A stretch of 64,000 nucleotides of DNA from Spisula solida (lineage: Eukaryota > Mollusca > Bivalvia > Venerida > Mactridae): positions 2,418,001 through 2,482,000 of the forward strand of contig OX365948.1 of the NCBI GenBank assembly GCA_947247005.1. The letters are read 5' to 3'. The number at the start of each line of letters is the position of its first letter. Positions within the stretch are counted from its first letter, which is position 1. The position numbers were made by a program, and so were the translations under genes. This document shows, piece after piece, positions 1-64,000 of the stretch. The notes beneath the pieces are model-generated. The model saw only the letters and a list, made by a program, of their open reading frames with translations. It was not told where the DNA came from and did no database searches.

Positions 1-10
1 GTTTGTATAG

Positions 11-180
11 GGACATAGGGTTTTACCGGAAGATAACAGTGAGTCACAGAATCATCCAGGGCGTCGACCATGGTGCTGTAGTGATGTTGCCGAGGAAGCT
101 GTCATTGGTATCAGTCGTATATGGGTGTATAGTCAAGCTAGAAAACAAGGCATTGCTACAAAATTACTGGATAGTGTAAG
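11..180 (+). CDS. ESCO: ESCO penultimate exon
   Basis: Open in one frame from the likely acceptor (TATAG at 6-10) to the donor AG|GTAAGT at 180/181. It encodes RVLPED, then RRPWCCSDVAEEAVIGISRI and the acetyl-CoA motif RKQGIATKLLDSV. A stop codon in the same frame at 8-10 fits intron sequence to its left. The exon ends after two bases of an Arg codon. Confidence 0.92.
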
Positions 181-3100
181 GTAAGTCAAATCTTTCATGC
201 ATTGCCTTGATATATCATTATGTTGCCTTCTAACAGACTGGGTATATGTACATCGCTGAGCTCATGATATATCTTTATGTTGTCTTCTAACAGACTGAGT
301 ATATGTACATTGCTGGGCTCATGATATATCATTATGTTGTCTTCTAACAGACTGAGTATATGTACATTGCTGGGCTCATGATATATCATTATGTTGCCTT
401 CTAACAGACTGGGTATATGTACATTGCTGGGCTCATGATATATCATTATGTTGTCTTCTAACAGACTGGGTATATGTACATTGCTGGGCTCATGATATAT
501 CATTATGTTGCCTTCTAACAGACTGGGTATATGTACATTGCTGGGCTCATGATATATCATTATGTTGTCTTCTAACAGACTGGGTATATGTACATTGATG
601 GGCTCATGATATATCATTATGTTGTCTTCTAACAGACTGGGTATATGTACATTGCTGGGCTCATGATATATCATTATGTTGCCTTCTAACAGACTGGGTA
701 TATGTACATTGCTTGGCTCATGATACGCTCCCTACAGCGCTTTGATTTCCACTTAACCGTTACAATTCACATGCTGCTTAAACTACTAGAATATTTTGAT
801 ATTTGACCTTTACAAAACTGCTGTGAACCCTGATACACATTTTCATTGGCTGATGAAAGTTTACTTGTTTGTATAGAGAGTTATAGCAGAGAGTTTATAG
901 TGAATATGAAGACTACGTGTTGAAAGGTTTAAACGAGTACACACTGTATGAGGTTTAAATATTTCATGGTTCTATTGACTGGTCATTATTTATTTGTTTC
1001 AATGAATATGATAAACTGATAGTGCGAGAGTTTTAATTAATAATACAAGTCATTCTTTTAACACACGAGTGTTTTTGTGTCGCCTGAAAAGGCGACATAT
1101 AGGTATTACTTTGGCGGCGGCGGCGGTGGCGGCGGTGGCGGCGGCGGCGGCGGCGGCGTCACAAATTGCTTGTCCTGAGCATAACTTTGTCACCTTAAGT
1201 TCAAATGACTCAAGAATTGGTATGCATGTTTCTTGCAATAAGCCGGAGTGCAGTGCGCATGAACCATAACTCTACCTGTCATAGTTTTTGAATTATTTCC
1301 CTTTGATTGATTTTATTAGAGCATTTCTTGTCCGGAGCATAACTTTGTCACCTTAAGTTCAAATGACTCTAGATTTGGTATGCATGTTTCTTGCAATAAG
1401 CCGAAGTGCAGTGCGCAAGAACCATAACTCTACCTGTCATAGTTTTTGAATTATTTCCCTTTGATTGATTTCATTAGAGCATTTCTTGTCCGGAGCATAA
1501 CTTTGTCACCTTACGTTCAAATGACTCAAGAATTAATAGGCATGTTTCTTGCATAAAGCCGGAGTGCAGTGCGCAAGAAACATAACTCTACCTGTCATAG
1601 TTTTTGAATTATTTCCCTTCGATTGATTTTATTAGAGCATTTCTTGTCCGGAGCATAACTTTGTCACCTTACGTTCAAATGACTCAAGAATTGATAGGCA
1701 TGTTTCTTGCAATAAGCCAGAGTGCAGTGCGCAAGAACCATAACTCTACCTGTCATAGTTTTTTAATTATTTCCCTTTGATTGATTTTATTAGAGCATTT
1801 CTTGTCCGGAGCATAACTTGGTCACCTTAAGTTTAAATGACTCAAGATTTTGTATGTATGTTTCTTGCAATAAGCAGAAATGCAGTGCGCAAGAACCATA
1901 ACTGTGCCTTGCATCGTTTTTTAATTATTTCCCTTAGATTGATTTAATTTGAGCATTTCTTGTCCGGAGGATAACTTTGTCACTATGAGGTTGAATGACT
2001 TGAAACTTGGTATGCATGTTTCTTACCAAAAGCCCAAGTGCAGTACACAAGAACCGTAAATCTACCTTGTGCCATTTTTCAATTTTTTCCCTTTGATTGA
2101 TTTTATAAGTATTTCTTGTCCGTGGCATAACTTTGTCACCATAACTATTAATGACTCAAAAATAGGAATGCATGTTTCTTTGCTGTGACATGAAGTGCAG
2201 TGCGCAAGAATCATAACTCTAGCTTGTGTAGTGTTTGAATGATTCCCTTCAGATTGATTTTATCATGACATTTTTTTGTCCAAAGCATCGCTTTGTCGTT
2301 TTTAGTTCAGATGACTAGAGAGCTCTTGTGAGTCTGATATGTAGCCCAATACTGGATAGTTTTCCATGACAAATTTGCATTTCGTCAGGCGACACTTGCG
2401 ACTCGCGGAGCTTTTATATATACAATGCATTTAAAAACCCGTTTACATTATCACATTTGCCTCGCTGTACGCTGGTTTTGGATTCTCCTGTCTAAAAATA
2501 GCAATAGCGCTAATACACTAGCGATAATGCAGAGCCTAGAAACGATGTAGTTTCGGGCGAGGCAATTGGAGAGTAGGCTCATGAATACCTGGCGGTCTTC
2601 AAATAACCTAACTGATTTACTTGTGATTTAAAGTTATAAGTTATTGGAGGTCCAGCAAGCTGACTTATTGTTCTACACAGCAAGCTGACTTATTGTTCTA
2701 CACAGCAAGCTGACTTATTGTTCTACACAGCAAGCTGACTTATTGTTCTACACAGCAAGCTGACTTATTGTTCTACACAGCAAGCTGACTTATTGTTCTA
2801 CACAGCAAGCTGACTTATTGTTCTACACAGCAAGCTGACTTAATGTTCTACAAAGCAAGCTGACTTACTGTTCTACACAGCAAGCTGACTTACTGTTCTA
2901 CACAGCAAGCTGACTTACTGTTCTACACAGCAAGCTGACTTACTGTTCTACACAGCAAGCTGACTTACTGTTCTACACAGCAATCTACACAGCAAGCTGA
3001 CTTACTGTTCTACACAGCAAGCTGACTTACTGTTCTACACAGCAAGCTGACTTACTGTTCTACACAGCAAGCTGACTTACTGTTCTACACAGCAAGCTGA

Positions 3101-3630
3101 CTTACTGTTCTACACAGCAAGCTGACTTACTGTTCTACACAGCAAGCTGACTTATTGTTCTACACTGGTGTTTGCTTAAAAGGGAACTTTCTACATTCTG
3201 TTAACTGGCATAGTTTCTGCATGACAAGGGTCATTTCTATCAGACTTCCGGAAAACCGACACTAACATAGTTTACTACACGCATACAATATGTAACAAGC
3301 ATTTTCATTGGTACATGATTACAATTCACCCAATCAACGCATGTGTGGCATAATTTATTGAAGGGGAAAACAAACATGGCGTCCTAACAAATAATTTCAG
3401 GTTGAAACTGATTGTGTGTTGGATTTGTGTTGGAATATTTTGCAAATTGCATTTTGTCTGGTGATAATTTCCTACCTTAACTTTGCTGTTATCATTTCAG
3501 ACAATGGTCAGTATATGGTAATGTTATACCTAAACACAAGATGGCGTTCTCTGACCCTACACCCGATGGTAAACTTCTAGCATCCAAGTATTGTGGCACA
3601 CAAAAGTTTCTTGTGTATAAGTTTCAGTAG
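11..3630 (+). CDS. ESCO: ESCO1/ESCO2-like cohesin acetyltransferase, 3' part (two exons)
   Basis: C-terminal end of an Eco1/ESCO family N-acetyltransferase. These enzymes acetylate two lysines of the SMC3 head to lock cohesin on chromatin during S phase, in the nucleus. Seen: exons 11-180 and 3501-3630 join in frame across a GT-AG intron (AG|A makes an Arg codon). The join reads through GISRIWV, then RKQGIATKLL (the acetyl-CoA-binding R/Q-x-x-G-x-A motif), then FSDPTPDGKLLASKYCG and FLVYKFQ-stop, which is the highly conserved family terminus. The catalytic core start, zinc finger and N terminus lie upstream of the window. The 3.3-kb intron is mostly tandem repeats. ESCO1 and ESCO2 cannot be separated here, and most invertebrates have one gene. 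The family call is very secure. Confidence 0.95.
208..722. repeat. 57-bp minisatellite, about 9 copies
   Basis: Nearly identical 57-bp units start 27 bp after the ESCO donor. The unit holds CTTCTAACAG followed by ACTGGGTATATG, which reads like a 3' splice site on the gene strand. Because 57 is a multiple of 3, the array is open on the minus strand; this is a repeat artefact and not a gene. Confidence 0.95.
723..1074. other. Unique intronic stretch of ESCO
   Basis: AT-rich intron between the 57-bp array and the next repeat element. No exon, RNA or regulatory signal is recognisable. Confidence 0.5.
1075..2420 (+). mobile_element. Interspersed element with ~157-bp internal tandem units
   Basis: The head is a short hairpin (TCGCCTGAAAAGGCGACA, 1079-1096), followed by a GGC/GGT-rich run at about 1113-1157. 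Then come seven to eight degenerate units of about 157-159 bp. Each carries CTTGTCCGGAGCATAACTTT and AGTGCAGTGCGCAAGAACCA. The tail at about 2386-2403 (GTCAGGCGACACTTGCGA) is complementary to part of the head. No protein is encoded. The architecture suggests a non-autonomous mobile element whose core expanded in tandem, and the sequence is related to the element at 7652-8322. Confidence 0.7.
1113..1158. repeat. GGC/GGT trinucleotide repeat
   Basis: An imperfect GGC run inside the element head. It is open in several frames as polyalanine on either strand, with no sign that it is translated. Confidence 0.85.
2404..2649. other. Intronic spacer
   Basis: ESCO intron sequence between the tandem-core element and the 25-bp array. 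Nothing recognisable. Confidence 0.4.
2652..3168. repeat. 25-bp minisatellite, about 20 copies
   Basis: Tandem CAGCAAGCTGACTTATTGTT plus CTACA. The proximal half mostly has TTATTG and the distal half TTACTG, with one partial unit near 2981. Two sub-arrays with different point variants indicate separate rounds of expansion. It lies in the ESCO intron. Confidence 0.97.
3501..3630 (+). CDS. ESCO: ESCO last exon
   Basis: Acceptor ATCATTTCAG ends at 3500. The exon supplies the third base of the split Arg codon and runs to TAG at 3628-3630. It contains MAFSDPTPDGKLLASKYCG and FLVYKFQ, the invariant Eco1/ESCO terminus. Length and stop position agree with the family end. Confidence 0.94.
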
Positions 3631-4020
3631 AATACTGGACACGTGTGAATAATTGTGTTAGATTCTTCCATACTACATTGCTTTCAATTAGAAGACATTT
3701 CTGATACATGTGATGTGTGTATATGTGCATAGTATTAATGTTTTACTTGTATCAGTGAACTTTAAAATGTTCATACATAAACATAAAGCTGCATTATTTT
3801 GTGGTTGATATTATCAAAGCTATACTGTAAAATCACTTATTTTCATGAGCTTTAAATTTTTGTAGATTTTGGTAAAATACAATTTCTCTGGTTGTAAATT
3901 TGTGGATTACAAAACATGGAAGAGGAAATTCTTTGTTCCTTATTTGGGATATTGATTAATCATAGGGATTATATTTTATGGTCAAATTCAACCTCGAAAT
4001 CAATGAAAATTTAACCCCCC
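3631..4020. other. ESCO 3' UTR and downstream flank
   Basis: AT-rich sequence after the ESCO stop. No canonical AATAAA was found close by, and an ATAAACATAAA stretch near 3778 is the nearest weak candidate. No second ORF. Confidence 0.35.
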
Positions 4021-4021
4021 A

Positions 4022-4749
4022 TCAGGCATCGCGAAAACCGTCGGTCCGTCAGTCCTGACCGACAAAAAATGCTTTGGTCCGGCAAAATTTGACTGAATGT
4101 CGGACCGTTGGTCCGACGGAGATTTTAAGTCTGGACGGCGATATTCCCACATCGTAGTTGAAGATTATTGTAAAGAATGTAACACGAATGTATTTTCGTA
4201 AATCCTCGTCGAGATTCAATAAGATATCCCTCTGAAATCGTCAAAAATGTAAAATAATTCAGCGAAATGAAGGTCGCGAAAACTGATTATTTTTTGGATG
4301 CGGATAAAACCCGTAGTACACGGTACGGATTCCGGAATGTTCGCGATTTTTTTTCTGAATATATTTTTATTTTGACGATTTCCGAGGGGGCTTTTTAACA
4401 CGAAAAAACGTGATTTAGTGTAAAGATGTTTGATATTAAATGGTAAAATGAAAATAACATTTCTCTTGACAGAAAGTCCTGTCTGATATATGCTCATTGA
4501 ATGGGCTGAATGAGCCCATTGTGAAAAGGCAAACTATCTAATTAGGCCTATTTGAAAACACTTGTTAACTGTGTGTTAAAGCTAACAATGCATTTCTTAA
4601 TAATTTACCACTGAATAATGAAGAACATGCATTATCTATACACCTCTCTTCATTTTTTCGGATTGACAAATGTTCGTTCGGACTGACAATTTTTTTGTTT
4701 CTGTCAGTCCGAATGACTGACAGGTTTTTAAAGTTTTCGCGAAGCCTGT
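4022..4749. mobile_element. Short TIR element, hAT-like termini
   Basis: The left end CAGGCATCGCGAAAAC (4023) is nearly the inverse of GTTTTCGCGAAGCCTG (4733-4748). GTCCGAC/GTCAGTCC motifs cluster just inside both ends (4045-4135 and 4640-4725). No transposase frame is visible, so it is probably non-autonomous. A clean target-site duplication was not found. Confidence 0.5.
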
Positions 4750-7640
4750 CCATGAAAAATTGTTCTTTTACAGTATTATGTTTGTTATTGAACAAATATA
4801 TTACACTGATTATATTATATTGGTACTAAAGTAATGAATATATTTGTAATTGGCTATTTTACGACGAATAAATTGAAAGTAGGATACATTGTATTACGGA
4901 ACTTTAGTTCAGTCAAGTATAATTATGATTTAGAACTTGTCTCACAGTCTGCCAATTAGTTCATGTATGTGTTACATCAATAGAGGTTATTCACTTGCCC
5001 TAAGTCTAGGACAAGTAATTTGACAAGCGCAGTTATGACTGTCTCAGAAAATTGATTTTATTTGTCAGTTTTGAGATAACTGTCCATGGTATGATCATGA
5101 ATTGTTTGAATTCTTGTTAGCCATTCTTTAGAAAGTAATTTCACCCTATTTAAACTCTTGACTTGACAGCCATAGTGCAGTTTTGGAGACTCTACTCCTG
5201 TTGTAACATCCAGAGTTGTCATAATAACACACCTTGTTTGATTAAACAGTTTTAAGGGGCCCATGCTTAGGAAGTGAATTACAAAATTAATACTGATTTC
5301 ATATATTCTTGCACATCCTTTCAGCTGATAAGTTACTTGGGTTTTATTTATGTTTTTAGTTTTGAGCTTTTTATCACCATGCATTCGTCAACAATTTTCT
5401 AGTATGCACAACAAAGGGTTAATTTATTATTTGATTTTAACTGAACTCGCACATTACTGGTATAATCTGGTCCCTTTCTTGAACCACCTGTATCCTACAA
5501 TTGGTTCCAGAAGTACTGCCCCTAAAAGGCAAGCTATTGTCTTTTTTGAGATTGTCTGACGATAAGTGTTTTATTTATATTTTTCTTTTAACTAATATTA
5601 CACTAGAATTCTTGATTCTATTGTTGAACCTGCTATATTCCATGACAGGTTCCCAAGTTACAGCCCCTGAAGCGGCCAGAAACTTGCTTTTTTGATGTGT
5701 AGGCCAAATGTTTGCTCTGATCTTCAGGAAACTCCCATGTCCCATTATGGGGCAGACGAGTGACCCAGGGTCATCTGGTTTGCTTTAAACACATGTCTAT
5801 TTATGTGTACATTTGTATTGACTTTCAATAGATTATAATATAACATTTGTCAACTGGAAGTTGATAGGGTAATTTAATGATCATGTCAATAATCATTGCC
5901 TGGTGATCAAAAACACTTTGTTTCTTTCTTTTCTCTTTCTTTGACAGTTAAATAATGTTGAGAACTCAGGCATGTTTATTTTGTGAGCATATTTGAGATG
6001 TTGGGATCATATCATCATACTGTAATTAGAGATATATGATATTATTGATAAGGCAATCAGGTTTGTGATAATTGTTTTTCTTGTTTCTCAGTGCAAGAGA
6101 TAGGTTTTGTATTTTTCTAAACAGTTAATTTTGTTGATGTGATATTCCCAGGTACAAAGTACATTGTGGCAATACTGAAGTTACATTTTTGGTCGTCTGG
6201 ACATATTTTGTGTGTGCTATTTCTCTGTAGCCATTAGTTGGATTTTAATGAAACTTCTCAAGATTCATTAGTTCCAATCCTAGTTGTGTGTATCAGCAGC
6301 ACTTGCTGAAATCAATTTTCAGGAGTCATTGCACATGCATGATTGATATACAAATGTTATTGTGACAGGGACGTATCTGGGGGGTAGTCATAGCTCTTGT
6401 TTTAGTACATGCACTTGCCTGCATGCATATAGTATAATGCATGTGAATAGTTCAAGCTGTCAATTAAATGATAAATACTTACAGCTCCGATCAGTGAACA
6501 AATTAGTTCTGACAGTTTATCAGCTATTGTTAAGCGTTATTTATGACATAAGATATATGTACATGCACCTGTGTTTTTGAACATAACATGTTTGTATTTT
6601 GTGTTAGTTTTGTTTTCCCCATCACATGCACTTAATCTGTATACAGAATATAATCTTACTTTTGAACCAGTTTCCTTTTATTTTGGGTTTATATACTCTA
6701 TGATATTACAGAGTCATTTATGTGTAGCACATGTTGACATTGCATTCAGTGAGGAATAGCTGAGCACACTTGGCCTGTCACTTATTAATCCTCCTGTGTT
6801 TTTGTTGTTGTGCCATAAGAATGATTTGATTAGTGAAAATAACAACTCTTATTGGACAATGGATAAGCACGAATATTCAAGGATGACATGTTAAATGTGC
6901 TAACCTACATCGTTAAATGTGGTGTCTTATAGATCTATATTTAAAACCATACATACAAAATGGTTAGAAACATTTTATTGTTACTTCACTATAAAAATAT
7001 CATCTAAAGTGTTTCCATGTCCTGATCTCCCAAAGAATGTCAAGCACACATCACATGAGCTCTTAAAATTGTTCTGTAAATAGTGAATATTAATGTTTCT
7101 GCTGTGTGACGCCAATTTTTGAGTCCAGCTTCCTTGTAAATTAACATAAAGATACATGGCAATATTTGATATGAGATTAAACTTAATTAAAAATTGAGAT
7201 GCTTTGGGGGATCAGGACCTGTTGATACATCAACTCATGTTAGAAGCGTTGTTTATTACATTTGTATACTATGGAAACCCAAACCAAATAAAAGAATATG
7301 TTACAAAATATGATTGTTATGTATGAAATTCTGATGTATAACTTTAGCACTATAACTTGCACTACGAAAACATACACAAAAACTTTTACATTGATCATTT
7401 CTGAATATTTAGGAGCATGCATGCACAGTTTATATGTTGTGCCATATGTTTGAATGCTTTCTAAAGTCAATTGTCCTGAAAAAAAACCCATTTGGAGTTC
7501 TGTGTTTGTTTTCGTGTTGCAGTTTAATATGTTGAAGTTGTTGTTTACAATAATATACCAGGCAAAAAAGAAACACCTACATTAAAACATATATAATATA
7601 TAGCGTCAATTTTGTGGCAACTAGAACAAAGTAACTTGAG
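4750..7640. other. Intergenic, no gene recognised
   Basis: AT-rich sequence holding only short unsupported ORFs. Two degenerate direct copies of a roughly 150-bp segment lie at about 5480-5560 and 5620-5700 (shared words such as GTTCC..AGTACTGCCCC against GTTCCCAAGTTACAGCCCC). Nothing else recognised. Confidence 0.4.
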
Positions 7641-7651
7641 TGTTATTTTTA

Positions 7652-8322
7652 TGCTCCCCGAAAGGTGAGCATATAGTCGCCGCCTTGTCCATCCGTCTGT
7701 ACGTCACACTTTTGTCCGGGCAATAACTTGAAAAGTATTGGAGATATCAATTTGATACTTGATAGGTGAATAGACCTCATTGAGGGGAAGTGCAGTGCAC
7801 AAAAACCATAACTCTTGATTGTATATTTTTTTAGTTATTCCCCTTTGTAATTTTTCATACTTAATTCTCGTCTGGGCCATAACTTGAATAGTATTAGAGA
7901 TATCATTTTGAAACTTCATAGGTGAATAGACCTCATTGAGAGGAAGTGCAGTGCACAAGAACCATAACTCTTGATTGCATATTTTTTGAGTTATTCCCCT
8001 TTGTAATTGTTTATACTTAATTCTTGTCCAGGCCATAACTTGAACAGTATTTGAGATATCAATTTGAAACTTCATAGGTGAATATACCTCATTGAGGGGA
8101 AGTACAGTGCAGAAGAACCATAACTCTTGATTGTATATTTTTGGAGTAATGGCCCTTTGTATTTTTTCATACTTAAATCTTGTCCAGGCCATAACTCAGT
8201 TTTGGATATATAAATTTGAAAATTCATAGATAAATAAATCTTATTATTACATTGCAGTGGCAAAGAATAATAGCATTTTTTCTGTGACAAACGCCCAACG
8301 GGGAGCATAACCCGTCTGTGAC
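7652..8322 (+). mobile_element. Interspersed element with four ~156-bp tandem units
   Basis: The head GCTCCCCGAAAGGTGAGCAT forms a hairpin, and the tail CGGGGAGCATAACCCGTC is its partial inverse. Between them, four units begin at about 7713, 7868, 8024 and 8179. Each has a GTCC(A/G)GGCCATAACTTG-type start, GTGCAGTGCACAAGAACCAT and a TTATTCCCCTTTGTAA run. The core shares words with the 1075-2420 element, so the two belong to one superfamily. Minus-strand ORFs here are repeat artefacts. Confidence 0.75.
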
Positions 8323-8700
8323 GGCTCTTGATCAATCATATTTTTGCTGACCAACCGAAACACCCTTTGATACCGAGAATAATTCAACAATGATGGCAAA
8401 ACTATTAATTTAAGGTCACAATTCCAGCAAGCACATGCATGTTTCTCATGTTTGATCCTCAAATCAGCCAATAACCAGAACTAAACACTGCTTACTTGTC
8501 CATGGTTGATGGTAATTGCAAGCTTCATTTATTCATGGTATCATTACTGTTAAGTTGCACTTAGTATTTAAGGGTGTTTCTATCTGCCAGCAATAAATCA
8601 ATTAAAACTATGGTAGGGTTCTAGCAGTTGCAAAATAAACACATATAATAATTATAAAGTATATCTTTCTTTTTTTTTGTCTGGTGTATAATAAGTCCTT
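8323..8700. other. Intergenic spacer
   Basis: AT-rich spacer between two repeat elements. No gene or RNA seen. Confidence 0.4.
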
Positions 8701-9422
8701 ATTTAATGCTAACTGATGAGATATGGAGTTCTATCAGTGAAATAAAACCTATATCAGTCACTGGTTATCACCTACAATGTGACTGATATAAGCTCCGCCC
8801 CCTCACAGGGACTACTTTAATTTACCAAAACCTCAACACTAAAATGTCTGTTACTTTTTTATTACTGAACGGAAACATGTCATGTGGGGTTTTTTATTCT
8901 TAGTTAGACCATTTCCTACAAGTTGGTGCCAAATTCTCAAAGAAGTCGTTTTCACCTATTCACCATAATCCAAGATGGCGGATTTTGAAGTGAAAAATAT
9001 GAATGGAATAACATATTCATACGTAGCCTAACCACAGTGGTAATTTGGCATAAATAGTACCAGTTTTGACACCATAAAAGCATTAAATAAATAGAATATT
9101 TGTTTGTTTTGATTGAATATAGTTAATATCTCATCTTGTAGTGATAAAATTATAATATTTTCACTCGCGCTACGCGCTCTTGAAAATATTGAAGTTTATC
9201 ACTACACGATGAAATATAAACCATATTCAATCAAAACAAACAAATATCCTCTATTTATTCTTCTGGCCAATAATTATTAGCCAAAACACACAAGTATATA
9301 GTCCCTGTGAGGGGGCGGAGCTTATATCAGTCACATTGTAGGTGATAACCAGTGACTGATATAGGTTTTATTTCACTGATAGAACTCCATATCTCATCAG
9401 TTAGCATTAAATAAAACACCAT
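8701..9422. mobile_element. Palindromic MITE-like element, family A, full copy
   Basis: The outer arms are long inverted repeats: TTTAATGCTAACTGATGAGA at the left, matched inversely by CATCAGTTAGCATTAAA at the right. Homology continues about 115 bp inward, through the GGGGGCGGAGC box. A second inner palindrome is centred near 9175 (CACTCGCGCTACGCGCTC). TTAA abuts the TGCTAAC terminus on both sides, as in TTAA-targeting transposons. No coding capacity. Related copies occur at 54452-56292. Confidence 0.8.
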
Positions 9423-9656
9423 ACACATAGTGATAAACAATTTAAAATCACTTTAATCAAATATATGTAATAAAGGCATTTATGAACTAGTATCAAGATG
9501 CCCTCAAATGTTTCACCACAAAGGCACCTATCATTTATCCTGGACATCAGGAATATACATGTAATAAACTATAAAGTATAACAGACTAGACCAGTCTGTT
9601 CGCTCATTTTCAACTATTTTATGTTAATGTAACTAACTAAACAATGCACACCTCAT
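9423..9656. other. 3' flank of the Ser-rich gene
   Basis: Probable 3' UTR and flank of the minus-strand gene ending at 9657. No convincing polyadenylation signal was singled out. Confidence 0.35.
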
Positions 9657-12302
9657 TCACTCACTAGTGTTATCAGAGGCTGAATAGTTTTCATAGCTGT
9701 AATCATTGCTAGTATCTGAACTGTAATGACTGTCGTCATTGCTGCTTCCAGAGCTTTTGTCAATGATAACCTCTATGGAATTACTCTCCGATGACCTGGT
9801 GTATGTAGGAGGTTGTGGTGATGCTATATGAACATTAGCACGATAATCTCTGATCTCTGTGTAGGTATTTGTTGATAATTCCACTATGTCGTCTTCATCA
9901 GAACTTTCAGAACTGTCTTGATGTGGAGAATTCAATGTTCCTTGCCCATTACCAATGTTGTTCTCATATCTAGCAGACTCTGACAGAGCACAAATGCTTG
10001 GACAAGCCTCTTTTATCAACATGATCACTTCAAATATTCCACTTGCCTTTTCATAGGACGCTGATAGGTTTTCAATATTTTCGAATGACAATGATTTGCT
10101 GCTTGCATCAGATGAACTGTCACTTGCTTCTGCTGAATCTGAAAATATATCATCAACATCAGCTGATTCGCTTGAAGTATCATACGATCTAAAATTACTT
10201 GATCCTGAGCTTGAAGACGTGAAATGAGATAGTCTTGCTTTCCTTAGACTGTTGACACCTTTCCAACACCTGCTATTGAATTGGTTAAAACAAATGGAAT
10301 ACAAAGACCGTAACAGAAAGCAATCCGTGTCATTTACAGTTTGTTGAAAGCACTCAACAAGCTTATTCGATTTACTTGCACTTGACACGTCACTACCACG
10401 ACTGCTTTGATCATTATTTGCATGTATCATTGTAGATGAACTTCCTGCAGAGCTATCCGAATGTATGTTCGAAACTGACGATTGATCTCCTGTTGTGTTT
10501 GGTACTTCGTCTGAGACATCATAATCACTGCCTTTAGTAAAAATGTTAGATTTTGAACCAGATGACTTTGCGTAAGTTCCTTCATTTGAACTGACTTCAG
10601 GAGAACCTTGGGAGTGGCTATCGCCACCAGTTTCATCCGAATAATGTTGATCACTTGTCTTTGTAATACTAACGTTATCGTCTGAGTCATTATCAATCCT
10701 TTCATCAGAAACACTATCAACACGTTCTCTGGTAATGTCCTCGCTTCTTTCAACAGATTTACTGTCTGTTTTTTCTCTGGAGCTTGCACCACCACTTTCC
10801 CCAGAAGTACTGTCGGTCCTCTCTGTTGTAGCGTCGTCACCACTCTCATCAGAAACGCTTACTGCTTCTGAAGACGTACTTCCACTTTCATTTGAAGCGC
10901 TGCTACCAGTTTCATCTGAGGCGCTGTTACCACTTTCAGTAGATGTGCTTGATGACTTGTCAACACGATCACTGGAATCCTTTGATTTACTTGTGTTTGC
11001 CGAGTCATGGTCCATTCTTTCTTCACTCATTGTTTCTGACGAAGCAGCTTCTACAGATGTTGACGACTTGTATCCATAGTTATATGTAGAATATTCTGCA
11101 GACGTGATTTCTGCCGAATTTCTCTCAGTAGATTCACCAGACGTAGAATCACTTGTGGAACCACCAGAATTCCCACTCTCACTTGAAACAGTTGTGTGCC
11201 TCGTTTCGTAAGACCCACTGTCTGTTTGAGCACTGTTATCTCTTGATATTGATTCGCTTGATGTTGATTCACGTGATATTGTTTCGCTTGATGTTGATTC
11301 ATGTGATGTTGACTCGTGTGATGTTGATTCGCTTGAGGCGGATTCACTAGAAGATGATTCGCTAGATGTTGATTCACTTGAAGACGATTCACTTGAGGTT
11401 GATTCGGACGACATCTCTGTAGATGTAGACTCGTCAGAATGAAAAGTTGACACATCATAAGTCTTGCCACCTGGCAGTGTTACGTCATTATGTTCATTTC
11501 TGTTTACTTCAGGAGATGGATTGGTGCTGGTAGATTCCGTTCCTTCTTTAGTGTTTTGATCATCTGTAGTCTCAATATTCTTAGTCCCTTGTTTATTGTC
11601 ATTACCATTTTTAGATGTGTTACCTGATGTTTCGCCATTATTTTCGGTAGCTGATTCAGTTTGTGGTCTTGAACCACCAGTTGTACTTTGTTTACCATCA
11701 GTGCTATTTTCTACAGTGTTTGTAGAATTTGATTCATCTACTGATTTTGTTGACACACTTTCCTTCTTTGTGCCTTCGGTAGATGATTTTTGTTTATTAG
11801 TACTGATGTTCCCATTGTGTGGATCTGATGCTGCTTCGTTCTGGACGTTCACTGGGTTTGTTGTCGAATCGTTCAGACCATCACCTGTTTTATGTCCTTT
11901 AGACGCACCCAATTTAGCTCTGTTTTCATCTGATATGCCACCACTGCCTCTGATAGGTGTAACAGCATTTGGTGAGTTTGTGTACAGAGGTTCAAATAAA
12001 GGAGGAGCCATTCCAGTGTCTGCTCCACCTTGACCTTGGTAATCAAATCCCTGATCAACATCAGGATCTATGGCATCAGGTGAAGCTGCGACATCGTAGA
12101 GTCCGGGATCATTTCCAAACTCGTCAAAATCGGCTTGATCGTAATCAATTGTCGTTGTATGCCTTAGTGACTGACGTGTTGATAGCTCGAAATACGGACC
12201 AAACGCTGGGTCTCTGAAGTCAGTAGCTGATGTTGGCATTGAATGAACGTGCAAGGCACTTATCCATAGATAAATTGTAAACCACTTTATTTTGTTCATC
12301 AT
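9657..12302 (-). CDS. Secreted acidic Ser/Glu/Thr-rich protein with a six-Cys C-terminal module
   Basis: 881 codons in one exon. Residues 1-21 form a signal peptide (hydrophobic IKWFTIYLWISALHVHS). Residues about 50-90 are Asp-rich. About 100-280 is Ser/Thr/Asn-rich with many N-x-S/T sites. About 288-360 is a run of ESTSSES-type repeats full of S-x-E, the target motif of secretory-pathway Fam20C kinases. After about 600 more Ser/Asp-rich sequence follows. All six cysteines lie late (651, 661, 671, 679, 767, 771): C-x9-C-x9-C-x7-C, a Ser-rich insert, then ACPSIC. Cys 651-679 and the flanking residues look helical, a folded module inside disordered sequence. No family recognised. By composition it resembles extracellular acidic phosphoproteins (shell matrix, DSPP-like); that role is inference. 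The start ATG-ATG abuts a splice acceptor, so a 5' UTR exon lies upstream. Confidence 0.85.
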   Translation of the reverse strand: MMNKIKWFTIYLWISALHVHSMPTSATDFRDPAFGPYFELSTRQSLRHTTTIDYDQADFDEFGNDPGLYDVAASPDAIDPDVDQGFDYQGQGGADTGMAPPLFEPLYTNSPNAVTPIRGSGGISDENRAKLGASKGHKTGDGLNDSTTNPVNVQNEAASDPHNGNISTNKQKSSTEGTKKESVSTKSVDESNSTNTVENSTDGKQSTTGGSRPQTESATENNGETSGNTSKNGNDNKQGTKNIETTDDQNTKEGTESTSTNPSPEVNRNEHNDVTLPGGKTYDVSTFHSDESTSTEMSSESTSSESSSSESTSSESSSSESASSESTSHESTSHESTSSETISRESTSSESISRDNSAQTDSGSYETRHTTVSSESGNSGGSTSDSTSGESTERNSAEITSAEYSTYNYGYKSSTSVEAASSETMSEERMDHDSANTSKSKDSSDRVDKSSSTSTESGNSASDETGSSASNESGSTSSEAVSVSDESGDDATTERTDSTSGESGGASSREKTDSKSVERSEDITRERVDSVSDERIDNDSDDNVSITKTSDQHYSDETGGDSHSQGSPEVSSNEGTYAKSSGSKSNIFTKGSDYDVSDEVPNTTGDQSSVSNIHSDSSAGSSSTMIHANNDQSSRGSDVSSASKSNKLVECFQQTVNDTDCFLLRSLYSICFNQFNSRCWKGVNSLRKARLSHFTSSSSGSSNFRSYDTSSESADVDDIFSDSAEASDSSSDASSKSLSFENIENLSASYEKASGIFEVIMLIKEACPSICALSESARYENNIGNGQGTLNSPHQDSSESSDEDDIVELSTNTYTEIRDYRANVHIASPQPPTYTRSSESNSIEVIIDKSSGSSNDDSHYSSDTSNDYSYENYSASDNTSE

Positions 12303-12318
12303 CTGAAATTAAAGGTAA
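12303..12318 (-). promoter_or_regulatory. 3' splice site directly before the start codon
   Basis: Read on the minus strand, the bases before the ATG are ACCTTTAATTTCAG, a good acceptor ending exactly at the initiation codon. The coding exon therefore probably begins with ATG, and the 5' UTR sits in an unseen upstream exon. Confidence 0.6.
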
Positions 12319-12620
12319 TAAAATGTTAGACATCACTGGATGAGACCCTGTTCTATTTCCTCTTCCTTAAATGTCACCAAAATAGTTTAGTCTTTGTACT
12401 TCGAACTATGCATGTAGACTGAGTATTTTCCACACAATGAAATATCTATATTATGCAAAGAAATATTCTTAAGAAACAATGTAAGAATAACTGCTTTAAA
12501 TGAATTGCCAATTTGTTTTATGCATGCATAAAAGTTGTTCTTGTCTCTGTGGCTTTGGTCTGAATTTGGTGTTTTATGATTAATTGTCAAACAGAACCAT
12601 TCGGCCAAAAATAGAACAAT
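12319..12620. other. Upstream intron/flank
   Basis: AT-rich. Presumably the 5' UTR intron of the Ser-rich gene. Its first exon and promoter were not identified. Confidence 0.35.
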
Positions 12621-13040
12621 ATACACTGCCCTCCAAAAGTTCCTTCACACCCTCCAAATAATATGATTTATTTCAATTTACTAACACCTAAGTACAATTT
12701 ACCAATTTTCTTGCAGTTAAATGATTACATTATACCAATCAATTGAGAAAATGATAAAAAGCAATAATTTTCAAAGGTTTTGAATGTAAATCATGAGGAA
12801 AACAACATTATCCATAAAACCATGAAAATCAAGAGTAACGGCAACCAAGTTTGTGAGCAATAAATAATGTGTGTATCCCCAACTGGATAGCATTTTCGTC
12901 ACTATCAACTTAAGCATTGGCATTTACAGTTGTTTTAATCTTTCAAATCCATTATTCCGCCTAGTTTCAAGGACAATGGCTTCATTGGCCTGTTGGCTGC
13001 CGGAATTCTTACGCGTAAGCACCGACGCAATGTCAAACTA

Positions 13041-13075
13041 ACAATTTTCTATGGAATTTAATTCTGGTGATTGTG
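13041..13075 (-). pseudogene. Tc1 transposase remnant, left arm
   Basis: The minus-strand reading frame shows PQSPELNSIEN, the conserved segment preceding the catalytic Glu in the DDE domain of Tc1/mariner transposases. The surrounding frame is broken. Confidence 0.7.
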
Positions 13076-13809
13076 GTTACCCATCTAACCCCATAAGGTA
13101 ATGTTTCTGTAGCAATTCCTTCACCATGCTGGCTAGATGTCATGGTACCAATATCAAGACCTGCAGGAGTTTGGCCGATGTCATCACACAGTCTCTGGAA
13201 ATGTCCATGTAATCATTGCAAACCACCCTGCCTAGGTCTTAACTCACAATACGAGTGCCCCTGCATGACATGCAACCTCAAAAAACATCAAATTCCCTCC
13301 ATGAAATCAAGCTGTGGGCATCACACACTCTGGTTGAAGGTCTTGGTGGGACTGATAGAGGTTGACCATAACCATGCTAAATGGCAACAAAGCTGTTACG
13401 TAGCCTCTGCTTAATCACAGACACCACAGAATGTTACAGTCCAGCAGGATTGGTTCTGATGTGCTGTTGTGTAAAATAATTTGTTTCAAAGTGATAGTCC
13501 TGTAAATCTTAATGGAAGATCAGATGAAGTAGATGGCCAGATTGTGTCATTGTGTGATGCCCATAGTAAGATTTTGACAGCTTGATTTCATGGAGGGAAT
13601 TAGATCTTTTGGGGTAGCATGTCATTAAGTGACACTGGTATTGTTAGTTAAGTGCCAAACAAGTTGATTTGCAATGATTACACAGACATTTCAAGAGACT
13701 GTGTAATGACATTGGCCCACTTCCCGCGGGTCTTGAGATTAGTACCATGCCATCTAGCCAACATGGTAAAGAGATTGAAAAAGAAAATTACTCTATGGGG
13801 TTAGAGGGG

Positions 13810-13855
13810 TAACCACAGTCACGAGACTTTAATTCCGTAGAAAATTTGTTGTTTG
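13810..13855 (+). pseudogene. Tc1 transposase remnant, right arm
   Basis: The plus-strand frame shows PQSRDLNSVENLLFDNEF, the inverted partner of the left-arm remnant. Upstream sequence gives KMVKRLKKKI-like residues only with frame changes, so it is decayed. Confidence 0.7.
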
Positions 13856-14267
13856 ACAATGAGTTTCAGCTTAAGCGCCAGTATTCTGGATGCAGACAGA
13901 CCAAGGAAGCCAATGTCCATGAAACTTGGAGTAATAACAGTTGAAAAAAATGCACACAATTGGGAATGTCAATATGAAGAAAGAGAGTGACAGAAATTAA
14001 TTGCATTCGATGATCTAACCATTATTTATTGCTCAAACACTTGGGTGTCGGAACTTTGAATTTTCATGGGTTTATGGATAGTGCTGTTTTCCTAATGATT
14101 TTCATTCAAAACCTTTGGAAATGATTGATTTTCATCATTTTCGTATTTGTTTGATACCATGGTATTAAGCAACGGCAAGAAAATTGGTAAATTTTACATA
14201 AGTGTTAGACAATTAAAGTAAATCCTGTAATTTGAGGAGTGTGAAGGAAGTTTTGGAGGGCAGTGTA

Positions 14268-16220
14268 TACTTATATAGTTTCCCGAACATCTTACGAAAG
14301 TAATTAACATATGAGGCTGATTGCGAAGTTGGAATAAATTGCTCATAAATTATTTAATTTTAGTTCAAATAAAACGTCTATATCAAAAGGACCAACTTTG
14401 TTGCAGTTATGAAGCATATTGTGTCGAAAATAGAAAAACGTTTATGCCGCCAGACGTTTACAAATGACACAAACGATTCAAGGAAGATCAAATATAAGGG
14501 AAAACAGAAAAGTCGGCCGTCGCCAATACTATAAGTGGTTCCGTGTGTATGGGGAAAAGTGAAAGGAATCGTCCGAAAAGATGCACGTTACCAAAGCGCT
14601 GGGTAAGTCGTACTAGTATGTCAGTGCGCGCTTAATGCATTTTTATATGACAGATTTTAATGTATTAAAGAATGTGATGATATTATTTTTATTTAAGAAA
14701 TAAACATCTGGTTTTATATTAATTATGTCGATGAATAAAACACAGGCAGGAGTTCGGATCCGGAAAATTAAATCCCAAGTGCGTAGCTTAGGGTGAGTGC
14801 GCTTGCAGGATTCCCAGCAAATAATGAAACAACATTTTATTACAAAATAAACTGATTTACACGTAGGAAAGATCAATTAATACACATGTAAAATTGTATT
14901 GCAATAACCAGGAGTCCTACAATTCCGGAATAATCCGGATCTGCTGCATTAGAAGGAATGATTTTTACTGCACAAAATAATAGTTATTTGATGAAAAATT
15001 GCAAAGAATTGACAAAGTTATGGTTATTTTAGGTTCCATAATCTGAAATTTAACAATAAAACAATGTTTGAAACTTAGTTAAGGTGTAGGGATGTGTGCT
15101 AATGGCACCCGAAACAGGCTTGTGACTCGTTTGCAGGATTGTGCATTATGTCTCAGTAGAAACCCTGTATAACATAAATACTTTGAGCGATATTTGGACT
15201 TTGAATTAGGTGAGGCGTTTTTAAAGTCCTTGAGTGTATATCACGTGATATTGATTTTCACTGAACTACTTTTACATTGCACATGCTGATGTTCGATGTT
15301 TTGTGAAGGAACGAAACATATTTTGGGAGTTTAATTTGTTTATTTACAGAAACAACTGTAGCAATATATGCAATAAATGCTTATTATGTATTGTATTGAG
15401 TTGTTTTGTCATTTTTTAGCGCACACACAAATATGACCAATTTGCTGTTTGCGGGGCGTAAATAGTACCAGCCAATTTGTCAGATATGTTTTGTTGCGGT
15501 AATAATTAATATACAGCTTGGTTTCCTCTATGCGTATATGGATTAAGCCGCAGATCGTGTTATAATTTGTATTAGCAACATATTTAACATAATTCAAAGC
15601 ATTTTTATACGACCTTCCTGATCAACCCTAGTAGCACGAAAAAAAAAGATTTAGATCAAAACAAGCTTGATGTCTATAATATTGCAGATACATAGCTACA
15701 TTTAAAGCCACATTGTCTCTCCCAAGACATTTTATCCGATTATCCAGTAAATAAACTTATTACACGGAATTGTGCTGTTTTTCACAAATGACCAATAATT
15801 GACAAAGGATGTGTAATGAAGCTGTCGAATTTATAGTATGCCAAATATCACATTTAAGTAAAATGTATGGATGACAAAATACTAATTTTGCAAGAGTTGC
15901 TTCCCTTAGATTATAAATTGTGCACTTTTTGTTCACAATTCATTAATTTGTAAACAAACCAACTGGAGGTTGTATTTCGTTTTCTTCCAACTTATGATGT
16001 TTTCCACCTTTGGGACTCAAATAAAGTGCTAAAAATATGTGGCTCTTCAAATAGGTTACAAAATTATTGCTTTTTGAAAACAGTGGTAAAATAATGCCTA
16101 ATGTGGCTAAAAACAACGAAATATTGCTGAATATAAGTGTGTTCTACCGTGAAACAACTGACATAGTTTTTATGAAGTTTTTACAAACAGAATATTTTAA
16201 TAAGAAGCATTAATATGTTT
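14268..16220. other. Intergenic, no gene recognised
   Basis: About 2 kb of AT-rich sequence with only short ORFs that match nothing recognisable. Confidence 0.4.
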
Positions 16221-16224
16221 TTGA

Positions 16225-16713
16225 GAGAAACGCAAGTTTGTATTATATTATTCACATAACATTAAAAGGTTATTTACAGTATGGTCTAAAAGAATACTGA
16301 CTCCAATTGGCAGAAATGTAATAATTAAAACGCTGGCATTATCAAAAATAAATTATTTAATACTCAGTTTACCTAACCCTAACATTGACACAATTAAAAA
16401 ATTAAAAACTATGATTTTGAAATTTCTATGGAATAATAAACCAGATAAAGTCAAGAGAAATTGTATTGTACAAGACTACAGTCTTGGAGGTTTAAGGGTA
16501 CTAGATCTAGAAAACTTTATGAAAGCCTTAAAAATAACCTGGCTTAGAAGATATCTCACAAACTCCACTAAATATTATAAACTGGTCGAAGAACTGTGTC
16601 CTAATATTACACTTGTTAGTCTATTTGGCAGTGATTTTGGAACGAATATTGTTACAAATTACTTATTATACATTCGTGCCGAATTGAAGTTCACAAAGTA
16701 CAAATTTTATTGA
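16225..16713 (+). pseudogene. Non-LTR retrotransposon ORF2 fragment (L1-like C-terminal part)
   Basis: The frame is open from 16225 to TGA at 16711-16713 with no good start. It reads LTPIGRNVIIKTLALSKINY, then MILKFLWNNKP and GGLRVLDLENFMKALKITWL. These are the post-polymerase motifs of L1-clade reverse transcriptase ORFs (the LTxxGK..IIK..LA.SK, F.WN and GGL..PD.....A..L patterns). No endonuclease or polymerase catalytic region lies upstream, so it is a 5'-truncated copy. Confidence 0.8.
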
Positions 16714-17830
16714 AAAATATTTTTTTTCTGAATTTAAAATTACATGACATGTCAACACAGTCAGACAAGAGTTAATATACCTTCATTATGCCGTTTATAG
16801 CTGAGTAAATATTCCAACGTATTTTGTAAGCGTTTGTGTTTTGTGAACTTAAATTTGAAACAGAAGTGAAGCTAACTATACTGCACCCAGGATTATGTGA
16901 TACTAACAAACATGACTCGGTTTGGTCATCTGTTGCAAAATTGTTTTTTTTACAAATTACTAGAGTAAACAGATAAGTTCAGTATTGTACTCAAAACATC
17001 ACTGATAAACCGTACACGTCAGATTAATCCTCCTTTGTGGAATATAACAAATTTCCCGCCTTTCACGTTATCCTGGGTGCACTAAAAGATCTGATTTATT
17101 CTTTGTGTAATTTGTGCTTTGCATCAATATGTATACATGTTATGCCTTGTTTGTGTTTATGTTTACCATGTGTTATATCAGCAACGAAATAAATAATTAC
17201 AAAAAAAATATTATTTTTAAAGTCAGATAGTAAATGAGTAAAAAAGGTGATACGATGTACATATTTTTTTAAAGAAATAAAAACCTTCTTAACATACAAA
17301 ATAAAAATATTGAACATAAATTAAGAAATAAAATCCACAAATAATAAGGTACCTTGTTAAATGAAGTGTTAGTTCCAACATCAGTGATTGTATGAAACAA
17401 CCTTGGTAAACATGTGAATAATAGGCCCCACAAAGTGTTCCGTCTTGTTTGCAGCGGTAGCAGATATTAACCAAACTAGACATTTGTCCCAGCTTGATTG
17501 CACACCGGTATTTGATATCAGCATAACTAGACATTGTCAATCACGTCTGACATCAACATTGCCTAGAATGTAAGAGAATCAAACATCTATGGGACATTCG
17601 TGTCATTCTAACAATGTCTGTTGACTACTATACCTTGTTAAACATTGCAGATACCCTTTACAGTGAAACATGATACGTTAAGTTAATTCCGTGTCCATGT
17701 TAGCCATCTATAAATAACAGGTCAACCTCAATGTCCATTGTTAAGTTCAATATGTTCCCTGTGAACGCGACAATAGACAGTTCATGTCTTCCTGTACCTT
17801 AACTAAGTGTGGGTAAATATTCTAATTTAA
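16714..17830. other. Intergenic
   Basis: AT-rich sequence with no recognised gene. The stretch at about 17530-17720 begins to show the GTC/CCGA-rich style of the following block. Confidence 0.35.
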
Positions 17831-17839
17831 GATGTGAAG

Positions 17840-18660
17840 TTGTCAATACGAAATGTCCAGACAGTCGTTGCACAATTGGGCTATATTTTCACTCACTTTA
17901 TGCCTAAGTCCCACTTAAAAAATCTGCGATGTGAAATAACCATATTTTCCGTCTCGATGTCCCCAATGGCCCCCGATGTTTTTACAGAACCTGTCCCGAC
18001 GCCCCCTCCTCGAAGCTCATCGGGCAGTGGGACTGAATCACATAACGTCGGGAACACATCGGGCGTTCTACCGCAACTCCCGAAGTATCCCCGACAAAAA
18101 TAAGCGAATATTAGGTGATTTTACTTAAAAAACTCGAGACCGTAAATGTGTGTCACATATCGCCGAACATTCACCAAACATTTAGTTTAGGTTTATTTAT
18201 TTATCTAAGGTCGATTGTGAAACTAGTAGATCTATTTCTAACTTATATTAGGCACCCTCGATGTCGGCACCTCATTCCTGATGATATCCCATCGCCACGA
18301 GTATTGGAGAACAGCCAGTTTCACGTTTATATTGAGAATTCCTGGTACCTGTATTATTTTGTCTGTCTCTAAGCCTCTCGAAAATAGTTTTGCGGAAGCA
18401 TCGCCGATCGTTCCCGAGGATCTGCGTTGTTTCGGAGATACCTCCCTATGACATTCCCGACATGACATCGCCAGTAAATCTGGATAGTTCATTGTATGCA
18501 GTGGATTTTCCCGATAAACTTGCGATGTCACGGCACGTCTCATGACTCCTTGAAGCATCCCGAGACATAAAGGAGCTTCCCCAAGGCTTCGTGGAACCTC
18601 CTGATTTCCATTGGGAGTACATCACAGCACAGCTGTAACATCCTTCGTGAGATCAAAGGG
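17840..18660. repeat. CCCGA/TCGGG-motif-rich block
   Basis: GC-richer than its surroundings, with CCCGA, CCGATG and TCGGG recurring every 10-30 bases. Examples include TCGGGAACACATCGGGCGTT and ATTTCCATTGGGAGTACATC. A similar block lies at 41400-42220. It is not coding in any consistent frame. The family is not recognised. Confidence 0.5.
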
Positions 18661-18840
18661 CCTTGACCTCTTCTAAAACGTTATCATTGTCAATGAAACA
18701 AAAACACATGCACCTAGGAAGTTATATAGCAACATATACATGTGCACGAAAAGACCTATCCGTTGTAGGTTATTTTACTTCATACATGCATTTGTATTAA
18801 TACACGTACGAGAAAGAAGATGTGTCTGTATTCACAACGT

Positions 18841-19392
18841 TCAACCCGATAACGTGTAGTCCGTTGATATCATGTAGTCGGATCACATCGAACGTCGCGC
18901 GACTTTGAGGCGGAAGTAAGTATTGCTTGTATTTATATTCATTTTGCAGGTTTCGAACAAAACGAAGTGTGCACGTCTAATCGCTGTTGAAAGAGGTATC
19001 AGTACACACAATTCTGAGCAAAACCGTGTTATATTGAGGGAGAAATCACGGAAAATGTATGCGATTTTTCAAGAAAAACGCGTTGTTTGAAACTTCCACC
19101 CCCCCAAAAGGCATTTTTATACAAAACCGAACCCATTTACTTTGTCCATAACAAAAATTAATCCATTCCCCGTCTGTATGCAAAATCCCACCCTTGTATT
19201 CCTTTTTTTCGCTGAGATATTCGAGTATAAACTTGACATGGTGCAATATTTTGGATAACCTCGTAGTCCGTTGATGATGAAACAAAGATAACCTCGTAGT
19301 CCGAAATAACGGTAGAGATGATATCAACGTAGTCGGACATAGTGCATTCTAATCGAACCGTTCATGAAACGCAATAACAGAAGAATAATTAC
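18841..19392 (+). repeat. Left inverted arm
   Basis: Inverse partner of 22184-22735. GTAGTCCG-type motifs occur near 18857, 18874, 19264, 19295 and 19330. Confidence 0.85.
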
Positions 19393-22183
19393 ACCCAGGT
19401 TGCAAATGCGTTTTTTCCGCGCAATTGATATCGGGTGAGGGATTTCGGGCAAAAACTATGACATTTGAAGAACATTATTAAGAACTAGAACTCATTATCG
19501 GCTTGAACGTCGATGCTGTCACGTTAAAACAACCCAAGACTAAACTGTATACGGGGAACTACCTTGAATATTCCAAACTTCTCTACCCCGATACCTAATC
19601 AAGAAATGCGTAACTTTAATAACAGCAATGTAGGATCGATGCTACGAATACATATACTGCACACATTGTTTAGCCGACTATCAATTTGCATGAGTAGAAC
19701 AAAAGCTTCTGCATCTTGAGCAGCATATATATGTATGACCACTCACATATAGATGTTATGGAACATTTGTGTACTCATGGATTGTAAATGTCTATATTTC
19801 ATTTGCAAATAATCTCGATATGCCTTCAGTGAAAACATGCTTTATACCCGGTCAGTATCACTGCGGTAAACAGTACACCGGTTATTGCTAGTAAGGTGAG
19901 TAGTGTTATTCATTTTCGCGACCTTCAAGTGTACACTAAGGTACTAAGATACGCTGCCTTGTCTTTCTGAGTGTGTTTAATATAAATTTTATTCAAAAGA
20001 ATCTCCTTCAATAATTTTCCTAATACCTGGAAACCGGCAAACGGCCGGGAATTACTTAAAAGGGTAATTTTAAGACCCAAACTCACGCAAATAATAAGCT
20101 CGATCTCTCAAATAAAACTGCTTTGTTTATTTTCTTCATTAAATTTCACAACTTGAATCGAGCAAAATGACATCCCAGTGACCATATTTATGTTTATCAG
20201 GAAAGAAATCATAAATAACGGTTGATTTAAGAATAAATGAAAATGTTAGTGTACAGAGTATTGCTTTAGTGCTTCTCACTGCTGTACGGAGTATTGCTCA
20301 TGGAAATACAGTAAATTCGAAGAATAACCAGTGTTATTTGGTAAATATTACTTATTTTGTCAAGATCTATATCTGTTGGAAAAACTGTATTAAAATATAT
20401 TGGAATGCACAAATCCTGAGGTGGGTCCGAGCATCCCTCGCGACATTTTAAATGTAGTACTGTATATGTACACCAGTTTGACAGGGTTTATAGTAATGAT
20501 TAGTACATCTGTCTATAAGAACAATTAATAGGTCCTTGAACTCACTTTTCTGGTCTGACCCCTTCCTTCGAAAAATAATTGGTCAGAGAAATTTCAGTAC
20601 CAAGGCATTACCATGTTCAATAGAAATGCTCTGTCACACATTATTTTTGAAGAAGCTTTTATCGCAAGAAAATACAGACTTTTTACACAAATCAATAGAG
20701 CTGATAAATCCGCTTTCATTAAACAGCACTTCATTGTATATTCTTTATATAGAATCTTAGACCCGTAAACATTACATACTTATTCTTATTAAGTAGAATA
20801 TTCGGTGTTAAGTCACATATTCAGGTATATGTAAGATAATCTATATTCAGTTAAAAGTTGAGTTCAGTTATGTTCTATTTGGTTTGTGTTTAGACAATTA
20901 ATTATTTTAACTATGATATCGACACTTTTATGTATTGTTCAATTCAGACTTTACCCGACCCTACTTTCACTTTCGTATCTATGACAAAATCTAACAATAT
21001 CCAAATAAAACAATTTCACTACATCACATGCAGGTGTACAATATCGGTTAACTCGATTAGATAGTTCCAGTTCCACCATGTCAAAGCATACCATCATTTA
21101 CACACATCCTCAAGTTTCTGCAAGGGCTATCCGTGCCATGGATAGCCATTTAGTTGTTCGTTTTTTAAATATTCAGATAATTTCATTTATTATCCTATTA
21201 GTGGGTTTATCGAAAATCAATGTCACTGCTTCCCCCGGTGTCTTTGTATATAGGCGTAGATTCATAAAAACTGTATCAAAACATATAGTTGGGCACAATT
21301 GACATACTACGAGTTTATCTTCGTGTGTTTTCGTTATTGTACAGTACGAATGTTTTGATTAATCAAAACAATATTTCTGATTGTACGGATAAGCACGGAC
21401 ATTCAAGGATTATATTTTAATTGTGTTAAACTACGTACATAGTACAAATGTAATTAAATGCTGATCAACATGAAACGTGTTGTATTATTTGATTATCGTT
21501 ATTGAATATATTAGTATTCAAAATATACCAATGACGTTTTTTCATATGTATAAGTTTCTTTTAGGCATTATGCCATTAAAATAACTCGTCAAATCGTAAC
21601 AACTTTCTGTTGTTGAAATTTCAGTGTTGTTAACGCACCGATTGCTGAGCGAAATAAATGAAACATTCTACCAGTAGTAATGCGTTTTTCATACAAGTTA
21701 TGAAAGACAGCTTCAGATACTACACGATACAGCTGCGAAAACGTAGCCTCGTGTACATGTGATAAAAACTTTTAAGGGACGAACATGATCAATCATTTTC
21801 AACTGAGGGCCGGAAGACTGGAATGTGGTAAATCTGGCAAGAACACTATAATTTTGGTATCTTTGGCGCCGTCAAAGCAGCTTGACGTTTAATCCTACAA
21901 TCATCGAGAATAGAGTTAGTAGATTCTAGTTGTAGGACTGTTGTGAGTACACTTTTAATTCGAACATGCAGTAATTGAGTGTCAAATGGATAGTACATTT
22001 TTAAAAGACGAAGAAAACCAGTGATGGAAGCTTCAGATGTAGTACGGTTCGCGGAAGAAATGTCATTATGACGTCGTTGACGTCAGACTACATGCGATGT
22101 CTGTTAGCATGTATAATAATGTATAAGCAAATATCTCAATACATGTAACTGTAAGAAGCATTCTTTTGTGAAATTTAGAAATT

Positions 22184-22735
22184 AATAATTCCTCTGTTAT
22201 TGCGTTTCATAAACGGTTCGATTAGAATTCACTATGTCCGACTACGTTGATATCATCTCTACCGTTATTTCGGACTACGAGGTTATCTTTGTTTTATCTT
22301 CAACGGACTACGAGGTTATCCAAAATATTGCACCATGTCAAGTTTATACTCGAATATATCAGCGAAAAAAAAGGAATACAAGGGTGGGATTTTTGCATAC
22401 AGCCGGGGAATGGATTAATTTTTGTTATGGACAAAGTAAATGGGTTCGGTTTTGTTTAAAAATGCCTTTTGGGGGTGGAAGTTTTAAGCAACGCGTTTTT
22501 TTTTTGAAAAATCGCACACATTTCCCGTGATTTCTCCCTCAATATAACACGGTTTTGCTCAGAATTGTGTGTACTGATACCTCTTTCAACAGCGATTAGA
22601 TGTGCACACTTCGTTTTGTTCGAAACCTGCAAAATGAATATAAATACAAGCAATACTTACTTCCGCCTCAAAGTCGCGCGACGTTCGATGTGATCCGACT
22701 ACATGATATCAACGGACTACACGTTATCGGGTTGA
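22184..22735 (-). repeat. Right inverted arm
   Basis: Inverse partner of 18841-19392. It differs by a few substitutions and small indels, for example around the A-run near 22366. The matching 93- and 98-residue ORFs on the two arms are mirror artefacts. Confidence 0.85.
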
Positions 22736-22800
22736 CCGGTGTGGTATTATATCCGTACAATTTAGAGGACGACAATGTATGTACATATATTCTACATGTA

Positions 22801-23823
22801 CAGGGTGTCCCAAAAAAACGGGGACCTACCTTAAACCCTTATAACTTATTTAGTTTTTAATGAATTTGTCTGTTCGTTTGTGAGAGTGAATAAAAGTGAT
22901 CTCTACTTCTAAAAAAGGTACTTATTAATATGTTTTGCTTTATAACTGGAAGTGACGTCGTCATTTTAGCAACGGCGTGAATTCCTGATTTTATTTGCTA
23001 ACTTACCTGGAAAATGTCATCATTTAATAAGAAATTGTTGTCTGAGCGGTCATTTTGAGAAAACAAGGTTTTAAAGTCATATAATTGAAGAAAATCTTGT
23101 GAAAAGCGAAGAACATTGCAATGAAATAATGAAAGCGGGGAAAACGTCGTTGGTTTACTAAATAGAAGGGAAGCAGGCAACCTTCAAAATATTCATTAAC
23201 AATCACCAAAGAAGCAAAATATAAATATTAATTTATTATTATTGAGAACAATCAACAAGAAAGCTTAGTACGAAGCAAGAGTAATCAGGTGAACTTTTAT
23301 CCATACTAAGATTTCATTGATATATACCAGAGTCATTTAGTATGTCAGCAATAATTATTATAAGACATCAGAAACAACTTATTACAACAAATCAGCAGCA
23401 AAAAGAGGATACATTCGCAAGAAAGTACTGACATTAGACCTCATACTTAAAGGCAAGTGGCCTAGATATAGCTCGGATATGAGCTCTAAAGTGAATTTGT
23501 TTGCTGTACATGATGAACATTAGTGTATGTAGATCCATTATCTTTAACTATGGGACACCTGAGTTGTCATTTAGGGTCAGCATGTAAATCTATCTCTATG
23601 AACATGCTGAAATCCTTGTTCACTGTATGCTAATATACAAAAACACGTGATTGAAAACAAGGGAGGTAACTAAGGATATTGAACTAAATAATCACACTTA
23701 TGATGCTGGTAATTTGAACTGTTTTTATCCCTTAATGCTTTGTCATATTGACAATGTGTTATTGATACAAGAGACAAAGTTACGAATGTTTAACCTAGGT
23801 CCCCGTTTTTTTGGGACACCCTG
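22801..23823. mobile_element. Mariner-like element with 28-bp perfect TIRs
   Basis: The ends CAGGGTGTCCCAAAAAAACG... and the exact inverse are flanked by TA (22799-22800 and 23824-23825). Total length is 1023 bp, within the usual mariner range. TIR sequence and TA target are typical of the mariner group. No intact transposase frame is visible, so it is decayed or non-autonomous. Confidence 0.85.
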
Positions 23824-23825
23824 TA

Positions 23826-25200
23826 GTCAATGGCTGACACCGCAGTCCACAAACATTGTTTCACAGCTAGCACCACAATGTGCGCAGTTTTACCAACCAG
23901 TGTTGTTTTTGAGAGACGATAGCCTCTCGTTAATACCTTTGCCCATTTCTTATTTGTTTGGGTGTCACTACATTGAACAAACATGACATCCTGACGGGTA
24001 AATTGTTGCAACAAGACATGCTTAGAATGTGGTGTATAACTCCAACGCGATAAATTGCAGTACAAAAACAAACACAATATTGCCTATATTTTTGTTATGG
24101 ATTAAAATCAAGGACCGTAACACTTACCAATGAAAGCATTCACACATTTAGCACAGCATGTAAAGTTTTCATGTTCCTATATATTCAGAAATGATAAATA
24201 TAGCGCATTTTGTGTTTGTTTTTGTATTGCAATTTATCGCGTTGGAGTTGTATATTATAACAACTTTATCGGGTGTTTGTTCATCCAAAGTATTGATGGT
24301 TGCGTTTATCATGTTTATACAGCAACGAAGATTGTACTCTTTATTAATGATACAGTTGCCTGTTTGTACAAGTACAATGTACAGCCGAGTAATGACATGT
24401 TGGCATCAAAGGGGTTCGACACGTTAACCTACAATGATTAAAAAGTGTTTTTTTTAAAAAAATCCTTCTATAGTGCGTCCAGGACAATGTAAAAGGCGGG
24501 AAAATTTGGTATATTCCAAAACGGTGGATTACAATTATGTGCACGATTATCAATGATGTTTTAAGTACAATTCTGACCTTATCTGTTTGTTTAAGTGATT
24601 TGTAAAACCAATTTTGCCACAGTTGACCAAACCTATTAATGTTTGTAAATATCATATGATCCTGGACGGACTATACTATATTTCATATGAATCATTGTAG
24701 GTTTACGTGTCGAACCCCTTTGATTGGCATCAAGTTACGAGTTATTGCATTTGTAATTATGATTAATAGTTTTGTCTGCAGTATAATCAACTCTTTTAAC
24801 CATACATTGGTTGTATTTCAGAGCAGCTTTATGAGACTGTACGATGCCTATTTGTGTTTTCTGAATGTATGTTATGCTCGGAACCATTTTTACTGAGTTA
24901 TTGCCCTTATATTGCCCTTATTCTTTCTCTGTAACCATGGCGGCAACAAAACATCACAAGATTCTGAAGCTAACATCACAAGAGGTCCCAAAGGCACCCA
25001 GGTAGCATACCCGTCATAGTAGTGCATGCAGGCATATGGGTAATCATTTAAAATTTATATCATTTAGGAATTGCTTGTACAAGGTTTTCGTATTTGCTCA
25101 TGTATGAGGATGTATTTGCCCAACCGATGACCTTGTTATTGACATTAGATGCACCATATTGAACATCAACGTAGATTCCATCTACACATTAGTTTTGTTT
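23826..25200. other. Repeat-derived intergenic block with inverted segments
   Basis: Two inverted pairs are visible. GCGATAAATTGCAGTACAAA (24048) faces TTGTATTGCAATTTATCGC (24222). GGCATCAAAGGGGTTCGACA (24402) faces TGTCGAACCCCTTTGATTGG-like sequence near 24708. These suggest a decayed foldback element. No gene recognised. Confidence 0.45.
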
Positions 25201-25224
25201 CAATGTAAAAACAGCCTCTATAGC

Positions 25225-25460
25225 ACACACAAGTTTTTTTCTCTAAGATTTGACAGAGTGACCTAGCTATTGACCTCAGTTAATCCATGTTTAAACTTGA
25301 CCTAGATTTTGTTGAGAAAATCATGTTGACTAAGTTACATAAAGATTAGGTCAAAATTGTGACCTCTAGTGTCAACACAAGCAAATTGTGGACAGACGAA
25401 TGACAGACGATGGGTGATCACTGAAGCTTACCCTGTAACTTGGGGGCAGATGAGCTATAT
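25225..25460 (+). mobile_element. 'gtgacct' mollusc-type element, single unit
   Basis: Contains TTGACCTAGATTTTGTTGAG, AAAATTGTGACCTCTAG and a tail with GACGAATGACAGACGATGGG plus a GTGATCACTGAAGCTTACCC box. The same order of words occurs in the multi-copy element at 47660-48473, so this is a one-unit relative. Confidence 0.6.
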
Positions 25461-25986
25461 AGTTGAACAAACATAAATTGGCCGGGCTAAATTTAGCAAT
25501 AGTAAATAAACACAACAGTGACCTTCACATCTAATTAACCGAAACATTTGGTAGACATCATAATGGGGCAATCATTTCTCCAATAGCCCCAGTGGCTCAG
25601 TGGTAACCCGTCAGTCTATAGATGATTTACCAAGTTTCAAGTTTTATTTTCAAGTCAAGGCCCTTTAAGGGCATAATACATTTATAATAACAAACAGTAC
25701 AAAAACATTATAAACTTCAAAGAACAAATAAAATAATTATACAAACAAGCTGCATTAGAACCTGAGAGCCTACGAGGGTCCCGCATCCGTCGATACCCAT
25801 GTCCCTCTACAACATAATCCACTCGTAGATAGAAACATACACCTAAAGGACACCCGAGCACCAACAGACACGGAACCCCAGCCGACTCACAGGACTAATC
25901 AGCAAAAATATGGCAAAAATAAATTAACAAATAACAAAATTTACTACGGTGGAGACTGAGAAATTATAAGTAAAATAAAATTTCAG

Positions 25987-26683
25987 TTAGGTACAGAGTG
26001 ACATAATTTTCTTACAAAAAATTGCTAGTTTTAGTAGAGTATTTCTATCAGTATTGTTCATCAATTCTGAAAACTTTATTGCGTTGGGGTATGTGAAGTA
26101 ATATTGACTTAAATAATTATTCCGATCATCATTAAAATGAGAACATACAAAGAGATAATGAAACTCATCGCCCAAAAGTCCTGAATTACATAAATGACAA
26201 TGTCTAGAATTTCTGTCAATATTCAAAAATCTGCCCTTTTCAATAGGTATCTTCTGATTAATACATCTAAATTTGCAACATATATTCGCCAGGTCAGATG
26301 GCAAAACATTCAAGTACCTTTCGAACTTAAAATCATGCTTAAACATCCTATAATTCAAACATTTACTTAACTCATCTACAGAACTACTCCAGTTTTGAAT
26401 AAAGTGATCTTTCAGTCTTTCATCAACAATCCTTTTGAAGCTGGCTGGAGAATCTACATTTTGTTCCAACCAATAATTTGATAAACCAAGATTATCTAGA
26501 GTGTTTTTAATGAAACCTGTCCATTTAAGATTAACAATGTTCCGAGTGTGGAGACCATGAGATGTTCTGTATAACCCATTACAAATCTTATCTTCCTTAG
26601 CACTGATTAATTTACCCCAAAAATTCAAAATTCTGCTCTTAATTTGTACAGAAAGGGGAGTAATACCAAGTTCACCAAATATC
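25987..26683 (-). pseudogene. Retrotransposon C-terminal region
   Basis: Continues the frame after the insertion with FGELGITPLSVQIKSRILNF. It ends with RHCHLCNSGLLGDEFHYLF and a later CSHF, a Cys/His cluster common at the C terminus of such ORFs. Stop at 25987. Confidence 0.8.
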
Positions 26684-26688
26684 ATACA

Positions 26689-27092
26689 CAGTGTAGCAAT
26701 ACCACGTGGTATTTTACTACAGTTCCAAGTAGAAATTTGTAAACATTGGAACACAAATGTAGCCATAAGTATTTTATTTCTTCATCGATTTCTATGAAAT
26801 CTACGCCACGCTAAGGAGAACATTATTTGCTTTCCATGAAATATAAAATCTTTTTCAGCGGATGTGCCGTTTTGTCCATTACCCTGTGAAACTGTGGAAC
26901 GTGTAGGTTTCACAGGGTAATGGAAAAATCGGTAAAGCTGCTGAAAAAGATCTTATATTTCATGGAAACCAAATAATTTTCCCCTTAGCGTGGCGTATAT
27001 TTCATAGACATCGATTAAGAAATAAAATACTTATGGCTATTTTATTTTCCAATGTTTACAAATTTCTTCTTGTAACTGGTATTGCTACACTG
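26689..27092. mobile_element. 404-bp palindromic MITE inserted in the RT gene
   Basis: TIR CAGTGTAGCAATACCA (left) and its inverse TGGTATTGCTACACTG (right). The two halves are complementary almost throughout, centred near 26895. A 5-bp direct repeat ATACA flanks it (26684-26688 and 27093-27097). Deleting element plus one ATACA rejoins the host frame exactly (LKRSTPNC then MIFGELG), which proves the insertion boundaries. Confidence 0.9.
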
Positions 27093-27757
27093 ATACAGTT
27101 TGGTGTAGAACGCTTCAGATTTAATACAATTTTACAAAACTTGAGCTGAAACTTATCAATGATATCAACATTTTCAATGCCCCACACTTCAGATCCGTAC
27201 AAAAGGATAGGTGCTACCACTGTGTTAAACAAATTAAGTTGCATATCAATAGGTAAAAAGAGTTTACGTGCCTTCTTCAATACTGAGAACATTGCCTTTC
27301 TGGCTTGATCAACAAGATGTTTCTTTGTTCTGCCAAAATTTCCATTAAAGGAGAACTGTATCCCAAGATATGTAAAATAGTCTATTAGTTCTAAAATATT
27401 TCCTTCATATTGAAAAGCTGGTATATTGCTAAACGACCTCTTAGTCTTACAAAACACAACAACCTTAGTTTTAGCAGCATATACTTGAAGATCCCATAGA
27501 TTACAGTACTCGGACATGCCATTTAATGCTGCCTGTAAATCGTTGGCAGTTTCCGCTAAGATAACTGTATCATCAGCATATAATAACATGAACAGTCTGA
27601 AAAACACTTCTGTATCATCATCACTTAGCATATCATTAACCTTCTCAGACAGAAATTGAAATCCTTCAAATTTGGAAGACAAAAAACTATTTAAATCATT
27701 CAAAAACAATGAAAAAAAGTATGGGAGACAAATTTTCACCTTGACGAACACCAGCAT
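27093..27757 (-). pseudogene. Reverse transcriptase, motif C part
   Basis: Contains MLLYADDTVILAE (catalytic YADD box), then CNLWDLQVYAAKTKVVVF and FTYLGIQFSFNG, the standard order after motif C. It runs into the 404-bp insertion at 27092. Confidence 0.85.
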
Positions 27758-28935
27758 GACTAGTGAAAAAAACAGAAATATTGCTATTAACTTTCACACA
27801 AGATTTAGCCTTAGAGTACATATTATGAATAATTTTAAAACATTTGCCATCAACATTGGAAGCAATAATTTTGTGCCATAAAGCACTACGATTCACAGAG
27901 TCAAATGCTTTACGATAATCAATAAAAGCACAAAATAATTTCTTCTTATTTGTTAAATACAGATCAATTAGCATTTTCAATGAAAATATGTGGTCTGTAG
28001 TACCATATTGTTTTCTAAACCCAGCTTGTTCTTCAATCAAAACATTATTTTCTTCTAAAAAATTATTCAAACGTATATTAAGAACAGAGGTAAAAAGCTC
28101 ACCGAAACAACTGAGTATAGTAATGCCCCTGTAATTATCAGGACTGTCGATATCACCTTTATTTTTATAAATCGGTACTATTATACCTTTACTCCAAACA
28201 TCAGGAAAAATACCAGAGTCTAAAATAATATTGAACAACTTACAAATAACTGAGTACATTGAAATTGGAACATTTTTAAGGTACTCATTGAGAACGTTAT
28301 CAAAAACAGAGGATGCTTTATTGTTTTTCAAAGTATTCAATGCCTTTTCAATGTCATGTTCTACAAAAAGAGCACTAAGTACTTCGTTATTTTCAGGGAT
28401 GTTTCCAAGTAAAAGATCATCATCTTGGTCATCAACATTTAAATGATTCTCATTCAAATTACAAAAATGTTCATAAAAAGTTTCACAAGAAATTTTGTGA
28501 ATAACAGACTTTCTCTCACCAGAATATTTATTCAACAAACTCCAGTATGCTTTTGGATCTGAATTTTTAAGACCTCTGAACAATTTGATCATTAAAAGAT
28601 TTGAACTTCTCATTTAGCATCTTCTTATAAACTTTACTACCCTGTTGCATAGATTCGTAATTATCCCTTGATCTATTTTTCCTGTACTTATTTTTACATT
28701 TAGTGTATTGCTTTTTGGACGTTTTACACTCATCATCAAACCAAGGTTTATGTACCTTTTTGGGCTTATGTATTCTATCACCAGTAACAGTTTTATGTGT
28801 AATGAGCTCACAACTATCAGCAGCAACTGTAATTATACTACAAACTTTCTCAGTTAACTCATTTACAACAGTATTAGTGTACACCTTCGTATCAAGGATA
28901 TTATCCAATTCAACAAGTATGTTGTTAATATACTG
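27696..28935 (-). pseudogene. Retrotransposon reverse transcriptase, N-terminal half
   Basis: A linker (28908-28567) shifts frame into 28613-27696. Motifs in order: DNYRGITILSCFGELF (fingers), QAGFRKQYGTTDHIF, LFCAFIDYRKAFDSV (motif A with catalytic Asp) and AGVRQGENLSPILF (motif B). A second frameshift just after motif B leads into 27757. Confidence 0.85.
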
Positions 28936-29650
28936 AGTTCCAAAAGTTTTGCATTTTCTTTCGATAACGAAATTTCGAAAAATTGTTTAAGGTCGATAAA
29001 CAATCAATGCGTTAATGATTAAAGTTACTAATTGTCAATCAAATTACATAACGTTCAACAATTTCATCAAATAGAAATTTCGTTAAAGACATATACTCGA
29101 CACAAACTCTAAAATCAAAAGTACAGAATATTTAGTACCGGGTATGACCCCCGTAAGCCGCTCAAGAACTGAGACATCTTGATCGCTTTTACCGTATTAG
29201 TGTCTGAATATCACGTTGTGGAATATAAACCAACTCATAAACAAGTGAAGCTTCCAGTTCGGCTATAGTCTTGGGTTGAATCCTATGGCCAAACATGTCC
29301 CACACATACTCAATTGGTGCAAGGTCAGGTGACATGGTTGGCAACGGGAGGGTAGTGATGCGATTTGTCTGCAAGAACTGTTGTGTGATGCGAGAAGTGT
29401 AGACGAGCTACCTTGTGGCTACTGGTCAGTATGGGTCCAATATATGGCCTCCTCGCTCGCAAATGGTACTTTTTTGTATTTTCGTAAGCGCCTCTCCCAA
29501 CTGTCTGCTTGGTTATTGTCTGAACGTTTCGGCCAGGTGTTGTCCTAGCTGTTTTAGCTGCTGCCAGGAAACTTTTTCGATGATGATGAAGAAGCCACAT
29601 CCGTCCAAAATAAGACATGGGTGCCATTTAGCTACATGCATGATTTACAA
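28930..29650 (-). pseudogene. Tc1-like transposon fragment nested in the retrotransposon
   Basis: The left end ACTGAGTTCCAAAAGTTTTG follows a TA. Minus-strand frames at 29325-29627 and 29189-29374 show RTTPGRNVQTITKQTVGRGA, LRARRPYIGPILT and MSPDLAPIEYVWDMFGHRI. These are the helix-turn-helix end and DD-E segment of Tc1 transposases, in two frames. No inverse terminus is found on the right, so it is truncated at about 29650. Confidence 0.85.
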
Positions 29651-29654
29651 GGAT

Positions 29655-29935
29655 AAGCAGGGGCGTAACTTCCTATAGGCCATATAGGCCGCGGCCTACA
29701 CTTTTTCACTGAAAATCGAAAAAATAAAAATGCCAAAAATGCAATAAAAATCAATGGGGGTAGAGCTATGGGGTAAAGGAGTATATTCACCCTATCTCAA
29801 TTGAGATGCGTAGTTGTTCTTGTTTTTAGTCTGAAAACGGCTAAGAATGCACCTGCGGCGATATAGAAATTAAAAAAAATCCGGGGGAGCATGCCCCCGA
29901 ACCCCCCTAAAATAAAGTGGCCTACACATTGATTT
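29655..29935. mobile_element. Interspersed repeat fragment (hAT-like end)
   Basis: Begins CAGGGGCGTAACTTCCTATA and ends around AAAGTGGCCTACACATTG. It includes GGGGGAGCATGCCCCCGAAC, a word common in invertebrate dispersed repeats. It sits between the Tc1 fragment and the retrotransposon endonuclease. Confidence 0.45.
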
Positions 29936-30837
29936 CGACTAATGTTGTCAGCAATATAACTATTAACCTCAGCAAAATCTGGTAATCTACCACTTCTAGC
30001 ATTAAAATCACCAAAAATACAAAATGAACAATCCTCATTTTTAGTATTGAGATCTAATAAAATATCTTCAAGCTTATCAAATAAATCCGAAGAACTATAG
30101 GTAGAGCTCTCAGGAGGAATATAGACTGTCCCCAAAATCTTGTTCTCATTTCTGAATTTGAACCATAAAAAATTCTCACTACAAGATTCATCTAGTAGAA
30201 CAATTTTATTACAAATACTATTTCTAATAAATGCACCAACTCCTCCAGATTTACGCCGACAATTATTTCTGTTATTACAATAAAAGGTGTACCCTGGGAT
30301 ATGCACATCATCATAAGCATCAAGTTTTGTTTCAGCAATACAACAAATATCATAGTTATTAACAAACTCATTGAATTCTGGAATTAGCAATTTGGCAGAT
30401 AATCCACAAACATTTATAAATGAGCATTTAATAATACTGGAATGGTTAGGTAAACAGTATATATGATCATGAACTACGAAATCAAAAGATTCACTTAGAT
30501 CCTGAATAGTGTTACTAGATTCATTCAAATTATCAACAGTGTGAATGTGATTGGAATCAGAGTTTTCAACTGGAATATACCGAGTATCATTTATCAACGA
30601 CCTGTCATTTACATCCTGCACAATGCCATTGTCAAAAGATTCTGTCAACGCTGTATTGAGGATGTGAGTATCACTGAAAAAAGTACTAACTGGAACAAAC
30701 TGGCTATCATTAGCCAGGGGGCTGTCAATGTGATGATTATCACTGGAAAATATATTAACTGGAACAAACTGGCTATCATTAGCTATGGAACTGTCAATGT
30801 GATCAGCATCACTGGTAAAAATATTAACTGGAACAGA
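29930..30837 (-). pseudogene. Retrotransposon endonuclease domain and N-terminal repeats
   Basis: The open minus-strand stretch includes CSFINVCGLSAKL, CCIAETKLDAYDDVHIPGY, FIYNNR/GGVGAFIRN-like residues and FCIFGDFNARSG, matching the APE endonuclease motifs N, E-T-K-L and GDFN. Upstream of it a roughly 21-residue unit (ANDSQFVPVNIF..SD..HIDS) is repeated about four times. The frame closes at a TAG near 30838. Codons at 29797-29930 belong to the inserted repeat rather than to the retrotransposon. Confidence 0.8.
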
Positions 30838-30840
30838 CTA
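30655..30840 (-). repeat. ~63-bp in-frame tandem repeat inside the retrotransposon ORF
   Basis: Three good copies and one weaker copy of a unit of about 63 bp (about 21 residues) at the 5' end of the endonuclease-bearing frame. The last carries the closing TAG. Confidence 0.75.
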
Positions 30841-30879
30841 ACACTGTCAGGTAAAACTGCATTGGAAACAACCGAAAGT

Positions 30880-31180
30880 ATCTGGGTAAAGGTGCCAGGA
30901 AGCTATGTATCGGTGCATACACCTGGCACATTAAAGAACTAGGCTGTCTATTCGACATTAGAGCTACGCGCACTTCTGCAGCGCTGGACACGCATGTATC
31001 TAGCAACTCTCTTTCCCCCTAAGAGGCTTTTTCTCAGTCTGTCCCTCTGTTCAAATCATGCTGTATCTGAACTGGTAAAGGATGCACCTGCGTCCTTGTG
31101 GCTGCAACACAATCATGTAAAAAGCCTTTGAATTTGTGTTCGCATTAAAAAGGCGATATGTAAATCTGGTATATTTATTT
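30880..31180 (+). mobile_element. Possible SINE or LINE-tail fragment
   Basis: Contains GTGCATACACCTGGCACATT and a tail AAAAAGGCGATATGTAAATC, resembling the conserved 3' ends of invertebrate SINEs. No clear polymerase III box. Weak call. Confidence 0.3.
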
Positions 31181-32640
31181 AATTATAACCAACACTATAC
31201 TGATTTGAAAAACAACATTTATTCAAATACACTATTTAGATTAACACATCATATAACTAGGTTAGTTTATCTGTAGTGACCAGTCACTTTGTTATTATAA
31301 CATTATATAAATTATCACTCTTTCTAGTTATACACAGTATAGAAAGCAACAAAAGTAAAATCATAACAAGCACTAATAAAGCATGATACATTACAGGTAA
31401 CAACCTGGCGCAGTGAGGCAATTAAATGCACGTGTTAGCAGTGAAACATGTTATGTTCAGTGTGTAAACAACATTCACAAAGTCATAACAGTAACAAGAT
31501 CCAAGCAACTTAAGTATTGTTACCTACATGTACCCAGGTAATTCAATTTTGTACCAAGAACCATAACGTCAATGATTTAAAACATGCGTTACAACATTAT
31601 GATGTTATAATGTTCAAATCATGACATTCTGATTTGAATGCCATTTTTCCAATTAAAACAATTACAGAAGCATATAATATACAGAACAAATAATTATTTT
31701 GGTGAAAGATCAAATTTTTATTTCAATTGTGATTACACAAAAAAAAATTTCACCAATGGCGCAGTAGCCACTGTTATTTTCCTGTCATCACTGGTGAAAC
31801 AAAACTATATCTTACACCAAAATCAACAAAATTTTCATATTCACTATATGCATACCAGCAGGTCCTATATCATGAAATTAAAAAAAATGTTTATGTCAAA
31901 TTAATACCATTAAGTAACCGTCAATACACCGTTATGTTAAGCTGTAACAGATGTTTTATACTAAATACATAATTTGTGTCAAGCATGGATATAATACATG
32001 TATATGGTTTCACCAACTGCTGTTAACTCAGCGATATAATTCTCAAGAAACATAGGCAAACCATGAAAACATGGATTTCAAAGACAGGGACACAACTCTA
32101 CCGAGACGTGGTAATGGCTAACCCAAACTAACAGGTCAGCAACTTTTCTCTCCGTTGACGAACCTTGTAAACCTATCACTTTGCTGACTCAACCTCACTC
32201 ATTCTTACGCTTTTATTTTAAAATTATACAAGCCGGTATGAACGTAAGGACGTATGCATGGTGAAAGCAATTAATTAATATTTGCATAAGAAAGGATATT
32301 GGACCATGCGTATTACTGTTATGTGGGGTGTTCAATATATTCATACTAAGACTGCATGAAATAACCAAGTGCCAATAAGTTAATTAGGTGCAAACATCAA
32401 TCAATAAAAATTAAAACAACTGTGCATAATCTGTATGCATCTTTTAAATATAGATTTTTGATAGGTAATGTCTGCACGAAGACAAGAAGTAGCATTAATT
32501 TGAAGCAAAAATGGGAAATAATTTTGATCACAGAGGTAACTGATATTTTAAAATCAAATGACACCGTCTAAAACGCTGTCTCACATACTGCTCCTTTACA
32601 TAATGTTGATAGCAAAAATCTGTCTAGCTAACAGTTTCAT
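31181..32640. other. Intergenic
   Basis: AT-rich with short unsupported ORFs. No gene, RNA or element recognised. Confidence 0.4.
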
Positions 32641-32647
32641 ATTACAA

Positions 32648-33446
32648 GAGCCGTCCATGAACAGCACGCTCCACTATTCGCAGCGCCATGCTGGGATAGT
32701 ACATTAATTATATTTCAAAACAAAAGCTACATAACAGCAGCATTACCCTCAGCTGTGTAGAGGTTGGGGTTTCTAAGACATACAAGGGGGATAATTTGGA
32801 CAAATTATGCAGGACCATTACCTACTCATGTGTAGGTCATCTTGGTCATGAAGGTAAACAAATAAGCATGTCTTAGTCCAAAAGGGGGCATAATTTCAAC
32901 AAAATGCTAAAAAGTTATCTTCTCCTGTGTAGGGGTTGGGGTCATGATGGTGAACAAGTATGCAAAGTATCAAAGCAACATATCAATGCACTTTGAACAT
33001 ATTAGAGGTTAAAAAAACATGTACCTAAACATTTGCATTTCGAAGTCCAAAAGGGGGCATAATTTCAACAAAATGCTTGATAGAGTTACCCACCCCTGTG
33101 TAGGGGTTGGGGTCATGATGGAGAACAAGTATCCATAGCAATATGTGAATGCACTTTGAAAATATTAGAGGTGAAAAAACCTGTACCTAAACTTTAACAT
33201 TTGCACTATTTGCACTAAGTAGAAAAAGGGGGCATAATTTCAACAAAATGCCTGATAGAGTTACCTACTCCTGCATATGGGTTGGGGTCATGGTGGCAAA
33301 AAGTATGCAAAGTATGAACGCAATATCTCAAAGGACTTAGAGAATATAAGAGGTTAAAAAACCTGTACCTGAACTTTAACAAAAGTGTTACGCCGACGCT
33401 CGGGTGACTGCAATAGCTCCCCTTATTCTACGAATAGTGGAGCTAA
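32648..33446 (+). mobile_element. 'gggcataatttcaac' element, copy 1
   Basis: The head has CACGCTCCACTATTCGCAG and the tail CTACGAATAGTGGAGCT, inverted with respect to each other. The tail also holds CCGACGCTCGGGTGACTGCA. The core is about four degenerate tandem units of roughly 170 bp with GGGGGCATAATTTCAACAAA and TAGGGGTTGGGGTCATGATG. No coding capacity. Confidence 0.8.
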
Positions 33447-34000
33447 AAAAAGACAACAGCTTTATTCACTAAACTGCTAAATACTGTAAATTTAATATCT
33501 ATAAATATCACATATCATTGGTCTGTCATATTAAGGCTCAAATCTATCATGTTTCCATCTTACAAAGAATGCCAATGATGTAATACTGGTCTACTACAGG
33601 ACCTTACATGCATATACTCTCACAACTAATCTATGAACACTTACAAAGTACTTAACTCCAGAATATAAAATCTTTGTGAAAAAAAAAATTGTGAATACAA
33701 ATGTATTTCTTTGAGTCAGCACAATGTAAATACTTAAAATGATTCAGTGTTGTATGTCAGCAGATCTTACCAATGGTAAGTCCATTGTACTTATAAGAGA
33801 GCTTTCTTGCTAGAGTTAAAAGTTGCATAGACTCCTACCACATTCGGTAAATAAGAAGTAATAAAGAAAACTAAATATTAAATGACAAACATGTATTTTT
33901 AGAAGATAAAGCCCGGGGTGGTTAATGATAGAAATAAATGAAGACAGGATTATGTGAATAACTGTAAGTGTAGGGAAGCTAACTTTCTTCAAAAAGACGT
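33447..34000. other. Intergenic
   Basis: AT-rich, nothing recognised. Confidence 0.4.
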
Positions 34001-34009
34001 GTCGGTGTG

Positions 34010-34520
34010 GGATAAGTACAAAGCATGAATATGTAAAAGCTCATAATACCAAAGCTCAGTTTAACAAAACATGGAAAAAACCCAGATTGATAAATCAGCA
34101 TAAGAAATGTTTGTCAGATTAAAACACATAATATCAAAGCATAGTGTATCGAAAGTTCATTAGAACAAAGCTCAATACACAAAACCTCAGGAACAAGCAT
34201 AATATGATCAAGTGCAGATAGATAAACAAAAGTTCAGTACAGATAATCTCTGACTCTGAAAGCTTGTCATGACAAAGCTCATTATAATGGAGCTCTACGA
34301 CAAAGCTCAGTATAATGGAGCACAACAACAAAGCCCAGAATACTCATTTTTCAGAAGCTCATTGAAACAAAATTCATTAAATTTAAAGGTTTGAATGACA
34401 AAGCGCTGAATCTCAGAGACGACGAAGCTCTGTCTAAAAAAGCTCAAAATGATAAAACTCTGTCTGACGAAACTCTGTATGACAAAGCTCTGAATGACAA
34501 AGCTCAGTATAACAACTTAT
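34010..34520. repeat. Degenerate short tandem repeat, 'gacaaagctc' type
   Basis: Words such as GACAAAGCTC, AACAAAGCTCA and AAAGCTCTG recur about every 15-35 bases through this stretch, densest at 34250-34510. An old, diverged array. Confidence 0.6.
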
Positions 34521-36032
34521 TAAAGCAATGAATAGTTAAGCCATGTAAATGGGCAACAAAAGTAGCACTACACAGAAGCCAGACCGATCTGGTCCTTAAG
34601 TTGTACAAGTGATAAAAACATCTTATGCAATGACAAAATTAGCGAGTAGAACTCTACCTTACTACCTTTCACAACATTGATGAATAAGAACACGGTTGTT
34701 TAACCATATAAGCAAATCAAATTGTTTACAAAAGTTACAAATAATGGCATTGTAGAATAATCAGTAGTTTATAATTAAACAGAGATCATGCGCATAGAGT
34801 ATCCAACTTCAGGGCATAGTTTATACTTATTTATTTAAGGCCGATTCTTAACAAGCTTTTTCAATTGATATTACTAACTCAACGCCTCATTCCTGATCTT
34901 ATCCATCACCATGAGGGTATAAGTGAGAAGCCATCTTCCTTTTTATACATTTTTTGTATCTTTGGTATGATGCAGGATACAAATTGTGTTGAAATACACA
35001 AACTGCTACTGTCACTGTCAGCAAACAAACAATACCGACAACATACATTTCCTCATGATACTTACACATACAATAACATTGTTGCTAAAAACATTACAGA
35101 CATATTACAATAAATAATACTTCAAGCTAATATCACTTCATTTGTTTGTGTGAACATGCAACAAACAAAGACTGTAAATTAAACCTTTTACTTCTGTATT
35201 CTTTTACTAAGGTATTGTATTGTGGGCATTAAATTAGTGTTTTCTATTGCCATTTGTGGAGACATATACTACAAAAGTTGAATCCTTGCTACCAGTTTCT
35301 ATGTTGATTAATCACGGTGATTTGATTCCATTAATAAAATAAAGGAATATTTAAACCTAGCAACTAATAATGGTTTTACAGAACATGGACTACAAAGTCA
35401 CAAAACAATCAACAACAGTTATGAGACTTGCTCTGGGGGGGGGGGGGGTTAACCCATATATATACAAACATAAACTGGTTGGTGATAAGGCAGCATTCAG
35501 TGTATGAAATCATAATAATGATCTCCACTCTTGATCTATGCATAAACAATCTACTGTATAATTTTGTTTTATTCATGACAATGTATTTGCACATTTATTT
35601 GCGAATCCACTAACTCACAAATTTACTTGCAATAAATCATGTCAGCAGAAAATCTTTTTACACATATAATTTTGGTTTGCCTATAACTTATTTCTAGATA
35701 ATCATAAAAACAATACCAGCGATCCTGATTTAAAACAGACGTTTAGTTACGTAAAGATCCAATAAGAATAATTTGAGCAAAAAAACCCAACATATTTCTT
35801 GATCTAGAGGCTAGCTTGATTTCTTTACACCAAGGGAAGGAACTCTTAAATTTTATTTATGCCAGAAAGAGTAACTCCCCTTTGAAATCAATTCATTTTA
35901 GACTATCAATGTAGATAAGGATGCATTCTACTCGCATGATAATAAACAGCATATGGCTTTTATATAATTTGCATTGTATACAGCTATCACCAACGTCCTG
36001 AAGTCACTTGCAGCATCTATGAGAAACATTCG
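34521..36032. other. 3' flank of ANKRD13C
   Basis: AT-rich, includes an 11- to 12-base G run near 35437. A minus-strand AATAAA (35852-35857, about 180 bp after the stop) is a candidate polyadenylation signal for ANKRD13C. No other gene seen. Confidence 0.35.
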
Positions 36033-36166
36033 TCACAAATCTGGGAATCTGGTAGGGTCTTCACGGTAACCATTAGGGATCACAAATTTGGAATCTTGAA
36101 GATCATCACGCCATTGGAACAAGGTGAAAGTCACCTTAGCTGTCACAGTCGGGAATACAGGTAATT
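36033..36166 (-). CDS. ANKRD13C: ANKRD13C last exon
   Basis: Acceptor AACTTACAG. Encodes LPVFPTVTAKVTFTLFQW and ends EDPTRFPDL-stop (TGA at 36033-36035), the characteristic 13C terminus. Confidence 0.95.
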
Positions 36167-39100
36167 CTGTAAGTTTACATAATACATCAAATGATATTAT
36201 ATCATACATGCATGGCAGCTGCCTTTATATGACTGTTCCATTTAATAATCATACATAGAATGAAAATTATGATGCAGGAACATTACAAACTCGTTTTTGG
36301 ACGGAATGTCAAGCAGGTAACTTAGAGTGATGAAGAGGTCTCCCCTCATCCTAGCATCTGAGTCATTCCTTTCAGCAGCGTCAACAACCCACAATAAATG
36401 ACTTAGTTATGGTCTGCACAAGCTAAATTAGGGTCATTATTTTTTTCTTTGTGACCTTGACATTTGAGATATCAATGTAATTGTTTTGCATGACACACTG
36501 TCTGGTAGTAGATAACATTTGTGCTACACTATTTTTCAATCCCACAATGAACGACTTAGTTATCCTCTGGATAAACTAAATTGTGGCCACTTTTGACCTT
36601 TGAACTTCAAGTGTGACCTTTGAAATATTGACATAATTGTTCCGCATGACACACCCTCTCATGATGGTAAACAAAAGTGTAAAATTATTAAAATATCGTT
36701 CAATGTATGGATTTCTTGTATACAACAATGTTTACAAACCACTTGTACATGCAATGATGAGATAACATCACTTACCTAACTTTGATAAGATAACATCGCT
36801 TACCTAACTTTGATAATATAACATCACTTACCTAACTTTGATAAGATAACATCGCTTACCTAACTTTGATAAGATCACTTACCTAACTTTGATAAGATAA
36901 CATCGCTTACCTAACTTTGATAAGATCACTTACCTAACTTTGATAAGATAACATCACTTACCTAACTTTGATAACATCACTTACCTAACTTTGATAAGAT
37001 AACATCACTAACCTAACTTTGATAAGATCACTTACCTAACTTTGATAAGATAACATCACTTACCTAACTTTGATAACATCACTTACCTAACTTTGATAAG
37101 ATAACATCACTAACCTAACTTTGATAAGATCACTTACCTAACTTTGATAAGATAACATCACTAACCTAACTTTGATAACATCACTTACCTAACTTTGATA
37201 AGATAACATCACTAACCTAACTTTGATAATATAACATCACTTACCTAACTTTGATAAGATCACTTGCCTAACTTTGATAAGATTACATCACTTACCTAAC
37301 TTTGATAACATCACTTACCTAACTTTGATAAGATAACATCACTAACCTAACTTTGATAAGATCACTTACCTAACTTTGATAAGATAACATCACTAACCTA
37401 ACTTTGATAACATCACCTAACTTTGATAAGATAACATCACTAACCTAACTTTGATAATATAACATCACTTACCTAACTTTGATAAGATCACTTGCCTAAC
37501 TTTGATAAGATAACATCACTAACCTAACTTTGATAAGATCACTTACCTAACTTTGATAAGATAACATCACTTACCTAACTTTGATAAGATAACATCACTT
37601 ACCTAACTTTGATAATATAACATCACTTACCTAATTTTGATAAGATCACTTACCTAACTTTGATAAGATCACTTGCCTAACTTTGATAAGATAACATCAC
37701 TTACCTAACTTTGATAATATAACATCACTTACCTAACTTTGATAAGATAACATCGCTTACCTAACTTTGATAACATCACTTACCTAACTTTGATAAGATA
37801 ACATCACTAACCTAACTTTGATAAGATCACTTACCTAACTTTGATAAGATAACATCACTAACCTAACTTTGATAAGATCACTTACCTAACTTTGATAAGA
37901 TAACATCACTTACCTTATTTTGATAAGATAACATCACTAACCTAACTTTGATAAGATAAGATCACTTACCTAACTTTGATCAGATAACATCACTTACCTA
38001 ACTTTGATAAGATAACATCACTTACCTAACTTTACAGGAAACCCTGGTGGTAACTTGTTTTGCATAAAATCACGTAACTTTTGGAACTGTTTGAATGGAG
38101 CTACAACCTCGAGAACGTCCAGTAATCTATAAATAAACATGCAATAACCTCAATAATGCGCAAACATCTATGTATTAAATTCTATAACTAGTAGGGCTAA
38201 CAGAATAGCTATGTTACTTGTACCAGTAAAGGTTTTACTAAAATAGGAAATTCATTAATTTCACTCAATGTTTCTAACAATTGTGCTGAACGACCATTCC
38301 GTTGAGCAACTGTTTTCAGACCCTCCCAAGGATGGTCGCCTAAAACAAGTAAAACTGTAATTATGTTTGTATTGATACTTACACATCAACTGTCATTGGA
38401 AATTCTTTGCTCTGAAAGAAAACAACAAATGTTCATTATTATGCTAAATGGCACCAGTTCTAGAGAAGGTACACATGTACACATTGTGCACATGTGCCTT
38501 GACAAATTCATTTTTGGAAAAGAAAAGTTATTCTTCATGCAAGTATGTAGAACTTATGATACTACTGCAACAGAGCTGATTTTAACCCTTGACACCTTTA
38601 AACAAGGCAACTTAGCAATTTCTGTGATTTTTCCTTCTTTTTTAGGTAGGGGTGACTAATGAGTCCAATTTTGACTATTGCAATACTATTGCTATTGCTG
38701 AAAGTACTATTGCAATACTATTGTATTGCTGGAAACTATTGCGATTCTATTGCAATAGTTATTGCCAATAGTCGGGAGTCCATACGGAGAAAATACGACG
38801 AGCCATGGCATCGGAGAGTAGAATGTGGCATCCATGCTATATGTTATCTATGATATGTGTGCAATCTGAAACGGCCGGATGCCATCCGTGATTTTGCCTC
38901 GTTTTCTCAGAATTAGGTCAAAGGTCAAATGAGTGCAGTTTTTATATATCTCCCTCGAAATATCATTATATCTCTGTCAGTTTTCGGTCAAAAATTGTAC
39001 AAATGGTATCAAAATGAAGCTAATGCACTGGGCTATTAATAAAAGTAACTTTTTATTAATTCATGCATTTGTATACTCATGAATATTGATGAGAACACCT

Positions 39101-42100
39101 AAAATTAGCAATATTTTCATAAAAATTCGACGTGTGTGAACCATCTATTTGTTATAATGTCGTCATTTTTGCTATTTGAAAGCCTAAATGATTCTTATTT
39201 AATGGTGAGATACTAAGCTATTGATATGTTAACTTGACATTTACCTTCTCAATGATTTAAGGGCACACGTTTGCTTAAAGTGGGTGGGGGTTAAAATGAC
39301 ACATGAACCCAAACTAACATAATAGCGTCAACAGTATTATAAATAAGTAATATTGTGTTTGCATTGATTTAAATGGGATTACAAGTAACAACTATTATAT
39401 TGGTTTTGAAATGTACCAATTCATTTAAAATATGTCAACATTCGTTTAAGGAGGAATGAGCTACCTAAACGTAGACATACACGTGAGCTGCAATTATTAT
39501 TTTCGAGTTTAGTATGATAAATAAGAACAAACATAAAACTAGGTTCAAATTATGCTTTAGGAATATAAAAAAGATGATGATAATCAAAATGATATTGCAA
39601 ATTGTTCATACACTTTTACTTGTTCCTTTGTAAAAGCTAAAAATAGGTGGGAAATGGTTCATTTTAAAGCATGAATACTGTTACATTATATTATATTTCC
39701 ATACAGCACCATATTGATATTTTAATTCATGTCGTGTTTAAATTAGAATGAATATATTGTTAAAGCATGCCTTTCGTTATATAACATCTACAGAGTACCG
39801 AGAAACAGCAGGTACCAATGCCCGTCCGTGGGAGCTTTGATCATTAAACACAAGGTGCATATACCCCCTTAAGTGCTTAAGACAATAACGTTCTTGGCAA
39901 TTTTAAACTATGAATCTATACAGAAAACGCCACAAATCATTCATGAAACAATAGTGTATATATGTACAAATAAGACAAGTTACAATGTCGCTGTTTAGTT
40001 TTAGATTGATTGTGAACATTTACTTTGGATATATTAGCACGTGGATTTACAAACACCTTCTCAGTTCAATGCAAGTAGTATGAAGAATTAGTAGATCACT
40101 TCTTGATTTCTGTATTCATTATGGATGCATCGCGGCTTGTATTCGTAAACAAGTGCCTGGTTGGTAGTTTGCTCTTGCGGTGTGCAGTTCGAGCGCATCA
40201 CTTCACATCACTGGGGGAGCAGTGACCTAGAGGTAGGGAGGCGCGCTTCGGGTCGAAAGGTCCCGTGTTTAATCCCCGTCTCGACCACTGCTCAAATTTC
40301 TCTGAGCAAGAATAACCCACATGCTCCACTCAACCAAGATGTGAATTGATGCCTGTAAGGGCGATGTCTATACACGTTCGATAGTTCTGGGCGCCGCTGA
40401 TAGATGTTGGCTGCACACTCACCAGGAGAGAAGTAGTCTCCCCAGGGAAACTCGAACACAGGGTTCCTTAGGTGGCCCAATGACCAGGGAAGTTAAAATG
40501 TCAAAGGGTGGCTGAACAGCTGAACTGCTGAAAGCAGCCCTCGAATATTAGTAACTTAACTTTTTTTTTTCTTGGCGGAAGGATTTCAAGCCTTGTTTTA
40601 TAGAGCTTTAACAAACAGGAGTCATTAACAAGTTTGTACAACTCTCTGTCTCATCTGAATGTACGTCTCTTCTAATATCCAACAGAAGTTCATATCTTTT
40701 CAAGCAGAATAATAGTTTCACATCCCGTCAAGTTTGTACAACTCTCTGTCTCATCTGAATGTACGTCTCTTCTAATATCCAACAGAAGTTCATATCTTTT
40801 CAAGCAGAATAATAGTTTCACATCCCGTCAAAGAGAGAAACCCAACAATGATACGGTAGTCGTTTTGGGACATGTTCTGGGAATTATATGTACAGTACAC
40901 AGTTTGGTTTTCTTTGATGGCACAACTTTCATACAGACTTGAATATTTGAATGTCCCAGATGGTGATTCTATAAACATCTATATCATGCCATCCGATAAT
41001 TATTTTAATACCCTTCATACTCTTCTTTAGCAAGTATGCAAACTAGGTTTGACTACAAATCAACACCAGAGAGACACAAGTCATACTTCAGACCTTTGCT
41101 GAAGACTTATACATTGATCAGGTTGACAACATTATTACACTTAATAGACAAACATAGCGAACCTTTTTTGAGCAACATTATATAGATTACGTCAGATTTG
41201 GAAAATCTAAACAGTACAACCAAACAACAAAGTTGCGAATCTGCGAATATATCAAGCAAATTTAAGCTAACATGAAAATACTCGTGTCAAGTTTCCACAA
41301 CGGCTACCTACGACAAATCTGAAAAATATTTTGGCCCAAATATTTTTAACATAGATATATCTTGACAAATTCTACCTGTCTCATTCAACTATTATCAGAC
41401 GTAGGCTTCCGGTAACTGGGACAATTCCCCAGAACATATATCGGGGCTATGCCAAGGTACACGATGCGAACTTATCAGAGATAAGGAATTACACATTTGT
41501 CTATGTCTCTCGATACTACCGATTTTCTTGCAGAACCTGATCCCAACACATCCCGAAGTCCCTAATTTCCATCGGGAGTAAATCATCGAGGCAGTTGGAC
41601 AAACGTATAATTTCAGGACAACTCGCGAGTCATCCGATGTCTACCGATACCCCAACCCGATTACTCACGATGACCCAAAATGTCTCATGACATACCCGAA
41701 GTTTCCATTCAAAATTGTAATCCCGAGACCGAGAATGTGTCCCAAATATCACTGGAATGCCTAGCGCATAAGTTAACATGGTAACTGGTATTCCCGAGTC
41801 TCTGGTGCGCTTCTGGGATGCCTTCCCGGCTTATTCCCGACATGACAGCGCGAATACATCGGGTAAAAATATGCATGCATTGAATTTCCCTGACGTATGT
41901 ACATGTACTCGCGATTTCACAAGATGTCTCCAGATTCCCCAAAACATTCATGAAGCTTACCCGAGACACCGGATGCCTTCTCTGAGATAAATGGGATCAT
42001 AGACGCCTGCTAAGCTCTTAAATCCATCGGAAGTACATCCCCGAGGAAGAGGAATTGAGGCATAACGTCTCGAGCACATCGAGAGTTTTTGCAATGCACC

Positions 42101-45100
42101 CCGATACTCCTTGATCATCATGATTCCTCCTGATGTCACAACTTGTCTGATGGCCTCCCATATACTTCCCCAAGACCACGAGCAACCTGTTTACGATGCC
42201 TCCCAAATCCATATTGGGAGTTCATCCCCTAGACAAAGACATACGCAGTGGGAAATGTATATGCTTCAAGCGTCTCAATTGATACCTCGTGGCATTAAGA
42301 GTCCGAGAACAAGACTGAAAACTGCAAGGCGAAGAACAGTAGAAACCGAACCTGAGGAAAAACGGAATCAATGAAGAGAACTGAATAATAAATAAGTAAG
42401 GCATCCTTCGCTTGAAGCACCCAAAGCATAAAATGACCCTCGCATCTTTTGATGACATTTGGCAAACTTCGCGTCTTTTCGTTGTCTTCTGTACATTGTG
42501 GTAGCTTTCTCTTACAAGTTCGTTCTTTCTTAGTAACGTCTCTGACTTTGTTCGCAAACTAAAGGAAAGTAACTTAGCGAGTATCGACTTCAGTTTAACT
42601 CATTAGGAAGATATAATCGTTTGATTGTGGCATGGGTATACTAGTATCAGGACCAGATATAATTCGACGCATCGGGCGACTTTTTCTATCTCGTTTGAAT
42701 CCAAGTTGTGTAGTCTTTATTGATAAGCTTATGATTTGTAAAGTCACAATAGAAACGTTCAAAAAGGAAATTACTCATATGTGCATACTATACCGTCCTA
42801 TCATCGTTACTTACTACATATTGCTACTGATTAAAATAGCAACAAACTGTATCAACTAAGGCTTTTTAGAACATAACCTACATTATGAGCCAATGAAAAC
42901 GCCGCATTTTCGCGGTTAAATGAAAATTTAATCATTAAAATTTTCTCTTCACAGACTTGACGTCATGCGTTGGCGCTAATTTCTATCGGCCAATCAGAAT
43001 GCAGAATGTTATATTCTAAGTTAGTTAGAACATATTAAGTAAATTTTAATGACTAAAAAGGCCTCGCTTCGCTTCGCTCGCTCCGACCTTTTTAATCATT
43101 AAAATTTACTTAATATGTTCTAACTATAACATAAACATTGTGAAAGTACGGACAAGTCAGGGTACGAAAGAAATGAACTGCAATTGGCTAAGAATAACGT
43201 TTTCTTGTTCTCCAATACGACTCTATACATGCAACTAAAAGAACATACGTATACCCGGTAGTTCGTTAAAAAATACCAACTTATTAATTAAGAGGTTAAT
43301 ATACCAGGCGACATTTTACATTGACGGCACTACATGTTTTCTTTGATTGGAATTGGTATATTTTGTATAATAACGGTAGCAATTACTGTGGTTTGCCGAT
43401 GAATATAAGAATAAACAATACAGTTCTACATGTCATGTACAAACATATATTGTGTAATGAGACATATGTGTTGCATTTTGTATAATTATTAAAAGGCACT
43501 GCTTGTTTATCACTCAGATATAGATCCTTATTTGGACGCTATTTGTCATACATGTTCAATACATTATCAATATTCATAAATATACAAATGAGTTAAATAG
43601 CATAATATTTAAGTAAGTTAAAATCAATTTCCACGAATAAATCATATTTTGATATAAGGAATATGTTAAATGAGTGTTTAATGTTGATTCTGACTGTATT
43701 GAGATTTTTACGTTCTGTTTTAAATTTACCCCCACCCACCTTTGGCGGTTATTCTCGGTGGAATTAAATTATATTTATCTATAAAAATATACATTTAACG
43801 AAAGCCCTATGTCTTCACATGATTTTGGTACAATTCGGATCTTTAAATAATAGAAATAAGGAAGATATGGCATATATTTGTCAACTGTACTAGTAGATTT
43901 TTAACGAAAATTTACAAATTTTTGACTCCCTCATTAATATTCATGAGTATGCAAATGTGATAATTTGCATAAAATCATTGCAAATGATGAACCAATTCAT
44001 TAGCTTCATTTTGATACCATTTTGACCATCCTACCTGTAGAATTGACCAAGATATGGTGCAATTTCAAGTTGATGTATGCTATATGCACTTAATTGACCT
44101 TTGACCTCATTTATGACCTTCACAGAGGGTTTTGCGCGTGGCATCCACCCAAACCATATACAACTGGTATTGGGCAATTCAAATATGGTATTGAAACACT
44201 TCTACTAAAAAATGCCATGGACCATGAAAAATAAGCGACTTTTGTGCTGATGGACTCCTAACTACAAGCTAGAAAACCAGAGATCAACTTGTAAATGCAA
44301 TTTTGCACTGTGTAAGATATCATTTTGTTGTACAACATACAAATCTTTTATTTGTGGAACTGATTTAAAATGAATTTGACAGAGATAGATTAATAAAATT
44401 AAGGCGATATTGGTCCATTGTGGCTGTTTTGATACGAAAAAAAAGTTGTTTTAAATTAATGATAGATCTAAACTTTTTTAAAAAAAGGAAACTATCGTAA
44501 CTATCGATAGTTAAGCTAACTATCGGCGATAGTTATTGGATCGAGACTTTTACTATCAATCCATACTATCGGGACACTCGGAATCGCAATGCATCAATAT
44601 TTCGATGCATCGGCCCATCCCTATTTTTATGGTCCGGTAAACGGACCCTTTCCCAATTTCAAATAGGCTATACTTTCCCAAATTTGAATGGAGAAATTCC
44701 CAATAAACAATTTTAAAAAATAGTTTTCAAAATCGGACATAAAATGATAAAGTTATGAACATTTTTGACATTAGAGGTCAAGCATCAAAGTTCAAAGAAA
44801 CCAGTAAACATTTACATGTAATCTCTTTTTTGTTTTATTTGGCCTTTCTGCTTCATGGAATTTCCCAATTTCAAGTTGTTAAGACGCAAAAATTCCTAAT
44901 CTGAACGGACCCAGACCCAAAGAGGAAAAAAAAATCCCTAAACAAATATCAATTACCGAGTGATGTGTTTTTGAAGAAGAAGATTTTCCTGACAACCAGT
45001 TAGTAATTTATAAGCAAATTATTGAAAACAAAATCACATATGATACTGAGTTATACATGTATAAGTATGACTACAACTCACCATAGCAATTGTTGCCTTA

Positions 45101-48100
45101 AAGGCTCGAATACTCTCCTTACTGATCTGTGGTCGCCCTATACAAGGTGCTTGTTCAGCTGTTATATAGTCTTCCCACGACACATCCGGTAAGTCTGGTG
45201 CAGTGATCGACCGCCGTCTCTCAAACTATGTAATACACAGGAAATCAGAAACTATTTTATGTAGAATAAGATAACCCATGATTTAACCATTTCACAAAAT
45301 TTCATGCCCACAAACAAAGAAGATTTTACAATTATCATTTAATATGTAAATATCTGTTGCTCAGTAAAGTAACAGGTAAAGTGAAGGACCTAGTAAATGG
45401 AAATAGGGATCTTTTCAACTCTTTTTATGCTAACCTTGAAATAATATTTATTTGACTAGGCTTTAATTAGTTGTGTATACATGTATTTATATACTGTCAA
45501 TTGAATGTTTTAATATATTGATAGCCATGTAAATCATAAAATGTACATGTTATATGTTGCAATAAATCAATCTATCTATTCAGGGATTTGTGACACACAA
45601 TCAACAGTTACTCTTAAAATCCCTAACAAGAAATGTTTGTAAAACACATATGCCCCTATGGCAGCCCAATAGTCAGAAATGGTGAAGGTCACAGTGACCT
45701 TGATCTTTGACCTCAAAATCAATAGGGGTCATCTACTGTTGATGGCCAACCTCCATGTAAAGTTTGAAGATCCTAGGGCAAAGCATTCTTGAATTATTGA
45801 ATGCAAACCATTTGGTCTGCTGACAGACAGACCAAATGACCGACATATGTGCAAAGCAATACTAGTAAACCCCCTCATCAAAGATAAAGTAAGGGGGGGA
45901 TAATAAAGCATATAGCATACGCCATGTCAGCATACGCCATGTCAGCATACGCCATGTCAAACATTAAACATCCTTTACCTCTTTATGGTCCCAAGAACCT
46001 TTTGTAAGATTTTCAACCATTGCTTTATTTTTCTGAATATCTTCCAGGCTTAAATGTTCTCGTCTGAAACAAGACATATACTCAGATAAAATCTTCCTTC
46101 ATATACAGGATACTTGCATACAAGTTTATGACCTATTCAAGAACTGCAAGCCTAGTTTCTCTTGGTTGAGAGGTGCATGTTAACTCACTTAAAGTCAAGT
46201 CATGTGCACACTTTTTTGTCTTGATGTAATAACTTTATACATCTAATCCTGTCAAGTGTGTAAACTGTTTGTCCTACTGTATAGTTAATGCAGATTATAA
46301 ATAAGCCATTGTCGACAATTTTAAAGCTATGTAGGTGCCATTGGCCCTAAAGCACTCACCTGATTACTAGCAGTTTAGGCCGAATCAGTTTTTGTTATGA
46401 TATATGACCTTAATATTTTATCTAGATTTTACAGTGACACACTTTGTGGTCAGGTTTAATAAAGATTAGGTAAAAAATGTGACCTCTAAAGCATAACAAG
46501 AGCTGTCCGCGAACAGCGCGCTCCACTATTCGCAACGCCATGCTGGGATAGTAAAATAATTATATATTCAAAACAAAATGCTTCATAACAGCAGCATTAC
46601 CCTCTGCTGTGTAGAGGTTGGGGCTTCTAAGTCGAAAAAGGGGGATAATTTGGACAAATTATGCAGGACCATTACCTACTTATGTGTAGGTCCTCTTGGT
46701 CATGAAGGTAAACAGATAAGCCTTTTTTAGTCCAAAAGTGGGCATAATTTCAACAAAATGCTAAATATTATCTTCTCCTGTTTAGGGGTTGGGGTCATGA
46801 TGGTGAACAAGTATGCAAAGTATCAAAGCAACATATTAATGCACTTTGAACATATTAAAGGTTAAAAAACCTGTACCTAAACTTTAACATTTGCATTTCT
46901 AAGTCCAAAAGGGGGCATAATTTCAACAAAATGCTTGATAGAGTTACCTACCCCTGTGTAGGGGTTGGGGTCATGATGGAGAACAAGTATCCATAGCAAT
47001 ATGTGAATGCACTTTGAAAATATAAGAGGTGAAAAAACCTGTACCTAAACTTTAACATTTGCACTAAGTTGAAAAAGGGGGCATAATTTCACTAAAATGC
47101 TTAATAGAGTTACCTACCCCTGTGTATGGGTTGGGGTCATGATGGTGAACAAGTATGTAAAGCAATATGTGAATGCGCTTTGAAAATATTAGAGGTTAAA
47201 AAACCTGTACTTAAACTTTAACATTTGCACTAAGTTGAAAAAGGGGGCATAATTTCACCAAAATGCTTAATAGAGTTACCTACCCCTGTGTATGGGTTGG
47301 GGTCATGATGGTGAACCAGTATGCAAAGTATCAAAGCAATATGTCCATGTACTATGAAGATATTAGAGGTTAAAAAACCTGTACCTAAACTTTAACATTT
47401 GCACTATTTGCACTAAGTAGAAAAAGGGGACATAATTTCAACAAAATGCCTGATAGAGTTACCTACTCCTGCATATGGGTCGGGGTCATGGTGGCAAACA
47501 AGTATGCAAAGTATGAAAGCAATATCTCAAAGGACTTAGAGAATATAAGAGGTTAAAAAACCTGTACCTTAACTTTAACAAGTGTTACGCCGACGCTGAT
47601 GCCGACGCTCGGGTGACTGCAATAGCTCCCTTTATTCTACGAATAGTGGAGCTAAAAAGGGTTTTTCTTTGATGTGACCTGGTGACTTAGTTTTTGACCC
47701 CAGATAACCCAGTTGCGAACTTGACATAGATTTGACAGAGGCATGCTTTGTGACCAAGTTTCATTAAGATTATGTCAAAAATGTGACCTCTAGAGTGTTA
47801 ACAATATTTTTCTTTGATGTGACCTTGTGACCTAGTTTTTTACCCCAGATGACCCAGTTGCAAACTTGACCTAGATTTGATAAAGACATACATTGTGACC
47901 AAGTTTCATTAAGATTATGTAAAAATGTGACCTCTAGAGTGTTAAGAAGATTTTTCATTGATGTGACCTAGTGACCTCATTTTTTACCCCAGATGACCCA
48001 ATTACGAACTTGACCTAGATTTCATAGAGACATACATTGTGATCATGTTCCATTAAGATTGTGTCAAAAATGTGACCTCTAGAGTGTTAACAATATTTTT

Positions 48101-51100
48101 CTTTGATGTGACCTGGTCACCTAGTTTTTGACCCCAGATGACCCAATTACGAACATGACCTAGATTTCATAGAGACATACATTGTGACCAAGTTTCATTT
48201 AAAGTATGTCAAAAATGTGACCTCTAGAGTGTTAACAAGGTTTTTCTTTGATGTGACCTGGTGACCTAGTTTTTGACCCCAGATGACCCAATTACGAACT
48301 TGACCTAGATTTCATAGAGACAAACATTGTGACCAAGTTTAAAAAAAAGATTTAGTGAAAACTATGACCTCTAGAGTGTTAACAGTCCAATTGTTGACGG
48401 TGGACGGCGCATGACGGACAAAAGGGTGATCACAATAGCTCACCTTGAGCACTTTGTGCTCAGGTGAGCTAATAAGGACTGAACCTCGTCTTGAAAATTT
48501 CGTACAGGTCTGTACCATTTTATAGCCAAGTAACTGTAATTTAAGGAAGCATTGACCTTGACCCTTAAATCAATAGCCTTTGGGTCAAAATATGGGGTTA
48601 TAGAAATTTCAGGGGTCAAGGTCAAACAAAACCCCTGACAATAGTGTGTCAAGTCTGAATTACAAAATGAATGAAAACAGAATCTGACATGTAGTTAAAT
48701 GAAGAAAGTTATTTACAGAAATACTAGCATGATGTAAAAACACATTTACTTTCTACAAAATGATTACACATTAATGCCTACCTTTTCTTGGATTCTAAGT
48801 TGAGACCATTTACATGATAAAATTCGGCAGCAAAATCACCAACTGTCTCCTGCAGTAAAACATATCATTAATATAATTTTAAGAAATGTCATGATTGAAA
48901 TAAATTAAAACGTTTTCATCAATGTCTTAGAACAAATCCAAATAATACAGTGATTCTAATAATCCTATCTGCCCTACTTAATGTCCCTACACTAAACATT
49001 TCATAATAATGGCTCATTGCTGGCAGTTGCCGCAGATCATTATTATAAGAGCTTAAAATCTATAAAGTAAGTTACCACAAGTCATAACATTCTTATTTAG
49101 TACAATAACGAAAACACACAAAATATAATGAGAGCCAGTTTAAGTTGCAACATGCAATAACACACCTATTTTATATCTTTAATTTTTGAATGATTTCTGA
49201 CAATTTGTGTGAATTTTGACCTTGTCTTTTATCCAGAATCCTTGAAATTTAGTCCCCACAAAATGGAATTCTTCACTAAAACCTTGAAATTCTGTCCCAT
49301 TGAAATTAAATGATTTAATTCTTACTGTACAGTATAAAGTAAACTTATAATATCTTACAGTTTTATCCTCCCTGAATAACCAACCAGTTTGAGCTCTGGA
49401 AAATGTGATATTTTTGGTGGACATTTGTGCGGCCATGATGTCACTTCTCATCAATATATCAATCTCTTCTTGTATCTCTAACTCTGTCTCCTATACAAAT
49501 ATAAACAGTTTACTTCACAGGCTGGAATTGCATGGTAGTTTCGCGGTATTCCTGTATTCAATTATTCTGGTTTTGGGGTAGTTATGTATTTAACTGATTA
49601 ATGTTGTAGACCAGAACAAACACTATAGTAGTCATGTATTAAAAACTTCAGGTATTGCTGCAGTCATGCATTCAAATAGTTTTGTTTTCATATCAGTAAT
49701 CTATTCAATAAGACTGTTTTTGCAGTAATCAGATATCCTGGCTTCGTGGTAGTCAGAACACAGTTAAGATCAAATTATGCTGCAGTACTTGATGATAAAA
49801 AACAGTATGCATCCACACGTTGATTTACCTCATATCGAACTTTCTGGTATACTTTGAGCTTGTTATCCATCACAGTGAGGGCATCACCAGGAGGTGATTT
49901 ACCATCAAATACAAATGTTATATCACCGCGTTCCCATCGCATATCGTTAAAATCTACTAGTGTTGTGTCTAATCTGTAAATATCAACAATATTGTATGTT
50001 AAACAGGATAAATTGTACAAAATCTACAAACCACATAACATTTAAAACCAGTATATACAGTCAGGTCATGGTGTAACGACACCCGATATACTGACAAGCC
50101 CATTTATACTGACATCATTTTACAGGGAAAAATACTCCAAAATGCTCTTTGAATCAATTCAGTATACTATCGTATTTGTTACAATGACATTTTACTTGGG
50201 TATAAACAGCGTGGTTGTATCACTGAGGTATAGCTGCTTACAGCAGGTGGTTGTATCACTGAGGTATAGCTGCTTACAGCAGATGGTTGTATCACTGAGG
50301 TATGGCTGCTTACAGCAGGTGGTTGTATCACTGAGGTATAGCTGCTTACAGCAGGTGGTTGTATCACTGAGGTATAGCTGCTTACAGCAGATGGTTGTAT
50401 CACTGAGGTATAGCTGCTTACAGCAGGTGGTTGTATCACTGAGGTATAGCTGCTTACAGCAGGTGGTTGTATCACTGAGGTATGGCTGCTTACAGCAGGT
50501 GGTTGTATCACTGAGGTATGGCTGCTTACAGCAGGTGGTTGCATCACTGAGGTATGGCTGCTTACAGCAGGTGGTTGTATCACTGAGGTATGACAGCAGG
50601 TGGTTGTATCACTGAGGTATGGCTGCTTACAGCAGGTGGTTGTATCACTGAGGTATGGCTGCTTACAGCAGGTGGTTGTATCACTGAGGTATGACAGCAG
50701 GTGGTTGTATCACTGAGGTATGGCTGCTTACAGCAGATGGTTGTATCACTGAGGTATAGCTGCTTACAGCAGGTGGTTGTATCACTGAGGTATGGCTGCT
50801 TACAGCAGGTGGTTGTATCACTGAGGTATGACAGCAGGTGGTTGTATCACTGAGGTATGGCTGCTTACAGCAGATGGTTGTATCACTGAGGTATGGCTGC
50901 TTACAGCAGGTGGTTGTATCACTGAGGTATGACAGCAGGTGGTTGTATCACTGAGGTATGGTTGCTTACAGCAGATGGTTGTATCACTGAGGTATGGCTG
51001 CTTACAGCAGGTGGTTGTATCACTGAGGTATGGCTGGTTACAGCAGGTGGTTGTATCACTGAGGTATGGTTGCTTACAGCAGGTGGTTGTATCACTGAGG

Positions 51101-54100
51101 TATGGTTGCTTACAGCAGGTGGTTGTATCACTGAGGTATGGCTGCTTACAGCAGATGGTTGTATCACTGAGGTATGGTTGCTTACAGCAGGTGGTTGTAT
51201 CACTGAGGTATGGCTGCTTACAGCAGGTGGTTGTATCACTGAGGTATGACAGCAGGTGGTTGTATCACTGAGGTATGGCTGCTTACAGCAGGTGGTTGTA
51301 TCACTGAGGTATGGCTGCTTACAGCAGGTGGTTGTATCACTGAGGTATGGCTGGTTACAGCAGGTGGTTGTATCACTGAGGTTTGGCTGGTTACAGCAGG
51401 TGGTTGTATCACTGAGGTATAGCTGCTTACAGCAGGTGGTTGTATCACTGAGGTATGGCTGCTTACAGCAGGTGGTTGTATCACTAAGGTATGGCTGCTT
51501 ACAGCAGGTGGTTGTATCACTAAGGTATGGCTGCTTACAGCAGGTGGTTGTATCACTGAGGTATGGTTGCTTACAGCAGGTGGTTGTATCACTGAGGTAT
51601 AGCTGCTTACAGCAGGTGGTTGTATCACTGAGGTATGGCTGCTTACAGCAGGTGGTTGTATCACTGAGGTATAGCTGCTTACAGCAGGTGGTTGTATCAC
51701 TGAGGTATGGTTGCTTACAGCAGGTGGTTGTATCACTAAGGTATGGCTGCTTACAGCAGGTGGTTCTCAGGTGAGAACTAATAATAACTAGAAAGGTTTT
51801 GATACAAAATGTTGGTCTCCAACAACCGGCAAAAATCTGACATAAAATGCCTGACAATGTTGCACAACTAGGCTTGGTACCAACTATTCATGTGATGTTT
51901 TATTGAAATCAGACCAATGGTTAAGGAGAACTAGCAGGGACATCCATCCAGCACAATATCAATATGTCCCCTCCCCCCTACTATATGTTGGAGATACAGT
52001 GTTAAATCAATCAAGTTTCAATATGTCTCCCCCACTTTATATCGGAGATACAGCGTTAAAGCAGTCAAGTATCAATATCAGTATAACCTTGGTAAAATAG
52101 AACAGGTGCTTGTTTAATTATGAAACTTTTTAATTAGGGTGACACTAATGACACATGTTTGACTGTACACATTTTGTAAAAAGGTTTATGTTTATTGTCA
52201 TGTAAACACCAGATGTAAATACATCTATGATCCGTTCATCAGGGTACTTAGATACTGACATCAAGTCTACAGTTAATTTTTGTGTAACTGAAACTTTTGT
52301 CAGTTAATGAGCTGTTCAAAACCATGCATTTTCATAAATTTTGCGTCTAAATATTAGGTATTTTGATAAAACAGAACCCAGCTAAATACACATGGTAGAT
52401 AATTGATACCGGCACTCTTATAATTATGTCACTTATCAAGGATATAAAAACAAGAAATGATTCAGAATATTGTCAGTGCATGTCAAACCCAACTTGAAGT
52501 ATGTAAATACATACCGGTACAATGGGGCTAAAAGTAAAATATTGATTATTTTTCCTTCCCAACCTAAAATATTTGTTTACCCTACCCTACCCTACCCTAC
52601 CCTACCCTACCCTACCCTACCCTACCCTACCCTACCCTACCCTACCCTACCCTACCCTACCCTACCCTACCCTACCCTACCCTACCCTACCCTACCCTAC
52701 CCTACCCTACCCTACCCTACCCTACCCTACCCTACCCTACCCTACCCTACCCTACCCTACCCTACCCTACCCTACCCTACCCTACCCTACCCTACCCTAC
52801 CCTACCCTACCCTACCCTACCCTACCCTACCCTACCCTACCCTACCCTACCCTACCCTACCCTACCCTACCCTACCCTACCCTACCCTACCTACCATACC
52901 CAAATTGGCCAGGGTCGGGATGGGGAAACAAACAATATTTTATTTTTGGCCTAGTCTATTGACAGAATGAATCATATTACATTCTACCCACGCATTTCAT
53001 CTAAATATTTTATTCATAACTGAAATGAAATTATCAAGCAAGGTTATCAAGTACCGGTAAATATGACTCTATGAAAATTGAAATTACATCAAGTGTATGT
53101 CATATACTACATGTATTTTGGTAGGTTATATTGTCTAATTCAACGTAACTCATCAGATATGATATACCCCAAAGTAAATCATATATCTAGCTAAATAACT
53201 GTACTTGTAACAATTACCTTATATTTGATCCCTTTTTGTGAATTTTGCATAAATCTGATGGCAGAATCCTGGACACCAAAGGTACTGAAACAAAAATAAT
53301 GTTTCTGACAATCTACAGTGTATTTGAGCATTTGGTAAATACAAAATCAAAGTTATAAGGATAGAACAATCACCCTGGGGGTCAAATTCAACCAGAAATT
53401 CTCAAACAAGAAGTAGTCTGGCTGATCACATAGTCAACTGACTGATTATCAGAAGTCATATGACCAAGTGACCTAAGACACCTTACAAAGCAAAGTTTAT
53501 TTGGCACCCTGTTATCGGGTTGATATTGCCAGAAGTGACTGGATAGAAGGATTTATATTATTATGGTTACTAGGGACGTTAAAAAATAAACAGTACTGGG
53601 GCCCTCAAAGGTACAGTTTTAAATATTATACAAGTATTATTAAATAACATTGAATCGGAATTCAAATACAAAAATTGGATATCTGATTTATCGAGTTACA
53701 CTATCACGTTCGCTCATAACAGTCAATTTTGAAACCATGGTAACATGCACCCAGCGCAGCCCACCAATAACCAATGATGGTGATTACGTAATACTGTGTA
53801 TCTTTAATACTGTCATATTGTTAGTTTTCAAATTTCGCCATGACATTGCATGTTACATTTTGGACAATGTCTGCAAACATGACGAGATTTGGACGTTAGG
53901 TACTGAAATAAACAGAAGTTGAACTCCAAGAGTAACAATATCGTGAAGCAAAAGTAACGTCACCAGAACCTAAGGAAAAACGGACAAACGCCAAGTTCTG
54001 TCAACAGCAAGATGATTATGTCCTCTGAATCGTATGAAATTATCGTAACTACATTTGGGAAAAAGTTCTGCGAGTCGTTTTTCAGTTTCATAATGGCACA

Positions 54101-57100
54101 AATGCTTTAATGATAACTGTTCAGCTTTGAAAGACAGGGAAGTAAAACGATTCATAAACGTTTGTGACTTCAGTTACGGAGACATTTTCATAAACCCAAT
54201 GTTTCATGGTACAAATCCCGGACCAGGTATTCGATGTAAGATCCGGGAAAATATGTGTGATTCTCACCAAAGTTTTACTTGAGTGGCTCAATTGTGTAAA
54301 TCTGTATGTCTAACGTATGATGATTTATGAAAATGATATTCCATTTACTTGCAAGCGTTCTTGGGTCAACAACTACTTGAACGATTATTCTATCAATTAT
54401 ATAGTACTGTATACGTATTATATGCCTAATTTTGTTCACTATACTATGTTATTTAATGCTTACTGATGAGATATGGCGTTCTATCAGTGAAATAAAACTT
54501 ATATCAGTCACTGGTTATCACCTACAATGTGACTGATATAAGCTCCGCCCCCTCACAGGGACTACTTTAATTTACCAAAATCTCAACACTAAAATGTCTG
54601 TAACTTTTTTATTACTGAACGGAAACATGTCATGTGGGGGTTTTTATTCTTAGTTAGACCATTTCCTACAAGTTGGTGTATAATTTAATGCAAAATTCTC
54701 AAAAAAGTCGTTTTCACTTATACACCATAATCCAAGATGGCGGATTTTGAAGTGAAAAATATGAATGGAATAGCATATTCATACGTAGCCTAACTACAGT
54801 GGTAATTTGGCATAAATAGTACCAGTTTTGACACCATATAAGCATTAAATAAATAGAATATTTGTTTGTTTTGATTGAATATGGTTAATATCTCATCTTG
54901 TAGTGATAAAATTTTAATATTTTCACTCGCGCTACGCGCTCTTGAAAATATTGAATTTTATCACTACACGATGAGATATAAACCATATTCAATCAAAACA
55001 AACAAATATCCTCTATTTATTTTGCTGCATGTAAAATCACTTCAATACAGTTCTACAGATTTATCTATATAATATTGTTAATATGTATATACTTTGTGTA
55101 TGGGCTGGAGGCCTTTTGTACATTAGATATTTGAAATTGAGTGGTTCAGTGTGGTACAGGAATGCATTCATCACCATTTATCACTATAAACATTGTATTT
55201 CATAGCCCTATGCAAAGCACTAACGCCGTGTAAAACAGGGCAACCTCATTTTGTGGGCCGGGTCAGCGTTAGTGACCTTGTTTAGTCACCTGTAACACTC
55301 GGACAGCGTAATTGTTTTTGTTCATAATTTTACTGTATATAGTAAAAGGGTTCCGATTTCTGACAGTATATAAATAGAGGCTATTTGTTTGTTTTGATTG
55401 AATATGGTTTATATATCATCATGCAGTGATAAAATTCAATATTTACAAGAGCGCGTAGCGCCAGTGATGATATTAAAATTTTATCACTACCAGATGAGAT
55501 ACTAACCATATTCAATCAAAACAAATATTCTATTTATTTAATGCTTATCTAGTGTCAAAACTGGTACTATTTATGCCAAATTACCACTGTGGTTAAACTG
55601 CGTATGAGTATGTTATTGCATTCATATTTTTCAATTAAAAATCTGCCCTCTTGGATTATGGTGAATATGTGAAAACGCCTTTTTTGAGAATTTTGCATCA
55701 AATCATACACCAACTTGTAGGAAATTGTCTAACTAAGAATAAAAAACCCAACATGTTTATGTTCAGTAATAAAAAGTTACGGACAGTTTAGAATTGAGTT
55801 TTTGGTAAAATTAAAGTAGTCCCAAATGGGGGGGCGGAGCTTATATCAGTCACAATGTGAGTGATAACCAGTGACTGATATAGGTTTTCTTTTACTGATA
55901 GAACTCCATATCTCATCAGTTAGCATTATTAAATACAGGATATTTGTTTGTTTTGATTGAATATGGTTTATATATCATCAAGTAGTGATAAAATTCAATA
56001 TTTACAAGAGCTCGTAGCGCCAGTGATAATATTAAAATTTTATCACTACAAGATGAGATATTAACCATATTCAATCCAAACAAACAAATATTCTATTTAT
56101 TTAATGCATATCTGATGTCAAAACTGGTACTATTTATGCCAAATTACCACTGTGGTTAGGCTGCTTATGAATATGTTATTCTATTCCTATTTTTCCTATT
56201 TATTTCAGTCACATTGTAGGTGATAACCAACTTGAATGATATAGGTTTTATTTCACTGATGGAACTCCATATCTAATCAGTTAGCATTAAATATTTTGAT
56301 TTATTCTGTTTAACCATGCAGGTTTTGTGACAATAGTCCTGATTATTTTTTAATGTCCTAAGTATTGGAAAGTATATATAAGACAGTTTATACTAAGTAC
56401 TGCTTGATTTATTCTTATGATTCAAATAATGTTGATTTTGGACCAAATTAAAATAAACATAATTATATAATATATAGACATAATTTGGATTACTGTAAAA
56501 TCATTTAATTTCAAACGGACAAAATTTTGTGATTTTGGTAAAAAAGACCATAAATTTTTACTTATACTTTCAAGGATTTTGGATTTCATGAAAAATGGCA
56601 AAGTCAAAATATGCACATTCAAATGATCAGAAATCATTCAAAAATCAAACAGATATAATATTTGTTTAATTAAATGTTGATTTACGCAAATAAACAACCA
56701 AAAATCCAAGGCATATACATGTAACCTGACTCAATTTAAGCATGTATGGGAGCCACTGTAAACTTGACATATTTAATGGTATAATTATTCATTGGGGATT
56801 TGATTTTGTGGTTGAGGTCATCCAAGAAATTGAATCTCTCACTAATATTAATGATTTTACAGTAATAGACAAACAGCAGTTACCCCAACTGTGAAAATCC
56901 CACTTGAGTTCCAGGTAAAAATCCCCAATATCCTGTAATGCCTGTATGAGAGCTGGTCGTCGTATATCTAGTTGTTCCCGGGATTGTTGTTTTAGTTTCT
57001 TTAGTAACGAACATACTGCAATAAGATATAACATTCTATAGAACATACTGCAATAAGATATAACATTCTATAGAACATACTGCAATAAGATATAACATTC

Positions 57101-58706
57101 TATAGAACATACTGCAATAAGATATAACATTCTATGATATTTAACCCGTTACCATTTCCTTGCCCATGCGTTCTTAAATATTGTGTTTAGTCCCACAGGC
57201 CAACAGTATAAATTTATGAATCTGTCATACGGAGACTACCCGTTCAATTATTCTGACACTGTGCCAACCAGCAATTACCTCTTACTATCCTCATATGCTG
57301 AGCGACAAGCAAGAGGGCTACACCAGTTTCGTTTTTAATGAATTAGGTCTTCTGCAGCTGGAGATTGATCCACAACCTTCTGTTCTTGAGGTGGATCACA
57401 CGGCCACAGCTTAAACCACAGTCAGTACAAACAAATCCTAGAAGGTTATCATCTAACTACAAGAGGTTATACTGAAACTAGATTCTGTTTGTAGAAATAA
57501 GGTAAATCAAATCTTACTAGTTTTTCTGTCACCAAAACTAATGGCTTCTGCAAGCGGGCTCCATCCTGCATTATTCTTCACTTTCACTAGTGCATTGTGG
57601 GAGAGTAGAAGCATAACACATTCTGAAAGTAAGTGTGAAATGTACACTATATTTTCATTCAACCATCATAGCCACAGTATTATGAGTATAGTTCTGCTCA
57701 TAGGACCTGCACTTCAATAATTTTATTGGGAGTTGTAAAGAACCTATATGTATGTAATAAATTTAGAACATCAATGGTCCACCGTTCAGACAAATTTTAC
57801 TATAAAGTCCACATTTTTGTCTTAGACTAATAGACTAGGACTGCCTTAATTCATGATTTGAAATAATGCAAGAATTCTCTCAACATCTTTTATTTTTTCA
57901 AGCGTGAATGCCGCTAAATCCCCTACTAGGTTTGCTTTATTGAGTAAACAGTCTAACATGTCTGTTTGCATGAAACAAGGGTTCCATTTGACAAGTGAGT
58001 AGGAGTTCTGACCCTTGAAATTTCCAAAAAGCCACTGTTGACCCTCAAGATTTTGGTTTGATGGGTCATTTTCTCATAAAATCATGGATATTTTGCCTAT
58101 ACAATGGTAAAATTTAGTCAAAAGAATCAAAATGACCCTTCAGATTCAGAAGCTATTGGAAACCTTGATATAAAGTCACTGTGGTATTTGCTGACAAGTG
58201 GTCAAATATTATTGAAAATGGTGTGGTAGGAGATAAAACTATTGGTCTTTAAGAAGAAGTTCAGAAATAATAGTCACCGTGGTCTCTTTGACAATTGACT
58301 TTCAGCAGTTTAATTTTCTCGTTGAGTTGTGTGCTGGGCAATGTGTGGTGTGACTGTGGTTTGTGTTATTTCTGTTTTCTGCTGATTGTTTCAATTAAGT
58401 GATGCCTTCCCTATCTGATTTTGCATTATCTTTGTTTGTAGGTGGTCTTTAATACAGGTTTGACTGTATAGCCGTATAATGATATGGCCAATGATCTAGA
58501 AAGCAACTATGTTCCCGATTTAGTGTTTTTAAATTAATTCTATATAATTCTATTTCAATGTCAGTGTAACGATTGATCACCAAATCAAAGCTGTTTGCCA
58601 GTAAACCCCATTCCACAATTATTAACAACCATTACCGGTTATTGAAAGTACAAGCCATACAAACCTTTATGTCCTTTCATCACGGCTAAGTGCAGTGGTG
58701 TGTTAC
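36033..58706 (-). CDS. ANKRD13C: ANKRD13C orthologue, 12 exons, 5' end missing
   Basis: ANKRD13C proteins are ER-associated ankyrin proteins that regulate folding and exit of some G-protein-coupled receptors. Seen: twelve GT-AG exons in consistent phase: 58665-58706, 57518-57622, 56884-57015, 53218-53284, 49829-49973, 49359-49490, 48782-48849, 45979-46063, 45082-45225, 38383-38411, 38026-38126, 36033-36166. Together they give 394 in-frame codons including the stop. They cover the end of the ankyrin repeats (NTPLHLAV; GWSPLAEAIS), then the whole GPCR-chaperone domain (LDTTLVDFND; SRAQTGWLFREDKT; LPPGFPVKL) to the terminal EDPTRFPDL. No ubiquitin-interacting motifs follow, which fits 13C rather than 13A/B/D. 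The N terminus was not found. Introns are loaded with arrays and transposons. Two arrays copy the gene's own splice junctions. Confidence 0.95.
36290..36720. repeat. Degenerate ~170-bp dispersed repeat, two units
   Basis: Two diverged units (about 36390-36545 and 36546-36700) share CCCACAAT(A/G)AA.GACTTAGTTAT, TGTGACCTTTGA-like words and GCATGACACAC. Similar in style to the mollusc gtgacct elements. Intronic. Confidence 0.55.
36757..38025 (-). repeat. Splice-donor minisatellite, 28/23-bp units, about 48 copies
   Basis: Read on the gene strand, each unit is AAAGTTAG then GTAAGTGATGTTATC(TTATC), the same bases as the end of exon 38026-38126 and the first intron bases. Units are 28 bp, or 23 bp with an internal 5-bp loss. 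Most keep GTAAGTG or GTAAGCG, about eleven read GTTAGTG, and three have lost GT (GCAAGTG). The array abuts the authentic donor. Confidence 0.97.
38026..38126 (-). CDS. ANKRD13C: ANKRD13C exon
   Basis: 101 bp. Acceptor TTTATAG, donor TTAG|GTAAGTG. Encodes LLDVLEVVAPFKQFQKLRDF and KLPPGFPVKL. Its exon-end/donor junction is the founder of the 28-bp array that follows. Confidence 0.95.
38200..38343 (-). other. Unassigned intronic open segment with acceptor
   Basis: On the gene strand, TACTTGTTTTAG is followed by a frame reading GDHPWEGLKTVAQRNGRSAQ and about 23 more codons. It does not match ANKRD13C. If spliced to the microexon it would shift frame and hit a stop. Possibly a fragment of a repeat or of another gene. 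Confidence 0.3.
38383..38411 (-). CDS. ANKRD13C: ANKRD13C 29-nt microexon
   Basis: Acceptor TTTCTTTCAG, donor GT|GTAAGTATC. Encodes SKEFPMTVD plus two bases of a Val codon, exactly filling the conserved SQEFPL-type segment between flanking exons and keeping phase. It is separated from the previous exon by a 6.7-kb intron. Confidence 0.88.
38673..38770. repeat. CTATTGCAATA-rich simple repeat
   Basis: Overlapping CTATTG and CAATA words recur over about 95 bp at the left border of the large insert. Palindromic in nature. Confidence 0.6.
40207..40490 (+). mobile_element. tRNA-derived SINE
   Basis: The head is tRNA-like: A-box TGACCTAGAGG (about 40223) and B-box-like GGTCCCGTGTTTAATCC (40259), in the right order and spacing. 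A body follows with CTCTGAGCAAGAATAACCCA, GTGAATTGATGCCTGTAAGG and GGGCGCCGCTGATAGATG. This resembles the conserved central domain shared by several invertebrate SINE families. It is not a tRNA gene: the cloverleaf is imperfect and it continues into SINE body. Confidence 0.75.
40629..40828. repeat. Perfect 100-bp tandem duplication
   Basis: 40629-40728 repeated as 40729-40828, beginning CAAGTTTGTACAACTCTCTG. Two copies with no visible differences indicate a recent duplication or an assembly duplication. Confidence 0.9.
41400..42220. repeat. CCCGA/TCGGG-motif-rich block, second locus
   Basis: Like 17840-18660: dense CCCGA, CCGATG and CGGGA words, including ATTTCCATCGGGAGTAAATC and ATCCATCGGAAGTACATCCC. 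These parallel the ATTTCCATTGGGAGTACATC of the first locus. Not coherently coding. Confidence 0.5.
43020..43130. repeat. Palindrome, ~50-bp arms
   Basis: GTTAGAACATATTAAGTAAA (about 43023) is exactly inverted at about 43110-43128. The loop is CGCTTCGCTTCGCTCGC-like. Probably the terminal foldback of a MITE. Confidence 0.8.
44265..45070. other. ANKRD13C intronic, repeat-derived
   Basis: AT-rich. Contains CTATCG/GATAG palindromic words (44490-44580) and an unassigned segment with repeated TCCCAATTTCAAAT words (44640-44900). No exon seen. Confidence 0.4.
45082..45225 (-). CDS. ANKRD13C: ANKRD13C exon
   Basis: 144 bp, phase 0 at both ends. Acceptor TTACATAG, donor ATG|GTGAGT. Encodes PDLPDVSWEDYITAEQ and SKESIRAFKATIAM. 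Confidence 0.95.
45600..45905 (+). mobile_element. Mollusc-type dispersed repeat
   Basis: Order of words: AAGAAATGTTTGTAAAACAC, GGTGAAGGTCACAGTGACCT, then ACAGACAGACCAAATGACCG and the tail GTAAGGGGGGGATAATAA. Non-coding, intronic. Confidence 0.6.
45906..45960. repeat. 16-bp tandem repeat, three copies
   Basis: CATACGCCATGTCAG units repeated three times directly upstream (in plus coordinates) of exon 45979-46063. Intronic. Confidence 0.85.
45979..46063 (-). CDS. ANKRD13C: ANKRD13C exon
   Basis: 85 bp. Acceptor TTGTTTCAG, donor GAG|GTAAAG. Encodes REHLSLEDIQKNKAMVENLT and KGSWDHKE. Confidence 0.95.
46495..47657 (+). mobile_element. 'gggcataatttcaac' element, copy 2
   Basis: Same head (GCGCTCCACTATTCGCAAC) and tail (TTCTACGAATAGTGGAGCT) as 32648-33446, but with about six to seven tandem core units of roughly 160-170 bp. 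Unit number therefore differs between copies of one family. Intronic in ANKRD13C. Confidence 0.85.
47658..48473 (+). mobile_element. 'gtgacct' element, five ~145-bp tandem units
   Basis: Units begin TTTTTCTTTGATGTGACCT and contain GACCCAGTTGCGAACTTGAC and GTGACCTCTAGAGTGTTAAC. The end has GGTGGACGGCGCATGACGGA, GGGTGATCACAATAGCTCAC and the terminal hairpin GAGCACTTTGTGCTC. Directly abuts the preceding element. Confidence 0.85.
48782..48849 (-). CDS. ANKRD13C: ANKRD13C exon
   Basis: 68 bp. Acceptor TACTGCAG, donor AG|GTAGGC. Encodes ETVGDFAAEFYHVNGLNLES then KKR. Confidence 0.95.
49359..49490 (-). CDS. ANKRD13C: ANKRD13C exon
   Basis: 132 bp, phase 0 at both ends. Acceptor TTGTATAG, donor ACT|GTAAGA. 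Encodes EIDILMRSDIMAAQMSTK and FSRAQTGWLFREDKT, the best conserved segment. Confidence 0.95.
49829..49973 (-). CDS. ANKRD13C: ANKRD13C exon (GPCR-chaperone domain start)
   Basis: 145 bp. Acceptor ATTTACAG, donor GAG|GTAAAT. Encodes LDTTLVDFNDMRWERGDITF and VMDNKLKVYQKVRYE. Confidence 0.95.
50020..50210. other. ANKRD13C intronic spacer
   Basis: Short unique sequence before the 36-bp array. Nothing recognised. Confidence 0.3.
50211..51768. repeat. 36-bp minisatellite, about 43 copies
   Basis: Unit GGTTGTATCACTGAGGTATG + GCTGCTTACAGCAGGT, with shorter 23-bp units (TGACAGCAGG junction) at about 50591, 50691, 50831, 50928 and 51246. These mark higher-order blocks. The unit is 12 codons, so both strands are open for hundreds of codons without being genes. 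In the ANKRD13C intron between exons 53218-53284 and 49829-49973. Confidence 0.97.
51769..52577. other. ANKRD13C intronic unique sequence
   Basis: AT-rich. Contains two diverged copies of a roughly 65-bp segment near 51950-52080 (ATATGTC(C/T)CC..CC and GGAGATACAG words). No exon. Confidence 0.4.
52578..52890. repeat. (CCCTA)n pentanucleotide array, ~62 copies
   Basis: Essentially perfect CCCTA repeats over 313 bp. The gene (minus) strand is (TAGGG)n. Being 15-periodic in codons it gives long TLPYP-type ORFs, an artefact. G-rich strand able to form quadruplexes. Confidence 0.98.
53218..53284 (-). CDS. ANKRD13C: ANKRD13C exon
   Basis: 67 bp. Acceptor TTTCAG, donor AG|GTAATTG. Encodes PLVSRILPSDLCKIHKKGSN and a split Arg codon. 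Confidence 0.93.
53285..54451. other. ANKRD13C intronic, no element recognised
   Basis: AT-rich sequence with short unsupported ORFs. No exon or RNA found. Confidence 0.4.
54452..55025. mobile_element. Family-A palindromic element, left part
   Basis: Starts TTTAATGCTTACTGATGAGA and is collinear with 8701-9270, including the GGCGGAGC-type box and the inner palindrome (CACTCGCGCTACGCGCTC). The right outer arm is missing. Confidence 0.85.
55380..55932. mobile_element. Family-A palindromic element, right part
   Basis: Inverse of the 54452 copy from the inner palindrome (AAGAGCGCGTAGCGCCAGTG) to the outer arm ending CATCAGTTAGCATTATTAAA. It may be the displaced second half of the 54452 copy, with 55030-55380 inserted. 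Confidence 0.8.
55940..56292. mobile_element. Family-A palindromic element, short copy
   Basis: Inner palindrome plus a right arm with an internal deletion of the GGCGGAGC part. Ends AATCAGTTAGCATTAAAT. Confidence 0.8.
56884..57015 (-). CDS. ANKRD13C: ANKRD13C exon
   Basis: 132 bp. Acceptor TTATTGCAG, donor G|GTAACTG. Encodes LLKKLKQQSREQLDIRRP and GDFYLELKWDFHSW. Its acceptor junction is repeated four times in tandem just outside the exon. Confidence 0.95.
57009..57135 (-). repeat. Splice-acceptor tandem repeat, 32-bp unit, four copies
   Basis: On the gene strand each unit reads ATAGAATGTTATATCTTATT then GCAG|TATGTT. This is the authentic acceptor of exon 56884-57015 plus the first bases of the exon. 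The copy touching the exon is the real junction; three more lie upstream in the intron. Confidence 0.95.
57136..57517. other. ANKRD13C intron
   Basis: Unique intronic sequence, nothing recognised. Confidence 0.35.
57518..57622 (-). CDS. ANKRD13C: ANKRD13C exon (ankyrin repeat)
   Basis: 105 bp. Acceptor CTTTCAG, donor A|GTAAGAT. Encodes CVMLLLSHNALVKVKNNAGW then SPLAEAISFGDRKT, the second ankyrin-repeat segment. Confidence 0.93.
57623..58664. other. ANKRD13C intron
   Basis: AT-rich intron without a recognisable element or exon. Confidence 0.35.
58665..58706 (-). CDS. ANKRD13C: ANKRD13C exon (ankyrin repeat)
   Basis: 42 bp. Acceptor TGTATTCAG, donor G|GTTTGT. Encodes (G)NTPLHLAVMKGHK(E), an ankyrin-repeat signature. 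It is the most 5' exon identified here. Confidence 0.85.
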
Positions 58707-58778
58707 CTGAATACAGAAAACAATGACAACCATTAATATCATTCAATATTAGAGGATCTGAACAGATAACACTTAAAA

Positions 58779-59449
58779 TCATAACAAGAGGACTATGACG
58801 GTCCTAGATCGGTCCTAGATCACCCACCAGGGGCCTGTTACAGAGAGAAATCATAACAAGAGGACCATGATGGTCCTAGATCACCCACCAGGGGCCTGTT
58901 ACATAGAGAAATCATAACAAGAGGACCATGACGGTCCTAGATCACCCACCAGGGGCCTGTTACATAGAGAAATCATAACAAGAGGACCATGACGGTCCTA
59001 GATCACCCACCAGGGGCCTGTTACATAGAGAAATCATAACAAGAGGACCATGACGGTCCTAGATCGGTCCTAGATCACCCACCAGGGGCCTGTTACAGAG
59101 AGAAATCATAACAAGAAGACCATGATGGTCCTAGATCACCCACCAGGGGCCTGTTACATAGAGAAATCATAACAAGAGGACCATGACGGTCCTAGATCAC
59201 CCACCAGGGGCCTGTTACATAGAGAAATCATAACAAGAGGACCATGACGGTCCTAGATCGGTCCTAGATCACCCACCAGGGGCCTGTTACAGAGAGAAAT
59301 CATAACAAGAGGACCATGACGGTCCTAGATCGGTCCTAGATCACCCACCAGGGGCCTGTTCCAGTGAGAAATCATAACAAGAGGACCATGCGGTCCTAGA
59401 TCGGTCCTAGATCACCCACCAGGGGCCTGTTACAGAGAGAAATCATAAC
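58779..59449. repeat. 60/71-bp minisatellite, about 10 copies
   Basis: Unit ATCATAACAAGAGGACCATG, ACGGTCCTAGATCACCCACC, AGGGGCCTGTTACA(T)AGAGAA. Some units carry an extra 11-bp GGTCCTAGATC step, giving two size classes. It starts about 75 bp upstream of exon 58665-58706 on the gene strand. Confidence 0.97.
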
Positions 59450-60563
59450 TAGGAGTTATCGTGCCTTTTAACGAAGTTGCGATAAATAATAGGCCAAGAT
59501 ATGAGTGTTTAAGAGACACTGTAGTAAGTCCAATATCAAATCTATGTTGTCGTAAGAATTTAAGATCAAACTTGGGATAATATCAGTAGTAAGATTCTCT
59601 CTGAAACGGGCCCCTCATGATGTCCCTAAATTACTCACCTGAGTACCGTACAATTATGTTAGCATTATTATATGAGCTTTGAACTCTGGGATGTTATATA
59701 AAATCTCAGTATAGGCATCTTTCATTTCATATTCCCAACCAAATGTTATTTATTTATATCAATGCTATAGAACATGGTTTTGGTCATGAAGATTTTCTTT
59801 TTCAATTTAAAGTATATTTGATAGCTGACATGACTTTGCTATGCAACTGATGACATAACAAAGAAAGATGACCACCCCAAGAATCATTCCTGTGAAGTTT
59901 GATAGAAATCCATTGAGTGTCTAAGGAGGTGCTGTTGATAAGAAAATCTTGACCAACAATATCCAACCATTCTTATCTATATGTGATCAGGTGAGCTCAA
60001 CAATTTTGTTTGTGATCGGAAGTCACTTTATAAAACATGCATTACACAAGTCAATACAGTATTAATGGAATCAATGTAAACCGTTTTAACCTGTGATCTA
60101 GAGATTGGTAAAATTCCACAGAGAGACAAGATCATATAGTAACAGGAATGATCATAAAACAAGCATTAAACATTGGGCTTCTGTACAGGAAAGAGATTTC
60201 AGAACCTTAGAAGTTGGATCGGACTTATAACGAAATTTCTGACTGGCTGGCTCAACTTGGAGTTTAACGAAAGGATATCAAAATATGAGTGGATACATCA
60301 AATAACATACAGAGAAACAGCATTGTTGTCATCTATATTGAAAGTGACTTAGTGTTCTGTATATTTTGACTAATTCATCCTCAATTTTCAAGTTTTTGTA
60401 TACTAAACTTAGTACTTTTTAGTATGAACATAAAGTGAATATTGTCTGGACCAGGGAATGTTTATTTGACTTTTTGGACAAATACAGAGTAGTAACATTG
60501 CTGAAAGTCAATAATGAATAAGATGGAAATATACTAGAGATGTTACAAGCACTCAGATAGCTG
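59450..60563. other. Gap between ANKRD13C exon and channel gene
   Basis: Searched on the minus strand for the next ANKRD13C 5' exon and on the plus strand for upstream exons of the channel gene. None could be supported. Promoter signals not resolved. Confidence 0.35.
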
Positions 60564-60584
60564 TAGAAGACATACTGGTGTACC

Positions 60585-61817
60585 ATGATGAGTATAAAGT
60601 TCATGTTTTGGATAATACTAGTCAATACCATTCAACCATCATTGCAAGGAACATTTGAAGATATACAGCAACTTTATGCTTATCTAGAACCTAATATGGA
60701 GCCCAACATACGACCTGTGATCAATCAAGGTCACAGAGTTAATGTTGAAGTTTGGCCTTTCATACGAACAATTAGAGACCTGGATGAAAAGGCCCAGGTG
60801 TTGACCTCAACTCTGGCAATGCGTCTCAACTGGAAATGTGAAACTTTGACATGGAATGCGTCAGAATTTGGTGATACAAGATATATGTTCATTTCACCAC
60901 GAAAAATGTGGACTCCAGATGTTAATTTCCACCATACAGTTAGTTCTTTTGTTGGTGTGGAAATGGCGGATAATTTGAAAATCCAACTTGATTCTAATGG
61001 AACAGTTGAGTGGTATACTGGAGCGTTTATAAGCACTGAATGTAGTATTGATATAAGCAAATATCCTTTTGACACCCAAACATGCTCTATTGTTCTTGGT
61101 AGAATGTCATCGTATGATTACCAAGTCATGTTTGTTCAAATTACAAACAAACTGGATATATCTGTATTTGAACTTAATGATGAGTGGGATCTCATTGATT
61201 CTAGGGTTGGGGTCATGAAAATGAGTGTAGTTAACACCTATCTACGAATAGACATAGATCTACAGAGACGATCTTTGTTTTACATTATCAATCTGATACT
61301 ACCAGTGATTTTATTATCTTCAATGAATATTTTAAGCTTCAAGATACCAGTAATCAGTGGAGAAAGAATTGGTTACTGCATCTCCCTGCTTCTCACATTT
61401 GTTGTATTTCTGAATATGGTCAATGAAACCGTGCCGCAAGTATCGAAGTCAGTGTCGTACTTTCAACTGTATATCATTATACAGCTAGGACTTGGTGTTG
61501 TCATAACAACAATATCCATACTTCTCTTACAGTCGGTAAATGAGGAGAAACAAGGCGGAGTCAGTGGTTGCTTAGCAACAATATGTAAGAAGATGGCAAG
61601 TCATAGTCAGCAATCTATACAAATTGAAGTGAAACATGATGAGGAACGGAAGGACGAAGATAAGATGGCAGAGAGATATTGTGTAGATGACAGGGAAGAT
61701 AGTAGACTATTTCATACAATTAATGTGGTTAGCAGGTTGGATAGAATATGCTTCTGGATATTTTTATTATTATATGTCATTTCAACATTAGTATGTTTAC
61801 TGGTGATGCTACTCTAG
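60585..61817 (+). CDS. Cys-loop ligand-gated channel subunit, nAChR-like non-alpha, intronless
   Basis: 410-residue pentameric receptor subunit of the plasma membrane, complete in one exon. An in-frame TAG at 60564 precedes ATG-ATG. Residues 1-21: signal peptide. Extracellular domain: MWTPDVNF (loop A region) and the Cys-loop C153-x13-C167 around SKYPFDTQT. M1 about 231-253, M2 about 262-283 after SGER (Glu at the cytoplasmic ring, typical of cation channels), M3 about 294-315, a short M3-M4 loop of about 70 residues rich in Lys/Glu/Asp, and M4 about 388-410 ending LLVMLL. Odd points: no vicinal Cys pair in loop C, and the loop-B GSWTYD motif reads GRMSSYD, so the usual agonist-binding Trp is gone. 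Probably a non-alpha or orphan subunit. Candidate AATAAA at 62392 or 62809. Confidence 0.93.
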   Translation: MMSIKFMFWIILVNTIQPSLQGTFEDIQQLYAYLEPNMEPNIRPVINQGHRVNVEVWPFIRTIRDLDEKAQVLTSTLAMRLNWKCETLTWNASEFGDTRYMFISPRKMWTPDVNFHHTVSSFVGVEMADNLKIQLDSNGTVEWYTGAFISTECSIDISKYPFDTQTCSIVLGRMSSYDYQVMFVQITNKLDISVFELNDEWDLIDSRVGVMKMSVVNTYLRIDIDLQRRSLFYIINLILPVILLSSMNILSFKIPVISGERIGYCISLLLTFVVFLNMVNETVPQVSKSVSYFQLYIIIQLGLGVVITTISILLLQSVNEEKQGGVSGCLATICKKMASHSQQSIQIEVKHDEERKDEDKMAERYCVDDREDSRLFHTINVVSRLDRICFWIFLLLYVISTLVCLLVMLL

Positions 61818-62270
61818 CAGGCTGTTTTATCAGCCTGAAATGCATACATTGTAATTATTCATAAGACTGACCTTAACAATTCCTTGTTTTGAATACAGTA
61901 ACCTGCCCCAGAGATGTTTACCAGTAGGTGGGTAGGGATTTTTTCAGAATTATTTACAGACTTAAAATGTATTATTATATAGTGTAAAAATAAGGTTCTC
62001 CAGAATTAAATAAGACCAAAAAGTCATGAAATTCATGAAATCAAGGGTGATTTTAAACAACAAGTTTGTCAAGGTCAACCTGACTGTCGTTTTCATTGTA
62101 AAAGCTTGTGTTTAAAGTCTTCGAGACAATATTTTAGTAAATACTTTAAACATTTTTTATTTTAGTTATTTTGATATTGTTTCCTGGTTTGTTTATTTGC
62201 GTTTTACAAACTTTAAGAGAGATCTAGACGGTGATCATCATTCATTGTTTTCTGCACCTTTAAATATCAA
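61818..62270. other. 3' UTR/flank of channel gene
   Basis: AT-rich sequence with no further ORF of interest. ATTAAATAAG at about 62006 is a weak polyadenylation candidate. Confidence 0.35.
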
Positions 62271-62735
62271 CATTAGTTCAGTTATATGGACAGCACCTTT
62301 TATTATCTATAACATTATCCTTACACTGTACAAACCATTTCCAGAACTTTAATTATAATGGTTTCATCATGGGATTGGATATAGATCAATCAATAAAGTT
62401 ATTATGTAATCAACAGATCCCTTGGGGACCATTCTCACACAAGAGCTGGATGTCTGTCGAGTATCAATTAATGGGAGTCACAGAAGAATTGGACACGAGT
62501 CAACATTATTTCAGTTACATGGACAGCACCTACATGTACAATTATTACACTGTGCTAACAATTCCCAGAACTTTAATTATAATGGCCTCATCATGGGGTC
62601 CGATCTCCCATGACGTTGAGTGTCAATTTGAACGGAAGTCACAGAAGACAAGAATGGGATGCCCTTTGAGTCAAAACTTTATCTCAACAGGCATCAAATT
62701 CTTTTTTGTGTGACTGAGAAATGGGATCCTGTGAA
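62270..62735. repeat. Two-copy ~240-bp direct repeat
   Basis: TTCAGTTATATGGACAGCAC (62277) recurs as TTTCAGTTACATGGACAGCA (62510), and CAGAACTTTAATTATAATGG recurs at 62343 and 62567. Flanking words (GGGAGTCACAGAAG, GGAAGTCACAGAAG) are also paired. Diverged tandem duplication. Confidence 0.75.
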
Positions 62736-62827
62736 GCCTTGGTTTCTTTACTGATAATAACTTGCCAACAGATGTGATGGAATATTAAATGTAACCATTT
62801 GATAACAAAATAAACAGACTGTCTGAG

Positions 62828-63865
62828 CGATTCAATCAGGTCCAGGTCCGTCCAGCGACACAGTCAGTCCTAGTGATTCAATCAGGTCTGAGCGATTCAA
62901 TCAGGTCTGAGCGACACAATCAGGTCTGAGCGACACAATCAGGTCTGTCCAGCGACACAATCAGGTCTGAGTGATTTAATCAGGTCTGAGCGACACAGTC
63001 AGTCCTAGTGATTCAATCAGGTCTGAGCTATTCAATCAGGTCTGAACGATTCAATCAGGTCTGAGCGATTCAATCAGGTCTGAGCGACACAATCAGGTCT
63101 GAGCCACACAATCAGGTCTGAGCGACACAATCAGGTCTGTCCAGCGACACAGTCAGTCCTAGTGATTCAATCAGGTCTGAGCGACACAATCAGGTCTGAG
63201 TGACACAATCAGGTCTGTCCAGCGACACAATCAGGTCTGAGCGACACAATCAGGTCTGAGCGACACAATCAGGTCTGAGCGATTCAATCAGGTCTGAGCG
63301 ACACAATCAGGTCTGAGCGATTCAATCAGGTCTGAGCGACACAATCAGGTCTGAGCGATTCCATCAGGTCGAAGCGACATAATCAGGTCTGAGCCCCACA
63401 ATCAGGTCTGTCCAGCGACACAGTCAGTCCTAGTGATTCAATCAGGTCTGAGGGACACAATCAGGTCTGAGTGACACAATCAGGTCTGTCCAGCGACACA
63501 ATCAGGTCTGAGCGACACAATCAGGTCTGAGCGATTCAATCAGGTCTGAGCGACACAATCAGGTCTGAGCGACACAATCAGGTCTGAGTGACACAATCAG
63601 GTCTGAGCGATTCCATCTGTTTGAGCGATTCCATCAGGACTGAGGACACAATCATGTCTGAGCGTCACAATCAGGTCTGAGAGACACAATCATGTCTGAG
63701 CGACACAATCAGGTCTGAGCGACACAATCAGGTCTGAGCGATTCCATCAGGTCTGAGCGATTCCATCAGGTCTGAGCGGTTCCATCAGGACTGAGCGACA
63801 CAATCAGGTCTGAGCGACACAATCAGGTCTGAGCGACACAATCAGGTCTGAGTGATTTAATCAGA
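62828..63865. repeat. 19-bp minisatellite, more than 50 copies
   Basis: Unit TCTGAGCGACACAATCAGG with alternating forms (GATTCAATCAGG; GTCCAGCGACACAGTCAGTC). The order of variants repeats in longer blocks, showing higher-order structure (compare 62828-63010, 63130-63230 and 63410-63490). Confidence 0.97.
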
Positions 63866-64000
63866 TAACAATGGAGTGGTTATACACATTATCACACAAG
63901 ATATCAATCAGTCTCAAGTGTATTGATCATCTAATCTAGTAGGAAACAACAGTTTAGCGCCGATGATGTTTTACGAGACAACAGGTGATCAATACATTCC
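63866..64000. other. Window end, unique sequence
   Basis: No feature recognised. Confidence 0.3.

Follow-up and report, generated by a model that had tools for sequence, protein, structure and literature searches.

We analysed a 64,000-nucleotide stretch of the Spisula solida genome (C5:2418001-2482000), referred to here as the window. Its minus strand carries exons of an ANKRD13C gene, and the last intron between coding exons of this gene contains a minisatellite made of copies of the adjoining exon-intron junction. Nine exons, from 53284-53218 to 36166-36033, have AG/GT borders and together form a single 300-codon open frame; the joined exons match the ANKRD13 C-terminal domain (Pfam ANKRD13_C, PF11904; 2.5e-62), and a public protein search returned Mactra antiquata ANKRD13C with 96% identity across the whole query. 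The gene model is firm.

The penultimate coding exon (38026..38126, minus strand, 101 nt), defined by the joined frame, the Pfam ANKRD13_C match and the residues of related proteins, ends in CCTGTAAAGTTAG, and the intron opens with GTAAGTGATGTTATC; the junction reads AAAGTTAG|GTAAGTG, and the intron phase is 1. The last intron (36167..38025, minus strand, 1,859 bp), placed by the frame in the same phase, runs from GTAAGTG to ACTTACAG. It is followed by the last coding exon (36033..36166, minus strand), likewise placed by the frame, which ends with the stop codon TGA and encodes the 44 residues that splicing at any downstream donor would remove. A micro-exon of 29 nt (38383..38411, minus strand) encoding SKEFPMTVD was identified by a small-exon scan and by the frame; it replaced an open frame at 38338-38212, which had been tried as the preceding exon and was rejected when the splice phases failed. 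At the junction itself, all 21 comparable proteins among the best 30 matches read PV-[KR]-[LI]-E-[LI]-P, with nine having K-L-E as here.

The minisatellite (36755..38033, minus strand) was delimited by TRF, by splitting into units and by pattern search. TRF, run on the window, reports a period of 28 and 49.0 copies, and splitting gives 49 tandem units, of which 30 are 28 bp long and 17 are 23 bp, with single units of 19 and 29 bp. The first-pass annotation had described about 48 tandem copies of the gene's own 5' splice junction in units of 28 and 23 bp, a description borne out by both the unit total and the lengths (47/49 units). The array starts at 38033, 8 bp within the exon, such that copy 1 is the authentic junction, and it occupies 1,271 bp of the intron. 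Nearly all units carry the eight exonic bases AAAGTTAG followed by the donor GTAAGTG or a variant of it; the common unit is AAAGTTAG + GTAAGTGATGTTATC (+ TTATC), and the 23-bp units lack 5 bp in the TTATC-rich tail. The final copy, TCATCATTGC, merges into different intron sequence. An array that begins at an exon end and is composed of donor-consensus units has the anatomy of the minisatellite in human IFI6 (discussed below).

When a 23-mer of the unit was searched with up to 3 mismatches, all 48 matches in the window fell inside the array (mean of 0.00 in 100 shuffles). Units of 28 and 23 bp follow each other in recurring mixtures; a repeated string of unit types extends over at most five units, compared with a mean of 2.9 and a maximum that is also five in 500 shuffles of unit order.

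Splice donors within the array

The motif GTAAGT is kept in 30 of the 49 copies, including copy 1, and is changed in 19 of the 48 copies downstream. By class, 29 copies read TTAG|GTAAGTGA and one reads TAAG|GTAAGTGA; the rest have GTTAGTG (11 copies), GTAAGCG (4), GCAAGTG (3) or a 4-bp deletion (1). Donor strength was assessed as the computed pairing with the 5' end of U1. This pairing is -11.5 kcal/mol for 29 copies, the authentic donor among them, and -11.4 for one further copy; it falls to -9.6 for GTAAGCG, -7.6 for GTTAGTG, -7.0 for the deletion and -6.8 for GCAAGTG. The eight other ANKRD13C donors that were scored range from -4.3 to -9.2 kcal/mol, against -11.4 to -11.5 in 30 array copies. 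The earlier statement that most copies keep a near-consensus donor is thus upheld, most being as strong as the authentic site by U1 pairing. Its counts of about eleven GTTAGTG copies and three copies without GT were both exact, but the three said to have lost GT carry GC instead, and the four GTAAGCG copies were absent from it. Since donors of the GC-AG type are known to be functional, loss of function in these three is not supported.

Among the 31 units that measure 28-29 bp, the substitution types number two in the eight exonic bases, two in the six donor bases and five in the other 14 bases. These counts, drawn from units that share ancestry, indicate neither protection nor directed weakening.

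The downstream donors had been expected to shift the reading frame in most cases, depending on the unit length. Instead, each of the 48 later donors leads immediately to one and the same in-frame stop (...PVKLGK*), whatever the lengths of the intervening units, because GTAAGTGA falls in phase 1: the frame at a downstream donor is G|GT AAG TGA, and TGA is reached after five intronic bases. Use of such a donor is predicted from the frame to cost the last 44 residues of ANKRD13C. The stop would lie 20 nt from the new junction for donor 2, 48 nt for donor 3 and 76 nt for donor 4. Nonsense-mediated decay usually follows a 50-55 nt rule, so decay of the mis-spliced message is predicted from about donor 4 onward.

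Junction arrays elsewhere in the genome

The S. solida assembly is described (PMC11101916) as comprising 932.1 Mb in 38 scaffolds, the longest 69.0 Mb, from 31-fold HiFi coverage, with an alternate haplotype deposited (GCA_947247015.1); for Spisula subtruncata, PolyA RNA-Seq data have been deposited (ERR11439629; PMC11249531). Our genome searches covered 931,988,947 bases in 36 contigs, and the match counts are lower bounds. The 28-mer unit with up to 2 mismatches has at least 29 matches, and all 29 are within the ANKRD13C array; no second genomic place was found at this threshold, which is not the distribution of a dispersed satellite or mobile element. For a 17-mer (AGGTAAGTGATGTTATC), allowing up to 1 mismatch, the genome gave at least 62 matches: 45 are in the array and 17 are scattered, each of the latter with one mismatch. 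The reversed 17-mer, as a control, has 8 matches, or about half as many as the scattered ones. It is therefore hardly credible that a dispersed satellite settled beside the exon and matches the exon end by chance: nothing in its favour was found, all 28-mer matches lying in the array and the scattered 17-mer matches being imperfect and roughly twice the control. A wide dispersal of the 28-bp unit was the outcome that the first-pass annotation had named as fatal to its copy-of-own-junction reading, and that reading withstands the search.

Arrays with similar anatomy were sought in the genome as tandem AGGTAAGT words, the upstream edges being read by eye. This gave 18 places: nine on C1 among the matches listed, and all nine arrays with triples at exact periods of 31 and 34. 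The C1 places comprise eight among the pair matches listed (0-32 Mb) and one longer-period array among the single-word matches listed (0-2.9 Mb). Four places were set aside, C1:5393740 as a word pair only and C1:13806126, C4:41288018 and C10:37657635 with the edge unread. In nine of the 14 arrays that were read, the start coincides, as judged by eye, with the end of an exon that looks coding and has an AG acceptor. The clam genome apparently holds a group of arrays of this kind, the one in ANKRD13C among them. The remaining five (C1:433012, C1:25638990, C1:32160567, C10:51178065 and C13:35690572) have no clear exon at the upstream edge. The array at C1:32160567-32164070 is long and has a 37-bp unit (CAGGTAAGTATGTTG..).

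Four of the nine exons were named by search: LIG1 (C1:628235-629537; 4.3e-17), MICU1 (C1:13968287; 5.9e-11), SART3 (C11:4624458; 2.2e-16) and PELO (Pelota; C11:47011806; 2e-9). LIG1, PELO and SART3 are likely essential genes. Three exons are named weakly: a FANCD2-like exon (Pfam 0.057, below the cut-off, and without a match in a PDB search), an exon of a leucine-rich repeat (LRR) protein (Pfam 0.0037, also below the cut-off) and an exon that we take to be FRAS1/FREM-like from a motif, for which the next exon is in frame by eye and a Pfam search gave no match. At C6:9979922 and C1:23844585 there are open frames only, with no match above the Pfam cut-off. The number of exonic nucleotides in common with the next unit is 36 for LIG1, 31 for FRAS1/FREM, 25 for both PELO and LRR, 24 for the FANCD2-like exon, 22 for C1:23844585, 15 for SART3, 9 for C6:9979922, 8 for ANKRD13C and 6 for MICU1. 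The unit of the LIG1 array copies the stretch coding for the active-site motif CEYKYDGERAQ. The SART3 array has TTTG|GTAAGT as its authentic donor and often ATAG|GTAAGT in later copies, which shows that a later copy can match the consensus more closely than the genuine site does.

Origin and persistence of the array

We consider it probable (approximately 0.7) that the ANKRD13C array arose by tandem duplications of the exon-intron junction and has been tolerated since the first donor was kept, with splicing proceeding normally at that donor. A short duplication across the junction would have been harmless, since the exon and the first donor would be unchanged and the extra copies would all be intron. 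From two copies on, the array could grow and shrink like any minisatellite, in a repeat-rich genome (minisatellites make up 6.8% of a 190-kb genome sample); the mixed 28+23 unit patterns suggest unequal exchange or slippage after the duplication. Copy 1 would be held by selection on both the protein and the splice site while the later, nearly neutral copies drift, and the array would survive because duplications spare the first donor and make later copies intron. The eight exonic bases encode conserved residues ([KR]-[LI]-E, 21/21), which points to the exon as the older sequence and to the array as its copy. Duplication is also favoured by the like anatomy at other exons, where 6 to 36 exonic bases recur in the next unit, and by the downstream donor changes, which are not avoided. 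The earlier proposal of selection for the first donor fits the contrast between an intact copy 1 and the altered copies downstream, but neutrality of the later copies predicts the same pattern.

If the gene is correctly spliced, as we presume, the first donor must win, either by being transcribed first or through exon definition; a later donor, if used, would yield ANKRD13C without its C-terminal end or, if far enough downstream, a message subject to decay. One line of work speaks against this explanation: when identical 5' splice sites compete in vitro and U1 is abundant, the one lying closest to the 3' splice site is reportedly preferred, and such a preference would predict mis-splicing at the ANKRD13C array.

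It is doubtful that tolerance should give way to a reading in which splice donors are hotspots of minisatellite birth or growth, for example through transcription-linked breakage. The pooled counts look strong: AGGTAAGT triples at 16-46 bp spacing number 6,562, compared with 582 for the reversed word (an 11-fold pooled excess), and pairs 8,561 compared with 992, even though single AGGTAAGT words are slightly rarer than reversed ones (41,329 and 44,871). The word with its GT destroyed (AGGAAAGT) forms 519 pairs and its reverse 743, and among the 14 sampled arrays nine begin where a coding-looking exon ends. Yet no excess is seen at the two single exact periods tried (9 versus 11 reversed at period 31; 27 versus 41 at period 34), and for this reason we dropped the claim. 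The pooled counts are of word matches, neither arrays nor confirmed donors, and are dominated by long arrays: the 37-bp C1 array alone provides over half of the AGGTAAGT triple places among the matches listed. In a small sample of loci, counted by eye among the matches listed, the donor word has five loci in 32 Mb and AGGAAAGT has about 14 in 288 Mb. A broader proposition can be offered only tentatively: that in this clam minisatellites have arisen repeatedly at the 5' splice junctions of many genes, core genes among them, and that the spliceosome reliably keeps to the first among dozens of identical or stronger downstream donors. If true, it would amount to natural proof, on the scale of a genome, that donors are chosen by being transcribed first or through exon definition.

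Two further readings would give the array a function, besides the speculative U1-titrating decoy raised in the first-pass annotation. The array might be kept as a switch, in which tunable use of poison donors downstream truncates ANKRD13C or triggers decay and so sets its expression. The single stop common to all 48 downstream donors and the retention of GTAAGT in 30 of 49 copies, with U1 pairing stronger than at the donors scored elsewhere in the gene, speak for such a switch. The stop, however, arises from GTAAGTGA in phase 1 and does not need selection, 19 of the 48 downstream donors are changed, and unrelated genes have similar arrays; we therefore think a switch quite unlikely. We rate as highly improbable a second possibility, dual-specific or recursive splicing, in which each TTAG|GTAAGT would serve as both acceptor and donor, the intron would be removed stepwise and re-splicing would correct the use of wrong donors. 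AG|GT is present in 46 of 49 copies and AG|GC in the other three, and AG|GT sites in tandem repeats are reported to be used in human UBC and to be over-represented in repeat genes (PMC10809524). Against this, each TTAG is preceded by a purine run (AAAG) and a weak pyrimidine tract, as judged by eye, and units of 23-28 bp are singly too short as introns. Duplication followed by tolerance remains our preferred account.

Arrays of this type have a precedent in human IFI6; the clam array is longer and has a stop built in that all its later donors share. The IFI6 unit is 12 bp, is in frame and adds residues; this minisatellite with multiple splice donor sites (the gene is also called G1P3 or 6-16) was reportedly described by Turri, Cuin and Porter in 1995. 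In IFI6, two of the downstream repeat units serve as donors, and three mRNAs result (PMC4526556). The likeness to the system in that report is in minisatellite units with splice donors, any use of the later donors in the clam being hypothetical; the differences are that the clam has 49 copies of mostly 23/28 bp, that every later donor would lead to the same stop, and that several clam genes are affected. Minisatellite expansion at exon-intron boundaries alters gene structure in human segmental-duplication genes, with 27 intron modifications reported (PMC2812944). The repeats described there are variable, lie in recent paralogues and change exons or create new introns, whereas here one array in a single gene has copied its donor dozens of times. 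Human UBC and VCX3A are described as having dual-specific splice sites within tandem repeats (PMC10809524): these share with the clam array tandem AG|GT sites bounded by the repeat unit, the acceptor role in the clam being putative, but UBC has coding units with lengths divisible by three, while those of the clam are intronic except for the exonic start of copy 1. In Caenorhabditis elegans, the mostly intronic minisatellite CeRep25B is statistically linked with multiple alternative splicing decisions (PMC4039745). As presented there, that repeat is common to many loci and has regulatory motifs; the clam array copies its host's own junction. A literature search limited to open-licence papers found, among the titles listed, no report of junction-copying donor arrays in molluscs, which is a weak negative.

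The interest of the array is as a natural experiment rather than a new mechanism. Studies of how one is chosen among equally good competing 5' splice sites have used a small number of artificially duplicated sites. ANKRD13C is a natural gene with 30 intact GTAAGT motifs among 49 copies, like arrays lie at LIG1, MICU1, SART3 and PELO exons, and each array lets donor usage be read against distance at nearly constant sequence. The ANKRD13C array also shows that tandem repeats can touch a coding exon and leave the encoded protein sequence unchanged if the junction itself is what is copied.

Other arrays and genes in the window

ANKRD13C contains a second, mirror-image array, of four 32-bp units (57009..57135, minus strand), identified by TRF (100% match) and a 20-mer scan. 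It repeats the acceptor junction TTGCAG|TATGTTC, with seven exonic bases included, of an exon at 56884..57015 (minus strand; from the scan, with the low-side end placed by eye) that encodes ..CSLLKKLKQQSRE... The scan for junction copies used 20-mers with up to 4 mismatches and covered 21 junctions of the modelled exons, leaving out the donors of two exons. It returned 48 matches for the donor at 38026 and four for the acceptor of the exon that begins at 57015; all remaining ANKRD13C junctions in the scan are single, save for one stray with 4 mismatches for the acceptor at 38126. When the 23 arrays of the window were placed at random, two or more spanned junctions in 0.4% of 200,000 trials, a figure that is a guide only, as the test was devised after both arrays were known and has one exon edge off by one base.

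A further array lies at 208-725 (plus strand), in the intron after an ESCO1/2-like exon that ends at 181. It has nine copies of a 57-bp unit, starts 27 bp past the exon, and has in each unit the acceptor-like stretch TTGTCTTCTAACAG or a variant. The ESCO1/2-like exon pieces match the Pfam ESCO1/2 acetyl-transferase domain (4.3e-25). Three other features were recognized by eye: broken pieces of a LINE-like element with endonuclease and reverse transcriptase frames (25990-30837, minus strand), a single open frame resembling a Cys-loop ligand-gated channel (60567-61814, plus strand), and a long open frame rich in serine, with a possible signal peptide (9660-12308, minus strand).
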